DNA from: a virus
Direction: 5' to 3' (one strand)
DNA: 64,000 bases
IMG/VR virus record: IMGVR_UViG_3300022689_000116
Span: 16,710-80,709 of that record
Shown here: positions 1-64,000 of the stretch, piece after piece
How positions within the stretch are numbered: the first letter of the stretch is position 1
How the letters are laid out: the number at the start of each line of letters is the position of its first letter
The notes under the pieces: model-generated
Databases searched by the model: none
What the model saw: only the letters and a program-made list of their open reading frames with translations
What the model was told of the DNA's origin: nothing
Made by a program: the position numbers and the translations under genes

Positions 1-2
1 AA

Positions 3-3000
3 TGGTTTAATGGAGTTGTTAAATTCACAGGTAGAGTTGGAACATCTTTTCTAGAACCTTTTGTAGATATTGGATATGGTATTCCTTCTATAATGGCTAC
101 TGGTAAATTTTCTGCTTTATATGACAATGATATAACTCAAGCTTTTGATGAGTTTAATAATCATCTTCAAAAACAATTTCCTAATTTTTACACTCATGCT
201 GAAACTGATTCTAAAGCACTTAGTTTAAAGAATCTTACATCTGCTAATTTTTGGGCTGATAAAGTTTTAGGTGGTGCTGCTTTTACAGTTGGTACATTAC
301 TTAATGCTTATGCTACTGCTGGTATTGGAACTGCCCTTAGAGGCGGAGCTGCTTTAAAAGCTTTTAGAGCCGGTTTTAAAGAAATGAGTTTAGCTGCTGA
401 AACAGAAAATGCTTTGAAAGCTATTAGTAGTAAAGCTGCTAGGGTTAGAACTGGAGATGCTATTCAAAATCTTGCCACAACTATTTTATCTGTTGCTGGA
501 GAATCTGGTGTTGAAGCTAGGGATTTAGGTAACACACTTAAAGCTCAAATGGCTGATTATGTTAAACAAGGTCTTATTAGTCAAGAAGAAGCTAGTCGTC
601 AAATTGAAAATGCTATGAATCTTGCTTTTGCAGCTAATGTTGCGATTGTTGGTACTTCTCAATTTATCCAATTTGGTAAACTTTATTCTAGAGGTTTTAA
701 ATCTGACAAACTTAATATATTCAAATTAGTTAAAGAAGGTGGTACATTTAAACCTACTTTACCCGAAACTGGTTTTGGTAAATTTGTAGCTAAATCAGCT
801 GGTGGTAGAGCTATACTCAAAGATATACTTACTGAGAGTAAAGAAGAAGGTTTACAATATCTTACTCAAAAAACTTTAGAATATAAGTATGGTGCTGAAG
901 TTTCTAAAGATATGACTGAATCTATTTCGCATGGTTTTAAAGAACTATTTGGAACTAAAGAAGGTATTGAAAATATGCTTATTGGTGCTATACTTGGTGG
1001 TGGTAGCCATTTAGGTAAAGCTGTAACTGGTAATGCAGAAAATCCTTATACTGCAAAAGTAAATAAAAGTAATGTTGTTGCTGATCTTGCTAATAGATAT
1101 TTTTCAGATGATAATAATAAACTTAGGGATTTAGTTTCTAATGTTGGAGTATATACTGCTGCCAATGAACGTAAAGAATACTATCTTTCTAAAGATGATA
1201 TTTTTAATTATAAAAATGAAGAATCGCAAGAGTTTGCTTCAATGGTTAAGAGTTTTGCTGATCTTGGTGCTATGGATGTTCTTTATGAACAAGTAGATGA
1301 AATAACTTCTATGAATGATGAAGAATATAATAAGATGTTTGGACAAGCCGAAGATGTTAAAGTTACTAAATCTAGAGAAGAACTATCTAGAGAGATTAAA
1401 GAAAAAGCTGAAGCTTTAGATCGTATAAATACTAATATAAATACTGCTTTTAACAATCATATACCAGCATATAAAAATAATTTATTTTATGTTTCAGCTA
1501 TGATTGATGATGGTCGTAGACGTGAAGCTATTCTCAAAAATGAATTATCAGAAGTTACTGGTATTCAATATGAAGATTTTGCTAAGTTGAGAACTCAGAA
1601 TTATAAAGATAGAGAACTAGCTAAAATTGAAAAGTCTAATAAGACTCCCGAAGAAAAACAAAAAGCTATTGATGAATTAGAAAGTCTTAATAAAGAAACT
1701 TTAGATGATGCTTATAGTAAAGCTATCAATAATTGGATAACTGATAATAATCCTGACCTTACCGATACTGAAATAAAAACTCTTACTACTAAGTTAGATG
1801 ATCTTACTAGATTACATGACAGACGACAAAACTTTATTGATACTTATAATTATATGGTATCAGAAAAAGGTATGGAAAATACTACTTTTGAAGGACTTTC
1901 AAAGAGTGCTGATAAAGATGCTCAAGAATCTATTAAAGAACTTCAAGCTTTACAAGAGAAGTTTCAGAAAGATATTAATGAAGGAAAACTCAATAAAAAA
2001 GAGATTGATAAAGCTATTATTGATGCTGAAGCTTTATATAAACTTAATGGTAGGGAATCTTTTAATAAATTAAAGAAAAATCTTACTAAATTAAGAGATA
2101 ACTATTATAATAAAAAGGGGAGTGACAATTCTTCCAATCCTACCGGGAAATCGAACAATACGAAAAATACGAAAGTTGAAGATACTTCTGACATTAATGA
2201 AACTAATGATGATACATCTGTAGCTGAACCTACTCAAGAAGAAGTTGATCTTGAACAAGTTATGGCTGATACCGAGTTAGAAGATATTAATGATGAAGTT
2301 ATAGAAGAAGGTGATGTTAAAAATGTTAGTGAATTAAGAAATTCTAATCTTAGTCAAGATCAAGAAGGATTAATATTAGATGCTTTAGATGAAGCTAATA
2401 AACTTGAAGATACAGAAGGTGTTGATGAAGTTATAAAATCTCCTAAAAAGGTTAGTGGAGATCAAGCTAAGAAAGCTTTTATTCAACTATTTGATAGGCT
2501 TAGTCCTAATAGTATTTTCTCATGGAATCTTTCTAATAATATGCTTTATGATTTTGGAGCTATTATGGAAAAGATAAATGATGTTGCTGTTAAGAATGGT
2601 AAAGAACTTTCTCCTCAGGCTTTTCAAGTACTTCAAGGTTTTTATTTTGCATATGTTTATTCAACAGCTAAAGATCAAGCTAAGTATAAGAATCCTATGT
2701 CTTATAAATATGCTGATTTAGAAAGTGCTGAAATAGCTCATCAAAATAGAGTTGCTGTAACTGTTCATGACGTTAATAAAAAATATACCAAAGATGTTGC
2801 TAAAGAAGATTTAGCAGATATGGAAACAAGACGTGTTGGTCGTGTTACAGAAAATGCTCATAGAACTGTTTCTGCTTTTAATAGAGCTTATGAAAAAGTA
2901 AAAGGTGAGAATAAGTTTAGAGATTTAAACAATACTATTGTAAATCTTGCAGCTTTAGATTTTAATAAAGTTAATGTAGGAAGTACAATTACTTTAAGAA

Positions 3001-6000
3001 TACCTAAAAAGGTTGAACATACTGTTGATGGTATCCCTAAAGGAAAAGCTGAAATACTACAACGTGCTTTAAATAAAGAAAATCTTACTAAAGATGAATT
3101 AAGACAACTTACTATAGAAATGGTAGATGAAGATGGTAATACTATAGGCTATCTTCATACAGAAGAATGGGTTGATAATAAGTTTAAAATGATTAAGGAA
3201 AATCATCCTGATCATTATAGTGATGAAAAGCTTCAAGAAGAAATGGATAATCTTCTTAGTATTAGAGCATCAGTTTATTTAAATGGTTCCGTAAAAACTA
3301 CTGTAACTGGTCGTTCTAATGGTATTTTATTAAACTGGAAAAGTGATAATACAGATGCTGTTACAATTTCTGCTAAAACTGCTTTTCAAGATGATAATCT
3401 TAAGTTCGGAATTGGTGATAGTGGTCGTGTTGAAATAGGTAATAATAGATCATCTAATGATATTGGTGAAGAACTTACTAATCCAGATAAGGTTGTAGAT
3501 GGTATTACTTATGCTGTTTTACCAGTTAATAAAAATACAACTACTAATCAAGTTAAATATATATCTGTACCATTACAATCTATTAAAATTGGTAACCTTA
3601 CGGATGAACAAAAACAAGCTAAGATTAAGAGTAGTATTGTAAATGCTATAAGGATATATATTACTAATGCTAATCCTGATGTAAAAGTAAAACTTAGTGT
3701 TGAAGATCAAAATGTAGTTAAAGATTTAAAGAAGGCTGGTTATGATATTACAACTTCTACTGGATTAAATAATTATTTACAGAACTTTATTTATACTTTT
3801 AAAACTGTAGGTTTTAATTCAGAAGATAAAGCTGGAGAACTTCTTAGAACATTTCTTAAAAGTAAGAGTACTACAGATGTTGCAATTAAAGCCGGAACTA
3901 AGTATATAGAGTTTGGTAGTGGAGATGCTAATGGAGCAGGAGAAAACTATGTTGCAAAAATAACTAAAAAGGGGGTTGAATACTATATAGGTGGAGAACG
4001 TGTGAATCTATCTAAACAAGATAGTATTGATGAAGAAACTTTCTTTAAAGCATTGGGTGGTATAACTAATAAAGCTTATATTGCTAGTGATAGTAAATTG
4101 ATAAATAAGAAAGGTAAATTTAACCTTAATTATATTGTTGATGGGAAAGTTGAAACTAAAGAATATAAACAATATAATGATTATCTTAAAGAAAATTTTC
4201 TTACTGATATTTATGGTCATACAACTAAAGAAGGTAAAACTTATTATTCTATTCATCCTATAATCGAGTTTGATGATAGTTTTATCAAAGGTAAACAAAA
4301 TACTAAACAAGTAGCAGATACTATAAGTGAAACAGAAGGTAAAGCAGAAAAAGAAGTTCGAGCTAAAGCTATGATTGAAAGAGCCATTACAGAAGTTATG
4401 AGTACTGGCGATATTATGGTTGGTGAAGAAACTTATACTCTCGAAGAAATATTACCTATTGGTAAACAAAGTACAGAAGGTGTTACTACTATATATAAAG
4501 ATAGTAAAGGAAAGAAAGTTAAAGTAACTGTTCCTATTACAGATATTGTAGATCAAAAGTATAGTAATAATGATATAGCTGATTTAATTTATGCTAGGGT
4601 ACGTACTGAAAGTAGCCCTGTAGAAAAGGAGATAACCAAAGAAACTCCTAGTGAACAAACAGGAGGTAAATTTAGTACTGATGAACTTGATGATATAGCT
4701 TCTCAATTTGGAGAAACTAATAATACTAATGATGAAGTTATTAATGCTCCTATGCGAGTTGTTGATGATGAAATATTTAATCTTGAAGTTGATTTAGGTA
4801 TTCGTCATAATCCAAATGATACTAAACCTGTTTATAAACGTTGGTTACAAAGACAATATAAAGCGGTTCTTAAAAAAGCTATTGAACTTAATTCTAAACT
4901 TAAAGATACCTCTTATAAGGTAAAGATTATTAAGATTGAGGGAGAGGTTGGAGATAACCGTGTTTATTTTGCTTTAAAAGCTGTTAGGAGAGTTGATGAA
5001 CAAGTCATTAATTCTTTAATTAAAGAAAAAGATCTTTCTACTAATACTCTTAGACAGAATATTGATGGTACTCTATATATTGCAGACCTTAATTTGGCTT
5101 TGCAAAATTCGACCATTGGCGACCTTAAAACAGCTATTATAAGACGTTTAAAAGAAGTTAGGGGTAACAGGTCATTAGAGAAACAGGTGCTTGAAACAAG
5201 CTTAAATGATGCTCTACAAGGCTATATTGACCTTAGAAATCAGTTCATAAGTGCAAAGAATCAAAGTACTGATAAAAACCGTATTGCACAGTATGATAAA
5301 ACTATTACCGGATTAACAGATATTATAAATAATTTTGATACTCTTGCTAAGTTTGCAATTAACGAACTTGCTTCTATTAATTTATTAAGTGTTTCTACTA
5401 AAATTAAATTAGAAGGTGGTAAGATTAAAACTCAAGAGGTTGAAAAAACTATTGATAATAATATTTTAAATGAGAATGATGAAGATGATCCTGATACTGG
5501 TGTAGAAGATATGGATTCAAATGGTGAAGATACTGCTCATTTTGAAACTGAACATAGTATTAAAATAGATCATAAGAAAACTATTTCTAAAGAACTTAAA
5601 CTATTTCTTAGTGATATTACTAATGATAAGATTGGCAGGACTATATTTGGAAAAGCTTTGCCTATGAGATTTGATACTGTTTATAATGATGTTTTAAATG
5701 CTTTATCAAATAAATTATTTACTGGTTATAAAACTTCTTTTGAAGGTATGTTATCTGAATTAGAAAAAGCTTCTGAACAAAAACCTTATTTAATGCAAGT
5801 TGTAGAAAAACTTAAAGAGGAAGCTAAGGATGATAAATCTAAAATTCCTGCACAATTTGAAAGACTTGTATTTAAACATAAATCTGAAATGTTTTATATA
5901 GGTTATTCTTATCGTAAGGATAATTCTAGTAACAATAATAAGAAATACAAAGATAATAAAAAGTATTATTACATTGTTCCAGCTAGAACTAATAATCTAT

Positions 6001-9000
6001 ATAATGAACGTGTTCTTGTAGATAGTTGGATTAGTAATTTTAGAATGGGTCAATATACAACCGTTGATGATAATTATGCTGATTCTATTTTAAGTGCTGA
6101 AAAGTTTGGTAAGTTAAAGAAAGATTATTATAAAATTGCCGATGTTATTGATACTCAAAATACATTATATAAAAATGCTGTTGAAAATGATCAATTTGAG
6201 AAAGCCGAAAGTCATATGCTTAAACTTAAACAAGCTATTAAAGATGCTTTTGGAGTAACTGGTATAATGTTATCTAATGAAACAGTTGATATAATTGCTA
6301 ACAATAAATTTAAGATTGGTAATAATACTGTTACAGTTGCTAATATGTTTAAAGTTGGTAATAAGAATGTTGCTCAAGCTGGTGGTAGATTTACTAGATT
6401 TGTTAAGAATTTAAAGTTTGACAAACCTCTTAGTACATTTAATATATTTTCATCTTCTTTTGTCGAAAGTATTGCAGCTTTAGAATCTAATTATAACAAT
6501 GTTGATTTTAGTAGTAATTACTTAGATCAAGAAGGTAAGTCTATTAGTTCTAATAGTAACTATAAATTCTTAGTTGAAAGAGTTATTACTTTGTTGGATA
6601 ATCCAGTTGTTGATAATAATACTAAAGAAACTATTTGGGAGAAACTTGATAATATTCCTTTCATTCGTAATTCAAGATGGTTTAATGATCTTAAAGAAGG
6701 TAAACTAAATAGAGATAATTTTCATGTAACTTACTCTGACGCTATTGTTCCTTTTAATAAAAGTGATAAAGCAGTTAAAATTAAAAATGCTCCTGAAGCA
6801 GATATTGAAAATTATAAACTAGGTCATTTCTTTAATATGAGAAGTGAACCTGAACAAGAACTTGTTAGGTTTATATATCCTACTCTTTCAGATGGTGGTA
6901 CTGTAATGGAAGTTACAGCTATGGCACAAGATTTTGAACTTGATGACAATAATCAGGTTTCTCAAAATACTATTAGTAGTATAGTAGATCAAATAGTAAT
7001 GCCGGAAGTTGATAGGATTAAAGATGTTAAAGATAAGACTATTGATATTGAAGGTTACAATGAAGGTTCTAAATTATTTTTATTCTTCCCCGAACTTAAT
7101 AAAAAATCTAATGGTTTATTTGATAATGATGGTAATTTAAAACTTGATGTTAAAGGTGAACTCCCATTGGAATCTGTTAAAACTATTAGAAAAGTTGTTA
7201 AAAAATATATTAATAATCTTGTTGATAATAAGATTAACGAATGGATTGATTTTGGTATTCTAAGAGAATCCCCTAAAGGTATTAGAAGTGAAATTCTAAA
7301 CTATGATAAAGATAATCTAATAACTGAAACCCAATTAGAAAACGTTAAAAGGTGGAATACAACTAATGGATTATATGTTGATAGCGAACAAGTTAAATAT
7401 AAAGATAGCACTGGTAAAGAAGTTGAAATAAGACCAGAAGATGTTATATTTGTATATGATACTGATGCTAGTGGAAGTTTACGAAATATAACTTCTGCGG
7501 TAGCTAAAAAACGCTATGGTGCTAAAGATGGTTATGTTAATAGAGTTGTAGGTAATTCATTTGGTATTGTTACACTTGCAGATGAAAATGCCGATATTAA
7601 AGATATGTATCTTTCGAGGAATGAAGTTCGCGAAGCTTTTCAAAAGGTTGTAGATGCTGCCAATAAGAATCCTGATAAATATTTTGTATTACCTACTTTT
7701 AGAAATTCATTTAAACAGTTTGGTTATAATACTTTTGAATATGCTCAAATATTGAGTACTTTAGCTTTACCTGAAAATATAGTTATAAATGAAAAGTTTG
7801 CTAAAACTATAAGTAAAGCTAGAACTAGTTTATTAGAAACTACTCCCGAAGAACTTGAAAGTAGAAAAGAGAAGTCTAAAGCATATATTTATAAAGATCA
7901 TATCTTACATTTTGTTGATAAGAATTATTCTGATAGAATGGAGATTATGCTCGAAGGTACTAATAAGAATAGAATTAAGCAAATGGCTCTCGATTATGTA
8001 CTTAATTATATGGTAGCTAATACTAATATTCATCAACTTATAATTGGCGATCCTGCTTTATACTTTAAAAAGGCTAATGAAAATTTATATTCTCCAGAGA
8101 ATGCAATAGCTACATTTGATAATGTTATAAAACGTCTTGCAGCTGATCGCGCTCCTGGTGAACACATGGCTAATAGTTTTGCTGTAGATGAAGTTTATAA
8201 ACAAGTATTTGTATTAGATAGAAAGAAAAAACTTGCTTCACTAGCTAATACTTATCTTAAATCATTAGGTTTTGATTATAGTGAAATTAATGGTACGGAT
8301 GCTCAAGAAATGACTACTTTTAAAGAGGATATGTATGTTAAATATAGAAATGGTATTATAAGTAAAGCTTTATATAATAGACTATTTAATAAAAATGGTA
8401 TTGTTACTAAAGAGTTAAATCGTAAAGATTCTAATGGCAAACCAAATCCTAACCATTATTATATGGGAGCTATTTATGGAACTCTTAGTAAAGAAGATTC
8501 TGATCTTTATAAAGAATTTAAAGAAAATGTTAATCAACCAGTTAAACCTGTTTATGTTAATAATCTTGCTCAAACTATAGATGGACACAATGTTGATAGA
8601 CGTATGTATATTAAATCTTCATCGTTTGCTTTAACACCTTCTCTGACTATGAATAGAGAACTTGATAAGGTACGTATTTATATGGAATCTAATGGCATTG
8701 ATCGTCTTGCATTTGGTTCTGCTGTTAAAGTTGGTAATTTTGCAACAAATCCACGAATATTTAATAATGATGGTACTATAACTATTCCTGATGATTTTGA
8801 TGACTATACTATGGAACTTCCTAGAAGTGGTTTTAGAATCCAGCAAGATAATCCATTTGATGTTAATAAAAATAAGGTTAAATTTGGAGTTCAAGAATCA
8901 GCCCTTCTATTTAATAATCTTTTACATATTGATAAATTTAAAGATTTAAGCACACGATTTAATGATACTTATTCTAAACTTTATCAATTAGAATTAGGTA

Positions 9001-12000
9001 AGCTTTATACTCAACTTGGTATATTAGAAGAAGGTCAAAAACTTAGTGATCTAAATGAAACTATATTAGATACTACATTTATAAATGATAAAATTAATCT
9101 TGAGAAACTTTCAGCACTTGTTAAAGAAGAAGCTTCTGCTAGAGGTTATAGTCGTAATGATATTGTTGGACTAGGACTTAAAGATGGTGAGTTTTTTATT
9201 CGTCTAGGTTTTCATACTAGAGCTATTAATTTAGAATCTTTATTTAATTCTATAATTAATAATAGAGTTATTTCTCATAAGATTACAGGTAAGAGTTTTA
9301 TACTTGGTACAGAAGAAGGTTTTAAACATCTTGAAGATAAAAAATTAAGAGATAATATTGTCTATACTTCTGATATAGTTGATGATCTTAAACCTATGGG
9401 TTTTACAGATAAAGATGGAAACTATATTGATATAAAAGATGTTGATAAGGATAGTAAGTTTCAACCTGCTCAGATATTTATACCTTCTATACTAAGAGAT
9501 AACAACGGTAAAAAGATAAATCTATTTGAAAAGGATATAGAAACTAAATCATACAAATATTTAATGATTGTTAAACGCAATGGTCAAAATAAACTTGTGC
9601 TTAGAAAGAATATGGTTGATTCTGATCTTTTTAAAGCTTTTGGTTTCCGTATTCCAACACAAGGTCATAATAGTATGACTTCAATAGAAATAGCAGGTTT
9701 TCTTCCAGAAGATGCAGGTGATCTAATCATTGCTCCTAGAGATTTTGTTAAACAAATGGGTTCTGACTTTGATGTTGATAAACTTTACAGTTATATGTAT
9801 AATATGGAAGTTAATGAAGATGGAAAGATTAAGAAAGTTAAATCTGGAAATGATAGTAAAAAGGCTTTACAAAATCAATTATTAGATATTCATTTTGGAG
9901 TTTTAAATGATCCTAATGTAGATGTTCAAAAACAAATATTTGAACCTCTTGAATTTGGTATTCTAAAAATGGAACAAGGTGAATTTATAAGTTCTGATAA
10001 AGATGTTGAGAAAGCTGTTAATAATATGTATAATGGTAAGTTAGCAGACTATATTGATGATCTTAATAGTACAAGGGATAAAATGTTTACTGGAATAGAT
10101 GATATGTTCCAAAGACAAAGCTTTCTTGAAGGTCGTGATGGTGGTGTTGGTATTGGTAAGTTTAGTTTAGATAGTACATTCAATGCTTTATTACAACAAA
10201 CTAAAGTTGAAATTGGTAAAGAAACAGTTAAAGGATTTAAACCAGATTCTGTTACACTTGGTAATAAAGTTTCCAATCACATTTACGATGCTAAATCTAA
10301 TAAAATTGGAGATAAAGAATTTAATAAATCTCAAGTTATTTCTTGGTATCAATCAGCTTCTGTTGATAATGCTAAAGAAAAATTATTATATAAACTTAAT
10401 ATCAATGATGTAACTTATGGTGCTATAACTTATCTAAATCAATTAGGATTTAATGAAGAAATTATATGGTTAATCAATCAACCTATTATTAGAGATTATG
10501 TAAGAGAATTACAAATTGTAAATAGTTCTATAAATTCTGTAGATGATTATATAAATAGAGCTACTTTAAAAGTTTATGAAAAGTATAATCGTGATCGAGT
10601 TTTTAGTAAAGAAGATGGAACTGACAAACTTACAAAAACTTATAATAATCCTGGTAGATATGGTATTGGCGAATTACATAAACTTCTTAAACAAAATAAA
10701 GAAGGTATAAAAGACAATACTGCTGATGAATTTAACAGAAGTCAATTAGGTATATTTAAGATATTTAAAGACTTTAGTAAAAAAGGAGATGCTATTGCTG
10801 ATTTACAATCTGTATTAAATAGTAACAGTAAAGGTATGGGTAAAGATGTAGCTACAGCTTATATCAAAACTAAAGCTATTTTAGAAATAGATGATAATGT
10901 TAGTTTTTACAATCCTTCACAACTTATTGGAACTAAGATAAATGAAATTAAATATCGTAAGTTAGAACCTGAACAACAAAACCAATATTTCAAAATAGAA
11001 GATAATGTTTATATTAAACCTACCACTATTGCAGGTATGGCTTCTATATTTGGTACTATTGCAGGTACTAAATTATGGTCTAGTATCTTCCCTTATAACA
11101 GTCCTATAATAGGTCGTGAAATAGATAAGATACATGAAATTTCTAATTTTAGGTCTAAGCATATTTCTACAGAAGCTAAAGATATTAAACATTTATGGAC
11201 TGAGTTAAAGAAATTTATCAATAGTAAGACTATTTCTAACATAAGTACTGAAAGTCCAAATGAGATTCGTAATCGTCTTATGTTAGATAGATTTGATGGG
11301 GATAATAATCATACTCATTATTCATTAGCTTCTATTATAAAAGCTGGAAAAGAAAATGGTACATTGACAAGTAATGATCTTGTCAATACTTTAATACTTG
11401 AACCTAAAAAGAATAGGAATAGTTTTGCACTTGTTAAGTATAATACTAATGGTAAGAATATAGATGAATCTAATCTTATAAATGGATTTATGCAACTTAT
11501 TCATACTAATAAAAAGATTGGAGATTTCAATGGGGTTGAATATACAACTCGTAATCTTGCTGCTGATCTTTTACTCTATAGTCTTACTGCTGGTGGAGTT
11601 CAACAATTTGGAAGGTTTGCTAAATATGTTCCTATGGAATATCTTGATAAGGTTGGTTATACAGAAGCTATCAATAGTTTAGATTTTACTAACCCTTATA
11701 TAGCTGGTTATACAGAAATGAATGAAGATCATAATAATATATCTGAATTTGTAACTCAATATTTTCAGCATTTTCCAACTAAGACTCAAAAAGTAAATCT
11801 TAGTAATTCATTTATGTTTTATGATAACTCTTTAGATTTAGATGATCTTAAACAAATTCAATTAGATAAACTCAACATTGAAGATTCTGTATTAGTAGAA
11901 GGAGTTCCTGTTAGTAAGGAAATGGAACAAGCAGAAAATAGACGTCTTGCTTTTATTAGAAGAATATATAGAACTTATGATGAAAATGATGATTCTAATA

Positions 12001-13214
12001 ATGAATTAAAAGAGTTCTTCCATGTTCAACATCCTGATACTAATAAAGTTTATCTATTTAGACTTATTAATAAAAAGGATGGTACTTATGCTAAAATTCC
12101 AACTTTAGGTCAGCAAGGTATTTCTGAATATAATTATGATTCTATAAATGACAACAATTATCAGAATAGTGTACTTAACAATAATAATGATAAACTTATT
12201 ACATTCCGTGATCCTACATTACATGATAAGAAAGCTAGTTATTTAAGTCAATCTGATCTTACCGATAACCGTTCCTTAATAGACAATTATAACATAAATA
12301 GTTTAAATGCTAAAACAATATTAAGAAATATCATTAAGCACAAACAAGATAGAATTAATAGGAATAAGCTTCAAACTAATGATATGAATAATCAATTAGT
12401 ATTTAATTCTTTCATAGCTGAAAAGATATTAGATCGTATTGATAACTTCGATATTAAAATTGTTATAGATAATACAATTAAAGCTTCAGGACAAATTACA
12501 AGTACTGATAATTATGCTAATAATATAACTATTAAATTAAACTTACAAGATATAAATTCTTATAAGAATAATCAAGTTGTTGATACTGTTAGTATTGAAG
12601 ATGCTAGTATTAATCCTGAACTTTATACTTTTGAACGTGTTTTCTTACATGAAGGACTTCATGCTATTACGCTTAATTATCTAAAGACAACTGAGGAGAG
12701 CAATCTTTCTATTCTACAGGGAAATTGGGCAAAGGCTAGAACTTATGCTCAAAACAATGGTGTCAATATTAAAGAACTTGATAGACTTGTTAATACACCC
12801 GGAGCTTCTCTTCCCGCTGATATGTATAAATATTATGGACTTGCTCAAACTAAGGATGGTAAGCCTAGACTAGATGAGTTTATAACAGGTGTATTTACTG
12901 ATGCTGAATTTAGGAATTTTTTAAGTGGTATTGATAGTGATACTAAATCAGTATTAGATAAGATACTTGAGTTTATTGTTAATGCTCTAAACGAGATAGG
13001 TTTTAATATTAAAGAAAATACTTTAGCTGAAAGTTCATTGCTTGAAATTATTAATGTTATTGAGGAGTCAGATTTCCCGGTAAAGAAGAAAAATGTGAAT
13101 GTCGAGAATGATAGTATTAATAGTGTTCTTAAAGCATTTGGTGAAGAAAATTTAGATAATATTATAAATGATCTTATTAAAAATAATCAAGTTAGTATTG
13201 CTTGTAAACTTTAA
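3..13214 (+). CDS. Giant virion RNA polymerase-type protein with C-terminal zincin domain (5' partial)
   Basis: The reading frame is open from base 3, so the gene begins outside the window and the ATG at 93 is probably internal. Over 4,400 residues are visible. A DFDVD motif at bases 9765-9779, in the context MGSDFDVDK, matches the DxDxD metal-binding signature of the double-psi beta-barrel RNA polymerases found in giant proteins of crAss-like phages. An HEGLH motif at 12648-12662 (FLHEGLHAIT) is an HExxH zinc-peptidase signature, which may serve to process virion proteins. The N-terminal part is Ala/Gly-rich with hydrophobic helices. An acidic, Ser/Asn-rich linker lies near bases 2120-2300, with another acidic linker near 5460-5530. 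By family analogy it is packaged, injected and transcribes early genes. It ends in TAA, 12 bases before the next virion gene. The polymerase call is strong on motif and context; domain borders are not resolved. Confidence 0.85.
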   Translation, partial: WFNGVVKFTGRVGTSFLEPFVDIGYGIPSIMATGKFSALYDNDITQAFDEFNNHLQKQFPNFYTHAETDSKALSLKNLTSANFWADKVLGGAAFTVGTLLNAYATAGIGTALRGGAALKAFRAGFKEMSLAAETENALKAISSKAARVRTGDAIQNLATTILSVAGESGVEARDLGNTLKAQMADYVKQGLISQEEASRQIENAMNLAFAANVAIVGTSQFIQFGKLYSRGFKSDKLNIFKLVKEGGTFKPTLPETGFGKFVAKSAGGRAILKDILTESKEEGLQYLTQKTLEYKYGAEVSKDMTESISHGFKELFGTKEGIENMLIGAILGGGSHLGKAVTGNAENPYTAKVNKSNVVADLANRYFSDDNNKLRDLVSNVGVYTAANERKEYYLSKDDIFNYKNEESQEFASMVKSFADLGAMDVLYEQVDEITSMNDEEYNKMFGQAEDVKVTKSREELSREIKEKAEALDRINTNINTAFNNHIPAYKNNLFYVSAMIDDGRRREAILKNELSEVTGIQYEDFAKLRTQNYKDRELAKIEKSNKTPEEKQKAIDELESLNKETLDDAYSKAINNWITDNNPDLTDTEIKTLTTKLDDLTRLHDRRQNFIDTYNYMVSEKGMENTTFEGLSKSADKDAQESIKELQALQEKFQKDINEGKLNKKEIDKAIIDAEALYKLNGRESFNKLKKNLTKLRDNYYNKKGSDNSSNPTGKSNNTKNTKVEDTSDINETNDDTSVAEPTQEEVDLEQVMADTELEDINDEVIEEGDVKNVSELRNSNLSQDQEGLILDALDEANKLEDTEGVDEVIKSPKKVSGDQAKKAFIQLFDRLSPNSIFSWNLSNNMLYDFGAIMEKINDVAVKNGKELSPQAFQVLQGFYFAYVYSTAKDQAKYKNPMSYKYADLESAEIAHQNRVAVTVHDVNKKYTKDVAKEDLADMETRRVGRVTENAHRTVSAFNRAYEKVKGENKFRDLNNTIVNLAALDFNKVNVGSTITLRIPKKVEHTVDGIPKGKAEILQRALNKENLTKDELRQLTIEMVDEDGNTIGYLHTEEWVDNKFKMIKENHPDHYSDEKLQEEMDNLLSIRASVYLNGSVKTTVTGRSNGILLNWKSDNTDAVTISAKTAFQDDNLKFGIGDSGRVEIGNNRSSNDIGEELTNPDKVVDGITYAVLPVNKNTTTNQVKYISVPLQSIKIGNLTDEQKQAKIKSSIVNAIRIYITNANPDVKVKLSVEDQNVVKDLKKAGYDITTSTGLNNYLQNFIYTFKTVGFNSEDKAGELLRTFLKSKSTTDVAIKAGTKYIEFGSGDANGAGENYVAKITKKGVEYYIGGERVNLSKQDSIDEETFFKALGGITNKAYIASDSKLINKKGKFNLNYIVDGKVETKEYKQYNDYLKENFLTDIYGHTTKEGKTYYSIHPIIEFDDSFIKGKQNTKQVADTISETEGKAEKEVRAKAMIERAITEVMSTGDIMVGEETYTLEEILPIGKQSTEGVTTIYKDSKGKKVKVTVPITDIVDQKYSNNDIADLIYARVRTESSPVEKEITKETPSEQTGGKFSTDELDDIASQFGETNNTNDEVINAPMRVVDDEIFNLEVDLGIRHNPNDTKPVYKRWLQRQYKAVLKKAIELNSKLKDTSYKVKIIKIEGEVGDNRVYFALKAVRRVDEQVINSLIKEKDLSTNTLRQNIDGTLYIADLNLALQNSTIGDLKTAIIRRLKEVRGNRSLEKQVLETSLNDALQGYIDLRNQFISAKNQSTDKNRIAQYDKTITGLTDIINNFDTLAKFAINELASINLLSVSTKIKLEGGKIKTQEVEKTIDNNILNENDEDDPDTGVEDMDSNGEDTAHFETEHSIKIDHKKTISKELKLFLSDITNDKIGRTIFGKALPMRFDTVYNDVLNALSNKLFTGYKTSFEGMLSELEKASEQKPYLMQVVEKLKEEAKDDKSKIPAQFERLVFKHKSEMFYIGYSYRKDNSSNNNKKYKDNKKYYYIVPARTNNLYNERVLVDSWISNFRMGQYTTVDDNYADSILSAEKFGKLKKDYYKIADVIDTQNTLYKNAVENDQFEKAESHMLKLKQAIKDAFGVTGIMLSNETVDIIANNKFKIGNNTVTVANMFKVGNKNVAQAGGRFTRFVKNLKFDKPLSTFNIFSSSFVESIAALESNYNNVDFSSNYLDQEGKSISSNSNYKFLVERVITLLDNPVVDNNTKETIWEKLDNIPFIRNSRWFNDLKEGKLNRDNFHVTYSDAIVPFNKSDKAVKIKNAPEADIENYKLGHFFNMRSEPEQELVRFIYPTLSDGGTVMEVTAMAQDFELDDNNQVSQNTISSIVDQIVMPEVDRIKDVKDKTIDIEGYNEGSKLFLFFPELNKKSNGLFDNDGNLKLDVKGELPLESVKTIRKVVKKYINNLVDNKINEWIDFGILRESPKGIRSEILNYDKDNLITETQLENVKRWNTTNGLYVDSEQVKYKDSTGKEVEIRPEDVIFVYDTDASGSLRNITSAVAKKRYGAKDGYVNRVVGNSFGIVTLADENADIKDMYLSRNEVREAFQKVVDAANKNPDKYFVLPTFRNSFKQFGYNTFEYAQILSTLALPENIVINEKFAKTISKARTSLLETTPEELESRKEKSKAYIYKDHILHFVDKNYSDRMEIMLEGTNKNRIKQMALDYVLNYMVANTNIHQLIIGDPALYFKKANENLYSPENAIATFDNVIKRLAADRAPGEHMANSFAVDEVYKQVFVLDRKKKLASLANTYLKSLGFDYSEINGTDAQEMTTFKEDMYVKYRNGIISKALYNRLFNKNGIVTKELNRKDSNGKPNPNHYYMGAIYGTLSKEDSDLYKEFKENVNQPVKPVYVNNLAQTIDGHNVDRRMYIKSSSFALTPSLTMNRELDKVRIYMESNGIDRLAFGSAVKVGNFATNPRIFNNDGTITIPDDFDDYTMELPRSGFRIQQDNPFDVNKNKVKFGVQESALLFNNLLHIDKFKDLSTRFNDTYSKLYQLELGKLYTQLGILEEGQKLSDLNETILDTTFINDKINLEKLSALVKEEASARGYSRNDIVGLGLKDGEFFIRLGFHTRAINLESLFNSIINNRVISHKITGKSFILGTEEGFKHLEDKKLRDNIVYTSDIVDDLKPMGFTDKDGNYIDIKDVDKDSKFQPAQIFIPSILRDNNGKKINLFEKDIETKSYKYLMIVKRNGQNKLVLRKNMVDSDLFKAFGFRIPTQGHNSMTSIEIAGFLPEDAGDLIIAPRDFVKQMGSDFDVDKLYSYMYNMEVNEDGKIKKVKSGNDSKKALQNQLLDIHFGVLNDPNVDVQKQIFEPLEFGILKMEQGEFISSDKDVEKAVNNMYNGKLADYIDDLNSTRDKMFTGIDDMFQRQSFLEGRDGGVGIGKFSLDSTFNALLQQTKVEIGKETVKGFKPDSVTLGNKVSNHIYDAKSNKIGDKEFNKSQVISWYQSASVDNAKEKLLYKLNINDVTYGAITYLNQLGFNEEIIWLINQPIIRDYVRELQIVNSSINSVDDYINRATLKVYEKYNRDRVFSKEDGTDKLTKTYNNPGRYGIGELHKLLKQNKEGIKDNTADEFNRSQLGIFKIFKDFSKKGDAIADLQSVLNSNSKGMGKDVATAYIKTKAILEIDDNVSFYNPSQLIGTKINEIKYRKLEPEQQNQYFKIEDNVYIKPTTIAGMASIFGTIAGTKLWSSIFPYNSPIIGREIDKIHEISNFRSKHISTEAKDIKHLWTELKKFINSKTISNISTESPNEIRNRLMLDRFDGDNNHTHYSLASIIKAGKENGTLTSNDLVNTLILEPKKNRNSFALVKYNTNGKNIDESNLINGFMQLIHTNKKIGDFNGVEYTTRNLAADLLLYSLTAGGVQQFGRFAKYVPMEYLDKVGYTEAINSLDFTNPYIAGYTEMNEDHNNISEFVTQYFQHFPTKTQKVNLSNSFMFYDNSLDLDDLKQIQLDKLNIEDSVLVEGVPVSKEMEQAENRRLAFIRRIYRTYDENDDSNNELKEFFHVQHPDTNKVYLFRLINKKDGTYAKIPTLGQQGISEYNYDSINDNNYQNSVLNNNNDKLITFRDPTLHDKKASYLSQSDLTDNRSLIDNYNINSLNAKTILRNIIKHKQDRINRNKLQTNDMNNQLVFNSFIAEKILDRIDNFDIKIVIDNTIKASGQITSTDNYANNITIKLNLQDINSYKNNQVVDTVSIEDASINPELYTFERVFLHEGLHAITLNYLKTTEESNLSILQGNWAKARTYAQNNGVNIKELDRLVNTPGASLPADMYKYYGLAQTKDGKPRLDEFITGVFTDAEFRNFLSGIDSDTKSVLDKILEFIVNALNEIGFNIKENTLAESSLLEIINVIEESDFPVKKKNVNVENDSINSVLKAFGEENLDNIINDLIKNNQVSIACKL
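2129..2153 (+). repeat. Dispersed motif, copy A (CCGGG variant)
   Basis: This copy contains AATCCTACCGGGAAATCG inside the giant polymerase gene. It is translated as part of the low-complexity NSSNPTGKSNN linker. It is one of about ten related sites and shares the TACMGGGAAAT core. Confidence 0.5.
12706..12727 (+). repeat. Dispersed motif, copy B
   Basis: The core TTCTATTCTACAGGGAAA is inside the giant gene just after the HEGLH zincin motif, read as SILQGN. Its 12-base core TTCTACAGGGAA is identical to those at 49.43 kb and 62.27 kb. Confidence 0.65.
13071..13092 (-). repeat. Dispersed motif, copy C (CCGGG variant, reverse)
   Basis: Read on the minus strand it is TTCTTCTTTACCGGGAAATC. It falls in the charged C-terminal linker of the giant protein (DFPVKKK), about 370 bases from copy B and in the opposite orientation. 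Confidence 0.45.
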
Positions 13215-13226
13215 ATAATTAAAGAT

Positions 13227-16200
13227 ATGTCAATTTGTACAAACGGTATAAGCCGTATTCGAGTAAAAGCCGCAAATGGTAAAGATAGTATATTATTCAA
13301 AAATATATTAGATCATTATGAAGGCAATAGAGATGATGCTATAAGACTTTATGCTTATGCTAATTCTCAAGAGTTTTTTGATAACTATGGTAATTATAAA
13401 TCTAATCCTGAATCATTCAGTAATTTAGATATTAATTCTGAACCTAAAATAACAGATGTTTTAAATACTGTTTCTGAAACTGATTATAGACTTGCTCCTA
13501 AAATTGGTAAAGATTTTTCTTTTGCTTTTGATAAAGATAAGTTTACACAGAATACAGAACTTGATGATGAAACTATCAAGAATAATAGAAAACGATCTAG
13601 ACGTATTATTGTTAAAAAGAGAGCCATTTTAGATGATTTATATAAACATTTAACCCCTCTTAAATTTGTTGATAGTAACGATGCAAGACGTGAAGAATAT
13701 AAAATTAATATGCGTATTAGTGCATTAAATGGTGAGATTAATCGTATTGAAGAAGAAATGGATGCTGATGCTCTGGTTAAAATGGCTAATGCTGACCTTA
13801 AACGTGTAAGCTATATTCTTAGTAATAGAAATATTAACATGAGTGATTTCTTTTATGCAAAAAATACACTTAATGTTTGGTATGATGTTATTAATACTTT
13901 CTTTCAAGAATCTAAGACTAGCGATAATACTTTTTATGGTGAAGCAAAAGATGATAGTCTTAGGTTTAAATCACTTAGTGATGTTGAGGCAGAAGCTAAA
14001 CGTTTAATCAATGCTGCAAATGCTAAAGAAGTATTTCTTATTAATCAATATTTGAAATCTGAAACAGGTAGAGATGTTGATATTAAGAAAGTATTTAGAG
14101 AACAACAAGATTATAGTGCTGTTCATGCTAGTACCATGAGTATTGATAGAACTGATAATATATTATTTCAACAAGTTGCTAATACTAATTATAAAATAAT
14201 TGGTAGAGTTAAAGAACAATACCAAACTTTTGAAAAAGAAATTGATGTTCTTATTGATAAGGCTGAAAGAGAATTAAAAAACATTGCTACTTCAAGTGAT
14301 AAATATGATATATTTAGAGAGAAATATAAAGATGGTAGTGCAACTGGCAATATGATTAGACAATTTAATCCTGAATATGATGATGAAAATGCTATCCAAT
14401 TTAGTAAAGCGATTGAGTCTAATAGTGAAACTTCTTTTGCTACTTACTATAAATGGTTTAACGATAACAACTACATACTTGATTTTCGTATTTTATTTCA
14501 AGGTGAGAGAGATAATGATGGACTTCTATTTTGGAATGAAACACAACATACTAAAGCTGAAAAAGATAAACTTATTAATGATCTTAAAGAATTAGTTGGA
14601 GAAAAAGAAACTCAAAGACTATTGGAATTAAGTGAGAAATATCTTGATGATTATGCTTCTGCTAGAGAGGTTGCTATTGAAGAAATAAATTCTAGAGCAG
14701 ATCGTACTACTGATCAAAAAGATGAAGATTTTCGTAGATGGGAAGTAACGTATTCTCCATTCTATTATTCTAATGCAATAGTTAATCAAAAAATATATAC
14801 TATTGGTAATAGTATTGCAAATCATAAAGGTCGTCATTCAGTAATGGCTGTTCCTCGTAAAACCAATCGTGAAACTGGACAAGATACAGGATGGTTTAAT
14901 GAAGATTTTGCTAAGATTAAAAATAGTCCTGCCGTATATGAGTTTTATTTAAAGTTTATTAAGACTAATCATATGCTTAATAATTTATTACCTTATACAG
15001 TATCTAATCACCTTAGAGATAATACTATTCCAACTCTTAGAAAGACTATGTATGATCATATGACAGAAGATGGTATGAAAGGTGTTATGAAAGATGTGTA
15101 TCAAGGAGTTATTAATAGTCTTACTACAAATGATAGTAACGAACTTGTTTATGCTGATATTGACCCTTATACTGGTGAGATTGAAAAAAATCTTACTATT
15201 TCTTTTGTTAAACAAAATCTTAAAGAAATTAATAAAAGATATACTACAAGACTTATACAGTTTGAATCTACAAATAATGCTAAAGCAAGTATTGAAGATA
15301 AACGTAAGATTAAGAAAGAAGTAATGGATTCTATGGCTAAAGAAAAGTCTTTTGATTTAGGTAAAATTCTTAAAGCTTATTACATGAGTGTAATGTTTTA
15401 TACAGCTAAGGCTAGAATAGAAGATTTAGTTCGTGTTAGTGATAGTGTTTTCCAAAGAGAAGCAGAAGTTCTAAGAACAGCTTCTGGAAAGAATAAACGT
15501 CAAGGTAGAATTGGAGAACTTTTAAGAAAGTCCCCTGATCGTAGTTTTAAGAATATTAAAGATCAATGGGATTATTGGGTTGAATACTTCTATGGACATC
15601 GTAGTGATGATGAACATGTATTTGCTACTAAAGTTCTTACCAAAGAAGAGAAAGAAGAAAAGACTAAGATACTTGAACTTATGGCTACAATTAAAAAAGA
15701 TTTTGAGAATGGAGATATTGAAGCTGAGGAATATAATTTAAAACTTACTAAATTAGAAACTATTCTTGAAGAACTTGGTCGTAATTATTCTAGTGCTAAA
15801 ATAGGTAGGACAATACTTAAATATAATCAGCTTAAATCTATGGGTTGGAATGCTTTTAGTGGTGTTACCAACATGACTCAAGGTTATATTAATAACTTCA
15901 TGGAAGCTAATGATGGTAGATTATTTACTAAAAAGAATTTAGGTGTAGCTTATAAAAAGGTTTTCAATTCAGTGCTTAAAAACTATTCTTTTAATACTAT
16001 TGAAAGTAATGAAGCTAAGAAGATTAGATCACTTATGGATAGGATGGATGCTATGAGTGAAACTTCTAATGAACTTTATCAACGTAGTTTTAAGAATAGA
16101 AAGACTGGTGGAATTAATTGGATGAATCCTTATAATATACAGAACAGAAGTGAATATTTTAATCAAGCTCCTTTGCTTGTTGCAACTATGTTAAGTAAAA

Positions 16201-17153
16201 ATAATATGGTTAAAGATTTAAAAGGTAATGATGTTCCTATTTATGAAGCTTTTGATGAAGAAGGTAAATGGAAGACTGATATATTTGGTGCTGAAGATCC
16301 TAATCTAATTGATAATTTAAAACTTAAAATAGCTGCTACAATATCTAAAGTTCATGGTAACTATAATAGTGAAATGCCAATTAGAGCAAACAAAAAAGTT
16401 ATTACTTCTGCTATGAAACAATTTAGAACTTGGATGTTTGAAGGTGTTGCTGATAGATTTCAACGTGAACAATTTAGTGATGCTTTAAAGATTCAATTAA
16501 AAGGTCGTTATCGTAGTGGTGTTATGGGTTTTGTACGGGCAAGTGCTAAGAGTAAGACTAATGAACAAGGAGAACGTATTGATGAAAAAGGTAACATTAT
16601 AAAAGATTATGAAAGAGGTATTGATCTGAAAGAAATTTTAGATAATCAAGTATTTAGTATAAAACAACTTTTGAGAAAGTTAGTATTTATGGATACACAG
16701 TATGATGAAAGATTTAGTGAAGTTGATGCTGCAAATCTTCGTAAAAATCTTAGTGAATTAGTTATACTTGGACAAGTTTCAGGTCTTATACTTTTACTTA
16801 GTATGTTAGGTGGAGATGATGATGATGATAAACTTAAATTTTATGTTAAGAATTATACTTTAAATGCTTTGTTTAGAGGTCAAGCTGATATTACCTTATA
16901 TCTTAGTCCCGATTCTTTAGAACAAGTTTCTCAAAGACCTATTCCTGTTATGAGCCTTATTACTGATATGCACAAACTTATTAATGCAAGTATTTCTTTA
17001 GCTCTGGGTAATGATGAAATAACTAGAGGTATTTATACAGGAGAAAGTAAGTTTAAAAGAGCATTATTTAGAAATCTTCCATTAGTTAGTAAGGTTCAAA
17101 GTAATAAAAGTGCTGCTATACAAGTTTATAACAATATTCAAGGAGCTAAATAA
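13227..17153 (+). CDS. Large virion-associated protein (1308 aa), probable ejection or polymerase partner
   Basis: This is the second giant gene, 12 bases after the polymerase gene on the same strand and presumably cotranscribed. It is Lys/Asp/Glu-rich with long predicted helical stretches. A hydrophobic helix near residues 1184-1197 (LVILGQVSGLILLLSMLG) is followed directly by a run of five aspartates. No catalytic motif was recognised. In crAss-like genomes the genes next to the RNA polymerase encode other very large virion proteins thought to be stored inside the particle and delivered with DNA; I infer this role from size and position. The start at 13227 is the first ATG after the upstream stop. 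It ends in TAA and is followed by a 275-base gap with a hairpin and a terminator. Confidence 0.6.
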   Translation: MSICTNGISRIRVKAANGKDSILFKNILDHYEGNRDDAIRLYAYANSQEFFDNYGNYKSNPESFSNLDINSEPKITDVLNTVSETDYRLAPKIGKDFSFAFDKDKFTQNTELDDETIKNNRKRSRRIIVKKRAILDDLYKHLTPLKFVDSNDARREEYKINMRISALNGEINRIEEEMDADALVKMANADLKRVSYILSNRNINMSDFFYAKNTLNVWYDVINTFFQESKTSDNTFYGEAKDDSLRFKSLSDVEAEAKRLINAANAKEVFLINQYLKSETGRDVDIKKVFREQQDYSAVHASTMSIDRTDNILFQQVANTNYKIIGRVKEQYQTFEKEIDVLIDKAERELKNIATSSDKYDIFREKYKDGSATGNMIRQFNPEYDDENAIQFSKAIESNSETSFATYYKWFNDNNYILDFRILFQGERDNDGLLFWNETQHTKAEKDKLINDLKELVGEKETQRLLELSEKYLDDYASAREVAIEEINSRADRTTDQKDEDFRRWEVTYSPFYYSNAIVNQKIYTIGNSIANHKGRHSVMAVPRKTNRETGQDTGWFNEDFAKIKNSPAVYEFYLKFIKTNHMLNNLLPYTVSNHLRDNTIPTLRKTMYDHMTEDGMKGVMKDVYQGVINSLTTNDSNELVYADIDPYTGEIEKNLTISFVKQNLKEINKRYTTRLIQFESTNNAKASIEDKRKIKKEVMDSMAKEKSFDLGKILKAYYMSVMFYTAKARIEDLVRVSDSVFQREAEVLRTASGKNKRQGRIGELLRKSPDRSFKNIKDQWDYWVEYFYGHRSDDEHVFATKVLTKEEKEEKTKILELMATIKKDFENGDIEAEEYNLKLTKLETILEELGRNYSSAKIGRTILKYNQLKSMGWNAFSGVTNMTQGYINNFMEANDGRLFTKKNLGVAYKKVFNSVLKNYSFNTIESNEAKKIRSLMDRMDAMSETSNELYQRSFKNRKTGGINWMNPYNIQNRSEYFNQAPLLVATMLSKNNMVKDLKGNDVPIYEAFDEEGKWKTDIFGAEDPNLIDNLKLKIAATISKVHGNYNSEMPIRANKKVITSAMKQFRTWMFEGVADRFQREQFSDALKIQLKGRYRSGVMGFVRASAKSKTNEQGERIDEKGNIIKDYERGIDLKEILDNQVFSIKQLLRKLVFMDTQYDERFSEVDAANLRKNLSELVILGQVSGLILLLSMLGGDDDDDKLKFYVKNYTLNALFRGQADITLYLSPDSLEQVSQRPIPVMSLITDMHKLINASISLALGNDEITRGIYTGESKFKRALFRNLPLVSKVQSNKSAAIQVYNNIQGAK

Positions 17154-17266
17154 ACTATTCATAGTAAAGATAGTGGTAATGATAGTCATACAACATATGA
17201 GGTCGATTTTAGGCGTTCTGACTAACTATCTTGTTTCATTGGTATTACGTGTTCACTTTATAATTT

Positions 17267-17315
17267 GGATTGAAATTTGCCTATTCTCTGTCAACCTGGA
17301 GGCAAATTTTAATTC
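17267..17315. other. Strong hairpin in the 3' region of the giant-gene transcript
   Basis: A perfect 10-bp stem (AAATTTGCCT with AGGCAAATTT) extends by six further pairs including G-U wobbles, giving 16 bp around a 17-base loop. No T-run follows, so it is not a standard terminator. It may be a 3' UTR structure or small RNA. Confidence 0.5.
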
Positions 17316-17393
17316 ATTCTGAAATACACAAATAGGGGTAAATTATTAATATCTTTATCATTAACTTTACTTCTAACTTTATTTGTAAATGCA

Positions 17394-17426
17394 CAAAAAA
17401 AAGGGGTTAAACACCCCTCTTTTTAT
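17394..17426. terminator. Bidirectional terminator between convergent blocks
   Basis: An AGGGGT/ACCCCT stem with a TAAAC loop is flanked by an A-run on the left and a T-run on the right. It lies between the end of the plus-strand virion genes and the end of the minus-strand block, and can act on both strands. Confidence 0.8.
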
Positions 17427-17427
17427 A

Positions 17428-17709
17428 TCAAAGATTTTCATCAATTAGAATATCTCCTACTTTATCCATAGCTTCCAAGAAAGCATTATAGCTTTCTTTT
17501 TTCTTAAATATTAAATTTATAACTGGTTTTTTGTTATGAACATCTTTAAGTTTAAGTTTCGTACCTACTTCTCGTTTATCAACAGCATATAATCTAATAG
17601 CAGGATACTTATTTCCTTTATTATCAACTAAAACTTGTGTTACAATTCCAACATCACCATCTCCAAATTCAATATCTTTTACATTCTCAATAAGATCAAT
17701 ACCAAACAT
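17428..17709 (-). CDS. Hypothetical protein, 93 aa
   Basis: This is the last gene of the minus-strand block, 5 bases after the dUTPase gene. It is a small, charged, probably alpha/beta protein (starts MFGIDLIENVKDIEFG, contains a DVHNKKPVINLIFKKKE segment). No motif was recognised. Tight spacing to dUTPase supports cotranscription. Its 3' end abuts the bidirectional terminator. Confidence 0.6.
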   Translation of the reverse strand: MFGIDLIENVKDIEFGDGDVGIVTQVLVDNKGNKYPAIRLYAVDKREVGTKLKLKDVHNKKPVINLIFKKKESYNAFLEAMDKVGDILIDENL

Positions 17710-17714
17710 AACTA

Positions 17715-18257
17715 TTACTTGTTACCTGTATGACCAAATCCACCTTCACCTCTATCTGTAGAAGTTAAATGATCAAGAGAACTAACTTCTTCAAACTCAA
17801 AAGGAATAACCTTTTCAATTTCTAATTGAGCAATTCTGTCATTATCTCTAATTAAATATTCTTTACTAGAAGTATTAATTAATATAACACCTACATCTCC
17901 ACGATAATCTTCATCAATTAGACCTGGAGTATTAAGTACTGTAATACCATGTTTCAAAGCAAGTCCAGAACGAGGTCTTACATTTGCTTTATAACCTTTA
18001 GGTATTTGCATATGTAAACCTGTAGGAATTAAAACTCTACCACGAGGTTCTATAGAAAGAATTAATTCATCAGTTTCTTCATCAACATGCAATGCAGCAC
18101 CACACATGAATTTATTTTCACATAAATTCAAATTAGCATTGAGATCAACAGCAGCCGCTCCATCACTTCCTTTTACAGGAATTATAGCAAATTCATTACT
18201 TTTATAAACAAGAACTTTAAGTTCAGATTTATTAGTTAACATATCATTTTCATTCAT
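17715..18257 (-). CDS. dut: dUTPase (dUTP diphosphatase)
   Basis: It hydrolyses dUTP to dUMP and pyrophosphate, lowering uracil incorporation and supplying dUMP for thymidylate synthesis. All five motifs of the trimeric dUTPase family are visible in 180 residues: I GSDGAAAVDL (30-39), II RPRSGLA (94-100), III GLIDEDYRGDVG (112-123, with the catalytic Asp region), IV NDRIAQL (139-145) and the C-terminal Gly-rich V RGEGGFG (169-175). The length is slightly above the usual 140-170 because of an insert around residues 44-68. It belongs with the UDG-like, dNMP kinase, MazG-like and deoxyribosyltransferase-like proteins of this phage as a nucleotide-pool set. Confidence 0.95.
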   Translation of the reverse strand: MNENDMLTNKSELKVLVYKSNEFAIIPVKGSDGAAAVDLNANLNLCENKFMCGAALHVDEETDELILSIEPRGRVLIPTGLHMQIPKGYKANVRPRSGLALKHGITVLNTPGLIDEDYRGDVGVILINTSSKEYLIRDNDRIAQLEIEKVIPFEFEEVSSLDHLTSTDRGEGGFGHTGNK

Positions 18258-18268
18258 ATTATTAAGAT

Positions 18269-18442
18269 TTAAAATTTATTATCAAAACTACCACGATTAT
18301 AAGCATCAATAACCCCTGCCATTATAGCAAGGGTTCTGATTTCTTTTTGAGAAGTATGAGTATAAGCTAATTCCATCTTATCAGAAAGTTCTATAACTTT
18401 AGTAGCTATTTCACGAGCTTCTTCTAATTTCATAGCACTCAT
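18269..18442 (-). CDS. Small hypothetical protein, 57 aa
   Basis: This short gene fills the gap between the DUF932 gene and dUTPase. Its ATG overlaps the DUF932 stop codon by one base (TGATG), a translational-coupling arrangement. The product starts MSAMKLEEAREIATKVIEL and is largely helical. A second in-frame ATG at 18433 is an alternative start. Function is unknown. Confidence 0.65.
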   Translation of the reverse strand: MSAMKLEEAREIATKVIELSDKMELAYTHTSQKEIRTLAIMAGVIDAYNRGSFDNKF

Positions 18443-19491
18443 CACACTAACATTGAAGGTTGTTTAACAATTTGACTAGCTAAATTATAAGCATTCATAG
18501 TATGATTATAAACACTACCATAAAAAACATTCTTCATTTTAGTTTCACTATCTTTATATATTTTAGCATTTTGAAAATAACCACTAACAGAGTTATAAGC
18601 ACCCCAAAGAGTACCTTTAGCAACATCATATTTCTGACCCGGTCCATCATAGTAATATTTATTAACATCATTAATAAGATTAATCTTTTTACTAGATAGA
18701 ACATCACCAGCTTTTTCACCACTTTCAATTCTAGCTATTTCTTCCGAAGTTAGAAATACAATATTAACAAATGATCTAATATTGTCATCTGTCATTTTAA
18801 TTTTAGACATTTCGTTATACAGAAGTTCAGCTTCAGTAGCCCTCATATTTTCAATCTGTAAAACAGTTTTAGCTTCATCCAAGCGATCATGTAAAGAAAG
18901 AGTGTGACGGATACGAACTTTATTATTAGCTGTACTAAGTGCAAATTGTAATGTATTATTACAAACTACACGTACAGGAGTAAACAATACTTCAATAGAC
19001 CTACTACCATCATGAGAATTAGTAAATAGAAGATACCTATCAATTATATCTTTACCACCAACTTTTATAAACTTAGGAAGTTTAGCAGTAATAAAAATAG
19101 TTTCTCCAAGACCTAATGCTCCAGCAGTTTCAAACATTGCTTCTTTACTTCCAACAATATCATCGAAAAACTTAAATGCTTGATGGTTTTGAATAATTTC
19201 ATATTTATTACCAACTTGTCCGAGAGGTTGATTATTATCAGTACGATAAGTAGCAAAACTACCAGGAACTTGTTTCCAAATACTTCTATCAAAGTTTACA
19301 ACACGACGATCATTAACTTCAATATGACAAGGTTTCTTATCAACTTCAAAATCAAGATTAGCCATTTTGAGAGCTTCTTTAGAAGTAAGAGCAGATTCAA
19401 CTGTTTGACCAAGTTTATGCCAAGCAGGTTTTTGAACACCAAAGTAAGAATATGTACCTTTTTGTTCGTTAAAATTTAAATTGTGAGCCAT
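18442..19491 (-). CDS. DUF932 family phage/plasmid protein
   Basis: The 349-residue protein has the typical DUF932 layout: an N-terminal PAWHKLGQTV segment (residues 22-31), a central FTPVRVVCNNTLQFAL block that is the most recognisable family signature, and a C-terminal helical part ending in YNLASQIVKQPSML. DUF932 proteins are common in phages and plasmids, but their biochemical role is not established. The gene sits in the replication block next to the Gp157-like gene, so a DNA replication or recombination role is possible. The leader before the ATG is A/T-rich. Confidence 0.85.
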   Translation of the reverse strand: MAHNLNFNEQKGTYSYFGVQKPAWHKLGQTVESALTSKEALKMANLDFEVDKKPCHIEVNDRRVVNFDRSIWKQVPGSFATYRTDNNQPLGQVGNKYEIIQNHQAFKFFDDIVGSKEAMFETAGALGLGETIFITAKLPKFIKVGGKDIIDRYLLFTNSHDGSRSIEVLFTPVRVVCNNTLQFALSTANNKVRIRHTLSLHDRLDEAKTVLQIENMRATEAELLYNEMSKIKMTDDNIRSFVNIVFLTSEEIARIESGEKAGDVLSSKKINLINDVNKYYYDGPGQKYDVAKGTLWGAYNSVSGYFQNAKIYKDSETKMKNVFYGSVYNHTMNAYNLASQIVKQPSMLV

Positions 19492-19506
19492 AACTTTATT
19501 TATTAT

Positions 19507-20115
19507 TTATTTTATTACAACATAAGGATTATTCTTAAATCTAGCACCTTTAACAGAAGCTAGTGTTAGACTATCAGTTAATCTTTTCTTATTAATAATA
19601 GATTGAACTTCCGGATTTAATTCTTTGATTCTACCTATATAATCACTACTAATTACTTTAGATATTCTTTTTATAAGCTCTTTATAAGTAGATTCATTAC
19701 CAGGAAGTTTAATAGTAACATACATATAGTCAGGATTGTCAAAATCATCATCAACTTCCACAATATCCTTATTTACACTATATGTTTTAAGAGTATCAAA
19801 GTCAAGCTTTTTATTACCAGACTTACCTTCACAACCAAATTCAAGAGTAGCTTCAAGGATAGTCTTTTTAAGTCTATCTGTAAGATTTTCTTTGGTTGTC
19901 CTTAAACTAGCAAGTCTTTTAGCTTCATCTTTAATGGTTTCAACTTCACCTTTTATAGTGGCTATCTTAGCATAATAAGCTTTAATCTTTTCTTCAAGAT
20001 TATCTTCAGCTATTTTAAGACGTTCTTCTAACTCAGGAGTAAGTTCTCCATCAAGTTCTTCAATTTCATCAAATACTTTATAGTATTCTTCTTTTATTTC
20101 AAAAATATTTGCCAT
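19507..20115 (-). CDS. Gp157-like coiled-coil protein
   Basis: I chose the ATG at 20115 (MANIFEIKEEYY), not an upstream in-frame ATG at 20142, because the family starts close to this point and the ATG has the usual TTTAAAATT leader. The N-terminal half is a Glu/Lys-rich coiled coil with the pattern AxRLAxLRTTKENLTDRLKKT, followed by a beta-rich C-terminal segment, which fits the Siphovirus Gp157 family (PF05565). That family has been linked to phage resistance and DNA-associated functions, but its activity is unclear. The gene starts 5 bases after the dNMP kinase gene. Confidence 0.7.
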   Translation of the reverse strand: MANIFEIKEEYYKVFDEIEELDGELTPELEERLKIAEDNLEEKIKAYYAKIATIKGEVETIKDEAKRLASLRTTKENLTDRLKKTILEATLEFGCEGKSGNKKLDFDTLKTYSVNKDIVEVDDDFDNPDYMYVTIKLPGNESTYKELIKRISKVISSDYIGRIKELNPEVQSIINKKRLTDSLTLASVKGARFKNNPYVVIK

Positions 20116-20119
20116 AATT

Positions 20120-20752
20120 TTAAATAATTTTTTCATTAACAATTATAAATTTTAAATATTCACCTACTTTAGCAGGTGTATCGAATACATTCAAATTAAT
20201 AACATAATCAAATGTATCTAGAGTTATATCCATAGCTTCACTTTCATGATTATAATCTCTGCTATCCATATTTTCATCAACAAACGATTTCCCTGTAAAA
20301 GCAATGATTATGCCATCCTTACTTTTAACAAAGTCAGCTTCATTTTGAAAACGTATATCAGTAAGTAATAAATTAGTAGATAGAACATTTTGTTCTTTAT
20401 TACCAACCCAATAAGTTCTGTATAGTTTATCAATCCACATTTTAGAATTGATTATTCTACCAACATTAGTACCAAAAAGCTGCATAAACTGACCATAAGT
20501 CATAGGTTTAGTATAATCATCTTGTAATCTAAATGGAATTAACTTATTTTTAACCTCCCGATCTTCAAGTTCTTCACGAGTAATACCAAACATATAACTA
20601 GTAATCTGTTTAATAGGGTCAGCGAAAGCATCAACTTTCCAATTTTTATAAGCAGGTCTGGCATATCTATTGATATTGTGCATAAAAGCATTAACAGCAG
20701 TAGATTTGCCTGTACCAATTTTACCTGCAAATCCAATTAATTTATTTGTCAT
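20120..20752 (-). CDS. Deoxynucleoside monophosphate kinase
   Basis: A P-loop (GKIGTGKST, residues 10-18) opens a 210-residue NMP-kinase fold. A DAFADPIKQI segment and the later TDIRFQNEADFVK segment resemble those of phage dNMP kinases such as T4 gp1-like enzymes. It would phosphorylate dNMPs to dNDPs for phage DNA synthesis. It shares the operon with dUTPase, MazG-like and exonuclease genes. Dispersed-motif copy D is embedded in its coding sequence as AFTGKSF. Confidence 0.85.
   Translation of the reverse strand: MTNKLIGFAGKIGTGKSTAVNAFMHNINRYARPAYKNWKVDAFADPIKQITSYMFGITREELEDREVKNKLIPFRLQDDYTKPMTYGQFMQLFGTNVGRIINSKMWIDKLYRTYWVGNKEQNVLSTNLLLTDIRFQNEADFVKSKDGIIIAFTGKSFVDENMDSRDYNHESEAMDITLDTFDYVINLNVFDTPAKVGEYLKFIIVNEKII
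20285..20304 (-). repeat. Dispersed motif, copy D
   Basis: Read on the minus strand it is TTGCTTTTACAGGGAAATCG. It shares the TACAGGGAAATCG core of copy G exactly but has a weaker 5' half. It lies inside the dNMP kinase gene and may be partly coincidental. Confidence 0.35.
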
Positions 20753-20757
20753 GTTTA

Positions 20758-21039
20758 CTAAAATTGAGGATAATTAATTTTATCATATTCATATACGACT
20801 TTACCAGATGATTTAAAATCATTATTTTTAAGTCGTTTAGCAGGATATACACCATTAGAAATAAGTACATCAGTAATAAGTCCCGATGTATCAATATATC
20901 TAAGTACAGGATCTTTAATTTGATCCTTTATAGAATCACGAAGTTCGTTCCAATGCAGAACACTCTGTGCAGTACTCATAATAGCTTTAGCTTCTTCGAG
21001 CTGTTCAATAACAGTATCATTTTTAATAACATTTTTCAT
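20758..21039 (-). CDS. Hypothetical protein, 93 aa
   Basis: This small gene lies between the MazG-like and dNMP kinase genes, with 5- and 8-base spacers. The product starts MKNVIKNDTVIEQLEEAKA and is predicted helical at the N-terminus. No known domain was recognised. Confidence 0.6.
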   Translation of the reverse strand: MKNVIKNDTVIEQLEEAKAIMSTAQSVLHWNELRDSIKDQIKDPVLRYIDTSGLITDVLISNGVYPAKRLKNNDFKSSGKVVYEYDKINYPQF

Positions 21040-21047
21040 ATCTTTGA

Positions 21048-21461
21048 TTATTTTACACGTTTATAAATCATTTTTTCTGCATCAGCTAAATACCAATTAG
21101 AACTCATACAAAGATCAAGTTTGAAATCTAAAGCTCCACTTAGATCATTAACAGTAATATCTATATGCGACATTGAACTTGATAGCATTAATATTATATC
21201 TACCATTTCAAATAAAACATCATTTCTAGCTTTATCAACAGTATCCACAAAATGATCATAGGTTTCTTTACTTATCATATCAGGACTAGTTTTTAATTGA
21301 ATAAGCTTATCTTTAGCTATTAAATATTTTTTAATAGATTCTAACAATTCATCAATTTCTTCTCTCTTAATATGTTCAATAGGAGCAGTAATTTGCTGAT
21401 CAAGAGTACGTTCTTTAAATGCACTTAAAGTCCATTTTTTAATAACATCAAAATTATTCAT
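21048..21461 (-). CDS. Putative MazG-like/DUF550-type nucleotide pyrophosphohydrolase
   Basis: The 137-residue all-helical protein has the pattern of all-alpha NTP pyrophosphatases: a W..SAF..R segment, HIKREEIDELLES (EExxE-like metal site, residues about 28-40), then EMVDIILMLSSS (ExxD-like second metal site) and a C-terminal K-D-C-rich helix ending near the W. Such enzymes hydrolyse dNTPs to dNMPs. Context beside dNMP kinase and dUTPase fits. The call rests on motif spacing and helical pattern only. Confidence 0.55.
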   Translation of the reverse strand: MNNFDVIKKWTLSAFKERTLDQQITAPIEHIKREEIDELLESIKKYLIAKDKLIQLKTSPDMISKETYDHFVDTVDKARNDVLFEMVDIILMLSSSMSHIDITVNDLSGALDFKLDLCMSSNWYLADAEKMIYKRVK

Positions 21462-21473
21462 TTGTTTATTGTT

Positions 21474-22058
21474 TTAAATTATTTTTAATCGTTTTAATTC
21501 AAAGTAACATTTAACTGTAGTATTAACATCTACAAGAGCATCATGGGCATCTTTAAAACCTTCTCCAAAAAGTTTAATATGAAGTTCATTTAGAGTCGGC
21601 CATTTAAAACCTCCATAATATTTATTACCAGGAATTCCAACATACTGACCAATCATTTGATGCTTCATGGTACAGAGATGAGGTACTTTAGCAATTTCAT
21701 GTTTAATACCAGCTCTAATTGAATTAGAACCTACTATAGAAATATCAAAGTCATAATTATGAGCAATAAGTTTATCACACATACTACCAACAATTTGAAA
21801 TTGTTTTAGAACATAAGCTTCTCTCATACCTTCACTAGCTCTACGCATAGTAACTCTATGAAGTTCTTGAAGCTTTTCGGGAATATCCCAACCGTCAGGT
21901 TTAACAACTTGCATACGTTCTGCAATCTTTTCACCATACTCATTAGTTATAACATAAGCAAGTTGAACCATTCTAGGATAGTTATCTACATCTTTAAGAG
22001 GCGCATTATAGTTCTTTGGAAGACCATTTGTTTCAGTATCAAAAAATAATAATTTCAT
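21474..22058 (-). CDS. DnaQ-like 3'-5' exonuclease (DEDDh)
   Basis: ExoI motif FDTETNG (D7, E9), an ExoII-like LIAHNYDFD segment near residue 90-100, and ExoIII HDALVD near residue 170 with the His of the DEDDh subtype are all visible in 194 residues. It would remove 3' nucleotides, as a stand-alone proofreader or repair nuclease. PolB at 29-31 kb has its own exonuclease motifs, so this is a second 3'-5' exonuclease. Its ATG overlaps the stop of the small upstream gene (ATGA). Confidence 0.88.
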   Translation of the reverse strand: MKLLFFDTETNGLPKNYNAPLKDVDNYPRMVQLAYVITNEYGEKIAERMQVVKPDGWDIPEKLQELHRVTMRRASEGMREAYVLKQFQIVGSMCDKLIAHNYDFDISIVGSNSIRAGIKHEIAKVPHLCTMKHQMIGQYVGIPGNKYYGGFKWPTLNELHIKLFGEGFKDAHDALVDVNTTVKCYFELKRLKII

Positions 22059-22195
22059 TTTCTCTCATGTTTTAAATATTTAACAAATTCTTTAATAGTT
22101 TTAGCATCAAAACAATTACATAAATCAATAGTAGTTTGTTCAGATACTCCATATTTTATAAGTTTATCATAAAGATTATTTTTATTTTCATTCAT
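22055..22195 (-). CDS. Small hypothetical protein, 46 aa
   Basis: This ORF starts MNENKNNLYDKLIKYG and ends in TGA overlapping the exonuclease start codon by four bases (ATGA). It fills the gap between ligase and exonuclease, which supports a real coupled gene. It looks helical; no function was recognised. Confidence 0.6.
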   Translation of the reverse strand: MNENKNNLYDKLIKYGVSEQTTIDLCNCFDAKTIKEFVKYLKHERK

Positions 22196-22198
22196 AAT

Positions 22199-23518
22199 TT
22201 AACCTATTATTTCAACAACGTTAGCATGAAAAGGAACTTGTTTAACTCCACTTCTTTCATAGAATTTAACTTTAGCCATCATACCAATATAATGATCTTT
22301 ATTATCAAGATATTCTTTTCTTGATTCATAACTACCTTCAGGATTACAAGTAAATGTTTCATCATTAAGGTCGTTATAGAGTATAAACATACCAGTTTCA
22401 GGTTCTTTATCTTTAGGAACTACATCCTTAATTTTAAACTCTGCGTCTTTATGTTTTTTGAACTTCATCATAGTCTTAGGTCTACCACCAAAAGAATAAT
22501 AAGCTTCGGCATCTCTAATTATAACACCTTCATAACCATATTGAATAAATAAATCTCTAAGTCTTTCAACTTCTTTATCATCATTTACAACATATGTTGT
22601 AACTCTTACCAATTCTGACAATAAAACATTATTATCAAAATCTTTATGAAGATTATCTTCAACACTTAACATACGTGGTATAGATTCATTCTTTCTAGAA
22701 AGAAGTACATAACGTTCTCTTTGAATACCATTAACAGCTAAATCAAAACACCAAAATTGAACTTGTTCTGGATTATTAGAAGGTTTACTTGTAGTACCTT
22801 TAGCATTAACCATAGGTATAGAAGCTTTAATATAACTGAGATGTTTATTGGGAATGTATAATTCTCCATCATAAATTATATCATATTCTTCAGTTTCTTT
22901 ATTATAGAAATCTTCATGTTTGAAACACTTTGAAATATGAGGTAATATATAAAGATGACCTTCTTTACTTCTAATAGTAACTTCATTAACAACTTCTTTA
23001 AACATACCAGTACCTTTTATAACAACCTCTAATTGTATAAAACCACGAATACCATTTATTTTAGGTTGAGCAAAAGCAGGATAGTTAAACTTACCATATT
23101 TAAAAGGCTGTGCTTTCATAGGTTTTAAAAGACCATTGGAATCAGTATTATCATCAGGTAAAGCATCACGAAGGATTTTGTTTAAATGTTCAAAACAAAA
23201 GGTTAGTTTAGTATGATTATAAATTAGATAATCTAGAGAAACAATATTCTCAATTTTAATATCCAAATCATCAAATGATTTATAACCTTTTATTCTTTTT
23301 AATCTAACATTAGATTTAACATCCTCTGTTAAAGATTTAATACCATTTAGAACTTTCTTAACTCTAACAGTTCCACCAGTACTAAATAAAGCAACTAAAG
23401 TCCCACTATAAACATCATAAGTTTTTTCTACAGCATTTAAGTTACCATAAGACCAGAAACGAATACTTCCATTTACATCTTTTATAAAAAGAGCATTTTT
23501 AATTATTTCGTTCATCAT
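22199..23518 (-). CDS. ATP-dependent DNA ligase
   Basis: The nucleotidyltransferase motifs are visible: I KINGIR (adenylated Lys153), III DGELY (217-221), IIIa FWCFDL (255-260), IV EGVIIRD (330-336) and V MKFKKHKD (351-358), followed by an OB-fold-like C-terminal part. The 439-residue length matches phage ligases with an N-terminal extension. It seals nicks during replication and repair. Two tandem Met codons allow starts at 23518 or 23515; the start overlaps the 3' end of the upstream gene by 20 bases. Confidence 0.92.
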   Translation of the reverse strand: MMNEIIKNALFIKDVNGSIRFWSYGNLNAVEKTYDVYSGTLVALFSTGGTVRVKKVLNGIKSLTEDVKSNVRLKRIKGYKSFDDLDIKIENIVSLDYLIYNHTKLTFCFEHLNKILRDALPDDNTDSNGLLKPMKAQPFKYGKFNYPAFAQPKINGIRGFIQLEVVIKGTGMFKEVVNEVTIRSKEGHLYILPHISKCFKHEDFYNKETEEYDIIYDGELYIPNKHLSYIKASIPMVNAKGTTSKPSNNPEQVQFWCFDLAVNGIQRERYVLLSRKNESIPRMLSVEDNLHKDFDNNVLLSELVRVTTYVVNDDKEVERLRDLFIQYGYEGVIIRDAEAYYSFGGRPKTMMKFKKHKDAEFKIKDVVPKDKEPETGMFILYNDLNDETFTCNPEGSYESRKEYLDNKDHYIGMMAKVKFYERSGVKQVPFHANVVEIIG

Positions 23519-23984
23519 TGTACCATTTTAAATTTGACAAATTCTTTAAATATAACGTTCTTACTAATTTTACTACAACTGCATATTTTGGATTACCAAT
23601 TAAAGCAAGTTTATAATAAAAGTAGTCTTTAAGTTCAAACACTTCACGCATCATCATAGCCCTACTGCCATCAGTTCTAATATCATAAGTTAAATCATGA
23701 TGATTAAAATTTAATGGTATGAACATAGTTTGATTATTATTAAGTCTAACTAGATCATTATTATCTACCTGATCAGTTTCTCCTAACAAATGTACATCTT
23801 TTGTACTAAAGTTTATACCACTAGCTTCATATTTATTTTCTAAACTCTTTTCTTTATCGTTATATAGAGCTTCTACCATTTCTTTTTCTACAGGGAGAAC
23901 TACATAAATATAACTATTATTATCAGTATTTAAAGTAGCAACTGGTCTAACTTTAAATGGAGTATCACATCTTTGTATATTCAT
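23499..23984 (-). CDS. Hypothetical protein, 161 aa
   Basis: This gene lies between the primase and ligase genes and overlaps ligase by 20 bases, so it belongs to the replication operon. The product starts MNIQRCDTPFKVRPVATLN and seems a mixed alpha/beta protein. No catalytic motif was recognised. A weak variant of the dispersed motif (TTCTACAGGGAGAAC near 23886-23900) is inside it. Confidence 0.6.
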   Translation of the reverse strand: MNIQRCDTPFKVRPVATLNTDNNSYIYVVLPVEKEMVEALYNDKEKSLENKYEASGINFSTKDVHLLGETDQVDNNDLVRLNNNQTMFIPLNFNHHDLTYDIRTDGSRAMMMREVFELKDYFYYKLALIGNPKYAVVVKLVRTLYLKNLSNLKWYNDERNN

Positions 23985-23995
23985 AAGTTTAATTA

Positions 23996-25144
23996 TTAAA
24001 TTATTATTCTGTTTATATTATTTATAGATACGGAAATTAAATTATCTATTTGATCTTTATTATAAGTATCCGTAAGATCAGTAAAATCTTTTTCATTATA
24101 ATCAACAGTTCCAAAACGACCATTGGTAATGAAAAAAGGATAAGTATTAAATTCTTTTCTAAGTCGATTAGACATTCTAATTCCAGTTAGATCAAAATCT
24201 AAAAGAGTAAACACAGCTTTATGATCTGTATTCTTTATTTTCTTAGTTACAAAACTAGAAAGCCAATCAAATTGTTCTTTATTTAAAGGAGTACTTTCAC
24301 TAGATAGAGAAACAATACCTATTTTTGGATTATATTTGTTAGTGTATGAATAAAGAGAAACAACATCTTTTGTAGATTTAGTTATAATAAGAAAGTCAAT
24401 AGTTTTCAAATTTACTAAATGGTGAATACCAAATATAAAAGATGCATTTGTTATAAATTTAGGATATGGATTAGGTTTCTTTCTATTTGGAAAATAAAGC
24501 TTGATATTATCAATACCATCACTATCTGTAAGACCATAATAAGCATAACAAGGATCATTATAATTATAATCATATTTGTGTACAGGATTAATATGTCTAT
24601 CTATCCAATAAGTTTTAACCATATAAATATTGAAATATTTAAGATATTTTATAGTAAAATTTTCATCATAAATATACTTGTTCCAGTATTCTAAATCAAG
24701 TTTATTAATTCGTCTATCACTAATTTCAATTATCTTCTTTTCTTTCTTTATTTCTATAAGCCTACTTGAAACCTTTCTTTTCTCTATAGCTTTAGCTCTA
24801 CCATCATCATCAATGACACCAAGTTGTATAGCTATATGAGTAAGTATTTCTACAAAATCATATCCATTCTTAACATTCTTATTTAAAACATAACCAACTA
24901 AATCAAAACAATCTCCCCAAAAATAACCTGCAAAATCTCTCATTCTAAGAATACCAGCACTAGTATATTTAAATCCAACAGTAGCACTATCTGTATTTCT
25001 TAAAGGACTAACCATTAAAATATTATACTTAATACAAGCTATAATATCTCTTTCATCAACCTCTAAATAATGAGAAAATATATCAACCTGATCAAGCTTT
25101 TCTAAAATATATTGTTTAGTTATATCTCTATTAATTGATTTCAT
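23996..25144 (-). CDS. DnaG-type primase with TOPRIM domain
   Basis: The N-terminal 110 residues resemble the primase zinc-binding region (SPLRNTDSATVGF, then FWGDCFDLVGYV) but lack the CHC2 cysteines and histidine. The TOPRIM domain follows: LIITKSTKDVVSL (252-264) in place of the usual EG.D start, and LLDFDLTG with the DxD metal site (D316, D318). It should make RNA primers for PolB replication. The gene lies 11 bases from the downstream gene and sits upstream of ligase. Loss of zinc ligands and the replaced Glu are unusual but occur in phage primases. Confidence 0.8.
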   Translation of the reverse strand: MKSINRDITKQYILEKLDQVDIFSHYLEVDERDIIACIKYNILMVSPLRNTDSATVGFKYTSAGILRMRDFAGYFWGDCFDLVGYVLNKNVKNGYDFVEILTHIAIQLGVIDDDGRAKAIEKRKVSSRLIEIKKEKKIIEISDRRINKLDLEYWNKYIYDENFTIKYLKYFNIYMVKTYWIDRHINPVHKYDYNYNDPCYAYYGLTDSDGIDNIKLYFPNRKKPNPYPKFITNASFIFGIHHLVNLKTIDFLIITKSTKDVVSLYSYTNKYNPKIGIVSLSSESTPLNKEQFDWLSSFVTKKIKNTDHKAVFTLLDFDLTGIRMSNRLRKEFNTYPFFITNGRFGTVDYNEKDFTDLTDTYNKDQIDNLISVSINNINRIII

Positions 25145-25162
25145 GTAATAAATAAGATATAA

Positions 25163-25194
25163 AAAAAGGGTTACTATAATTAATAACCCTTTTT
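25163..25194. terminator. Bidirectional terminator hairpin
   Basis: An AAAAAGGGTTA/TAACCCTTTTT stem of 11 bp around a 10-base loop ends in T-runs on both strands. It sits between the 246-aa gene (25215) and the primase gene, so it could cut transcription in the middle of the minus-strand block. Confidence 0.75.
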
Positions 25195-25214
25195 ATAACA
25201 TAATTTAAAAATTC

Positions 25215-25955
25215 TTAACCTTTCATAAAAGCAGGTACATCGCCAGAAGCTGCATTATTATTATTTTCATTCAAGTCTTTAGCAGATTTATAAGGAGTTG
25301 CTACAATACCCTCGCCTTTGGTAACATTAACTCTAAGACTAGGCTTAACACCTTCCTTATAAAGTTCAACAATACCATCTCCAGGATACTGAGGAAATCC
25401 AAAATCTCCATTATTAACAACTTTACCTTTGAAAGTAAGTAATAATTTAAGCCAAGCTTTTTTACCAACAAGTGCAGGTAATTTCTTACCATCACCTTTG
25501 AAAACTGTAGCAACACCATTCATAAATTTAGTCCATTCTTCAAGCTGACCTTCAAAATCAGTTTTGGTATCATCCAAAGCCAATAATTCAGCATATTCAT
25601 CTTTGAAATCATCTTCACTAAATACATCAATAAGATGTTTAAGTGTTTGAGCAATTTGATTCCACTGCCAATTTTCCCTTTCAGGAATGTTTGCATCCAT
25701 AGGATAAGCAGTATAACTATGAATATGACGACAAGGTTCTAAATCTTTATCGTGATCAAACTCTTCAAAAATAAAAGATAATCTAGGAACTTTTTTACCC
25801 CTAAATAATTCCCAAGAACTATCTTGTTTAATTTCGGCTTCACCAATTGTTACATCAGTTAAAACAGCTTTAACAAGACCATTATTAATTTCTGGATTTG
25901 GTACAAATTTCTTTAATGATACACTTCTGGTATCTTTAGTTATTCCTTTTGCCAT
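25215..25955 (-). CDS. Conserved hypothetical, possible single-stranded DNA-binding protein
   Basis: The 246-residue protein starts MAKGITKDTRSVSLKKF. It has a beta-rich N-terminal half (VKAVLTDVTIGEAE, LSFIFEEFDHDKD) and a Lys/Gly-rich middle, then an Asn-rich flexible tail ending in VPAFMKG. The tail and its place among primase, annealing-protein and polymerase genes suggest a nucleic-acid-binding OB-fold protein. This is inference: no diagnostic motif was seen. It is flanked on both sides by terminator hairpins, suggesting its own strongly expressed transcript, as expected for an SSB. Confidence 0.5.
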   Translation of the reverse strand: MAKGITKDTRSVSLKKFVPNPEINNGLVKAVLTDVTIGEAEIKQDSSWELFRGKKVPRLSFIFEEFDHDKDLEPCRHIHSYTAYPMDANIPERENWQWNQIAQTLKHLIDVFSEDDFKDEYAELLALDDTKTDFEGQLEEWTKFMNGVATVFKGDGKKLPALVGKKAWLKLLLTFKGKVVNNGDFGFPQYPGDGIVELYKEGVKPSLRVNVTKGEGIVATPYKSAKDLNENNNNAASGDVPAFMKG

Positions 25956-26015
25956 AACGTTATGATTTTAATGATTAAAAAATATTAGATAATTAAATAC
26001 GTATTTAATAGTGAT

Positions 26016-26045
26016 AAAAAAAGGAGAAGGCTTTATACCTCCTCC
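26016..26045 (-). terminator. Minus-strand terminator after the VQSTGKK gene
   Basis: A GGAGGAGG/CCTTCTCC stem with one mismatch is followed on the minus strand by a run of seven T. It directly follows the 203-aa gene that ends at 26067. Confidence 0.75.
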
Positions 26046-26066
26046 ATTAATTATGAGAGGATTTAC

Positions 26067-26678
26067 TTACCTCTTAGCTTCTGACCTGTCAAGTGAGATT
26101 ACAAACAAATCAACAGCCTCAGGACTTTCAGTTCCATTAGGTGCTTCAACTTGAACAGGCTCTTTACTTACAGAATAAACTTGAATTTCGTCATTATTTC
26201 CACCAAGTTCAACCCAGTTAACAGCATCGCTACCTTCAAGAATAGAACCAATACCGACATTACCGGAAACAGAAGCAAGTTTAAAACCAGCAAGTTTATC
26301 GGTATATTGAGTCAAAGGATTACCTTCTTCATCAACTTCACCAGCTTCAATTAAAGCTTCTTTTTCAGCTTTAGAAAGCCTTTTAATAACTTGCTCAACT
26401 TTACCATCTTTACCATAAATAAGATTACCTTTAGCAATACCCCAAGTTACAGGAGTATCTTCATCAGTTTCTCCTGCAAGAATAGCTTTACTAACAGCGT
26501 CAGCATTATTCATAAACATAAGATGATCACCAGGAGCAACACCAAGAAGTCTTGAAGTAGCTTCATTGATCTTAACTTTACCGTTAGTAGTTGTTAAATA
26601 CAACTCAGGTTCAGTAGTTTTAGCAGCTTTTTTTCCAGTTGATTGAACACTAAATGCAAATTTTACAAAATTTTCCAT
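26067..26678 (-). CDS. Conserved phage protein with VQSTGKK and AbrB-like segment (paralogue 1)
   Basis: The 203-residue protein has FAFSVQSTGKKAAKTTE near its start, then KVKINEATSRLLGVAPGDHLMF (residues 34-55), which looks like the swapped-hairpin AbrB/SpoVT pattern, and a beta-rich rest. A second copy of the same architecture is at 40553-41056 (FAVQSTGKKTSN...RMKISDNLKKLLGANEH). A terminator follows and a 64-base gap precedes it, suggesting separate strong expression. Function unknown; DNA binding is possible from the AbrB-like segment. Confidence 0.6.
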   Translation of the reverse strand: MENFVKFAFSVQSTGKKAAKTTEPELYLTTTNGKVKINEATSRLLGVAPGDHLMFMNNADAVSKAILAGETDEDTPVTWGIAKGNLIYGKDGKVEQVIKRLSKAEKEALIEAGEVDEEGNPLTQYTDKLAGFKLASVSGNVGIGSILEGSDAVNWVELGGNNDEIQVYSVSKEPVQVEAPNGTESPEAVDLFVISLDRSEAKR

Positions 26679-26742
26679 AATTTAATTAATTAATTTTAAA
26701 TGAAACAATAGGTTATTTATTATAGGATTAATTATCCCCAAA

Positions 26743-27708
26743 TTAGACATCTTCATAATTAATAATATCACCTTCAGAATTAATAAGATAACTTTTCTTA
26801 TTTTCATCTAAAAGTTCTTTACTATCATAAAGACCAAAAAGAATATCGGCACCAATTGATCTAGCACCATTAGTAAAAGCTCTATGATCACACATAAGCT
26901 TAGGTCGTTTAACCCAATTACTATCTTTATTTAAAGCACCAGATTTATCCAATGGAAGTCCAGCTGTAATAGCTTCATCCCAACTAAAAGAGCTAACTTC
27001 TGTAAGAGTTTTTAATTCATCAGTAAGTTCAATCTTTTTGATACGATAAAATATATAAGTAGTACGCCAATCGACAGGTTTAAAATTATTACTTTTATAA
27101 ACAGGAACTTTCTTAGCATCTTTAGCGGCTTTAACAGATACTTCGTCATAAGTATATTGATACTCTCTAGGAAGTAAGTCATTAAGTTCGGCTTCAGAAC
27201 AAATAAGTTGAAAACCAGTACCATCAACATATTTATAAAGAGGAACATAATCTTCTGTTTTTTCCCACCAAATATTATTACCAGCTTTAAGAAGTTTAGC
27301 TTTAAGAATATGAACATCAACTCCGGCTTTACCATTGATAATGTGCATATGATCAGAAGCAGTCATAAAAGGTAAACCAAGTTCTTTAGATTTAATATAA
27401 AGAACCATAGCTTCTTCAGGAGATTTACCAGTAAGTTGTTTAGATTTAACTAGAACACTAAAAAGTTCTAAAGCTTTCTCTCTATCATTAACGATATCAA
27501 TATCAAGAAAACTATTAAGTCCAAAATTTGCAGAAACATTGTTAGCATTAACTAATTTCATTTCAGCTTTTTTATTCTGAACCTCTTTATTCTGATGATC
27601 AGGAGAATCATTCATTTGTTCTTTATTTTCTTCTTTAATCAATTCTTTATTATCCTTTTGAACAAGATCATTATTTTCCTGTTCCTTATTAATTATTTGA
27701 TTTTTCAT
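26743..27708 (-). CDS. Putative recombination/annealing protein (RecT-like context)
   Basis: I use the ATG at 27708 (MKNQIINKEQEN); an in-frame ATG lies upstream at 27741. After a charged, Gln/Asn/Lys-rich N-terminal tail of about 60 residues there is a conserved core with EAMVLYIKSKELGLP followed by HMHIINGKAGVDVHILKAKL. The ELGLP...INGK pattern occurs in a large set of phage proteins placed with RecT-type single-strand annealing or recombination functions. Position next to PolB and helicase fits. No catalytic motif is expected for an annealing protein. Confidence 0.55.
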   Translation of the reverse strand: MKNQIINKEQENNDLVQKDNKELIKEENKEQMNDSPDHQNKEVQNKKAEMKLVNANNVSANFGLNSFLDIDIVNDREKALELFSVLVKSKQLTGKSPEEAMVLYIKSKELGLPFMTASDHMHIINGKAGVDVHILKAKLLKAGNNIWWEKTEDYVPLYKYVDGTGFQLICSEAELNDLLPREYQYTYDEVSVKAAKDAKKVPVYKSNNFKPVDWRTTYIFYRIKKIELTDELKTLTEVSSFSWDEAITAGLPLDKSGALNKDSNWVKRPKLMCDHRAFTNGARSIGADILFGLYDSKELLDENKKSYLINSEGDIINYEDV

Positions 27709-27781
27709 GTGTAAAGTTATATTAATTATTTGACATTTCAAAGTAATTCAATCAATAATTTTAAATTATTTTTATACTCTT

Positions 27782-29068
27782 TTAATAAATCTTTAATTTA
27801 TCAATATCATCTTTATCGAACTTCTTAACAAATGTATTATAAGCTTTGTAACGATCATTATAGTTATCATCATCCTTTGTATTAAGTAATGATAGATTAA
27901 TGATATTTACGTTACTGTTAAATATTAGTTTACTTCTTTTATTAAGTTCTAAATAAGATAAACATTTTGGAGATGTATATATTAATCCATCAATATCTTC
28001 AATAGAAGTATCTTTAACAAGACTATTAGTAATACAAATACATCTAATATCGTGATTATTAAAAGCTCTTATATAAGTAGAGTTTACAGTTTTTGAACCA
28101 TGACCTTTAGGCTGACCCTTTTTAGCACCAGATTTATAAAGTATAAGATTTCCATCATCATCAGAAAGATAAACGTTCTTATGATCATTGTGGATAGCGT
28201 TACAAATATCACCTTTCTTATTTAAAAAGTTAGAAATATCATCAGCCATCTTACTATTCTTACAAACAATAACAAATCTTCTAGTTTTAAGATAAGAAAC
28301 AATACTATTAACGGTTAGAATTTTAACAAAATGTTCATCAAGGTAATGATTACGCATAGCAATGAGATCATGATACATCTTAGCTTTCTCATAAATAGCA
28401 TTAGGATTAAAACCCTCTGATAAATCTTTATAATATTGAATACTAACATCTAAATTTTCATTCCAACCTGAAGCTTTAGCAAATTCTCTACGAAAATTGT
28501 CCGCAGTAATACCACTTTGCATATCACCCCTGTAACATTTAACAATAGTATCAAAATCACCATTAAACATTTCAAAAATATCTTTCATTTTATTAGTAAT
28601 TTCTTCATACTTTGCAAATTCATTATTTGAAAGTTCAATAGATAAATGTATTTCATTATGTTTACTATCTATAGATCGTTTACTTTTAATAGCATCCGAT
28701 GTAAGACGTGGAAACTTATCCAAATCATTATCATAGTTAAACTTAGAAACTGTAGCAAACATATATTTGAATACAATCCTCATTAAAACCAGATTTATAA
28801 CATTATCTGCAATATCTCCAGCATCAATTATGATTAAAACATCAACTATACGTTTGTCCATAGTAACTTGATCAGCGGAATGTACAGGATATGAAAACTT
28901 TTTAGAATAATATTCTACCATTTTAGTCTTTGCTACAACTATTATCTTTAAGTTTGCACTTAATAGACCTGAAATAAGCCTAGATAAAATAGCATCATTA
29001 TCTTCACGATCTTCATATTTATATACACCTTTTCCACCGACATATTTCCAATTTTTTAATATGTCCAT
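27782..29068 (-). CDS. Degenerate SF2/SNF2 helicase-like protein
   Basis: The protein has 428 residues. The N-terminal half has a strand-rich region (LKIIVVAKTKMVEYYSKK) and VDVLIIIDAGDI at the position of a Walker B motif, but no GKT/GKS P-loop. The C-terminal half looks like a helicase domain 2: RRFVIVCKNSKMADDISNFL, then RCICITNSLVKDTSIEDID and a LNKRSKLIF segment. Crassvirales commonly encode an SNF2-type helicase at this place next to the polymerase. Here the ATPase site seems lost, so it may be structural or regulatory. The call is from pattern and context. Confidence 0.5.
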   Translation of the reverse strand: MDILKNWKYVGGKGVYKYEDREDNDAILSRLISGLLSANLKIIVVAKTKMVEYYSKKFSYPVHSADQVTMDKRIVDVLIIIDAGDIADNVINLVLMRIVFKYMFATVSKFNYDNDLDKFPRLTSDAIKSKRSIDSKHNEIHLSIELSNNEFAKYEEITNKMKDIFEMFNGDFDTIVKCYRGDMQSGITADNFRREFAKASGWNENLDVSIQYYKDLSEGFNPNAIYEKAKMYHDLIAMRNHYLDEHFVKILTVNSIVSYLKTRRFVIVCKNSKMADDISNFLNKKGDICNAIHNDHKNVYLSDDDGNLILYKSGAKKGQPKGHGSKTVNSTYIRAFNNHDIRCICITNSLVKDTSIEDIDGLIYTSPKCLSYLELNKRSKLIFNSNVNIINLSLLNTKDDDNYNDRYKAYNTFVKKFDKDDIDKLKIY

Positions 29069-29120
29069 AATTATTAATTTTAATATTTAAATGATTATTA
29101 GTAATAATATTACTCATTGT

Positions 29121-29191
29121 AAGGTTTCCCGGTAGGATTAGAAAGTGATGTACGCTGACTGTCGCATACTTTCTATCTCTACAGGGAAATT
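29121..29191. repeat. Inverted pair of the dispersed motif (copies E and F) forming a long hairpin
   Basis: Left arm 29121-29146 and right arm 29168-29191 are imperfect inverted copies: TTTCCC, GTAG and AGAAAGT blocks pair, with small mismatched parts, around a 21-base loop. Left arm reads CTTTCTAATCCTACCGGGAAACC on the minus strand in two parts (CTTTCTAATC and CTACCGGGAAACC); right arm is TTTCTATCTCTACAGGGAAA. It occupies the gap between polB and the helicase-like gene. Confidence 0.7.
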
Positions 29192-29195
29192 GATC

Positions 29196-31292
29196 TTAAT
29201 CAAACAGGGAAGGTTGATTCAATTCATTACGAATACGTTTCTTAGAACCAGCCTTACGCTTAACATTAGTTTCTATTTGATTTATGATTTTATTAGCTTC
29301 TCTTTGATAATATAGGTAATCAATATTATAATCTTCCATATTGTCTTTATGAAAATATCTATTAAATATTGTAACCTTTTGACCAGCACACATATTAGCA
29401 CCATTACCATTAAGATTATTCTTTTTAATTTTAATCAATGAACCACCATTAGTACTGATATAAAACCTAACATTACGTTGAGGATATTCTGTAATAACCT
29501 GACCATTTATAACTCTTATATATTTAAGTGCAAATTCTCTACCAATATTATTAGTAGTACAAAAATCATAAATATCAGTATGTTTACGTAGAGTTTCAGA
29601 TACAGAAATACCATCTTTAAAATAATTTATAATGGCTCTAGCTACAATAGGTTTATCAAAACCTTTTTGTAAATCTTCATAATAAAGCTTATCATGCAAA
29701 GCACTTTTTCGTTTAAGATGTTTTTCTTCATTGTATTCACCTTCATGTTCTTTAACAGCAAAATAAGCATTTACATCTCTACGAACATATAAAGAATAAT
29801 TATTAAATTCAAGATTTAAACTAACATCTTTTTGCCATTGCTCACAAGTCTTATTATAAATCTCTTGTTTATCATTAGGAACCAAACATAATATACCATC
29901 TGTATTAGCAGATATAGTTTTAATACCAATCAATGACAATCTTTCTACCAACATCATTAAAGCAAGTTGTCCATTAATAGTAGTTTGAAAAGTACATTGA
30001 AGGTCATAATAAGGACCGAATTCAAAAGCAAATTTACCATATATAATATTAATTGTATATTTAAGAGTTAAAGCTTTTACATAATCTCCTTCCTGTTTAC
30101 CAGTAATTCTATCATCTGTTATAAATTCAAACAATGTTAAAAAGTATGGGTGCATATGTTTTGGTTTAACCTTATTAGTAATTATAAGACTAGGATAATA
30201 ACTACTAACATCAGCATCAATTATTTTAACATTGTTGGAACTTCTATAGACACCGGGTAAATCAACAGAATGAATCCCTCCAGATTTAATATTATATTCT
30301 GTACCATCAAACACAAAATTAATACTAAGTTCTTTAGTTGTTTTAACAGTTGTATGATATACTTTATCTCTAAGGTCTTTTAATTCTTTAGTTTTAAACT
30401 GAATTTTATCTGATATACAATCTGAAAGTTTAACATGGTTTCTATAAGTTTTAGAACCATAAAAATCTTTGTGACTTATACCAGTTTTATCAAGATAAAA
30501 TTTCTGAAAAATACGATCTCCAATTTTAGCCTGAGAAGCACTATCAACATTAATACCATATTTAGCACCAATCTTAAATCTTAGTTCAATATCATCATGT
30601 AGATAATAAAACAATTCTCCAACACCCAAAACATCATTACGATTATAGATTTTAAGATCAGGAATATATTCTTTAACTAAATATCTATCCCAATCATCTA
30701 TATTAGAAATAAATCTTTCATCATAAAAATGTTTATCAAGGTCGCTTATGGGAGGTAATTCAAAGGTTATAATATCATACCATTTAAGATTAATAAGAGT
30801 CTGCTTTAAAGATTTTCTAACTTTATCCAAAGAAGGTATTTTTTGAACATCTATACTTTTATAGTTAGCATTAAATCTTCTAACATACTTAAACTTGTCT
30901 AAATTCCGAAGTATTTCTTTATCAGTTTCAATGAGTTCTTTACTAAAGTTATATATCTCCATATTAAACTTTTTAATGCTATAATCTTTAGTATAATTCA
31001 TAGCAATAAAATTAAGGAGCATATTATCATAGTCATTATTATTAAAACCAGCAAGATAATTACCGGAAAATGTAAAAGATAAAATCTTAGCAGTATCATC
31101 TTTTTCATAACCTTCTACAGAACTTATTTCAAATATTATATAAGGAATACTTTCAATCAATTTAATAGCTTCAAGTCTGCTAATTTTTTCTACATCTATT
31201 TTTTTACGAATAGCGTGGTAATCTTCATAATCTATAAAGACAGCAGAAAAATAATTTTTAAAAACTTCGCAATCATAAAGATAACATTTCAT
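29196..31292 (-). CDS. Family B DNA polymerase
   Basis: The 698-residue replicative polymerase has an N-terminal proofreading exonuclease: ExoI DCE (7-9), ExoII FNNNDYD (83-89) and ExoIII YNRND (216-220). The polymerase motifs are A DADVSSYYPSL (359-369), B KYTINIIYGKF (411-421) and C ANTDG (462-466, in place of DTD). The length is short for family B and resembles phage polymerases of the phi29/crAss type. It would replicate the phage genome with the primase, ligase and helicase of this block. Its start overlaps the end of the upstream lysozyme-like gene by 20 bases. The C-terminus is basic (KRKAGSKKRIRNE). Confidence 0.93.
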   Translation of the reverse strand: MKCYLYDCEVFKNYFSAVFIDYEDYHAIRKKIDVEKISRLEAIKLIESIPYIIFEISSVEGYEKDDTAKILSFTFSGNYLAGFNNNDYDNMLLNFIAMNYTKDYSIKKFNMEIYNFSKELIETDKEILRNLDKFKYVRRFNANYKSIDVQKIPSLDKVRKSLKQTLINLKWYDIITFELPPISDLDKHFYDERFISNIDDWDRYLVKEYIPDLKIYNRNDVLGVGELFYYLHDDIELRFKIGAKYGINVDSASQAKIGDRIFQKFYLDKTGISHKDFYGSKTYRNHVKLSDCISDKIQFKTKELKDLRDKVYHTTVKTTKELSINFVFDGTEYNIKSGGIHSVDLPGVYRSSNNVKIIDADVSSYYPSLIITNKVKPKHMHPYFLTLFEFITDDRITGKQEGDYVKALTLKYTINIIYGKFAFEFGPYYDLQCTFQTTINGQLALMMLVERLSLIGIKTISANTDGILCLVPNDKQEIYNKTCEQWQKDVSLNLEFNNYSLYVRRDVNAYFAVKEHEGEYNEEKHLKRKSALHDKLYYEDLQKGFDKPIVARAIINYFKDGISVSETLRKHTDIYDFCTTNNIGREFALKYIRVINGQVITEYPQRNVRFYISTNGGSLIKIKKNNLNGNGANMCAGQKVTIFNRYFHKDNMEDYNIDYLYYQREANKIINQIETNVKRKAGSKKRIRNELNQPSLFD

Positions 31293-31818
31293 AATCTTTT
31301 CTTTTAATATATTTTTTATAAGTTACTTTATTATACATTAAAGAATACAGCTTATAATCTTCTATCTTTATGATCGCCCTTACTAAATCTAAAGTACATA
31401 CATCTTTTATCGGAGTATCTTTATCAATATTTAATTCTTTACATACAAGATTTACATAATTTTTAGAATTGTTTTCAAAAGGAGGAGCATAAACATAGAT
31501 TAGTTCTCTAACTGTACTTTCAGGTTTCAAATAACTTGATCTTCCAGTTTGTTTATAAGTTATATCTTTAACTAAAGCATAATATCCATCTTCAAGTGTT
31601 TTGAAATATCTAAATCCAGACTTTCCAACAGGTCTTAGATTACCAGGATTATTACGTTTTGAGGCTATAGTTTTAAGATCACTTTTATCAACATCGAAAT
31701 TAATTTCAAATCTTTCTTTATCAATAGTTATAATATAATCTTTATCGTAATTCTCATTACAATGTAATTTAGATATAGTACAACTAGAAATCAATAAGAT
31801 AAACATTAATTTTTTCAT
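31273..31818 (-). CDS. Lysozyme-like (P5-type) exported lipoprotein
   Basis: The N-terminus (MKKLMFILLISSC) is a lipoprotein signal with lipobox-like ISSC, followed by an 181-residue total chain. The core NNPGNLRPVGKSGFRYF (about 56-72), then TLEDGYYALVKDI, and YAPPFENNSKNYV match the N-acetylmuramidase/transglycosylase-like domain seen in phage structural protein P5 relatives and many phage lysins. A secreted peptidoglycan-degrading lipoprotein could act in lysis or in host-envelope modification. Its place upstream of polB in the early strand is unusual for a lysis gene. Confidence 0.7.
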   Translation of the reverse strand: MKKLMFILLISSCTISKLHCNENYDKDYIITIDKERFEINFDVDKSDLKTIASKRNNPGNLRPVGKSGFRYFKTLEDGYYALVKDITYKQTGRSSYLKPESTVRELIYVYAPPFENNSKNYVNLVCKELNIDKDTPIKDVCTLDLVRAIIKIEDYKLYSLMYNKVTYKKYIKRKDYEMLSL

Positions 31819-31832
31819 AATTAGTATTTTGG

Positions 31833-32345
31833 TTAAACATAATTTGCTATTACTTTTTGAATAGCATTAAAATCTATCTTGTTAACCATATTGTTTTTAA
31901 CAAAATAGATAGGATGATGAAAAGGTATTAAAATAAAATTTTTAAAATTATACTTATCATAAAAGCTATAAGTATAAGGAGTAAGATACAAATTAGTAAC
32001 ATCAACACCTAAAGTAAAAATAACTTTAATATTAGATGCTATAGATAAGAACTCTTTATTCTGACTAAGACAAAACTTAGCACTTCGATCAAAATCTGGA
32101 AGATTATTGGTTTTACATCTTATAGCATGACCTTTAATATAATCGTTTTTATAGAGGTTTAAATTAGTTTCAATAATCTTAAAAAATTCAATATATTCAA
32201 TAGTGTTAAAAGGACTATTTAATTTATCTTCTCTATATCTAGTTCTATCAGATAAAAAAAGTATTTTATTGTTCTTATTAACAATATTAAATTTAGCTTG
32301 ATTATTGGTTGTAATACATAGATCACATTTAGTGCATTCTTTCAT
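31833..32345 (-). CDS. Uracil-DNA glycosylase superfamily protein
   Basis: The 170-residue protein starts with MKECTKCDLC, a CxxC-xxC pattern as in family 4 UDGs, then KILFLSD at the place of the first active-site loop, IRCKT in the middle with a further Cys in FCLSQN, VIFTLG, and a FHHPIYFVKNN segment at the place of the HPS/HPxx loop. The four Cys could bind an iron-sulfur cluster. It may remove uracil or act in phage DNA repair; dUTPase is also encoded. The stop overlaps the next upstream gene start by 4 bases. Confidence 0.7.
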   Translation of the reverse strand: MKECTKCDLCITTNNQAKFNIVNKNNKILFLSDRTRYREDKLNSPFNTIEYIEFFKIIETNLNLYKNDYIKGHAIRCKTNNLPDFDRSAKFCLSQNKEFLSIASNIKVIFTLGVDVTNLYLTPYTYSFYDKYNFKNFILIPFHHPIYFVKNNMVNKIDFNAIQKVIANYV

Positions 32346-32752
32346 ACTAACAAGTTTATGTTGGTTATATCAAAATCTAATTTCATTATTAAAAATAAAA
32401 TTGTAGAATGATTATCAATAAGTAAATCTTTAGAATCATTTTTCTTAATACGTAAAAATAAATTTACTTTTTTAAGTTTAATTTTTTGAACTTCTTTTAT
32501 AATATTAGTTTTACTCAAAGTCATTATTTTAACATTTTTATCACTAAATTTATAATAACGATTATCTAAAGTTTTTAAAATTAAACAAAGTTCATTAGTT
32601 TCTGAATTTAAACTTATATCGCCATGATTAATATCACCATAGCTATTGTAATCACCTGCAATAGAATAACAAAAATCATATTCTTCTGCACCCATATATC
32701 TAAATGAATCTAAATTATTTATAAATTTACAATCTGTTATTTTAGTTATCAT
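32342..32752 (-). CDS. Hypothetical protein, 136 aa
   Basis: This gene overlaps the UDG-like gene by four bases (coupled). The product starts MITKITDCKFINNLDSFRY and is strand-rich, with a basic middle (KIKLKKVNLFLRIKK). No known motif was recognised. It is followed upstream by a 96-base gap before the next gene. Confidence 0.55.
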   Translation of the reverse strand: MITKITDCKFINNLDSFRYMGAEEYDFCYSIAGDYNSYGDINHGDISLNSETNELCLILKTLDNRYYKFSDKNVKIMTLSKTNIIKEVQKIKLKKVNLFLRIKKNDSKDLLIDNHSTILFLIMKLDFDITNINLLV

Positions 32753-32848
32753 AATTATTAATATTTAGTTTATAATTAGTTCCTCCATCTCTTTCGAAGA
32801 CAGTTTCTTTATCATTTTCATAATAATAAACAATGGAGGATTCTCCAC

Positions 32849-33238
32849 TTATCTGAGCTTATTTCTCAAAGTATCAAGATTAGGAGATTGACTAGTTTTT
32901 ACGCCATTTATAAAAATAGCAAACATATTTTTATTTCTAAGTTTAGCAATCTTTCCATTTTTATTAATAAAAACATACTTTTCAACAACATCTTTATACA
33001 TGAGATCAATGAACTCTTTAAGATATATAATATCTTTTGATTTTTCAACTTCTTTTTTACCAGCTAGAATAGCATATTCACCAGAATAACCTTTACTGAT
33101 TGTCTTAGCTGTTCTTGTTACAAATCCGGTATTACCAACTTTAGATTTTTCACTAACGTTAGTTTTTAGAATTGGAACAATTTTATAACCTGCATGATTA
33201 TAAACAGGTTTACCATACTTTTTATTTTCTACTGCCAT
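32849..33238 (-). CDS. Hypothetical basic protein, 129 aa
   Basis: This small protein starts MAVENKKYGKPVYNHAG and is rich in Lys and Gly. It lies 4 bases from the SF1 helicase gene, so it is probably translated with it. No motif was recognised; the basic charge would allow nucleic-acid binding. Confidence 0.55.
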   Translation of the reverse strand: MAVENKKYGKPVYNHAGYKIVPILKTNVSEKSKVGNTGFVTRTAKTISKGYSGEYAILAGKKEVEKSKDIIYLKEFIDLMYKDVVEKYVFINKNGKIAKLRNKNMFAIFINGVKTSQSPNLDTLRNKLR

Positions 33239-33242
33239 AATA

Positions 33243-34652
33243 TTATTTATTTAAAATTATACAACTTTTACTAGCTCTACTAATAGCTACATATATAAGC
33301 TTACTTCTAAGCAAAGGATCATTCATAACTTTTCCACGTTTGTTATAAATAATATCGTTAAGATTAACAAATACATTATTGTAAGTGCTACCTTGAGTTT
33401 TATGAATAGTCAAACCATATCCATAATCTAAATCTTTAGTCAGAATAGGTTTGCCTTGATCATCAAATATAGTACTTGTAAGAAGATTACTATTCTTAAA
33501 CTTATAAAAAGCTTCCCATCTAGCTCGTTTCATATTTCTTGTAGCATTTTTTGCAGCAAGTACAAGATTATTAGCTATAGATAGAAATCTCATTTTATTA
33601 TCTTCATCTGCAATATTGACAATAAACATATAAGGAGTACTTTCACCACCAAAGACTTTTGTAAGTCTAACTATATATCCTTTAATGCCACTTTCATTAA
33701 TATAATATTGCATATCATTGAGAATATAATCTTCAGAGTTTACAATAATAGGACTATTAAATTCATCAAGAATAGTATTATAAGATGTTAAAAGATCATC
33801 CATAATAAGAAAATTATTATCATGACCTTTAAAGATTTTACTACGTATAAATTTATTCCAATGTAAAACGGTATCGTTCTTATACGCAGCAAGTTTAAAA
33901 GCATCTATGTCTTTCTCATAATCTTTGTGGTTAAAACCACGTTCAATCATAAATTTAAACATCTTATCATTGACACTCATATAACCTTTACCATCTTTAA
34001 CTTTATTAGGATTACGAGTTATCAATTTCATAACATTAAAAGTATTATTAATAACATCATCTCTTGCAACTTCAAGTAAATCAGTTAAAGGATTATCTTC
34101 TTCTTGACGCATAATCTGTTTAAGAGTTACTTTATCAGTTGTTTTAAATACATTACTAATATTTTCATTTATAGGAGGTAATTGACAACTATCTCCAACA
34201 AACAGTACTTTAACATTAAATTGATTAGCTTCATTTACAATGTGTTTATGCAAACTAGCATTAATCATAGAGGCTTCATCTATTATGATAAGTTTATATG
34301 CTCCAATAGTAGGTCTGCCAAGTCTAGCAAAACCAATATTATTAACATTAAAATTTTCCATTAGATAATTAGGTCTAAGACCTAGAAGTTTCTGAATAGT
34401 AACACCTTTCTGACCAGTCAAAGTACTTATTACTCTAACAGCTTTGTGTGTAGGTGCAGTTACAGCTATTCCACTACGATAATTACAAGTCTTGATAAAC
34501 TCCTTCATAATAGTTGTTTTACCAGTTCCAGCACTACCTTCTAAGGTAAATACATTAGGTTTTAAACTATTACTCCAATTAAGAAGTTTTTCAAGAGCAA
34601 GTAATTGTTCGTTATTATAATTAAATGTACTAACAGGCTTAAAATCACTCAT
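33243..34652 (-). CDS. SF1 (Dda/RecD-like) DNA helicase
   Basis: I start at the ATG at 34652 (MSDFKPV), since the four extra codons upstream begin with TTG. P-loop GSAGTGKTT (39-47), motif Ia TAPTHKA (65-71), Walker B LIIIDEASM (121-129), VGDSCQLPP near 150, and C-terminal LTIHKTQGSTYNNV and YVAISRAS segments match the Dda/RecD2 type of 5'-3' helicases. It may drive replication or recombination-dependent priming. The start overlaps the upstream gene by 8 bases (ATGAGTGA). Confidence 0.93.
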   Translation of the reverse strand: MSDFKPVSTFNYNNEQLLALEKLLNWSNSLKPNVFTLEGSAGTGKTTIMKEFIKTCNYRSGIAVTAPTHKAVRVISTLTGQKGVTIQKLLGLRPNYLMENFNVNNIGFARLGRPTIGAYKLIIIDEASMINASLHKHIVNEANQFNVKVLFVGDSCQLPPINENISNVFKTTDKVTLKQIMRQEEDNPLTDLLEVARDDVINNTFNVMKLITRNPNKVKDGKGYMSVNDKMFKFMIERGFNHKDYEKDIDAFKLAAYKNDTVLHWNKFIRSKIFKGHDNNFLIMDDLLTSYNTILDEFNSPIIVNSEDYILNDMQYYINESGIKGYIVRLTKVFGGESTPYMFIVNIADEDNKMRFLSIANNLVLAAKNATRNMKRARWEAFYKFKNSNLLTSTIFDDQGKPILTKDLDYGYGLTIHKTQGSTYNNVFVNLNDIIYNKRGKVMNDPLLRSKLIYVAISRASKSCIILNK

Positions 34653-34869
34653 TATCAAACACAATATTTATTCTACAAAGATATTCTGGCTTTACAAAAA
34701 AACCATCTTCTGTAGCCCATAAAGACATATCTTTATAAGTCAAATTTATATGATTACAAAGCATTGGTTCTTCATCTACTACAGATGTTTTTACAATATA
34801 CTTTCCATCAGGATAAGTTTTAGTACTATCAAACTTTTTTAATATTATTTTTTTATTTTTCATTTTCAA
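34645..34869 (-). CDS. Hypothetical protein, 74 aa
   Basis: This small gene overlaps helicase start by 8 bases and its own start overlaps the upstream Cys-rich gene by 17 bases, so it is tightly coupled. The product is Lys-rich at the N-terminus (MKMKNKKIILKKFDS) and has a WATEDGFFVKPEYLC segment. Function unknown. An ATG two codons later is an alternative start. Confidence 0.55.
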   Translation of the reverse strand: MKMKNKKIILKKFDSTKTYPDGKYIVKTSVVDEEPMLCNHINLTYKDMSLWATEDGFFVKPEYLCRINIVFDNE

Positions 34870-35212
34870 TAGTTTTTATAAGTTTTTCAATATGGTTAGC
34901 TCTATCTCTAAAAGCCTTTTTAAGTTCTTTAGGAGTTGTAGCTTCTTCTATATTAAAATATGTATGTATATTATCACCTTTGGTACAATAAAAGACATTG
35001 TTCTTTTCAGAAATATTTATACTATATAAACATTTTTCACATTTCACATTTATAGGAATACAAAGAGAACAAGTAGCAACATTACCATAACCAGTAAGAT
35101 TATGTGCTACACTAAATGTACCATCTTCAAACGATTTACATTTAATATCAGCAACTTTAAAATTTCTATAAAGTTTAACTAATTTTTTAGCTTCTTCTAA
35201 ATTTTCAACCAT
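34853..35212 (-). CDS. Cys-rich hypothetical (zinc-ribbon-like), paralogue 1
   Basis: The 119-residue protein has LTGYGNVATCSLC, then VKCEKCLYS and a further FYCTKGD, giving a CxxC-x7-CxxC pattern that could bind zinc. The C-terminal half is helical (TPKELKKAFRDRANHIEKLI). A paralogue with the same order of elements lies at 37775-38158 (LTGFGNSRNCKLC...VNCDSC...TPKKLLKAYEARANYIETII). Function unknown. It starts 2 bases after the end of the next gene. Confidence 0.6.
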   Translation of the reverse strand: MVENLEEAKKLVKLYRNFKVADIKCKSFEDGTFSVAHNLTGYGNVATCSLCIPINVKCEKCLYSINISEKNNVFYCTKGDNIHTYFNIEEATTPKELKKAFRDRANHIEKLIKTIENEK

Positions 35213-35214
35213 GA

Positions 35215-35580
35215 TTAAAAAGGATTATTAATTTTAATAATAAGTTTAGAAATAACAGTTTCAAACATATGTATAGGACTAATAATAGTCTTATCATCTG
35301 CTACAATAATATCACCATTTTTATCAGCGATATTAGAATAAGCACTATTGATATTATTATTTTTATTAATACATGCAAAACCAGCCCCATAAACACAAGC
35401 TATACTAACATTATGACTGTTAAAGAATTCAAGCCAAATAGGTAATTGATAACTAAAATGAGTATCAAAAAAATTATTTATATCTGGCTTAGGAAAACCA
35501 TCAAATTCTTTATAGAACTTGATGAAATTTTCCATTACTTTGGGATTAGCTTTTAATAGCTCTTTATTAAGATGTAACAT
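35215..35580 (-). CDS. Hypothetical protein, 121 aa
   Basis: Starts MLHLNKELLKANPKVMEN and overlaps the next upstream gene by 14 bases. It has an NVSIACVYGAGFACINK segment with two Cys. No domain was recognised. It belongs to the promoter-proximal set of small unknown genes. Confidence 0.55.
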   Translation of the reverse strand: MLHLNKELLKANPKVMENFIKFYKEFDGFPKPDINNFFDTHFSYQLPIWLEFFNSHNVSIACVYGAGFACINKNNNINSAYSNIADKNGDIIVADDKTIISPIHMFETVISKLIIKINNPF

Positions 35581-35947
35581 AAGCTATATTATTTTTAATA
35601 ATTGCACTCAAAGCTTTACCGGGTTTATATTTCAAATGAGTAGGATAATGACGATCAAAAGGTTTACCTTGTATATATTTAATAAAAGGTTTCTTTTTAC
35701 GATCTTTCACAATGTCATTTTGAATATAACATTCAGTACATCCAACGGTACTAGCTGATTCACTATCAATTTTATAGTCTTTGTTATCAACTGTAAGATA
35801 AGGATAATAATAGTTATTTTCCATGATATATTTTACAATACCACATACCTCAGTTTCATTATTTTTAATAACTAATTCCTTCGTAGATTTTTCTCTAAAT
35901 CTACTAGGAGCTTCTTTACTTTGAGAAATACCAAATTCATTTTTCAT
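35567..35947 (-). CDS. Hypothetical protein, 126 aa
   Basis: Basic protein starting MKNEFGISQSKEAPSRFREK, with a VGCTECYIQ segment and a C-terminal HYPTHLKYKPGKALSAI stretch. No family was recognised. The start overlaps nothing upstream, and a 7-base gap separates it from the next gene. Confidence 0.55.
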   Translation of the reverse strand: MKNEFGISQSKEAPSRFREKSTKELVIKNNETEVCGIVKYIMENNYYYPYLTVDNKDYKIDSESASTVGCTECYIQNDIVKDRKKKPFIKYIQGKPFDRHYPTHLKYKPGKALSAIIKNNIAYVTS

Positions 35948-35954
35948 AATATTA

Positions 35955-36155
35955 TTATTTTATATTTTTAAGCATATCATCAAAACTATCTTCTGTTATA
36001 GGTTCTCTTATTATTTCAGATTTATGAATTAGAACGCTATATTTATCATCGCGATAATGATTAATAAATGAAATAATTTTTATACGATGATCTTTATTTA
36101 TTTCATTAAGTTGATTAACAACTTCATCTTTTACTCCAACAACTATCTCAAACAT
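35955..36155 (-). CDS. Hypothetical protein, 66 aa
   Basis: I choose the ATG at 36155 (MFEIVVGVKDEVV), which has the usual TTTAAAATT leader; a longer in-frame reading to 36215 would overlap the coiled-coil gene. Small alpha/beta protein of unknown function. Confidence 0.5.
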   Translation of the reverse strand: MFEIVVGVKDEVVNQLNEINKDHRIKIISFINHYRDDKYSVLIHKSEIIREPITEDSFDDMLKNIK

Positions 36156-36159
36156 AATT

Positions 36160-36927
36160 TTAAATTTTAAGTTTATTATACACAAAAGGATTCTTTTTAT
36201 AACTTTTAAATTCACTTAAACTCATTGAAGAAATATCATTCATTTTTTCAATCAATTCATTATAACTAAGCTTTAATTTATTATGACCATTTATAGTTAA
36301 CTCAAGGTTACTATCCATAATTTCTAATTCTTCTCTAAGACCTGTTATTAGATCAACTTGAACTTTACGAATTTTATCAATATTTTCTATTTCAGCATCT
36401 TTAGCTTTAATGGTATGCTCAAGTTTATCAATTATAACTTGTTGATCATATCCATCTTTAACTACTAATTGAGCAGTTTCATTACTAATTTTTAATTCTT
36501 TTCTAAGACTAGTTATTAAATTAACTAGAACTTTATATCTTTGATCAATGATTTTTATTTCTTCTTGAAGTTTATAATTATCTTCCATATAAGTATTAAT
36601 TATAGCACACTTATCATCAATAATACGTCTAAGATTATCAATAATAGCATCTTTATCATCTTCGGGATTCTCTTTTTTACCGGGAGGTTGAACATGGATT
36701 ATATCTTCATTTTTACAAGGAGTCTGAGCTTTTAGTTCCTTTAGTTTACTACGAGCTTCTTTAAGTTGTTCTTTAAACTTAAATTGTGTATCTATAATAG
36801 TCTTTTGAGTATAAGGATTATCACCAGTAATTAAATCTCTTTCAGTTATTTTAATACACCTTTTAAGATGTGCTATTTTACTTTCAATATCATGAATAGT
36901 AGTGTTATTTTTATTGTTTTCCATCAC
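36160..36927 (-). CDS. Long coiled-coil protein, 255 aa
   Basis: Glu/Lys/Ile/Leu-rich almost throughout, with heptad-like repeats from about residue 10 to 240. There is an internal near-repeat: IDQRYKVLVNLITSLRKEL (about 126-144) and IDKIRKVQVDLITGLREEL (about 181-199). A Pro/Gly break (QPPGKKENPED) separates two coils near residue 80. A structural or scaffolding role in the cell is possible, but no homologue is recognised. The stop and start overlap the upstream gene by 4 bases. Confidence 0.6.
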   Translation of the reverse strand: MMENNKNNTTIHDIESKIAHLKRCIKITERDLITGDNPYTQKTIIDTQFKFKEQLKEARSKLKELKAQTPCKNEDIIHVQPPGKKENPEDDKDAIIDNLRRIIDDKCAIINTYMEDNYKLQEEIKIIDQRYKVLVNLITSLRKELKISNETAQLVVKDGYDQQVIIDKLEHTIKAKDAEIENIDKIRKVQVDLITGLREELEIMDSNLELTINGHNKLKLSYNELIEKMNDISSMSLSEFKSYKKNPFVYNKLKI

Positions 36928-37430
36928 TTCGTTTTTAAGTTGTTAATAATAGATTCTTTAATACTGTTAAATCCAGGTTTAACATTTTCAGTAGGATTAA
37001 ATACTTTATCTTTAATACCTTGTTTAACAATATCAACAAATTGTTCTAAAGTTATTGTTTTAAGATAATCAGATTGATCACCAATACTAAAAGTCTCAAC
37101 TTCACCTTCTTTATTGTCAACTACCATAGCATAAATAAGATTAGCTTTAACACCTTTATCAACTACAAAAATATACTGTTCAAGAGTTTTACCCTTAGAG
37201 TAAATGATAATATGATCATAACGAGTATTACCATCAAGACCATCTTCTTCTTGATAATATTCTTCACTGTCCAAACTATCTATTTCACCAAGTTGTAATC
37301 TACACACACTATTGAGTGGTATTTTAACTTGTTTACAAATATTTGTAGCAAGATTACCAGGACTAAAAGGTATAATTAATTTATTAGCTTCTTTGTCAAT
37401 AGTAGTAATATTAATAATTTTTGCTTTCAT
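36924..37430 (-). CDS. Hypothetical protein, 168 aa
   Basis: Starts MKAKIINITTIDKEANKL; acidic, with an EEYYQEEDGLDG stretch. The C-terminus is helical (NSIKESIINNLKTK). No motif was recognised. It overlaps the coiled-coil gene by four bases and is probably coupled with it. Confidence 0.55.
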   Translation of the reverse strand: MKAKIINITTIDKEANKLIIPFSPGNLATNICKQVKIPLNSVCRLQLGEIDSLDSEEYYQEEDGLDGNTRYDHIIIYSKGKTLEQYIFVVDKGVKANLIYAMVVDNKEGEVETFSIGDQSDYLKTITLEQFVDIVKQGIKDKVFNPTENVKPGFNSIKESIINNLKTK

Positions 37431-37473
37431 AATATTATTTGATTAATTGTTATTATTATTTTCAAAAAGTTCA

Positions 37474-37734
37474 TTACATATAAGCTTTTAAATGTTCATT
37501 ATTAGTATCAACTTCTTTAGCTAATCTAAGAAGCTCATCTTTGGCTATAAATAGATTACCAGCAGCATGGACAGCATTACTCATTACATCTGACCACTTA
37601 TAAACTGAAATAAATACACTACCATAACTATTTACTTCTATGGCAACATAATATTTATTAGATGTCATAGCTCGATCTATATCTTCCTTTTGAAGATTAT
37701 CGAGAACTTCTTTTAAATTATTTTCTGTTATCAT
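37474..37734 (-). CDS. Hypothetical protein, 86 aa
   Basis: Starts MITENNLKEVLDNLQKED. A strand-rich centre (YYVAIEVNSYGSVFISVYKW) lies between helices. No motif was recognised. It sits 43 bases from the next gene downstream. Confidence 0.55.
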   Translation of the reverse strand: MITENNLKEVLDNLQKEDIDRAMTSNKYYVAIEVNSYGSVFISVYKWSDVMSNAVHAAGNLFIAKDELLRLAKEVDTNNEHLKAYM

Positions 37735-37774
37735 AATATTATTTATTATTTAGTTCATAATTATTAATAATAGT

Positions 37775-38192
37775 TTAAATATAATTAGCTTTATCTTTAT
37801 AAGTTTTAAGTAATTCTTCATAATCATTAATAATAGTTTCAATATAATTAGCTCTAGCCTCATAAGCTTTAAGTAATTTTTTAGGAGTTTTAGCATCACG
37901 TATGTCATCGTATGTATGATGAAACAAGCAGTAATTATCATCAATGTAATCATAATCACTATTATTAAAATGATTATGAATACAACTATCACAATTTACA
38001 TTAACAGCTATACACAATTTACAATTACGAGAATTACCAAATCCTGTTAGATCATCAAGGACATAATTGGTTATTTTTTTATCAAAAACTAACATATTCA
38101 TATCATAAATTGACATAATTATATCACTATGTGTTACTTCACGATATCTTTCAACCAAACTTTTCGCTTCTTTAAGATTTTTTTATTTCCAT
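37775..38192 (-). CDS. Cys-rich hypothetical, paralogue 2, with a frameshift near the start
   Basis: The in-frame part from a TTG at 38158 gives 127 residues with LTGFGNSRNCKLC and VNCDSC, paralogous to the gene at 34853. Alignment with that paralogue places the true start at the ATG at 38192, one base out of frame: after ATG GAA ATA there is a run of seven A (38178-38184). Removing one A would give MEIKNLKEAKSLVERYR, matching MVENLEEAKKLVKLYR in the paralogue. So it is a broken gene, a sequencing or assembly error, or a slippage-controlled start. The rest is intact. Confidence 0.6.
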
Positions 38193-38307
38193 AATATTAA
38201 TTTTTATTGTTTGAGAATCGTTAAGACCTAAACCTTCATTACGAAGATCAACTAAACTAAGAGTTTAATTTGCACAATAAAAAAAAAGATATAATACTGT
38301 TGGATAT

Positions 38308-38354
38308 AAGAGGGCAAACTATAGTATTAATACAACTATCAGATTTGCCCTCTT
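38308..38354. terminator. Hairpin with 11-bp perfect stem, terminator-like
   Basis: AAGAGGGCAAA pairs perfectly with TTTGCCCTCTT around a 25-base loop that can pair further (TATAGT with ACTAT). A short T-run follows on the plus strand; on the minus strand the run is weak. It lies between 37775-38192 and 38411 on the minus strand and may separate two transcripts. Confidence 0.55.
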
Positions 38355-38410
38355 TTCTATTTAAATCATTCTATTTAAATTATTCTAGTATATTGATTAG
38401 TTATACTATT

Positions 38411-38722
38411 TTAAGGTGGATGTCTACTACTATCCGAATTAAAAGACTTAACAATAGCTACCCTAATTTGTAGAGTAACTTGTTCTGGATGATCGTCATC
38501 ATCCTCATCATCAAGAAAATCTTCATCACATTTATAATCATAAAAATTATCATAATTATTAATGTAACTATCGAAACTAGTATCATATTCTTCTTGAACG
38601 GTATCATCAATAACCATCAAATCTTTTTCAACTATTTCATTAATAGGTTTATCAATAGCTTTCATAAGACTAAGAAAAACAAAACCTCCACCAACATATT
38701 CGAGATAATTAAAGTTATCCAT
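38411..38722 (-). CDS. Acidic hypothetical protein, 103 aa
   Basis: The protein is strongly acidic, with a run of Asp/Glu (EDFLDDEDDDDHPE) near residues 67-80. It starts MDNFNYLEYVGGGFVFLSLM. Acidic small early proteins may mimic DNA, which is only a speculation here. Function unknown. Confidence 0.5.
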   Translation of the reverse strand: MDNFNYLEYVGGGFVFLSLMKAIDKPINEIVEKDLMVIDDTVQEEYDTSFDSYINNYDNFYDYKCDEDFLDDEDDDDHPEQVTLQIRVAIVKSFNSDSSRHPP

Positions 38723-38742
38723 AATTGTTGGTTTAAATTAGT

Positions 38743-38991
38743 TTAGTTAATTATTTTAACATCTTTAAGATAAATACCCCATTCAATACTAATTTTATGC
38801 CACACCATACTATCCCAGTAAAAAGGTGCATAAACATATTTAGAAGGATCTTTTTCTTTAAGAAATTTATTAAGAGAAAGCCTGTTATAATGACCATTGT
38901 AATAATTAATCACGTATTTACCAGCGACACCATGTTTTCTAAGAAGATCAAAGAAATCACGTTTAACTTGAAGTTTAGTTTTAACTTGCAT
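38743..38991 (-). CDS. Small hypothetical protein, tandem paralogue A (82 aa)
   Basis: Shares a pattern with the adjacent gene at 38995: a helical start, then FLKEKDPSKYVYAPFYW and VWHKISIEW, against FLNKVAPDRYITDGFAW and IWVNLHNEW. The two probably arose by tandem duplication and diverged strongly. Function unknown. The genes are 3 bases apart. Confidence 0.55.
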   Translation of the reverse strand: MQVKTKLQVKRDFFDLLRKHGVAGKYVINYYNGHYNRLSLNKFLKEKDPSKYVYAPFYWDSMVWHKISIEWGIYLKDVKIIN

Positions 38992-38994
38992 AAC

Positions 38995-39255
38995 TTAACT
39001 ATTAGATTTAATATTATTTAACGTATGTATTCTTTTAACCCATTCATTATGTAAATTCACCCATATACGAGCATCATATTGCCAAGCGAAACCATCAGTA
39101 ATATATCTATCAGGTGCAACCTTGTTAAGAAAACGATCAAAAGACTCAATAGTAGTATTAATACTACCTTTAGATGAATTATCTCTTGCAAATGTTAAAA
39201 TGTATAACATTAAAACATCTTGTTCAATAAGGAAATTTAAAAATTGTTTTTTCAT
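38995..39255 (-). CDS. Small hypothetical protein, tandem paralogue B (86 aa)
   Basis: Starts MKKQFLNFLIEQDVLMLY and carries the FL..xxPDRY...FxW...xW...EW pattern shared with the gene at 38743. It is the first gene after a 635-base stretch with no clear minus-strand gene, so it may start its own transcript. Confidence 0.55.
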   Translation of the reverse strand: MKKQFLNFLIEQDVLMLYILTFARDNSSKGSINTTIESFDRFLNKVAPDRYITDGFAWQYDARIWVNLHNEWVKRIHTLNNIKSNS

Positions 39256-39294
39256 TGGTTGTTTATTTTAATTAATAATAGTAATTCTATTTAA

Positions 39295-39402
39295 AACAAT
39301 CCTGCCTAAAGCATTAATTATAATATCTCCAATACAGGTATGTTTTATAAGGACTGCTTACGTCAAACATACTATACTATAATTATTTCCAGCAGGATTG
39401 TT
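39295..39402. ncRNA. Candidate structured RNA with three nested helices
   Basis: Three perfect inverted repeats nest symmetrically: AACAATCCTGC (39295-39305) with GCAGGATTGTT (39392-39402), TAATTATA (39315-39322) with TATAATTA (39378-39385), and GTATGTTT (39338-39345) with AAACATAC (39365-39372), closing a 19-base loop TATAAGGACTGCTTACGTC. The strand of transcription is not known. It resembles no family I recognise. Confidence 0.5.
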
Positions 39403-39576
39403 AAAATTATGATTTATCATACAGTAATATTTCATCTTATAAAAGACTACTTTACAGGTTTCAAAATCATAATTAATATTGTTTTTATCATTATCATTTC
39501 TATTGTTCTAATCATTTGTATAATTAGAATGTATTGTGAAATCAAATATAAATAACTTATCGGAATAAACCAAACC

Positions 39577-39860
39577 TTAATGCTATTAATGATGTAAACG
39601 GGTGTCAATAGCGGTAAAAAAAGGGAGTTGTAAGGTTAATAATGGACTATTTTAATGAGTTTGGATATGATTATTGTTGGAGAATGTTTATGATGAAGGT
39701 TATTTACTTTATAAGTATGAGGATAACGAGAGATGTTGGGATTAATGATAGTAGAGAGAGCGAGGGAATCACCCGCTCGTTCTCTACTACTAACACCAAT
39801 TCACAACCAACAAAACTAACATTAATCTAAGACTAACATCATTACGTCTTATAGCATTAA
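39577..39860. repeat. Inverted-repeat-bounded block with internal GC-rich hairpin
   Basis: The left end TTAATGCTAT-TAATGATGT (39577-39595) pairs with ACATCATTA (39836-39844) and ATAGCATTAA (39851-39860), with a 6-base bulge. Inside, AGTAGAGA (39750-39757) pairs with TCTCTACT (39781-39788), and CGAG with CTCG nearer the loop. This could be one long folded RNA or a small palindromic element. Confidence 0.45.
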
Positions 39861-39890
39861 TCTAAGAGTACAACCCTAAGACTTATACTA

Positions 39891-40097
39891 TTAAGACTTT
39901 CGTTTTTTATACTTTTTTTCTCCAACATGAAATTCATTGTTAATCATATTAAGAGAATAAGTTGTAATAACAATTACATCATTCTCATAATTCTCAACAA
40001 AAGCAATATTACATGTATTAACACCTTTCCAACATTTAACTGGATTAGTCTTACCATCTAACATAGCAATCTCACATAAAACATTAAAATCATCCAT
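39891..40097 (-). CDS. Small hypothetical protein, 68 aa
   Basis: Starts MDDFNVLCEIAMLDGKTNP and ends in a very basic tail (KKYKKRKS). Strand-rich centre. No function recognised. Confidence 0.5.
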   Translation of the reverse strand: MDDFNVLCEIAMLDGKTNPVKCWKGVNTCNIAFVENYENDVIVITTYSLNMINNEFHVGEKKYKKRKS

Positions 40098-40156
40098 TTC
40101 ATTATTATTTATATTAATACTCGAATAACTTCTGAACTAAAACTATAATCAATATT

Positions 40157-40200
40157 ATAAAAAAAGCAATAGCTCCAGATTTAACTCCAGAACTATTGCT
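40157..40200 (-). terminator. Minus-strand terminator after the two-TM gene
   Basis: AGCAATAGTTC pairs with GAGCTATTGCT (one G-U pair), followed on the minus strand by a run of seven T. It follows the gene at 40213-40413 directly. Confidence 0.8.
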
Positions 40201-40212
40201 AATGTTATCCAA

Positions 40213-40413
40213 TCAAGATTTAATCTTATTGACCACCATAACGAAAAACGCTATTGCTGTTAAGCAAACTACTAATAGTACACTTACTATTTGTAACTGA
40301 TGTAAAACTAAACCACTTGAAACCCCTTTCACCAGGATAACATTTATTATTATGAACGTAAACGTTATTATTAACGTTAATACTAATTTCAAAATACTTC
40401 TAAACTCTTTCAT
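40213..40413 (-). CDS. Small two-transmembrane protein, possible holin
   Basis: The 66-residue protein has two hydrophobic segments: about residues 8-30 (LKLVLTLIITFTFIIINVIL) and about 43-62 (VSVLLVVCLTAIAFFVMVV), with a basic N-terminus (MKEFR) and C-terminus (NKIKS). Size and topology resemble class II holins, but any small membrane protein would look alike and it is not beside a lysin gene. It has its own terminator. Confidence 0.5.
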   Translation of the reverse strand: MKEFRSILKLVLTLIITFTFIIINVILVKGVSSGLVLHQLQIVSVLLVVCLTAIAFFVMVVNKIKS

Positions 40414-40514
40414 AATATTAATTATTGGTTAACCTAAATCATTATGATTTAACGCACGACTTTCACGCCTTAATAACCTATAATTATTTGAACTAAGAAC
40501 ATTATTAAACATAT

Positions 40515-40547
40515 AAAAAAGGTAGCACCATTACTGATACTACCTTT
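40515..40547. terminator. Terminator after the second VQSTGKK gene
   Basis: AAAGGTAG pairs with CTACCTTT around a 14-base region; a T-run follows on the minus strand. It ends the transcript of the gene at 40553-41056. Confidence 0.75.
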
Positions 40548-40552
40548 ATTAT

Positions 40553-41056
40553 TTATTCTTTTTCTCCTGTGTTACGCTGTTTATCTTCAGTTTCTTCAAA
40601 TCCCAAAATATAAACAGTAACTTCACTGCCAAAAACTTCTTTCTTAAAACTAGCAATCTCTCCAGCTTCATTTTTAGCAGGTAAAAAAACAAGATGTTTA
40701 TCATCTATTTCAATACCCATTTCTTCAACCAATTTACGAGTAGTAGTACAGATATTACCATCTGTAAATTCATTAGTTTTAGAAATTTTTGAGCTTTTTG
40801 GATATTCAATTTCACCTTCTTCATTTTCAACAGCAACAGAAGCAAAAATACCAATAAAAACATTTTCTTCCTCTTCGTCATAAACAGGTGCAACCCCATA
40901 AGAAATATGCTCATTAGCACCTAACAATTTCTTTAAATTGTCGCTAATTTTCATTCGATTATTTGCACTTAAAAAACGCAAACTTTCACGAGTATCAACA
41001 TTACTCGTTTTCTTTCCAGTACTTTGTACAGCAAACATTTTTGAATAATCTTTCAT
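40553..41056 (-). CDS. VQSTGKK protein, paralogue 2 (167 aa)
   Basis: I start at the ATG at 41056 (MKDYSKMFAVQSTGKK) rather than the longer reading from 41110, because it places the VQSTGKK motif near the N-terminus as in the paralogue at 26067 and has an A/T-rich leader. After the motif comes RMKISDNLKKLLGANEH, the same AbrB-like place as KVKINEATSRLLGVAPG in the paralogue. The C-terminus is highly charged. The gene has its own terminator. Function unknown; DNA or RNA binding is possible. Confidence 0.6.
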   Translation of the reverse strand: MKDYSKMFAVQSTGKKTSNVDTRESLRFLSANNRMKISDNLKKLLGANEHISYGVAPVYDEEEENVFIGIFASVAVENEEGEIEYPKSSKISKTNEFTDGNICTTTRKLVEEMGIEIDDKHLVFLPAKNEAGEIASFKKEVFGSEVTVYILGFEETEDKQRNTGEKE

Positions 41057-41193
41057 AACTTTAATCATTTTAATTAATATTAGTAATAAAATTGTAAATT
41101 CCACGCACAAAAATATCTATTTGAATAGTACTATTTTTTGTATGGGGATACTTAATACTTATAACTAAGCAGTTGTTTTTTGATCAGGTGGTT

Positions 41194-41296
41194 CACTCCC
41201 GCACTCATATACATCATTTTTCCCGTTTGCCCTATCTCGTCTACTCCCATCTACTCTACCTCTCGCTCTCCTTCACACTCTATCTCCAGTCCTATT
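41194..41296. other. Strand-asymmetric pyrimidine-rich tract
   Basis: The plus strand is nearly all C and T in stretches such as CTACTCCCATCTACTCTACC, with GC content clearly above its surroundings. The minus strand is therefore purine-rich (GGAG and GAGAG motifs). Nothing around codes for protein. Confidence 0.6.
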
Positions 41297-41432
41297 ACAA
41301 AAACTATAATACTTCCAAATCATTATTAAAATGAAATCCTTTAACAAAACTATCAACACGTATATAATAAAAAAAGGGTACGGGGTTATTAAAATCACTA
41401 TAAGAAGCCCGGGTATAAATATGGAAACTATT

Positions 41433-41472
41433 AGAGAAAAGAAACCCCTAATAACATTTCTATCATTAGGGG
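41433..41472 (-). terminator. Minus-strand terminator after the 120-aa gene
   Basis: CCCCTAAT (41445-41452) pairs perfectly with ATTAGGGG (41465-41472) around a 12-base loop; on the minus strand TTTCTTTTCTC follows. It lies 110 bases beyond the gene at 41583-41945. Confidence 0.7.
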
Positions 41473-41582
41473 AATCTCATGGAAAACAAACACCAAGTAA
41501 TCAACCAGAAAAAGAAGCAGGAAAAGAAGCAGAAAAAGTAATACGAGTTACAGTAATATGAGTAATAAAATCCTCGCCAGTA

Positions 41583-41945
41583 TTATTTTTTTAAATCGCC
41601 CATTACACCACGTTTGACACGATCATAAACTCTATCTTCACAAGCATTTATAAATTCATTCAAACCATTTATCATACGTTCATTAAATTCAGAAGGGAAA
41701 ATGGTAGGAAAATCCCAACATAAATCTTTATTAATATCACTCTTTCTAGGAATACTTGTTTTCCACATATCACCATGTCCATCAAGCATCACTTTAAGAT
41801 TAACACAAGCATCTTCAGTATCTCTCCACACATTAACAATTACAGCAGGTAATTCATCAACTACATTACAATGATTAATTCTCATATAATTTTTATCATC
41901 ATCTGTAGTAGTGTAAATAACAATTCTTCCAATAGTAGGTTTCAT
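41583..41945 (-). CDS. Conserved phage hypothetical, 120 aa
   Basis: Starts MKPTIGRIVIYTTTDDD and has LPAVIVNVWRDTED, then VNLKVMLDGHGDMWKTSI. This pattern (GRIV-Y...PAVIV-VW...VNL-V-LDG) is common in small phage proteins of unknown role. The ATG has the TTTAAAATT leader. It is followed by its own terminator. Confidence 0.6.
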   Translation of the reverse strand: MKPTIGRIVIYTTTDDDKNYMRINHCNVVDELPAVIVNVWRDTEDACVNLKVMLDGHGDMWKTSIPRKSDINKDLCWDFPTIFPSEFNERMINGLNEFINACEDRVYDRVKRGVMGDLKK

Positions 41946-42010
41946 AATTTTAAATTTTAATTTGTTTATAATTGATTTTATAACTTGTTTAAGTATTGTA
42001 ACTAATTGTA

Positions 42011-42034
42011 CGATTTCCCTGTAGATTAGAAGGA
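42011..42034 (-). repeat. Dispersed motif, copy G
   Basis: On the minus strand it reads TTCTAATCTACAGGGAAATCG in two parts (CCTTCTAATC and TACAGGGAAATCG). It lies in the gap between the genes at 41945 and 42051. Confidence 0.6.
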
Positions 42035-42050
42035 TATGAAACGGTTTTGA

Positions 42051-42230
42051 TTAACTGTTATTAACACTAACTAAATCACCAACTTTCACATATTTATAAT
42101 CATGTTGTATAATAGTTCCATCTTCTTTTAAAATAACAGCATTAAGATTATCATTAAAATTAACAAAACTATGAAGGTAGCCATTATTAGCTTCACCTTG
42201 TTTATAATAAATTACTTTAAGCATTTTCAT
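42051..42230 (-). CDS. Small hypothetical protein, 59 aa
   Basis: I choose the ATG at 42230 (MKMLKVIYYKQGEANN), one base after the upstream stop; an upstream in-frame reading overlaps the next gene. Strand-rich and basic. Function unknown. Confidence 0.5.
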   Translation of the reverse strand: MKMLKVIYYKQGEANNGYLHSFVNFNDNLNAVILKEDGTIIQHDYKYVKVGDLVSVNNS

Positions 42231-42231
42231 A

Positions 42232-42414
42232 TTAATAAATAATAGAAGTTTTAGAAGATTGATAATGTGTAGTATAAGTATTATCAAGAATATCTATAAA
42301 ACTATCCATGAGTGGTTTGGAATCTCCTTTTTTACAGGGAAATTGAACAATACGTTCAACACGTTTATTAGTAGTATTACGTTTTGATTTAATAATATTA
42401 AAAGAACCTTTCAT
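42232..42414 (-). CDS. Small hypothetical protein, 60 aa
   Basis: Starts MKGSFNIIKSKRNTTNKRV, basic and Ser/Thr/Asn-rich. It contains copy H of the dispersed motif, read in reverse as QFPCKKGD. Function unknown. Confidence 0.45.
   Translation of the reverse strand: MKGSFNIIKSKRNTTNKRVERIVQFPCKKGDSKPLMDSFIDILDNTYTTHYQSSKTSIIY
42323..42345 (+). repeat. Dispersed motif, copy H
   Basis: It contains CCTTTTTTACAGGGAAATTG within the gene at 42232-42414 (minus strand). The 3' half is identical to copy B and F. Confidence 0.5.
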
Positions 42415-42418
42415 ATTG

Positions 42419-42604
42419 TTATATTGTTATATTATTTATCAATATATAGTCTTTGGAAAAATTATCAGGATGTATAGGATAAAGATCATTTGGAGAAAAC
42501 TTATAATGATTATTTATAAATTTATTATTTTCACTAGGTTTATCACTAAGTTTAAAACTATTGATACTTTTGTTAAACATTGTGTTAAATATTGATAAAA
42601 TCAT
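42419..42604 (-). CDS. Small hypothetical protein, 61 aa; first gene of the minus-strand block
   Basis: Starts MILSIFNTMFNKSINSFKL, Asn/Ser/Lys-rich. An AAGGAG sequence lies about 30 bases before the ATG, too far to be a standard ribosome site. As the most promoter-proximal gene it would be expressed earliest. Function unknown. Confidence 0.45.
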   Translation of the reverse strand: MILSIFNTMFNKSINSFKLSDKPSENNKFINNHYKFSPNDLYPIHPDNFSKDYILINNITI

Positions 42605-43105
42605 TATGATCTTTATTTTGTGCGTCCGTCACTCCTTAATAGTTGTTATAAGAGAGTACAATATACGGCAATTTTTTAAATTTCCAAATTTTTTATCACT
42701 TTTTTATCACTTTTTTTTTATGAATTATATAATTATTAATTTTAATATTTTAATCATCAATTTTACACTATTTATACTCTTTGACTATGAGGATTTTTTC
42801 GTTTTGTACTAGTAGAATAATTAATGGTTGAAACATTTGTTTAAGTAACTCTACGAGCCACTCCCAAATTTTTGGTTTATCATTATCGTTATAATTATTA
42901 AAAGGTTTTATAGTAACAATGTGTCAATTAACGTTTTTAACACTATTGTTTATTATATAGTTTAAAAATATTACAACTTTAAATTATTTTTACTAATAAT
43001 TGCATTTTATTGACTAATTATTTGGATAAGTTAAACTATCACTATATATTTATTCCATCGAAACCAAACAAGTGTTTAACAAATAATGTAAATAAAGTTG
43101 ATGTT
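42605..43105. other. Divergent non-coding control region
   Basis: This 501-base stretch separates the leftward early block from the rightward late block, so it should hold promoters for both. It is very AT-rich, with a direct repeat TTTTTTATCAC twice in tandem near 42690-42712 and a long T-run after it. No gene on either strand is convincing: the + strand ORF at 42561-42812 and the upstream extension of the gene at 43106 are low-complexity. Confidence 0.6.
42659..42687 (-). promoter_or_regulatory. Candidate early promoter for the minus-strand block
   Basis: On the minus strand TTG (42687-42685) is followed after 19 bases by TATATTG (42665-42659), close to the Bacteroidetes -33 TTG / -7 TAnnTTTG pattern. 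It lies about 55 bases before the first gene of the block. Confidence 0.35.
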
Positions 43106-43750
43106 ATGGAAAACAAGAAAATTGAAGTTGATTTAACCAAAGTTAGAGATCATAATCCAGCAGGTGATAATCTTTATCAAGAATTATTTAAAGTATTGGA
43201 TGTTGATAAAGCAGTAAGTAACCTTAATACTAAAGGTAAAGAAATTTTTGATAAAACAAAAGATGGTAATAGACCTGCTAAAACAACCATTAATTATTTA
43301 CCTTCTGCTTTCGCTGTTATACTTGAAGGTGTTGGTTATTGTAAGATACTTGATCTTATCCATCAGGACCCAAAACAAGTTTTTAAGAATGTACAGTTTA
43401 TATTTAGAATTGCTGCTTATGGTAGTAGTACTAATCCTATTTATAATATTGGAGATTTAATTGATATTCGTAGTACTGATGCTGTTTCTTATAGACCTAT
43501 GTTTTATAATAAGAATAGTATTTTAAAATGGCAAAACTATTTTAGAAATAATAAAGAATTAGTTAGAGCTAGTGCTATTAGTGATAAAAATAGGTTTCAT
43601 GGTAAAGTTATTCTTCCTGGTGATATTGAACCAAAAGGTGATATTGGAGCAAAAGGTGATAAAAAGTTATTTACTGGTCAAGAAACTGTTGAAGTTACAG
43701 AATATTTTCTAACCGAAGATCATAACATATTTGGAGTATATGGAATATAA
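43106..43750 (+). CDS. Conserved crAss-like hypothetical, 214 aa
   Basis: I choose the ATG at 43106 (MENKKIEVDLTKVRDHNP) over an upstream in-frame ATG at 43010 because the extra N-terminus is Asn/Tyr-rich low complexity. It has a FRIAAYGSSTNPIYNIGD segment and a C-terminal KGDIGAKGDKK stretch. No motif was recognised. It is the first gene of the rightward block and overlaps the next gene by 20 bases. Confidence 0.6.
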   Translation: MENKKIEVDLTKVRDHNPAGDNLYQELFKVLDVDKAVSNLNTKGKEIFDKTKDGNRPAKTTINYLPSAFAVILEGVGYCKILDLIHQDPKQVFKNVQFIFRIAAYGSSTNPIYNIGDLIDIRSTDAVSYRPMFYNKNSILKWQNYFRNNKELVRASAISDKNRFHGKVILPGDIEPKGDIGAKGDKKLFTGQETVEVTEYFLTEDHNIFGVYGI

Positions 43751-44039
43751 GTTTACAGATGCTAAATGTAAGGATGATTTAAATCATATTACTAAAGTTG
43801 AACTTCAGAAGATTAATGTAAAGGTTTCTTCCGATGTTATTAAAAGAGTAATATCCAGTAGAAGTAAAAGTCTTATAAAGGCTATTGAAACTAAACGTAA
43901 ATTCATGCTTACGGGTATTGGTAGATTTCAAATTAAGAAGTATAGAGAAATGTATCTTCATAAAGATAATAAAGTAAATACTACAGAATATACTAAGGAT
44001 GTTTTTTTAAATAATTTTAAAGTTAAAGATAATGTTTAA
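43731..44039 (+). CDS. Small protein, possibly HU/IHF-like
   Basis: The 102-residue protein is basic, with a helical first half (VSSDVIKRVISSRSKSLIKAIE) and FMLTGIGRFQIKKYREM, which resembles the GFGxF beta-turn of HU/IHF proteins. Other HU features are not clear. DNA bending at the control region just upstream would fit, but this is inference. It overlaps the genes on both sides. Confidence 0.45.
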   Translation: MEYMEYKFTDAKCKDDLNHITKVELQKINVKVSSDVIKRVISSRSKSLIKAIETKRKFMLTGIGRFQIKKYREMYLHKDNKVNTTEYTKDVFLNNFKVKDNV

Positions 44040-44652
44040 TTTTATAAAGTTAGTAGAAGGAGAAATAGAGATTATAAGAGATGAGTTTTTACTTATACCA
44101 GAAGGTCTTGAAGTTATTAAAAAAGATAAAGGTGGTGTGTTTTTTGGAGATAGTGAAGGTCGTAATAAATTATATGCTAAAAAGCAATTTGCTCTAGCAT
44201 GGTGGATTGTTGATGTTAATAGTCCTGCTAATCTTGCCGGACTTACAGAAGTTGAAGCTATGCGTGATGGTATAACTAATCTTGGCTTTCCTGATGATTG
44301 GACTCCTGATGGTACATTTACTATATTTCTAAAAGCTTATAAAAGAGAGTATGATAAGTATATTGTTACCAATGTTGTAAAAGAACTTCTACGATCTTTT
44401 AAAACTACCAGTTTAAGTATTAAGAAAATACGTAAGAATATTGATAGACTTTTAGCTCTATCTGAACTTACAGCCGAAGATACTAAAACGCTATTAGCTT
44501 CTAATAAAGAATTACAGTCACTTGCCGGGGAACTTCCTAAACATATACGTAATCTTAAAGAAGCTAGTGAAGAATCTAGAATAGAACAGAAATCTGGTCG
44601 TATTGCTAGAGGTGGAGTTCAAATTACTAAAAGTATGCAACCTGAAAATTAA
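44032..44652 (+). CDS. Conserved hypothetical, 206 aa
   Basis: Starts MFNFIKLVEGEIEIIRDEF. It has an aromatic-rich FALAWWIVDVNSPANL stretch, then WTPDGTFTIFLKAYKREYD and a helical, charged C-terminal half with coiled-coil character. Short overlap (8 bases) with the preceding gene. A homologue seems usual before the terminase cluster in crAss-like genomes, but no function is known to me. Confidence 0.6.
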   Translation: MFNFIKLVEGEIEIIRDEFLLIPEGLEVIKKDKGGVFFGDSEGRNKLYAKKQFALAWWIVDVNSPANLAGLTEVEAMRDGITNLGFPDDWTPDGTFTIFLKAYKREYDKYIVTNVVKELLRSFKTTSLSIKKIRKNIDRLLALSELTAEDTKTLLASNKELQSLAGELPKHIRNLKEASEESRIEQKSGRIARGGVQITKSMQPEN

Positions 44653-44656
44653 TATA

Positions 44657-44797
44657 ATGGAAGAAATAGGAACAATGTTAGCAGGATTTTTATTAGTAAT
44701 CGTGCTAGGAATATTAAGCTATCTGTTTATAGAACATATATTAATTTTTATAATAATTGCAATAATCTTAATTATAATATTAGTAAATAAAAAATAA
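44657..44797 (+). CDS. Small single-TM protein, 46 aa
   Basis: I start at the ATG at 44657 (MEEIGTMLAGFLLVIV), not an earlier in-frame reading inside the previous gene. Almost the whole chain is hydrophobic, with one or two membrane helices (residues about 8-22 and 24-42) and a basic end (VNKK). Its stop is directly followed by the ATG of the nuclease gene. Could be a holin or envelope protein; unproven. Confidence 0.5.
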   Translation: MEEIGTMLAGFLLVIVLGILSYLFIEHILIFIIIAIILIIILVNKK

Positions 44798-45790
44798 ATG
44801 GAAAAGAGAATATTATATTTTTATCCTGATAATCATAGATATACAGATGATGCTAACAGAGATTATATTTCTGTTACTACTTTGATTGATGAATATGTTC
44901 CTAAGTTTGATAAAAAGAAAATGGCTAGAGAAATGGCTCGTAGAGGTAAAGGAATATATAAAGGTAAAAGTACTGGTGAGATTATTAATATGTGGAATGA
45001 TATTACAGAAAACGCTCTAGATAAAGGTAATAGAAAACATAATCGACTTGAAGAGAATGTTAAAGATACTAATAACTTTAATAAAGCAATAAAGACACTT
45101 ATATATCGTGATACAACTAGTAATCGTTTATACACTATTGATGATATTATGGTAGATCATAGTTATGGTTCTGTTGATCTTCCTAGATTTAAGGAACTTA
45201 TATACGAAGATTATCCTAAAATTTATGATGCTATTAAATATTATGTAGATCGTGGATATAAAGCTTATCCTGAACTTGGTATATATAATAGTGATTTTAA
45301 TATAACTGGACTTATTGACTTACCTCTTGTTAATTTTGATCTTGGTAAGTTTGTTGTACTTGATTGGAAAACTAATAAACATGATATGAAATTCGAGTCT
45401 GGTTATTATAAAAAAGATAACGATCTTCAATATACTGATAAATGGGTTAAATCTTATAAGCATTTTCTTGCTCCTTTAGATGGTTTAGAGTATTGTACTG
45501 GAAATAAATATTCAATGCAATTAAGTACTTATTCCAGACTTCTTGAATATTTTGGTTTTACTTGTGAAGGTATTATTTTAGTTCATATAAGGGATGCTTA
45601 TGTTTTAAATAAATATGGTATGCCTTTTAGAGATGAAACTGGAGATTTTATTGTTGATACTACTAAGAAAGAAAGAGTTGAACTTCACTGGATTAATTAT
45701 ATGCGTCAAAATGTAAACAATATGATTAATCATTATTATAATAAAACAGTTGGTGCATATAATAAAGATAATTACAGAATTAATTTTTAA
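44798..45790 (+). CDS. PD-(D/E)XK family nuclease
   Basis: The 330-residue protein has the RecB/AddB/Cas4-like motif order: GNRKHNRLE (H81), an E at 159 (YPELG), GLIDLP (D174), VVLDWKTNK (D189, K191) and MQLSTYSRLLE (Q241, Y245). These are the catalytic pattern of the PD-(D/E)XK superfamily. Likely a DNA nuclease for recombination, DNA processing or host DNA degradation. The ATG directly follows the stop of the small membrane gene. Confidence 0.85.
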   Translation: MEKRILYFYPDNHRYTDDANRDYISVTTLIDEYVPKFDKKKMAREMARRGKGIYKGKSTGEIINMWNDITENALDKGNRKHNRLEENVKDTNNFNKAIKTLIYRDTTSNRLYTIDDIMVDHSYGSVDLPRFKELIYEDYPKIYDAIKYYVDRGYKAYPELGIYNSDFNITGLIDLPLVNFDLGKFVVLDWKTNKHDMKFESGYYKKDNDLQYTDKWVKSYKHFLAPLDGLEYCTGNKYSMQLSTYSRLLEYFGFTCEGIILVHIRDAYVLNKYGMPFRDETGDFIVDTTKKERVELHWINYMRQNVNNMINHYYNKTVGAYNKDNYRINF

Positions 45791-45793
45791 GCT

Positions 45794-46336
45794 ATGAATA
45801 AAGCAGTATTTTGTGATTTAGATGATACTTTGATTAAAGTTAAGTCTAATAATAAGTTTCCTAAAACAATTGATGATTGGGAGCTTAGGACAGAAGTTCT
45901 TGATTCGTTATATACTTATATGTCTAATAATCTTATAGGACTTATTTGTATTGTTACTAATCAAGGTGGTGTACAAGCGGGATTTTGGAAGAAAGAACAA
46001 ATTGATAGTAAGCTTGAAGCCGTTCGTAATGCTGTTCATAAATATTTTATTGAAAAATATAATTATAGAATAGATACAGATTATGGTGTTTCATATACTA
46101 CTAATCCGAATGATTTTATGCGTAAACCTAATCCTGGACTTGGCTATCAATTAGCTACTAGGAATAGAGTTTTTTTAAGTCGTTGTATAATGATTGGAGA
46201 TGCCGATGGTGGTGAAGATAGTCATTCTTCTGATGATGTAGATTTTGCTAATAATTGTGTTATGAATTTTTGGTCTGTTGATAACTTTGTTAATATATAT
46301 TCTAATGATCTATATATAACACCAACACTTTTTTAA
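45794..46336 (+). CDS. HAD-superfamily phosphatase (PNK3P/HisB-N-like)
   Basis: Motif I CDLDDTLI (D8, D10), motif II IVTNQGG near 53-59, motif III region MRKPNPG (K111) and motif IV IGDADGGEDS place this 180-residue protein in the HAD family, close to polynucleotide kinase 3'-phosphatase and HisB N-terminal domains. It may repair 3'-phosphate ends or act on a sugar phosphate. The start is 3 bases after the nuclease gene. Confidence 0.82.
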   Translation: MNKAVFCDLDDTLIKVKSNNKFPKTIDDWELRTEVLDSLYTYMSNNLIGLICIVTNQGGVQAGFWKKEQIDSKLEAVRNAVHKYFIEKYNYRIDTDYGVSYTTNPNDFMRKPNPGLGYQLATRNRVFLSRCIMIGDADGGEDSHSSDDVDFANNCVMNFWSVDNFVNIYSNDLYITPTLF

Positions 46337-46337
46337 A

Positions 46338-46502
46338 ATGAAATTAATAATAAACTTTAAGGATAACGTTAGTGAGAAAGATATTCAACTTATAAAGAGT
46401 TTTATTTGTAATGAAATATATCTTAATAAGAGGGTTTCTAGTATTCATAAATTTAGAGATCAAATTGAAAGTTTTGAATTTATTAAAATTGCAAAGAAAT
46501 GA
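46338..46502 (+). CDS. Small hypothetical protein, 54 aa
   Basis: Starts MKLIINFKDNVSEKDIQLIK and ends in TGA overlapping the next start (ATGA). Basic, alpha/beta. It lies one base after the HAD gene's stop. Translational coupling supports a real gene; function unknown. Confidence 0.6.
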   Translation: MKLIINFKDNVSEKDIQLIKSFICNEIYLNKRVSSIHKFRDQIESFEFIKIAKK

Positions 46503-47200
46503 ATAATTTATACAGGAAGATTACAAGTATTGAAGCTTTAATAGATTATATGAATTTTAAAAAATATAATGTTGATGATGATATTAATATTGTCAATATT
46601 CGTTCTAATATAACAAAAGCTGGTGATTTTGATGATCTTCAAATACTTTTTTATAAAGATAAAGATAAGTGGTATTTCATCAAGTTTGAAGTAACTACTG
46701 ACCCAGGGATTTATTATCTTATTAATCCAATGCGTAAATCTGGTGCTGCAATTGTTCTTGAAGGTCAATATTGGAGAGTTTGGAAAATAGGTTTACATAG
46801 AGGTAAATATGAAGCCCTTGTTCAATCTAAACCAATAATTGTTGTACGAGATAATAATAAAGATGCTGTGTTAGATATGCCTGGCGATGATGTGTGGTCT
46901 GTAAAAAATAATATGGATAATAATGATTTAAAACAACTTGTTTATAATGATATAACTACGGGTAAAGATGTTGTGTTAGAAAGAGGTATGTTTGGTATTA
47001 ATTGTCATCGTGCTTCATCTTATAGGATACTTGATAAAATAGGTCGTTATAGTGCTGGTTGTTGTGTTCATAAAGATCCTGTTTTATTTAAACGATTTAT
47101 AGATCATGTTAAAGTTATTGCTGGTAATAGTTCATTTGATGCTACTTGGATTGATGAACGTTCTTTAGATAAATTTTTAATTGATACTTATAAAAAATAA
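46499..47200 (+). CDS. Probable L,D-transpeptidase/peptidase-like lysis protein
   Basis: The 233-residue protein has GMFGINCHRAS followed about 15 residues later by IGRYSAGCCVHKD. This H-x(n)-SxGC pattern is that of YkuD-type L,D-transpeptidases and related phage peptidases with a His and a catalytic Cys. The N-terminal half carries a strand-rich domain (WRVWKIGLHRGKYEAL). No signal peptide is seen, so access to the wall would need a holin. Likely a cell-wall enzyme in lysis. Confidence 0.6.
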   Translation: MNNLYRKITSIEALIDYMNFKKYNVDDDINIVNIRSNITKAGDFDDLQILFYKDKDKWYFIKFEVTTDPGIYYLINPMRKSGAAIVLEGQYWRVWKIGLHRGKYEALVQSKPIIVVRDNNKDAVLDMPGDDVWSVKNNMDNNDLKQLVYNDITTGKDVVLERGMFGINCHRASSYRILDKIGRYSAGCCVHKDPVLFKRFIDHVKVIAGNSSFDATWIDERSLDKFLIDTYKK

Positions 47201-47206
47201 AAAAAA

Positions 47207-47953
47207 ATGAAAAAACTTAATTCTGTTGAAACTGCTTTTGAAAATTTAAAACTTAGTACTGGTAAAGGTGCTAGTGAACATACTGATAAGTATATAAAAG
47301 TAATAAATAATGATAAACGTAAATCAAAAGTATTTCTTGGTGGTACTTGTAATGGTTCTACTTGGAGAGAAGAATTGATTCCTTATCTAGAAGAAGCTAA
47401 GATTAAATACTTTAATCCTGTTCTTGAAGATTGGAATGATAAAGCTAAAGGTGTCGAAGATAAAGAAAAACTTAAATGTGGTATTCATCTTTATGTTATC
47501 ACTCCTGAAATGAAAGGTCTTTATTCTATTGCCGAAGCTGTTGATTCTGCTTATAAAAATCCTAAAGGTACATTTCTTGTTGTAATTGGTGAAACAAATG
47601 ATAAGATTTTCAATAAAGATCAAGTTAACTCTTTAGAGTCTATTTTAAAATTAGTTCGTACTATTTATAATAGATCAGATAGAACCATGTATTTTGATAG
47701 TTTAAATGATGAAAGTTTAAAACTTATTACTGATAGTATTAAAAGTGTTAAAAGAGGTTTTGCTAACAGAGTTATATTTGATGTACAATCTCATCCTATT
47801 TCTTATAGTGGTATTAATGGTATTCAAGATTATGATATTATTAATTTTGGTAAACAAGTTCTCAAAGCTAATAATAAGCTTAAATCTTGTGTTGAGAATG
47901 CAAATGCTATTCGTAAGATTAGTGGTGCTTTATCTGAATTAGATAAGAAATAA
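47207..47953 (+). CDS. Nucleoside 2-deoxyribosyltransferase-like protein
   Basis: Residues about 43-60 (VFLGGTCNGSTWREELI) match the GG...N..W N-terminus of the nucleoside 2-deoxyribosyltransferase-like family, followed by YFNPVLEDWND, YVITPEMKGLYSIAEAV (family motif with the catalytic Glu) and FLVVIGE. The first 40 residues and the C-terminal 70 are additional. It would move deoxyribose between bases, in salvage or synthesis of modified bases. Ends 1 base before the next start (overlap). Confidence 0.78.
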   Translation: MKKLNSVETAFENLKLSTGKGASEHTDKYIKVINNDKRKSKVFLGGTCNGSTWREELIPYLEEAKIKYFNPVLEDWNDKAKGVEDKEKLKCGIHLYVITPEMKGLYSIAEAVDSAYKNPKGTFLVVIGETNDKIFNKDQVNSLESILKLVRTIYNRSDRTMYFDSLNDESLKLITDSIKSVKRGFANRVIFDVQSHPISYSGINGIQDYDIINFGKQVLKANNKLKSCVENANAIRKISGALSELDKK

Positions 47954-48273
47954 TGGCTAAATCTGGTAAAGTATTTTATACTGTTAAGGATTTTAAGAAT
48001 CCTGAAACACATCCTTTGTATATAGAAAATTATGATAGAAAGGGTGTTAATAGTCCGGCTGTTTGGAATTTTTTAATCAATAAACATGGTATTGACAAAG
48101 TTGCTTTTATGGAGAATGTTAGCCCTAAGATTTTACGTAAACTTATTTATGGTAGTCATGCTAAGTTTATAGAAGTTATGGCTAGGATTAAAAATTTAGA
48201 TAGAATTAGAACTAAACAACAGGAACAAAATGAAAGTAAAAAACAAAATAAACAAAATGAAGCTACAGAGTAA
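47953..48273 (+). CDS. Hypothetical protein, 106 aa
   Basis: Starts MAKSGKVFYTVKDFKNPE; basic, with a C-terminal Gln/Lys/Asn-rich tail (QQEQNESKKQNKQNE). Overlaps the next gene by up to 44 bases, and its first base overlaps the previous stop. Function unknown. Confidence 0.55.
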   Translation: MAKSGKVFYTVKDFKNPETHPLYIENYDRKGVNSPAVWNFLINKHGIDKVAFMENVSPKILRKLIYGSHAKFIEVMARIKNLDRIRTKQQEQNESKKQNKQNEATE

Positions 48274-49222
48274 AAATAATTTTCATTATCAAAAGATTGA
48301 TGATAATACTACATATAATAAAAGATTACCTTTAAATTATATTGATATTAATGGTATGGTATTAGTTAGAAATCGTGATTGGAATATCAATGGTAATCAT
48401 GGTAAACGTGATTGTTTATCTAGAACTATTTTGGCATATTTAACTTATAATGATGAAAGACTTTTAACAAGTGCTTTGAATTGTGTAAAACCTGTTCGTT
48501 ATAATAATATTATGACTAATGATATAACACATTATCAATTACATCGCTATCCTGTTTCTAAGCAAGATGAAGATTGGCAATGGAATTTTAGTAGAGATCA
48601 TGCTATAATTTTATTATGTGTTTTGGTATTAACTGGTCATGAAGCTGATGCTAAACGAATAGGTAAAAATCTTCGTTCTAGACTTAGTATTAGATTTAAA
48701 AAACTTCCAGTTATTAGTATATGGGTTAAAGGGTTTAATAAAAAACTTCCTATATTATATTTTATTTATATGAGTCCTGGACTTATTTATAGTGCTTTAT
48801 TAAATAAGTTTTTAAGATTTGTCGGTAATATTAAATCTAGTAAAAGTGTTGAAGATTTTCTTGAAAATAGACGTAAACCTAATAAATTCCAAAAGATTTT
48901 GAGTAAAATTATTCAACCTGTTTACGCTAGAGAACTTGTTGCTTGGCAAGTTTATACTTTACGTAAATCTTTTATAAAAAGAATAATGCAGAAGTTAGTT
49001 ATGTTAGATGTTGAAAAGTCTAATTATCTTATTAGGGCATTGTGTGAAGATAAAAACCTTACTGATGATGAAGTAAACTCTTATAAACCAACTACTACTT
49101 ATCGTTGGAGTATGCCTCTTGATTGTACTTGTGATAGAGATTTTCATTTGTTTGATGAAATTAATGATAAAAGTAATGGAATATTAGAACATGATTTATT
49201 GCACAAAATATACTTTAAATAA
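48230..49222 (+). CDS. Conserved hypothetical, 330 aa
   Basis: A later ATG at 48257 (MKLQSKNNFHYQK) is an equally good start. The middle has FSRDHAIILLCVLVLTGHEADAKRI, a helical region with a hydrophobic LPILYFIYMSPGLIYSALL segment (possibly membrane-associated). The pattern GKRDCLSRTILAYL and DWQWNFSRDH recalls phage proteins near lysis genes, but I cannot name a family. It lies directly before the spanin candidate. Confidence 0.55.
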   Translation: MKVKNKINKMKLQSKNNFHYQKIDDNTTYNKRLPLNYIDINGMVLVRNRDWNINGNHGKRDCLSRTILAYLTYNDERLLTSALNCVKPVRYNNIMTNDITHYQLHRYPVSKQDEDWQWNFSRDHAIILLCVLVLTGHEADAKRIGKNLRSRLSIRFKKLPVISIWVKGFNKKLPILYFIYMSPGLIYSALLNKFLRFVGNIKSSKSVEDFLENRRKPNKFQKILSKIIQPVYARELVAWQVYTLRKSFIKRIMQKLVMLDVEKSNYLIRALCEDKNLTDDEVNSYKPTTTYRWSMPLDCTCDRDFHLFDEINDKSNGILEHDLLHKIYFK

Positions 49223-49227
49223 ATGTT

Positions 49228-49800
49228 ATGAAAAATATAGTTATACTTATTGTATTACTGGGTTTGATGAATTCTTGTGGAGTTATAAATTGTATATTTA
49301 ATGATTATGAACCTATTACTGAAATAGATTCTGTATTAGTTGAAGTACCTATTTATGTACCTATACCTTCCGGCAGTGATAGTACTTCTACTGATAGTTT
49401 GAAAATGTACGTTCAGAATTTCTCTATTCTACAGGGAATCGTTGATAGTCTTAAAAAACTTAAACCTGATAATAATGCTGTCGTTTATATTCCTAGTAAA
49501 ATAAAAGATGATAGTGTTTATGTTGAAACTGAAATAGCTTATGCCAATGCTTATATTAAAAATAATAAATTAAGCATTGATCTAAATAATAAAAAAGATT
49601 CATTGTTGTATTATTATAATTATTATACTTTTGATTATTTACCATTGTTAAAAAAGTATAATGAACTTGCTGTTAGTTATAATGCTATAAAGAATAAGAA
49701 AGTTACCTTTTGGGATAAAACAAAAGGCTCGTTGATGTGGATGGTTATAGGTTGCGGAATAGGGTTTTTTCTTACACATCGTATCGTAACTAAACAATAG
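49228..49800 (+). CDS. Probable unimolecular spanin (u-spanin)
   Basis: The 190-residue protein starts with MKNIVILIVLLGLMNSCGV, a lipoprotein signal with the Cys at residue 17, and ends with a TM helix (about 166-183; MWMVIGCGIGFFLTHRIV). Between is a Ser/Asp/Lys-rich periplasmic domain with predicted helices. An outer-membrane lipid anchor plus C-terminal inner-membrane helix in one chain is the defining layout of u-spanins (T1 gp11 type), which fuse outer and inner membranes at lysis. A terminator follows. Motif copy I is within its linker (SILQG). Confidence 0.7.
   Translation: MKNIVILIVLLGLMNSCGVINCIFNDYEPITEIDSVLVEVPIYVPIPSGSDSTSTDSLKMYVQNFSILQGIVDSLKKLKPDNNAVVYIPSKIKDDSVYVETEIAYANAYIKNNKLSIDLNNKKDSLLYYYNYYTFDYLPLLKKYNELAVSYNAIKNKKVTFWDKTKGSLMWMVIGCGIGFFLTHRIVTKQ
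49419..49441 (+). repeat. Dispersed motif, copy I
   Basis: It contains CTATTCTACAGGGAATCG inside the spanin candidate gene, read as SILQGI. The frame and peptide (SILQG) are the same as for copy B. Confidence 0.6.
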
Positions 49801-49827
49801 TAATACTTTCATACCGTTTGAAAATTT

Positions 49828-49860
49828 AAGTCCGAATAATTCGTTATTTGGACTTTTTTT
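49828..49860 (+). terminator. Rho-independent terminator after the lysis cluster
   Basis: AAGTCCGAATAA pairs with TTATTTGGACTT around a TTCG tetraloop, followed by seven T. It ends the preparatory cluster before the small gene and TerL. Confidence 0.9.
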
Positions 49861-49889
49861 AATACATTTACAAACTAATATATAAAGTT

Positions 49890-50111
49890 ATGATTGTTAA
49901 TAGAATTATAGTATATAAAGATCAACTTAATAAAGAAGTTATTGTTCGTAAAGATATTGATCCTTATGAAATTGTTTCTTTTGAAGAGTTTACAACTGCT
50001 GTAGAAAATCGTAAGGCATTATATGTTTATGCTAAAACACACGAGTTTGTTATTGATAGTGATTTTGATACTTTTAGTAAGGATTTAAAAATGGCTAAAC
50101 TTGTACAATGA
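49890..50111 (+). CDS. Small hypothetical protein, 73 aa
   Basis: Starts MIVNRIIVYKDQLNKEVIV, acidic/hydrophobic alpha/beta. It ends 4 bases into the TerL ATG (overlap). It is the first gene after the terminator and likely cotranscribed with TerL; function unknown, possibly a terminase helper. Confidence 0.55.
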   Translation: MIVNRIIVYKDQLNKEVIVRKDIDPYEIVSFEEFTTAVENRKALYVYAKTHEFVIDSDFDTFSKDLKMAKLVQ

Positions 50112-52318
50112 TGGAAACATTTAAGTTTGAAAAGAATGATACTTTTCATAAATATATACTAGAAGATAAATCTGATTATAAAACTGCTACTGAGGCTGGT
50201 TTTATTGATAAGGATAATATGTTTCTTGTTGGTAAAAGTGGTGGTTTTTTAATGAATATAGATTTTACTTTTATTAATACACATCTTTTTAGCGAAGCTG
50301 CTAGAGATTTTGTTACATTAGGTCGTAAATATATTGATCAAGATGTAGATACTCCTGCTTATACTAAATTTCGTAGACAAGAAGAACATAGAAGAAGATA
50401 TGGTTTAACTAGAAAATGTAAACTTACTAAGGATGGTAAAATTGAAGATTTACATATTACTGGTGAGCATTATAATTTTCTTAATTATGTTGAGATTTAT
50501 AGACTTGATTATGAAAGTATAGAAGGCAGTACTGGTAAAAAGAAATTTGGATTTCCTAGATTATTTGATAGTCAGTTTTGGTATTATAAGTGTAAAGCAT
50601 TTTCTGAAATTAATGGTATGCATATGATTGTAAATAAAACTAGACGTGCTGGTTTTACTTATATGGAAGGTAAAGGTTGTGCTAATGATGTTAATTTAAA
50701 TCCTCGTTCTGTTAGTTTATTGGTTGCATGGGATAAAAAGTATATTACTACTGGTAACACTATTGCTCCTATGGCATTAGATCAGCTTTCTTTTTATGAA
50801 AATTATACTCCTTTTAAACGTGGTATTCTTAGTAGAAATATTGAAGATGTAGAATTAGGTTATAAAAATAAAAATGGTGATAAAGAAGGTTTTCGTAGTC
50901 GTATAGTTTCCGTAAGTACTTTTAATAATCCTGATGCTGCCATTGGTAAAGATGCTCAAAAGATCAAAGTTGAGGAACTTGGTAATATGCCTAATTTTGA
51001 TGCTTTTATGCGACAGACTGAACCTACTACTAGAACTGGTTCTTTTACTACTGGACATATAACTGCTTTTGGAACTGTTAATTCAAATAATGAAACTAAT
51101 GATATATTTGAAAAAAACTTTTATAATCCTAGAGCTTGGAATTTTATGCCTTTTGAGAATGTTTGGGATGTTGATAGTAGAGATAATGTTTGTGGTTTTT
51201 TTAAACCTTTTTGGTGGGGATTAGAAGGTACTGATGAATTTGGTAATTTTGCTATGGATAAAGATGGTAATACTAATTATGAAGTTGCTATGAGAGTTGT
51301 AGAAGATGAAAGAAAGTTTCAATGGGATAATAAGAAAACTTTAAAAGATTACATTGATTATTGTGGTCAATACGCTAACGATCCTTCTGAAGCTTTTAAT
51401 CATGGTAGTTCTAATATGTTTGCATCTAAAGAACTTGACGATCATATATTAGCTGTAAAGAGTCAAGAAGCTTTTAAATTTTACAGGGATGGTTCTATTA
51501 TAAATGAAGATGGAGATTTTAATTTTGTAAGTAATGATAGACTTTATCAACAAGGTAAAGAATTTCATCCGTTTGTAGAAGAATCTAGACTTGATCCTGA
51601 CAAAGATGTTCATGGTTGTTTTAGACAGTTTTATGCTCCTATTAAACCTAGTAAGCAATTACCTGATAATTTATACAGAGTATGGGTTGATTCATTTGCT
51701 GTTGATAAAGATGAGTTTGATGTTAAAAATTCATTTGGTGCAATATATGTTTATCTTAGACTAAACTCTCTTGGTATTCAAGCTGGAGATATGCTTGTTG
51801 GAGTTTATGTTGGTCGTACTAATAAACAAGAAGAATTTGATAAAATAGCTTATAATATAACTAGATATTATAATGCTAAGGTAATGTTTGAAAATGATAG
51901 AGGACAAATACTTCAGGACTTTAGGGCTTGGAAGTGTTTAAACCTTCTTGAAACCGAACCTACTTTCGCATGGGATAAAAATGTTAAGAGTACTGGTTCC
52001 GGTAGAGTGTATGGGGTTAGTATGGGTAGTGGTGGAAGAAAACTTACAGCTCTTTTATTATTTAAAGAATGGCTTTATACTAAGCGTGGTGTTCGTGAAG
52101 ATGGAACCCCTGTTTATAATTTACATTATATATATGACTTGCCTACACTTTTAGAAATAAAAAGATGGAAACCTAAAGGTAACTTTGATAGGCTTTCAGC
52201 TTTGTTAGTAGGTATGTTTGATCTTAAAGAATTATCAATACTTAATAAACCTGCTGGAACTACTAAAACTCGTAATAGAGATTCCGTATTTTCTAGAGAA
52301 TGGTTTACAAATAATTAA
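50108..52318 (+). CDS. terL: Terminase large subunit
   Basis: The 736-residue packaging motor has NKTRRAGFTYMEGKG (about 176-190) as a Walker A-like region, KVEELGNMP (about 287-295) as Walker B, and a C-terminal nuclease with YRVWVDSFAVD (about 522-532), FENDRGQILQDF (about 594-605) and a later LLEIKRWKPK segment. This is the ATPase-nuclease fusion that cuts and pumps DNA. It is followed by the portal gene after 11 bases. The size is typical for crAss-like TerL. Confidence 0.93.
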   Translation: MMETFKFEKNDTFHKYILEDKSDYKTATEAGFIDKDNMFLVGKSGGFLMNIDFTFINTHLFSEAARDFVTLGRKYIDQDVDTPAYTKFRRQEEHRRRYGLTRKCKLTKDGKIEDLHITGEHYNFLNYVEIYRLDYESIEGSTGKKKFGFPRLFDSQFWYYKCKAFSEINGMHMIVNKTRRAGFTYMEGKGCANDVNLNPRSVSLLVAWDKKYITTGNTIAPMALDQLSFYENYTPFKRGILSRNIEDVELGYKNKNGDKEGFRSRIVSVSTFNNPDAAIGKDAQKIKVEELGNMPNFDAFMRQTEPTTRTGSFTTGHITAFGTVNSNNETNDIFEKNFYNPRAWNFMPFENVWDVDSRDNVCGFFKPFWWGLEGTDEFGNFAMDKDGNTNYEVAMRVVEDERKFQWDNKKTLKDYIDYCGQYANDPSEAFNHGSSNMFASKELDDHILAVKSQEAFKFYRDGSIINEDGDFNFVSNDRLYQQGKEFHPFVEESRLDPDKDVHGCFRQFYAPIKPSKQLPDNLYRVWVDSFAVDKDEFDVKNSFGAIYVYLRLNSLGIQAGDMLVGVYVGRTNKQEEFDKIAYNITRYYNAKVMFENDRGQILQDFRAWKCLNLLETEPTFAWDKNVKSTGSGRVYGVSMGSGGRKLTALLLFKEWLYTKRGVREDGTPVYNLHYIYDLPTLLEIKRWKPKGNFDRLSALLVGMFDLKELSILNKPAGTTKTRNRDSVFSREWFTNN

Positions 52319-52329
52319 TTAAATAAAAT

Positions 52330-54633
52330 ATGGCTTCTAAATATAGCTTACCTAATCATTTTGAAAGTGATGCTCAAAAGAATAAACCTGATTGGTATAT
52401 TAACGCTTTTGAATATTATTTTGATATAGCTTTATCATCTACTGATTTAAGTTATCTTGAAACTATTAAAAATGCTTTTCATGGAGAACTTAGAAGAGAA
52501 GATTATAATTATGTTCTTAATCCTTTCAATTTTAAAGAAGATCGTTTTAAGAATCTTCCCGGTCGTATTAGAAATTTTGATATAATTAGTCCTGTATGGC
52601 GTAGGTTCATGGGGGAATATACTCAATCACCTAATCAATTTCAAGTTGTCGCAGTTAATCCTGAAAATGAGAATCAGATGTTAGCTGAATTAAATAATAT
52701 GGTTAATACTCAGTTAAGACAAATGGCAGTTAATGCTCTTAATAAAGATGATATTAAAACTGGCATTGATAGTCAAGAGGTTCCAAATCTTAAAGAGAGA
52801 GTTGAAAATTTTAAATCTACTTGGAGAGATAAACGTGCCGCTGTTGATCAAGAAATTTTAGATATCATTAAGTATATGACAAATGATGAAATATTTCGTT
52901 ATAGAACTATTTCTGATTGGATTGTTTATGGTAGATGTTTTAGTTATCGTACAATCCTCAATAATGATATACTTAAAGAGTATGTTCCTGCAGAAGAATA
53001 TTATCCTATAGATAATGGTGAAGAATTTGTTGAAGATCATGATGCTGGAATTCGTGTTAGAAAGATGACTCTTTTTCAAATACTTGAACGTCTTGGTGAT
53101 CGTATGGGTGAAAAAGAAAAGAAAAGACTTAAAGAACTTATTAGTTTATTTAATGATGGTAATACTGCTGTAGATTCTAAAATGCTTTCTTCATTAAATA
53201 ATATTGAATCTTTGTTTAATACTGATTTATTTAGTGAAGGTAAAAGGTATGCTTTTTGTGATACTCAAGGTTTTGCTAATGTTTATCATTTAGTATATAA
53301 AACTTATAAAAAAGTTGGTATTCTTACTTATATAGATGAACTTGGTGTTGAACGTGAGATGGAAGTTTCTCCAGATTATAAACTTAATTATGAACTTGGT
53401 GATATAGAAATGACTAAAGAACATATCCCTGTAGTAAAGGATATGTATCGTATCGGAGATGATGTTTTTGAACTTTATCTTAAACCTGAAGAACTAATTG
53501 TTCAACGTGAAGATTTAAACAATAGACATGAATGTAAATTACCTTATAATGGTAAGATTGGTCTATTTCCTGGATTTCCTAATCATAGCCTTGTTGATGC
53601 TTTACTTCCTTATCAAGTGTTTATAAATATTTTACATTTAGTTAGAGAAAGGGCTATTGCAAAGAATCATGGTAAAATTGCTGTAATCCCTAAAGGTTTA
53701 CTTGGTGCTGATGATATTTCTCAAGAAGAACAAATATATTATATGTTAGCTGATAATAAATTATATGCAGATGATACCGCTGGTAATTTTAGTTTAGCTA
53801 TTCAAGCTGTTAAATCTATTGATCTTTCAGATTATGAATTTATACGATCTTTGAATGATCTTATTAAGGAAACTAAGGAAGCTGCTTATGAAGATGTAGA
53901 TATGAATCGTCAACGTCTTGGACAAACTCAAGCTAGTGATGGTAAATATACTACTCAACAAGCTCTTTTAAGAAGTGCTATGGGTTCTGCTATTATAACT
54001 GAAATGTATAATAAATTTTTAGAAACAGATTATAATTCAGACATTGATCATAGTAAGGTTGCTTTTATTGAAGGAAAGAAAGGTGAATATATTACTTCTG
54101 ACAAACACGTAGCTATGTTTGAAATTGATGGTATATATCATTCTGAAACTAATTATGGTATCTTTGCTAAACATGATCAACTTGAAAAAGAAAAGTTAGA
54201 ACAACTTAAATCTTTTGCTTTTAGTGCTGGACAGAATGGTCAATTAACTCTTGCTGCTGAAGCTGTAGAAGCTAATAATTCTTCTAAGGTTAGAGATATT
54301 ATAAAACGTTTTGAAGATATTATGAAAACTCGTGAAGAAAATATGCAGAAAGCAGAACAAGAAAATAATCTTGCAATAGCTAAAGAAGAAAATGATACGG
54401 AACAAGCTAAATTAAAAAATGCTATGCAGATATCTACTATGAAAGAACAAACCGCAATGGACATTGCTCAACTTGAAGCTCTTGTTGAGGAATTAAAGAT
54501 TGCTTCTAAAGATAAAGCTGTGGCTATTCAAGCTGAAATTGAAAGACGTAGAATAGCTATGGATGATCGTAACAACAGAATGAAGTCTGTTATGAATAGT
54601 AATGTAAATAGTGTAAGTACTCCTACTATATAA
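52330..54633 (+). CDS. Portal protein
   Basis: The 767-residue protein directly follows terL. It has the mixed alpha/beta core expected of a portal, with PVWRRFMGEYTQS near residues 92-104, a long helical stem (ERAIAKNHGKIAVIPKG) and a Gln/Glu/Lys-rich coiled C-terminal helix (about 680-755). Size and position match crAss-like portals. It forms the dodecameric ring through which DNA enters and leaves the capsid. Confidence 0.85.
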   Translation: MASKYSLPNHFESDAQKNKPDWYINAFEYYFDIALSSTDLSYLETIKNAFHGELRREDYNYVLNPFNFKEDRFKNLPGRIRNFDIISPVWRRFMGEYTQSPNQFQVVAVNPENENQMLAELNNMVNTQLRQMAVNALNKDDIKTGIDSQEVPNLKERVENFKSTWRDKRAAVDQEILDIIKYMTNDEIFRYRTISDWIVYGRCFSYRTILNNDILKEYVPAEEYYPIDNGEEFVEDHDAGIRVRKMTLFQILERLGDRMGEKEKKRLKELISLFNDGNTAVDSKMLSSLNNIESLFNTDLFSEGKRYAFCDTQGFANVYHLVYKTYKKVGILTYIDELGVEREMEVSPDYKLNYELGDIEMTKEHIPVVKDMYRIGDDVFELYLKPEELIVQREDLNNRHECKLPYNGKIGLFPGFPNHSLVDALLPYQVFINILHLVRERAIAKNHGKIAVIPKGLLGADDISQEEQIYYMLADNKLYADDTAGNFSLAIQAVKSIDLSDYEFIRSLNDLIKETKEAAYEDVDMNRQRLGQTQASDGKYTTQQALLRSAMGSAIITEMYNKFLETDYNSDIDHSKVAFIEGKKGEYITSDKHVAMFEIDGIYHSETNYGIFAKHDQLEKEKLEQLKSFAFSAGQNGQLTLAAEAVEANNSSKVRDIIKRFEDIMKTREENMQKAEQENNLAIAKEENDTEQAKLKNAMQISTMKEQTAMDIAQLEALVEELKIASKDKAVAIQAEIERRRIAMDDRNNRMKSVMNSNVNSVSTPTI

Positions 54634-54726
54634 AACTTTATATTTATTCATACCTTTATATATGCTATAAATATTTAGAAATAATTATCTAATTTTTGTA
54701 TAATAAATTTTAAAAACTTTAAAGAA

Positions 54727-56079
54727 ATGGTAACCGAAGGAAAAACTAATGCTGATATCTTAGATAATCAAGCTGTAATAGATAATCCTACCGAAGTTGT
54801 AAATGCAGGTGGTGATGAAACACAATTAATACCTTTATTAGAAGGTGTTGAAAATGAAACTTTATCTGAATTAGATGAAGACTCTTTAAAGAGTATTCTC
54901 TCAACTAAAAATGGAGCTTCTTTTGATAAGTCTGGAAATGTTATTGATACTGATGGAAATATTGTAGCTAGTTTTGAAGATTACAAGACTGAGTTAAACG
55001 ATGGTTCCGATGGTTCCGATGGTAGTGTTAATCTTGACGATATTGAAAGTATTGATATTGATGGTACTGAATATTCCATTAATGAAAATGGTGAGGCTGT
55101 AGATGATACTGGTAAGGTTATAAAAACTAGAGATGAAGTTGTAGCTTTACTTGAAGAATTGAACAATGAAGGTGAAGGTGGAGAAACTCCATTAATTGAA
55201 GATATTGCAAAGCTTTCTGGATTTAGTCCTGTTGATGAAGATGGTAAACCCCTAGTATTTGAAGATACTCCTGATGGTATGGCTAAGAGGGAAGTTGCTA
55301 TTGTTAATCAATTTGGTGCAGAACTTGCTCGACAAGAACTTGATACTTTTTTTGAAAATAATCCTGACATTGTTGAGATGTATAATTATAAAAAAATTAA
55401 AGGTTCTTTAGATGGCTTTAAAGATCGTGTTGATTATAATAAGATTACCGTTGAAGCAGATGATGATAATCAGCAAACACAACTTATAGTTAATGCTGAA
55501 ATTCTAAAAGGTAATTCTAAAGAACGTGCAGAGCAAATTGCAAAGTATCTTATTGAAGATGGTAAAGGAAAAGATGAAGCCATTCTTGCTTTAAAGTATT
55601 TAAAAGAAACTCAAGCCAGTAGAGATAGAGATGCTATTGCTGCTAAAGAAGCTAAAGAAAATGAAGAAAGAGCGGCTATTGCTGCAAAACATGAAGAAAT
55701 TGCAAAAACTGTAAAATCTGGAAAACTAAATGGTATAGTTATTCCTGAATATATTAAGTACAAACGTTCTGATGGTTCTATTATGAATGTTACTCGTGAT
55801 TTTATTTACCAATATATGACTAAACCTGTTAAAGATGGTAAGTCACTTTATGATATTGATAAAGAAAAATCAAATACTGAAAGTGAAGTTTTAGATGCTT
55901 ATTTAAAAATCACTGGAAATGATTATTCCTCTATTATTAAAGGAATGGAACGACAATCTAAAGTTGATAAACTTAAAGATATTAAAAATCGTTCAAAACT
56001 TAGCAATAGAATTGTTGTTAAGAAACGTACAACTTCTGGTACACAAGGTGGTGCTAGTAATGAAGAAATTGTTGGTTAA
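54727..56079 (+). CDS. Acidic scaffold-like/head protein, 450 aa
   Basis: Lies between portal and capsid genes, the usual scaffold place. The first half is strongly acidic, with GSDGSDGSV near residue 95 and many Asp/Glu; the second half (about 290-350) is a Glu/Ala/Lys coiled coil (AAKEAKENEERAAIAAKHEE) and ends in a basic stretch. This is the composition of scaffold proteins. No protease motif was recognised. I cannot exclude an internal cargo protein. Confidence 0.6.
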   Translation: MVTEGKTNADILDNQAVIDNPTEVVNAGGDETQLIPLLEGVENETLSELDEDSLKSILSTKNGASFDKSGNVIDTDGNIVASFEDYKTELNDGSDGSDGSVNLDDIESIDIDGTEYSINENGEAVDDTGKVIKTRDEVVALLEELNNEGEGGETPLIEDIAKLSGFSPVDEDGKPLVFEDTPDGMAKREVAIVNQFGAELARQELDTFFENNPDIVEMYNYKKIKGSLDGFKDRVDYNKITVEADDDNQQTQLIVNAEILKGNSKERAEQIAKYLIEDGKGKDEAILALKYLKETQASRDRDAIAAKEAKENEERAAIAAKHEEIAKTVKSGKLNGIVIPEYIKYKRSDGSIMNVTRDFIYQYMTKPVKDGKSLYDIDKEKSNTESEVLDAYLKITGNDYSSIIKGMERQSKVDKLKDIKNRSKLSNRIVVKKRTTSGTQGGASNEEIVG

Positions 56080-56106
56080 TTTTAAACTTTTAAAAATATA
56101 TTAAAA

Positions 56107-57579
56107 ATGATACGTACTGTTAATGAAGGCAAATTTGATGCACAAGCTTATACTAATGAAAATTCATTATATAAACTCATGCTTACTAAACCTGATATGG
56201 TTAGTAAAAAATTGACTTACCATTTGGGTAATGATTCCTCTAAATTTCCGCTTACTTTTATGACACAAGCTCAGGGTAAAACAGCTATGCACGAAACTAA
56301 TGATGTTGAATATACTTTACCTGTTATGGGTAGGTTAGTATTTACTGAATCTGTTAGTTATAATCAATATACTGCCGGAACTGAAAAACCTGGTCTTGGT
56401 CATGCTCCTTTTGAAATTTATTTTAAAACTAATCGTATTCCTGTAACTTATGGTGTTACTTTTAGAGATGGTAGTAGAGCTAGGATTATGACAAAAGGTG
56501 AATTTGTTGAAGGTCGTGGATATAAGTATCTTGCTCAAATGAAGACTACAGACCCTACTGCTTATTGTGCCCTTACTAACCTTGCTGCTGGAACGGTTGT
56601 TGCTATGACTGCTCCTACTACTTCTGAATCTCTTTCTAGAGGTAATAAGAGTGTTGTTCAAGGACCTGGTAAATTAGCTAATCAGATTAGTTTTAACAGA
56701 TATACTAAAGCTATTGCTGGTAACCTTGCTAATAAAGTTACTGAAATTGAATTTGAAACTAAAAGTGGTGGTACTACTACTCGTTGGATAAACGAAGAAA
56801 TGCGTCAGTTCGAGATTACCATGCGACAACTTAATGAAGAACATCATTGGGAAAGTGAATATAACAGACGTGCTGATGGTTCGCTTGTTATGAGAGATTA
56901 TGATTCTGATGAACTCGTTCCTGAAGGTGCCGGTGTTATTCAACAAGTAAAAGAGTCTAATTATGATACTTATGGGTATAACCTTACTTACGGTAAGATT
57001 AAAAATACTATCGGTGATGTAACTGATGGTGACCCTGATACTGGTAACATGGAGATTGTTCTTTATGGTGGTCGTGGTTTCTTGGATGATTTTGATATTG
57101 CTATGAAACAAGATGCTTCCGACAATGGTTGGGCATTAGCCGTTGGTGATCAAATCGTTGATTCTAAGAATGGTGGTTTAGCTTATGGTAAGTATTTTAC
57201 TCAGTATAGAGATATTACTGGAAATACTATTACTGCTAAACTTGTGAATTTATTTGATCATGGTTCTATTGCAGAAGCTCAACGTGCAAATGGTGATCTT
57301 CATCCTAGAACTGGCAGACCTATTTATTCTCATACTGGTTTGTTCCTTGATCAATCACTTTATGGTGGAGAAAGAAATGTTCTTTATGTTAATCAAAAAG
57401 GACAAAAAGAAATAACTGGTGTTTATAAAGGTATGGCTCCTATACCTGAATCATGGGCTTCTGCTGTTGGTAATTTCATTTCTACTGACGAAGATAAATC
57501 CACTTATGAAAAGAAATATTCTAGTGGTATTGGAATCCGTGTTATCAAACATTGTTTCATGTTACAAGCTTCTCTATAA
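56107..57579 (+). CDS. Major capsid protein
   Basis: The 490-residue protein (starts MIRTVNEGKFDAQAYTNEN) lies after the scaffold-like gene. It has features of the crAss-like capsid: a TLPVMGRLVFTESV segment, RFxxY-like loops, a GYNLTYGKIKNTIGDV stretch and a LPRTGRPIYSH-like end. HK97 fold is inferred from position and size. Its codon use is richer in frequent codons than neighbours, consistent with high expression. Confidence 0.85.
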   Translation: MIRTVNEGKFDAQAYTNENSLYKLMLTKPDMVSKKLTYHLGNDSSKFPLTFMTQAQGKTAMHETNDVEYTLPVMGRLVFTESVSYNQYTAGTEKPGLGHAPFEIYFKTNRIPVTYGVTFRDGSRARIMTKGEFVEGRGYKYLAQMKTTDPTAYCALTNLAAGTVVAMTAPTTSESLSRGNKSVVQGPGKLANQISFNRYTKAIAGNLANKVTEIEFETKSGGTTTRWINEEMRQFEITMRQLNEEHHWESEYNRRADGSLVMRDYDSDELVPEGAGVIQQVKESNYDTYGYNLTYGKIKNTIGDVTDGDPDTGNMEIVLYGGRGFLDDFDIAMKQDASDNGWALAVGDQIVDSKNGGLAYGKYFTQYRDITGNTITAKLVNLFDHGSIAEAQRANGDLHPRTGRPIYSHTGLFLDQSLYGGERNVLYVNQKGQKEITGVYKGMAPIPESWASAVGNFISTDEDKSTYEKKYSSGIGIRVIKHCFMLQASL

Positions 57580-57645
57580 TTAGTGAAGTTTATAATAATT
57601 AAAAAAGTAAAGTATAAAAGAATTAAACTTATAAACTAAATAATC

Positions 57646-58626
57646 ATGTCATACGAAATAAAAAAGCCGTTAAAGATTTTTCTTAAAGATAATCTTAGTG
57701 AATTTGGAGTTAAGAACTATGCTGTTCTTGGCGATGGTAGAAACAAAATTGGAAGTTCTATAAATGCTGTTAGGGTTATTACTTCTTCTGCTGAGGAACA
57801 AAAAGCACTTATGCCTTATGTTATAGGTATTAGTGCTTCCTCTCCAGATTGGAATAAAAGAATAACTGATTATTGGAATGGCATTTCAGTTTTTGTTCCT
57901 AGTAAAGGATTAGAATTAGAGGTAGGTTATGTTTATGATCTTGCTAATTCTGATTGTAAGAAGTACATTGATACTCTTAAAGGTGTTGATGGAAAACTTA
58001 AGGAATTTAAGACTGATGAAGCACTTGCTGAATATGTTGAAGCTAATATTCCTGAGAATGAAAAATGGAAATACGGCAGACCTATTAATACTGCTGATTA
58101 TATGTTGTGGAGGTATTGTCTTAACTACAGGGATGTAGCTAATGATTCTACTGTTGCTAATAAATCACCTAAGATCAGATTTTATATATTTGATGAAACT
58201 ACTGTTAAACAGCAAAAAGATAAACAATTTAAAGATCGTCTTGCTGCTGGTTCTCTATATTACAAAATTGTTGAGAATATTGATAAAGTTGTTGAATATA
58301 TTTATTACTGTGATAGGGGTCATGAAATTCAACTTATGGACAAAAATGGTAAAGTTCAAGTCCTTGAGAATATTTGGCAATCGAATCCTAATGCTCTTCT
58401 TGAAGCTAGTAAAGATACACAACGTAAAGATAAAGCTTTTATTAAAGAATGTATTGTTAAAGGAATACTTCGTAAACTGCCTCATACTAGTATAATTGTT
58501 GATTCAGAAGATAATAAAGAAATTGGTGGTAGCATCGAGGATGCAATAGCCTTTTTAAACTCTGAAACTAATAAGATGGTTAGGAATAGTATTGAGGGTA
58601 GATTAAGAGGACTTTCCGTAAAATAA
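57646..58626 (+). CDS. Structural/head-completion protein, 326 aa
   Basis: The first gene after the capsid gene. Starts MSYEIKKPLKIFLKDNL, mixed alpha/beta with a helical C-terminus. It is probably a connector or head-decoration protein by position. No motif was recognised. Confidence 0.55.
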   Translation: MSYEIKKPLKIFLKDNLSEFGVKNYAVLGDGRNKIGSSINAVRVITSSAEEQKALMPYVIGISASSPDWNKRITDYWNGISVFVPSKGLELEVGYVYDLANSDCKKYIDTLKGVDGKLKEFKTDEALAEYVEANIPENEKWKYGRPINTADYMLWRYCLNYRDVANDSTVANKSPKIRFYIFDETTVKQQKDKQFKDRLAAGSLYYKIVENIDKVVEYIYYCDRGHEIQLMDKNGKVQVLENIWQSNPNALLEASKDTQRKDKAFIKECIVKGILRKLPHTSIIVDSEDNKEIGGSIEDAIAFLNSETNKMVRNSIEGRLRGLSVK

Positions 58627-58632
58627 GAAACC

Positions 58633-59889
58633 ATGTATAATACTGCTAAAGAATTACATATTGCTTTAGATATTGGATTTCAAAATCTAAATTCTAATAG
58701 AAAGCTTCAACTCAAACCTCATGAAAAGGATTGGGTACTTAATGAAACTATGCTTGAACTTATTAGTAATAAAATCAACCCAAACAAAAGGATTTCTAAT
58801 GTTGGTTTTGAGGATACTTTTAAGAGAATTGATGAACTTGAAAGTCTAAAGGTTAATTATGATGGAGCTAACTATTTAAAAGCCATACGTAATAACCTTA
58901 CTGGTGATAAATTCATTAGTAGTATTTTACCACATGATTATTTTAGGATGATTAGTTGTAGATCACTACTTAATTATTACAATGGTGTTTCTACTAAAAA
59001 AGTTATTAAATATACCACTAATGATAGATATAAAATCTTCATTATTCATTTTCCGCACCTTACTGATTCTTTTTATGATAAGTTAAAAATTTATTTTAGT
59101 GATGGTGCAGGTTCTGAAAAAGTAGTATTTGACAGTACTGCATCTGGTGTTGCTGACTTATTTGATGAACGTCAAACATTTGATGCTACTTATGATCATA
59201 AATATTATGATTATGGAACTTTGAAAAGTGATGAAGCTAGATTTGTAATTATCAAATCTATATTGGATAGTTTTAATTCTATTGTTATTAATGGTGTTAA
59301 TGTAACTCCTGCTAAGTGGGAACATTATGCTAGATATTCTAGAAAAGATCATTTTGTTGTGATTGTTGATGAAACTAAATATGAGGAACTTTATTCTGAA
59401 TTACCTGTTGAATTAATTATTGATTCTGATACTGATGAAGCTGGTGATTATAAAGTAACTTGTACTAGAGAAACCGGATTGTTTGAATTTTTTAATGAAG
59501 ATGATATTAACGATAACTATTCTTTAACGGAGAAAGCATTGTATAATGCTACAACTTTCAACTCTGTTAAAAATAGAATTGTTAAATCTAGTGAAGTTGA
59601 TGATTTACTTGATCATTCTTTTGGTAAAACTAAATACAATTCTCCGTTATCTGTTATAAGAAATGGAGAAATAGTTACTTATTTTGATGATACATTTGAA
59701 ATTAAAGGAACACTTATAGAGTACTATAGAAAACCTAAGCTTATTGATCACATGATTAATTTTGGTTGTGAGATTGATAGTGATGATTTTAAGTTAGAAC
59801 TTGTAAGTAAAGCTATTCAAAAAATATCATCCCGTATTGATGATAATAACTATCAAAAGATAGTTAATGAAAACTTGTTATTAACATAA
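58633..59889 (+). CDS. Structural protein (connector/ring), 418 aa
   Basis: 6 bases after the previous gene. Starts MYNTAKELHIALDIGFQNLN. The N-terminal segment resembles connector proteins (ELHIALDIGFQNL), and the C-terminus has alternating strand and acidic turns. In crAss-like phages genes here encode ring and tail proteins that connect to the portal. The specific assignment is inference. Confidence 0.55.
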   Translation: MYNTAKELHIALDIGFQNLNSNRKLQLKPHEKDWVLNETMLELISNKINPNKRISNVGFEDTFKRIDELESLKVNYDGANYLKAIRNNLTGDKFISSILPHDYFRMISCRSLLNYYNGVSTKKVIKYTTNDRYKIFIIHFPHLTDSFYDKLKIYFSDGAGSEKVVFDSTASGVADLFDERQTFDATYDHKYYDYGTLKSDEARFVIIKSILDSFNSIVINGVNVTPAKWEHYARYSRKDHFVVIVDETKYEELYSELPVELIIDSDTDEAGDYKVTCTRETGLFEFFNEDDINDNYSLTEKALYNATTFNSVKNRIVKSSEVDDLLDHSFGKTKYNSPLSVIRNGEIVTYFDDTFEIKGTLIEYYRKPKLIDHMINFGCEIDSDDFKLELVSKAIQKISSRIDDNNYQKIVNENLLLT

Positions 59890-59918
59890 TTTATTAATTT
59901 TTTAAAATCTTATATAAA

Positions 59919-60869
59919 ATGTATAATCTTATTATAAATAAAAATGATGCCAATTATGGCGAAGATGCTTCTGGTGATCTTATTGCAACTATTGCCGCTG
60001 TAGATGATTTGGCTGAAGGTGCTTTTCTTGCTGCTTTTCCTAATGGGGTAATAATTGATAGAGATGGGGCAGTTCCAGATTTGGATGATGTTGCTGATCA
60101 AAAAGAAGTTGTAGTTTACACAAAAGAGAATGGTCTTTTACGTAGTGTAACTATTCCTACTGGAACAGCTAAAAGAACTGCTAAATTTAGTAATGCTGCT
60201 GTTACTAACGTTGTAACCATTACTGCTACACTTCCTACTTCTCATGATGATGTTCTTCATTCAGGTCTTATTGTAATTGATGCTGATAAAATGTATGTTG
60301 ATCCTTCTGCTAAGAAACGTTATGAAGTTCTTGTTGATGGTGATACTCTTTCTACTCATGCTGCAAGTGAAACTGCTGCAAGTCTTTTAGCAACTGAATT
60401 AGGTAAACATCCAAAGATTGCTACAGCTACTGCTGTTAAAACTACAGGTGTAATAACTATTACAATGGTTGCTGGTGCTAATCTTAATTTTGTAGGAACT
60501 GGTTATTTTGAAGGTAAAACTATTACTACTAGTGCAGCTCTTGAGTTTGCTAATACTTTGAGTGCTGCTGAAATGGTTGCTTTTGAGAAAGAAGGACAGA
60601 TTAGGGAAGGTAATACTCAAAAGGCTATGTTTGGTGGAGATGAAGATATGTTTACTAAGACTTCTATGATTGAAAGTGGGGAAACTTATACCATTTATGG
60701 TATTAAGTATGATTCTAATCTTCAATCTAGCCTTGGAGCAAATAAACCAAATGAACAATTACTACTTATTGCAAGTTGTAATGCAACACCTGCTGATGAT
60801 GAAGGTGATACTGGTACTTGGGCTGACTTGATAGATGCTATTTGCGGGGATGTATCCGAAGCTGCTTAA
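59919..60869 (+). CDS. Virion structural protein, 316 aa (beta-rich, Ala/Thr-rich)
   Basis: The protein is Ala/Thr/Gly-rich with repeated short strands (TITMVAGANLNFVGTGYFEG), like tail-tube, sheath or head-decoration proteins. Starts MYNLIINKNDANYGEDAS. Flanked by a 29-base gap and a terminator after it. The high Ala content is unlike its neighbours and suggests a highly expressed structural role. Confidence 0.6.
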   Translation: MYNLIINKNDANYGEDASGDLIATIAAVDDLAEGAFLAAFPNGVIIDRDGAVPDLDDVADQKEVVVYTKENGLLRSVTIPTGTAKRTAKFSNAAVTNVVTITATLPTSHDDVLHSGLIVIDADKMYVDPSAKKRYEVLVDGDTLSTHAASETAASLLATELGKHPKIATATAVKTTGVITITMVAGANLNFVGTGYFEGKTITTSAALEFANTLSAAEMVAFEKEGQIREGNTQKAMFGGDEDMFTKTSMIESGETYTIYGIKYDSNLQSSLGANKPNEQLLLIASCNATPADDEGDTGTWADLIDAICGDVSEAA

Positions 60870-60887
60870 TATAGTTCTCCAAATAAT

Positions 60888-60917
60888 AAACCCCTTCACA
60901 ATGGAGGGGTTTTTTTA
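60888..60917 (+). terminator. Terminator in the structural block
   Basis: AACCCCTTC pairs with GGAGGGGTT around a short loop, followed by a run of T. It follows the 316-aa gene at 60869, which may increase its relative expression. Confidence 0.85.
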
Positions 60918-60930
60918 AACCTTTCTATCA

Positions 60931-61569
60931 ATGATATTATTACAACTTATTTCCGGTGATATTAAAGAACTTTTACAAGAACTTCCTTTATTAAAGTTTA
61001 TAATAGTATTAATTGTTCTATTTGTCATTCCTTCTTTTATTTATCTTATTACAGTTATAATTAAAAATAAAAATATTAAAGAACTTACTTCTTCTATAAA
61101 AGATATGATGGTTGAGTTCAAAGATTATAATAAAGACTTATTAGAAAAACTTGATTATCTTTATAAGGGTGTTTATGATGAATCTACTATTGATCAAGTA
61201 TTTATTGTTTTTGATTCTAGTCTTATTGTTAATTTACATGTACTAATAAAACTTACTAAAAGAACTATAATTTATAATAACTTACACGATAAAGAACTCA
61301 CACTTAAAAATATAGAGGGTAGAGTTAATGGTGTATTTAATGATACTATTTTAAAACTAAATTCTTTTAAATATAAGAATAGACCTATTTCTTCATTTTT
61401 TGAAAATAATTGGACTAATACTGTAATAACTGCAATTTATAACTATGTTTATGATGATAGTTTAAAAGTTGATGATACTACCTATAACTATGATATTCTT
61501 TATATCAAATTAAATGATATATTTAAGAATATAAAATATGAATTTTATAATAACGTAAATAAAGCTTAA
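60931..61569 (+). CDS. Membrane-anchored protein, 212 aa
   Basis: The N-terminal part has a hydrophobic TM segment (about residues 15-40; LKFIIVLIVLFVIPSFIYLITVI) followed by a Lys-rich, mostly helical domain (IKDMMVEFKDYNKDLLEKL). It could be a head/tail-associated protein or an assembly factor. It is cotranscribed with the following gene (4-base gap). Confidence 0.55.
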   Translation: MILLQLISGDIKELLQELPLLKFIIVLIVLFVIPSFIYLITVIIKNKNIKELTSSIKDMMVEFKDYNKDLLEKLDYLYKGVYDESTIDQVFIVFDSSLIVNLHVLIKLTKRTIIYNNLHDKELTLKNIEGRVNGVFNDTILKLNSFKYKNRPISSFFENNWTNTVITAIYNYVYDDSLKVDDTTYNYDILYIKLNDIFKNIKYEFYNNVNKA

Positions 61570-61573
61570 AGAT

Positions 61574-62245
61574 ATGATATATTTATCATTAAATAAATTT
61601 CCAATAGGAAATAATAAGGGTTATGTTTTTACAGATGCTACACTTCAATTCGATGATGAAGGACTACTTTCTGGTTGGGGAGGTGCTGTTCTTGATTTTG
61701 ATAATTTTACATATGACGGTGATCGCATACAGTACGATGTTCTATTTGAAGGTACTTTTAAAACTCCTACAGAAACTAAAGAATTTAGTTTTAGTTTACC
61801 TGATAATTATATTTTTGGTACTACTGCAGTCCCAATAGTTTCTCAGTCTGAAATTACCTTTTGCTTAGTAATGGATAGTACTGGTGAATTAAGTATTATA
61901 AAAACTGAAGATTATGATGCTAGTAATTATGTAGAATTTCCAGATGGAATACTCGATTATACTTATAAAGTATTAAATGGAGGTTCTTATGATGATTCCG
62001 AAGCTTTTACAGAACGATTAGCTATACTTGATAAAGTTAATTCTATAATTAATAGCAAGGTTATTAATTTAGATCTTAAATTCTTTTCGGATAACTATGA
62101 TATCAATAGTCTTTTAGATTTACTTATAATGGATGGTTTAAATATTGCCATAACTAAATCTGCTGAAAATGCTTCTAATGATACGGCAACTCTTAAAATG
62201 ATTGAAGCTATTACTAATACAGCAAATGAATACTATGTTGATTAA
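61574..62245 (+). CDS. Virion-associated protein, 223 aa
   Basis: Starts MIYLSLNKFPIGNNKGYVF. Beta-rich N-terminal half and helical C-terminal half (TLKMIEAITNTANEYYVD). Likely tail or connector protein from position. No motif recognised. Confidence 0.55.
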   Translation: MIYLSLNKFPIGNNKGYVFTDATLQFDDEGLLSGWGGAVLDFDNFTYDGDRIQYDVLFEGTFKTPTETKEFSFSLPDNYIFGTTAVPIVSQSEITFCLVMDSTGELSIIKTEDYDASNYVEFPDGILDYTYKVLNGGSYDDSEAFTERLAILDKVNSIINSKVINLDLKFFSDNYDINSLLDLLIMDGLNIAITKSAENASNDTATLKMIEAITNTANEYYVD

Positions 62246-62258
62246 TGACTGTTGTAAT

Positions 62259-62281
62259 CCTTCTATTCTACAGGGAAACTG
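62259..62281 (+). repeat. Dispersed motif, copy J
   Basis: It contains TTCTATTCTACAGGGAAACTG in the gap just after the 223-aa gene (core TTCTACAGGGAA identical to copy B). Two TATATTTG boxes lie within 75 bases downstream. Confidence 0.65.
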
Positions 62282-62301
62282 AAAATGATTAAAAAAAACT
62301 T

Positions 62302-62352
62302 TTGAAATTGATCATTTAATTTACTTTATATTTGTATAAATTCGTATATTTG
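62302..62352 (+). promoter_or_regulatory. Candidate Bacteroidetes-type promoter(s)
   Basis: TTG (62302-62304) is followed after 22 bases by TATATTTG (62327-62334), matching the host -7 consensus TAnnTTTG; a second TATATTTG is at 62345-62352. It lies in the 158-base gap before the gene at 62404 and suggests host-type transcription of the tail-end genes. Confidence 0.45.
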
Positions 62353-62403
62353 ATTTCAGTATTTAATTAATAATATTGTATCTTATATTATAAATAAAAC
62401 AAC

Positions 62404-62856
62404 ATGGATTATTTACTGTATGAACTGCATAATTTTAGAAGTAATATTGACACTGCTTATTTAAGTTATTGTGAAAAATATATTTCTAAGTCTAATTTTG
62501 GTTTAGTAAATCTTTATGATAAGGTTAATTTTTTATTATTAAAGAAATTAGTAAATTATTTTGATACTCTTATTTTGTATGATAATACTCGTAATAACTA
62601 TTATCCTGATTATGGTAGTTATGATCCTATTTTAGAAAGGTACATTCCAGATTATTTTAAATATGAACTTGGAGAGTTTTTTAAGGCTGGAGAAAATGGT
62701 TATGTTATGTTAGGTAATGAAGTTGATTATAGTAGTGTTGGTGATGTTCCGTATATCGCCCTTGCTGTTCCTACATATAATGAAACTGAAATAAAACTTG
62801 CTATTGATAGAATTAATTATATTTTAAAAACGAATTATAATATTAGTTTTAATTAA
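62404..62856 (+). CDS. Hypothetical structural-block protein, 150 aa
   Basis: Starts MDYLLYELHNFRSNIDTAY; Tyr- and Asn-rich, with NYYPDYGSYDPILERYIPDY in the middle. Unknown family. It is the first gene behind the candidate promoter. Confidence 0.55.
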   Translation: MDYLLYELHNFRSNIDTAYLSYCEKYISKSNFGLVNLYDKVNFLLLKKLVNYFDTLILYDNTRNNYYPDYGSYDPILERYIPDYFKYELGEFFKAGENGYVMLGNEVDYSSVGDVPYIALAVPTYNETEIKLAIDRINYILKTNYNISFN

Positions 62857-62870
62857 TTAAAAGATAAAAA

Positions 62871-63179
62871 ATGGATAAATTTAATAGACTTTTAGAAGCA
62901 CTTTATACAATGTATGGTGGTTCAGGTAGAACTAAAATTGTAGATTCTGCCGTTGCTAGTGGTACTTTAGAAGGTGCTATTGCAAGTATTGAAATACGTG
63001 AAGATGGTGCTATTATTAGTCATCTTTATGAACCGGATAATACTGAAAATTTAGTTACTGATATGGGCATTGATGGTGTTGAATTAGTAAAAGGTATTGA
63101 TACTCTTACCAATGGTAAAAAAGGATTTAGTAAAGTAATATGTACCGCAGGAACTCTTAAAGTAAACATGAAATCTTAA
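62871..63179 (+). CDS. Hypothetical small structural-block protein, 102 aa
   Basis: Starts MDKFNRLLEALYTMYGGSG. Gly/Thr-rich and strand-rich after a helical start (TLEGAIASIEIREDGAII). It could be a tail fibre component or tail-tip part. Unknown family. Confidence 0.5.
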   Translation: MDKFNRLLEALYTMYGGSGRTKIVDSAVASGTLEGAIASIEIREDGAIISHLYEPDNTENLVTDMGIDGVELVKGIDTLTNGKKGFSKVICTAGTLKVNMKS

Positions 63180-63183
63180 AGTT

Positions 63184-64000
63184 ATGGGTTTAGTACAAGG
63201 TGTTGGAAGTGCTATGGTTTTTAAGAAATACTCAGGTTATTCATTACCTCAAAGTATTCTTGACAAAGCACTTTTTTTATGGACTGGAAAGCAAGGTGTA
63301 GATACTCTTATTAGTGATCTTGATGAAAGTGATGTTATCACAGTTGTCAATAGAGATTTTACTACTAGGAGTATTCCTGATACATCTACTGCTTTTTTTA
63401 ATGCACCTGATACTACAGAGTTTAATGATTCTGATGATGATAAGCTATGGTTTGATTTTGGCTCTGTTATAAATGTTCAAGTTGATGATCTTATCAATTT
63501 TGATTATGAAAGAACTATAATTAAATATAGTAATATAGCACCTTATCGTATATATTGGATAATGATTCTTAAAGATGGTGAAGTATTAACTGAAGATGAA
63601 CTTGCTATAATCCATAGAGAATTTAAACTTTGGATGTATTGGAGTGGACTTGATAATCCTATGAATGATAATGGTTATCTCAAGGATAATCGTTATATAG
63701 ATGGCTCTCCTTATTTACCTTCTTCTATTCTTAGAAGATTAACTGGTTTATGGTATAATGAAGATAATACTGAAACTGAAGCTGTCAATAAAATAGGTGA
63801 TCAGGATAGGGTTGCTGCTGGTGGTGAAGTATTTCCTGGAAGGGCTCATGTTTATAACGGTGTTGATCAACATGCTCAACAAACTACTTATACTGGCGAT
63901 TTGAATGTTTCTTCTGCTACTATTGATTTTTGTTTAGGTGCTCATATTAAAACAGGTAGTGATATTTCTTCATCCCAACTACTAATGGGTAAACAAAGTG
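63184..64000 (+). CDS. Tail fibre/tip protein with LamG/concanavalin-like domain (3' partial)
   Basis: The frame from ATG 63184 (MGLVQGVGSAMVFKKYSG) is open to the window edge (272 residues seen). It starts 4 bases after the previous stop. Near residue 215 begins the segment FPGRAHVYNGVDQHAQQTT and then SSATIDFCLGAHIKTG, a start typical of concanavalin-like (LamG/laminin G) lectin domains that phage tail fibres use for glycan binding. It is probably a receptor-binding tail protein. Confidence 0.65.
   Translation, partial: MGLVQGVGSAMVFKKYSGYSLPQSILDKALFLWTGKQGVDTLISDLDESDVITVVNRDFTTRSIPDTSTAFFNAPDTTEFNDSDDDKLWFDFGSVINVQVDDLINFDYERTIIKYSNIAPYRIYWIMILKDGEVLTEDELAIIHREFKLWMYWSGLDNPMNDNGYLKDNRYIDGSPYLPSSILRRLTGLWYNEDNTETEAVNKIGDQDRVAAGGEVFPGRAHVYNGVDQHAQQTTYTGDLNVSSATIDFCLGAHIKTGSDISSSQLLMGKQS

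Follow-up and report, generated by a model that had tools for sequence, protein, structure and literature searches.

Evenly spaced directional sites on each strand of crAss-like phage genomes, and the inverted pair beside polB

An inverted repeat lying against a phage DNA polymerase gene raises the question of whether it serves that gene or that place alone, whether as an origin of replication or as a hairpin with a regulatory role (the two functions offered by the original prediction), or belongs to something more widespread. The repeat considered here lies in a 64,000-base stretch of DNA, hereafter the window, which comprises bases 16710-80709 of the 80,709-base virus record IMGVR_UViG_3300022689_000116. 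The terminase, portal, capsid and family B DNA polymerase (polB) of the window match those of crAss-like phages, and the nearest named records are in Intestiviridae; judged by these nearest named relatives, the phage is a member of Crassvirales close to Intestiviridae. A search with the major capsid protein recovered a contig of 23 kb whose capsid protein is identical, plus many more distant relatives, while a single-sequence polB search of IMG/VR recovered no relatives.

The inverted pair beside polB

The polB gene (29196-31292, minus strand; PHROG 1252, E 6e-121) is followed downstream by an ORF on the same strand (27782-29068), which had no family match of its own but corresponds to the SNF2-like helicase gene found in relatives, its syntenic counterparts being annotated as SWI2/SNF2 ATPase in p-crAssphage and as DNA helicase in R. 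jaberico. The pair was correctly placed by the original prediction in the 127-base gap between these two genes (29069-29195), where 29125-29146 and 29168-29189 match exactly on opposite strands around a 21-base loop. Shuffled versions of the window would contain such a pattern 0.05 times on average, and the pair folds into a long interrupted stem on either strand (-29.5 and -28.1 kcal/mol; z = -2.7 and -4.0 against shuffles). Described by the 22-bp weight matrix, the left arm spans 29121-29142 (minus strand, reading leftwards, score 25.3) and the right arm 29172-29193 (plus strand, reading rightwards and thus antisense to polB, score 26.6), the latter being the syntenically conserved one. Two A+T-rich copies of 24 bases, 79% alike, adjoin the pair at the start of the helicase-like ORF (29054-29101). 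Neither Rfam nor a tRNA search found a match in the window.

The GC skew of the window turns where gene direction does, near 17 and 42 kb, and the change that an origin at the pair had been expected to bring does not occur at 29 kb; nothing, therefore, marks the polB pair as a skew-defined origin. The pair consists of two outward-facing copies of a directional, dispersed DNA site of about 20 bp, and is thus not a hairpin private to polB but one place among many where this site occurs.

A directional site in two even series

The site was compared among 14 related genomes, including p-crAssphage, crAss002 and R. jaberico, in which genes were called mechanically as ORFs. Copies were called with a genome-specific 22-bp weight matrix and third-order Markov thresholds; a 40-bp matrix, which drifted to codon patterns in genome G007, was replaced by the shorter one. 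The consensus, CTAC[A/C/G]GGG(G)A within about 20 bp, is directional and is present in all 14 genomes, each of which has between 13 and 41 copies, and in every one of them the most enriched 10-mer, found without a seed, belongs to it. Turned round, the arms of the window pair read CTAC[A/C]GGGAAA, while the version in G003 (polB identity 43%) is CCTCTTTWCTACRGGGGAATCT, that in G016 is TTTCTTCTACGGGGGAGCTNAT and that in p-crAssphage is ATCCTC[TC]ACGGGG[AG]GT. The p-crAssphage record BK010471 carries two nearly equally common versions, CTCTACGGGG and CTCCACGGGG, whose difference is not strictly linked to strand. Each genome has its own consensus, common to its copies, which suggests that every phage encodes a trans-acting reader of its own. 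The motif was absent from the tested records of Suoliviridae, Crevaviridae and Steigviridae, and an exact scan of viral contigs for the window consensus gave no match. In the part of the literature that was covered, no earlier report of a motif acting as promoter, repeat or hairpin in crAss phages was found. When bacterial genomes were searched with the p-crAssphage 21-mer as the only query, this type of site turned up in bacterial assemblies on six contigs, three of them from one Clostridia MAG, which may be phage contigs or chance matches.

The whole record of the window phage has 18 copies, 16 of them inside the window, and the weak ones among these may be false. Four lie in the giant ORF 93-13214, at 2133-2154 (plus, score 29.3) and 12707-12728 (plus, 29.1) and, antisense to it, at 4609-4630 (minus, 24.9) and 13069-13090 (minus, 25.2). 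Further antisense copies occur in ORF 23499-23984 (23881-23902, plus, 24.3), in ORF 36160-36927 (36670-36691, plus, 23.8) and in the portal gene (53420-53441, minus, 22.8). ORF 49228-49800 contains a copy at 49422-49443 (plus, 25.3) and ORF 20120-20752 a weak one at 20284-20305 (minus, 19.8); another weak and possibly false copy neighbours that in ORF 36160-36927 (36706-36727, plus, 20.0), and the weakest, near the threshold and also possibly false, is at 20-41 (minus, 16.7). Besides the polB pair, the intergenic copies include one at 62261-62282 (plus, 30.3) and two in the divergent gap 41946-42560, the first reading leftwards (42010-42031, minus, 27.4) and the second rightwards (42325-42346, plus, 28.4). 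These two face outward about 310 bp apart, so that the polB gap is not, as had been claimed, the only one in which two copies meet.

The copies form two interleaved series around the genomes, one per strand, each of them evenly spaced. On a single strand the copies are spread much more regularly than points placed at random, and, compared with matched words of equal count, spacing was even (p<0.05) in 25 of the 28 strand sets of the 14 genomes; these genomes share ancestry, so that combined p-values overstate their independence, and several single genomes are convincing alone. The window genome has 10 sites on the plus strand (CV 0.49, p=0.012) and 8 on the minus strand (CV 0.35, p=0.003), the minus strand of p-crAssphage has 18 sites with a mean gap of 5.4 kb (CV 0.31), and the plus strand of G006 has 13 with a mean gap of 7.1 kb (CV 0.32). 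Neighbours on the same strand closer than 1 kb were found 5 times against 58.7 expected. When both strands are pooled the spacing is much nearer random, which fits two even series laid over one another; strand alternation, at one time taken as the main signal, was dropped, as two such series explain the layout better.

Where copies on opposite strands do come within 60 bp of each other, they face outward in 12 cases and inward in one. Outward pairs within 160 bp, the polB pair among them, make long hairpins in many genomes, recur at other loci in other genomes, and in some cases carry extra complementary inner flanks. At the polB locus itself the paired arms, which an origin or hairpin there had been expected to retain in relatives, are not conserved as a pair. 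What is conserved is the place and polarity of a single site: all 14 genomes have one antisense to polB at or near the polB/helicase junction, its exact position and sequence varying. In most genomes it stands about 380-515 nt inside the helicase-like gene (the distance in G015 is uncertain, the underlying match being incomplete), and in the window genome and G003 it is intergenic, between the two genes.

About three quarters of the copies sit inside genes, where their frame of translation varies (giving SSTGEL, FLYGGA or SSPVEE, among others) and where 151 are sense and 133 antisense, a difference within chance. Intergenic copies number 102, against about 29 expected from the non-coding fraction, an enrichment of about 3.5 times. 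A hairpin acting in RNA, as terminator, processing site or regulatory structure, would draw on the six base pairs, G-U included, that can form around TACG on the motif strand, and on the long perfect stems of a few intergenic copies. Yet no covariation was found between the motif halves among 323 copies, their pairing being equal to that of shuffled halves and largely G.T, which indicates a linear motif and not an RNA structure. The extended flanking hairpins, promising by eye, were discarded for the same lack of covariation and because flank pairing exceeded that of shuffled flanks (p<0.05) in only 16 of 143 copies. The equality of sense and antisense copies, the want of a regular T run 3' of the motif and the negative Rfam search also argue against the RNA reading, which we regard as very improbable, both in general and for the regulatory hairpin proposed at polB. 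As the halves pair like shuffles and the flanking arms add little, the hairpin arises incidentally, either from the pyrimidine-purine make-up of the motif or from two copies placed back to back. Some copies look like T3/T7 promoters and like UACG hairpins of rRNA, a likeness that was taken to be coincidental.

What may read the sites

The most likely reading, which we favour only tentatively, is that the sites are strand-specific replication start (priming) sites. Each copy would be recognized by a phage-encoded replication enzyme, which may be a primase or else the virion RNA polymerase in a primer-making role, and this putative reader would start or restart the synthesis of one DNA strand, by priming, or by initiating the second strand, on the strand that happens to be exposed. 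An enzyme restricted to one strand, or to one direction, would need a site every few kilobases on each strand, whatever the gene layout, and such a need would generate an even series per strand, independent of gene direction and of the other strand. Outward pairs, such as that beside polB, would let synthesis depart in both directions from a single point. The even series on each strand are observed, and from them we infer replication as the process. Evenness per strand, the lack of sense bias, the kept place and polarity at the junction and the genome-specific consensus all point in this direction, and phages of the motif family encode PolB, a primase-like protein and SSB. A small GC-skew step in the direction of the motif (z about 2.8) fits either replication or transcription. 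For the primase candidate of the window, the Toprim match is weak at best and no relative was found in PDB. Against priming, the sites show no bias to one strand per replichore, which simple lagging-strand priming from a single origin requires, and polB phages of Suoliviridae lack the motif. Of the two roles first proposed for the pair, what survives is a function at the DNA level, probably related to replication, and not that of a unique origin.

The nearest rival to priming, with a true precedent, would be programmed single-strand nicking, in which a phage nickase cuts one strand per site and leaves staggered breaks in virion DNA, as in T5, phiKMV-like phages and phage tf. The known nick motifs are short, directional, dispersed, mostly genic and kept in place within a phage group (PMC3517423, PMC11780129), and CCTA/CTCCGG of phiKMV and TACT/RTGMC of tf loosely resemble CCTCTAC-GGGG. 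They are, however, uneven and confined to one strand (PMC3517423, PMC11780129), whereas both strands carry sites in all the genomes studied here, and outward pairs 23-46 bp apart, if nicked, would nearly break the genome; nicking is thus considered unlikely. If the sites were promoters, used by the giant virion RNA polymerase or by another phage RNA polymerase, this would explain the length, directionality, copy number and phage-specific consensus of the motif, and an outward pair does occur at the divergent gene switch in 5 of the 14 genomes, but the other 9 have none within 1.5 kb of that switch. With 151 sense to 133 antisense copies the motif does not follow the genes it would drive, and half of the copies would produce antisense RNA, while in crAss001, of another family, the transcription modules seen by stranded RNA-seq track ORF orientation (PMC8375218). 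This makes a promoter role rather improbable.

The motif might also be an orientation-dependent recombination or end-processing signal, similar to Chi, that limits degradation from either end of broken DNA. It is G-rich and directional, signals of this kind would be needed at bounded intervals on each strand, and the motif-bearing phages do encode a PD-(D/E)XK exonuclease and RecT-like and Gam-like proteins. Known Chi sites, in turn, are 5-8 bp long and set by the host, while the motif has at least 14 conserved positions and a consensus that differs among phages of Bacteroides hosts, so that we find this role distinctly improbable. Spreading by copying, as a mobile or neutral short repeat of the REP/BIME type, would account for dispersed copies, for frequent inverted pairs and for the extra complementary flanks inside some of them. 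A copy in G003 (49142, minus strand) lies in frame in polB, where it accounts for most of an insertion of five residues, SVSST, that the window PolB lacks. When site-bearing coding genes were compared with those lacking a site, this gap was the one suggestive case and no general rule emerged, so that mobility is not supported; evenness per strand and the place and polarity kept in 14 genomes would not be expected from random insertion either, and this origin is judged highly improbable.

A wider proposition, to which we give as much belief as doubt, is that Intestiviridae employ a genome-wide, strand-resolved addressing by means of a phage-specific directional site, repeated at nearly even intervals along each strand independently, at which a phage enzyme would start, segment or nick the DNA strand by strand. 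We know of no tailed phage for which replication or maturation addressed in this manner has been described. Cis-acting sites maintained throughout a family, conserved in place and spread evenly along either strand, offer concrete predictions for the cultured members crAss002 and R. jaberico, and constitute a signature with which the reader protein may be sought.

Words of other families and known systems

Different dispersed words occur elsewhere in Crassvirales. crAss001 (MH675552) has 28 copies of the quasi-palindromic word CTTCTGGAG, with an even layout on one strand (18 sites, CV 0.47, p=0.0006) and with an outward pair, at 102373(-)/102416(+), which suggests a parallel system in Steigviridae. 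In cr127_1 (MT774393, Crevaviridae) ten copies of GTTTAATGGCCACAAGGGCGAGAGGT are distributed over both strands, those of the plus strand evenly (5 sites, CV 0.22, p=0.005). Words of the type TTACTYNGGA are enriched in cr10_1 and cr55_1 (Suoliviridae), with no even layout on the plus strand of either or on either strand of cr55_1. From crAss001 and cr127_1, other families of the order may use analogous but different words.

Among known systems, promoters of phage RNA polymerases, such as those of T7-like phages and the hairpins read by the N4 virion RNA polymerase, are also directional sequences of about 20 bp with a phage-specific consensus; the motif differs from them in having no coding-direction bias and in being even on both strands. 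REP and BIME elements are likewise short and dispersed, often in inverted pairs, but they are intergenic and clustered and are spread by a RAYT-type transposase, whereas the motif occurs within genes in any frame and at even intervals per strand. The motifs associated with nicks in T5, phiKMV-like phages, tf and Rembedalsseter number about 10-14 per genome and are short, directional, conserved within their groups, located within and between genes and without a known role (PMC3517423, PMC11780129). The sites described here differ in occupying both strands, evenly on each, and in forming outward pairs. A precedent for strand-specific primase sites is found in ssiA and ssiB of plasmid RSF1010, where each strand has a single 40-nt ssi hairpin read by RepB' (PMC4434180). 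The phage sites are instead many, of about 20 bp, and would be read by a putative enzyme; their halves do not covary as those of an ssi-type hairpin kept by selection would. The two systems are alike in having strand-specific sites on both strands, from which, in the phages as in RSF1010, DNA synthesis would start (PMC4434180).
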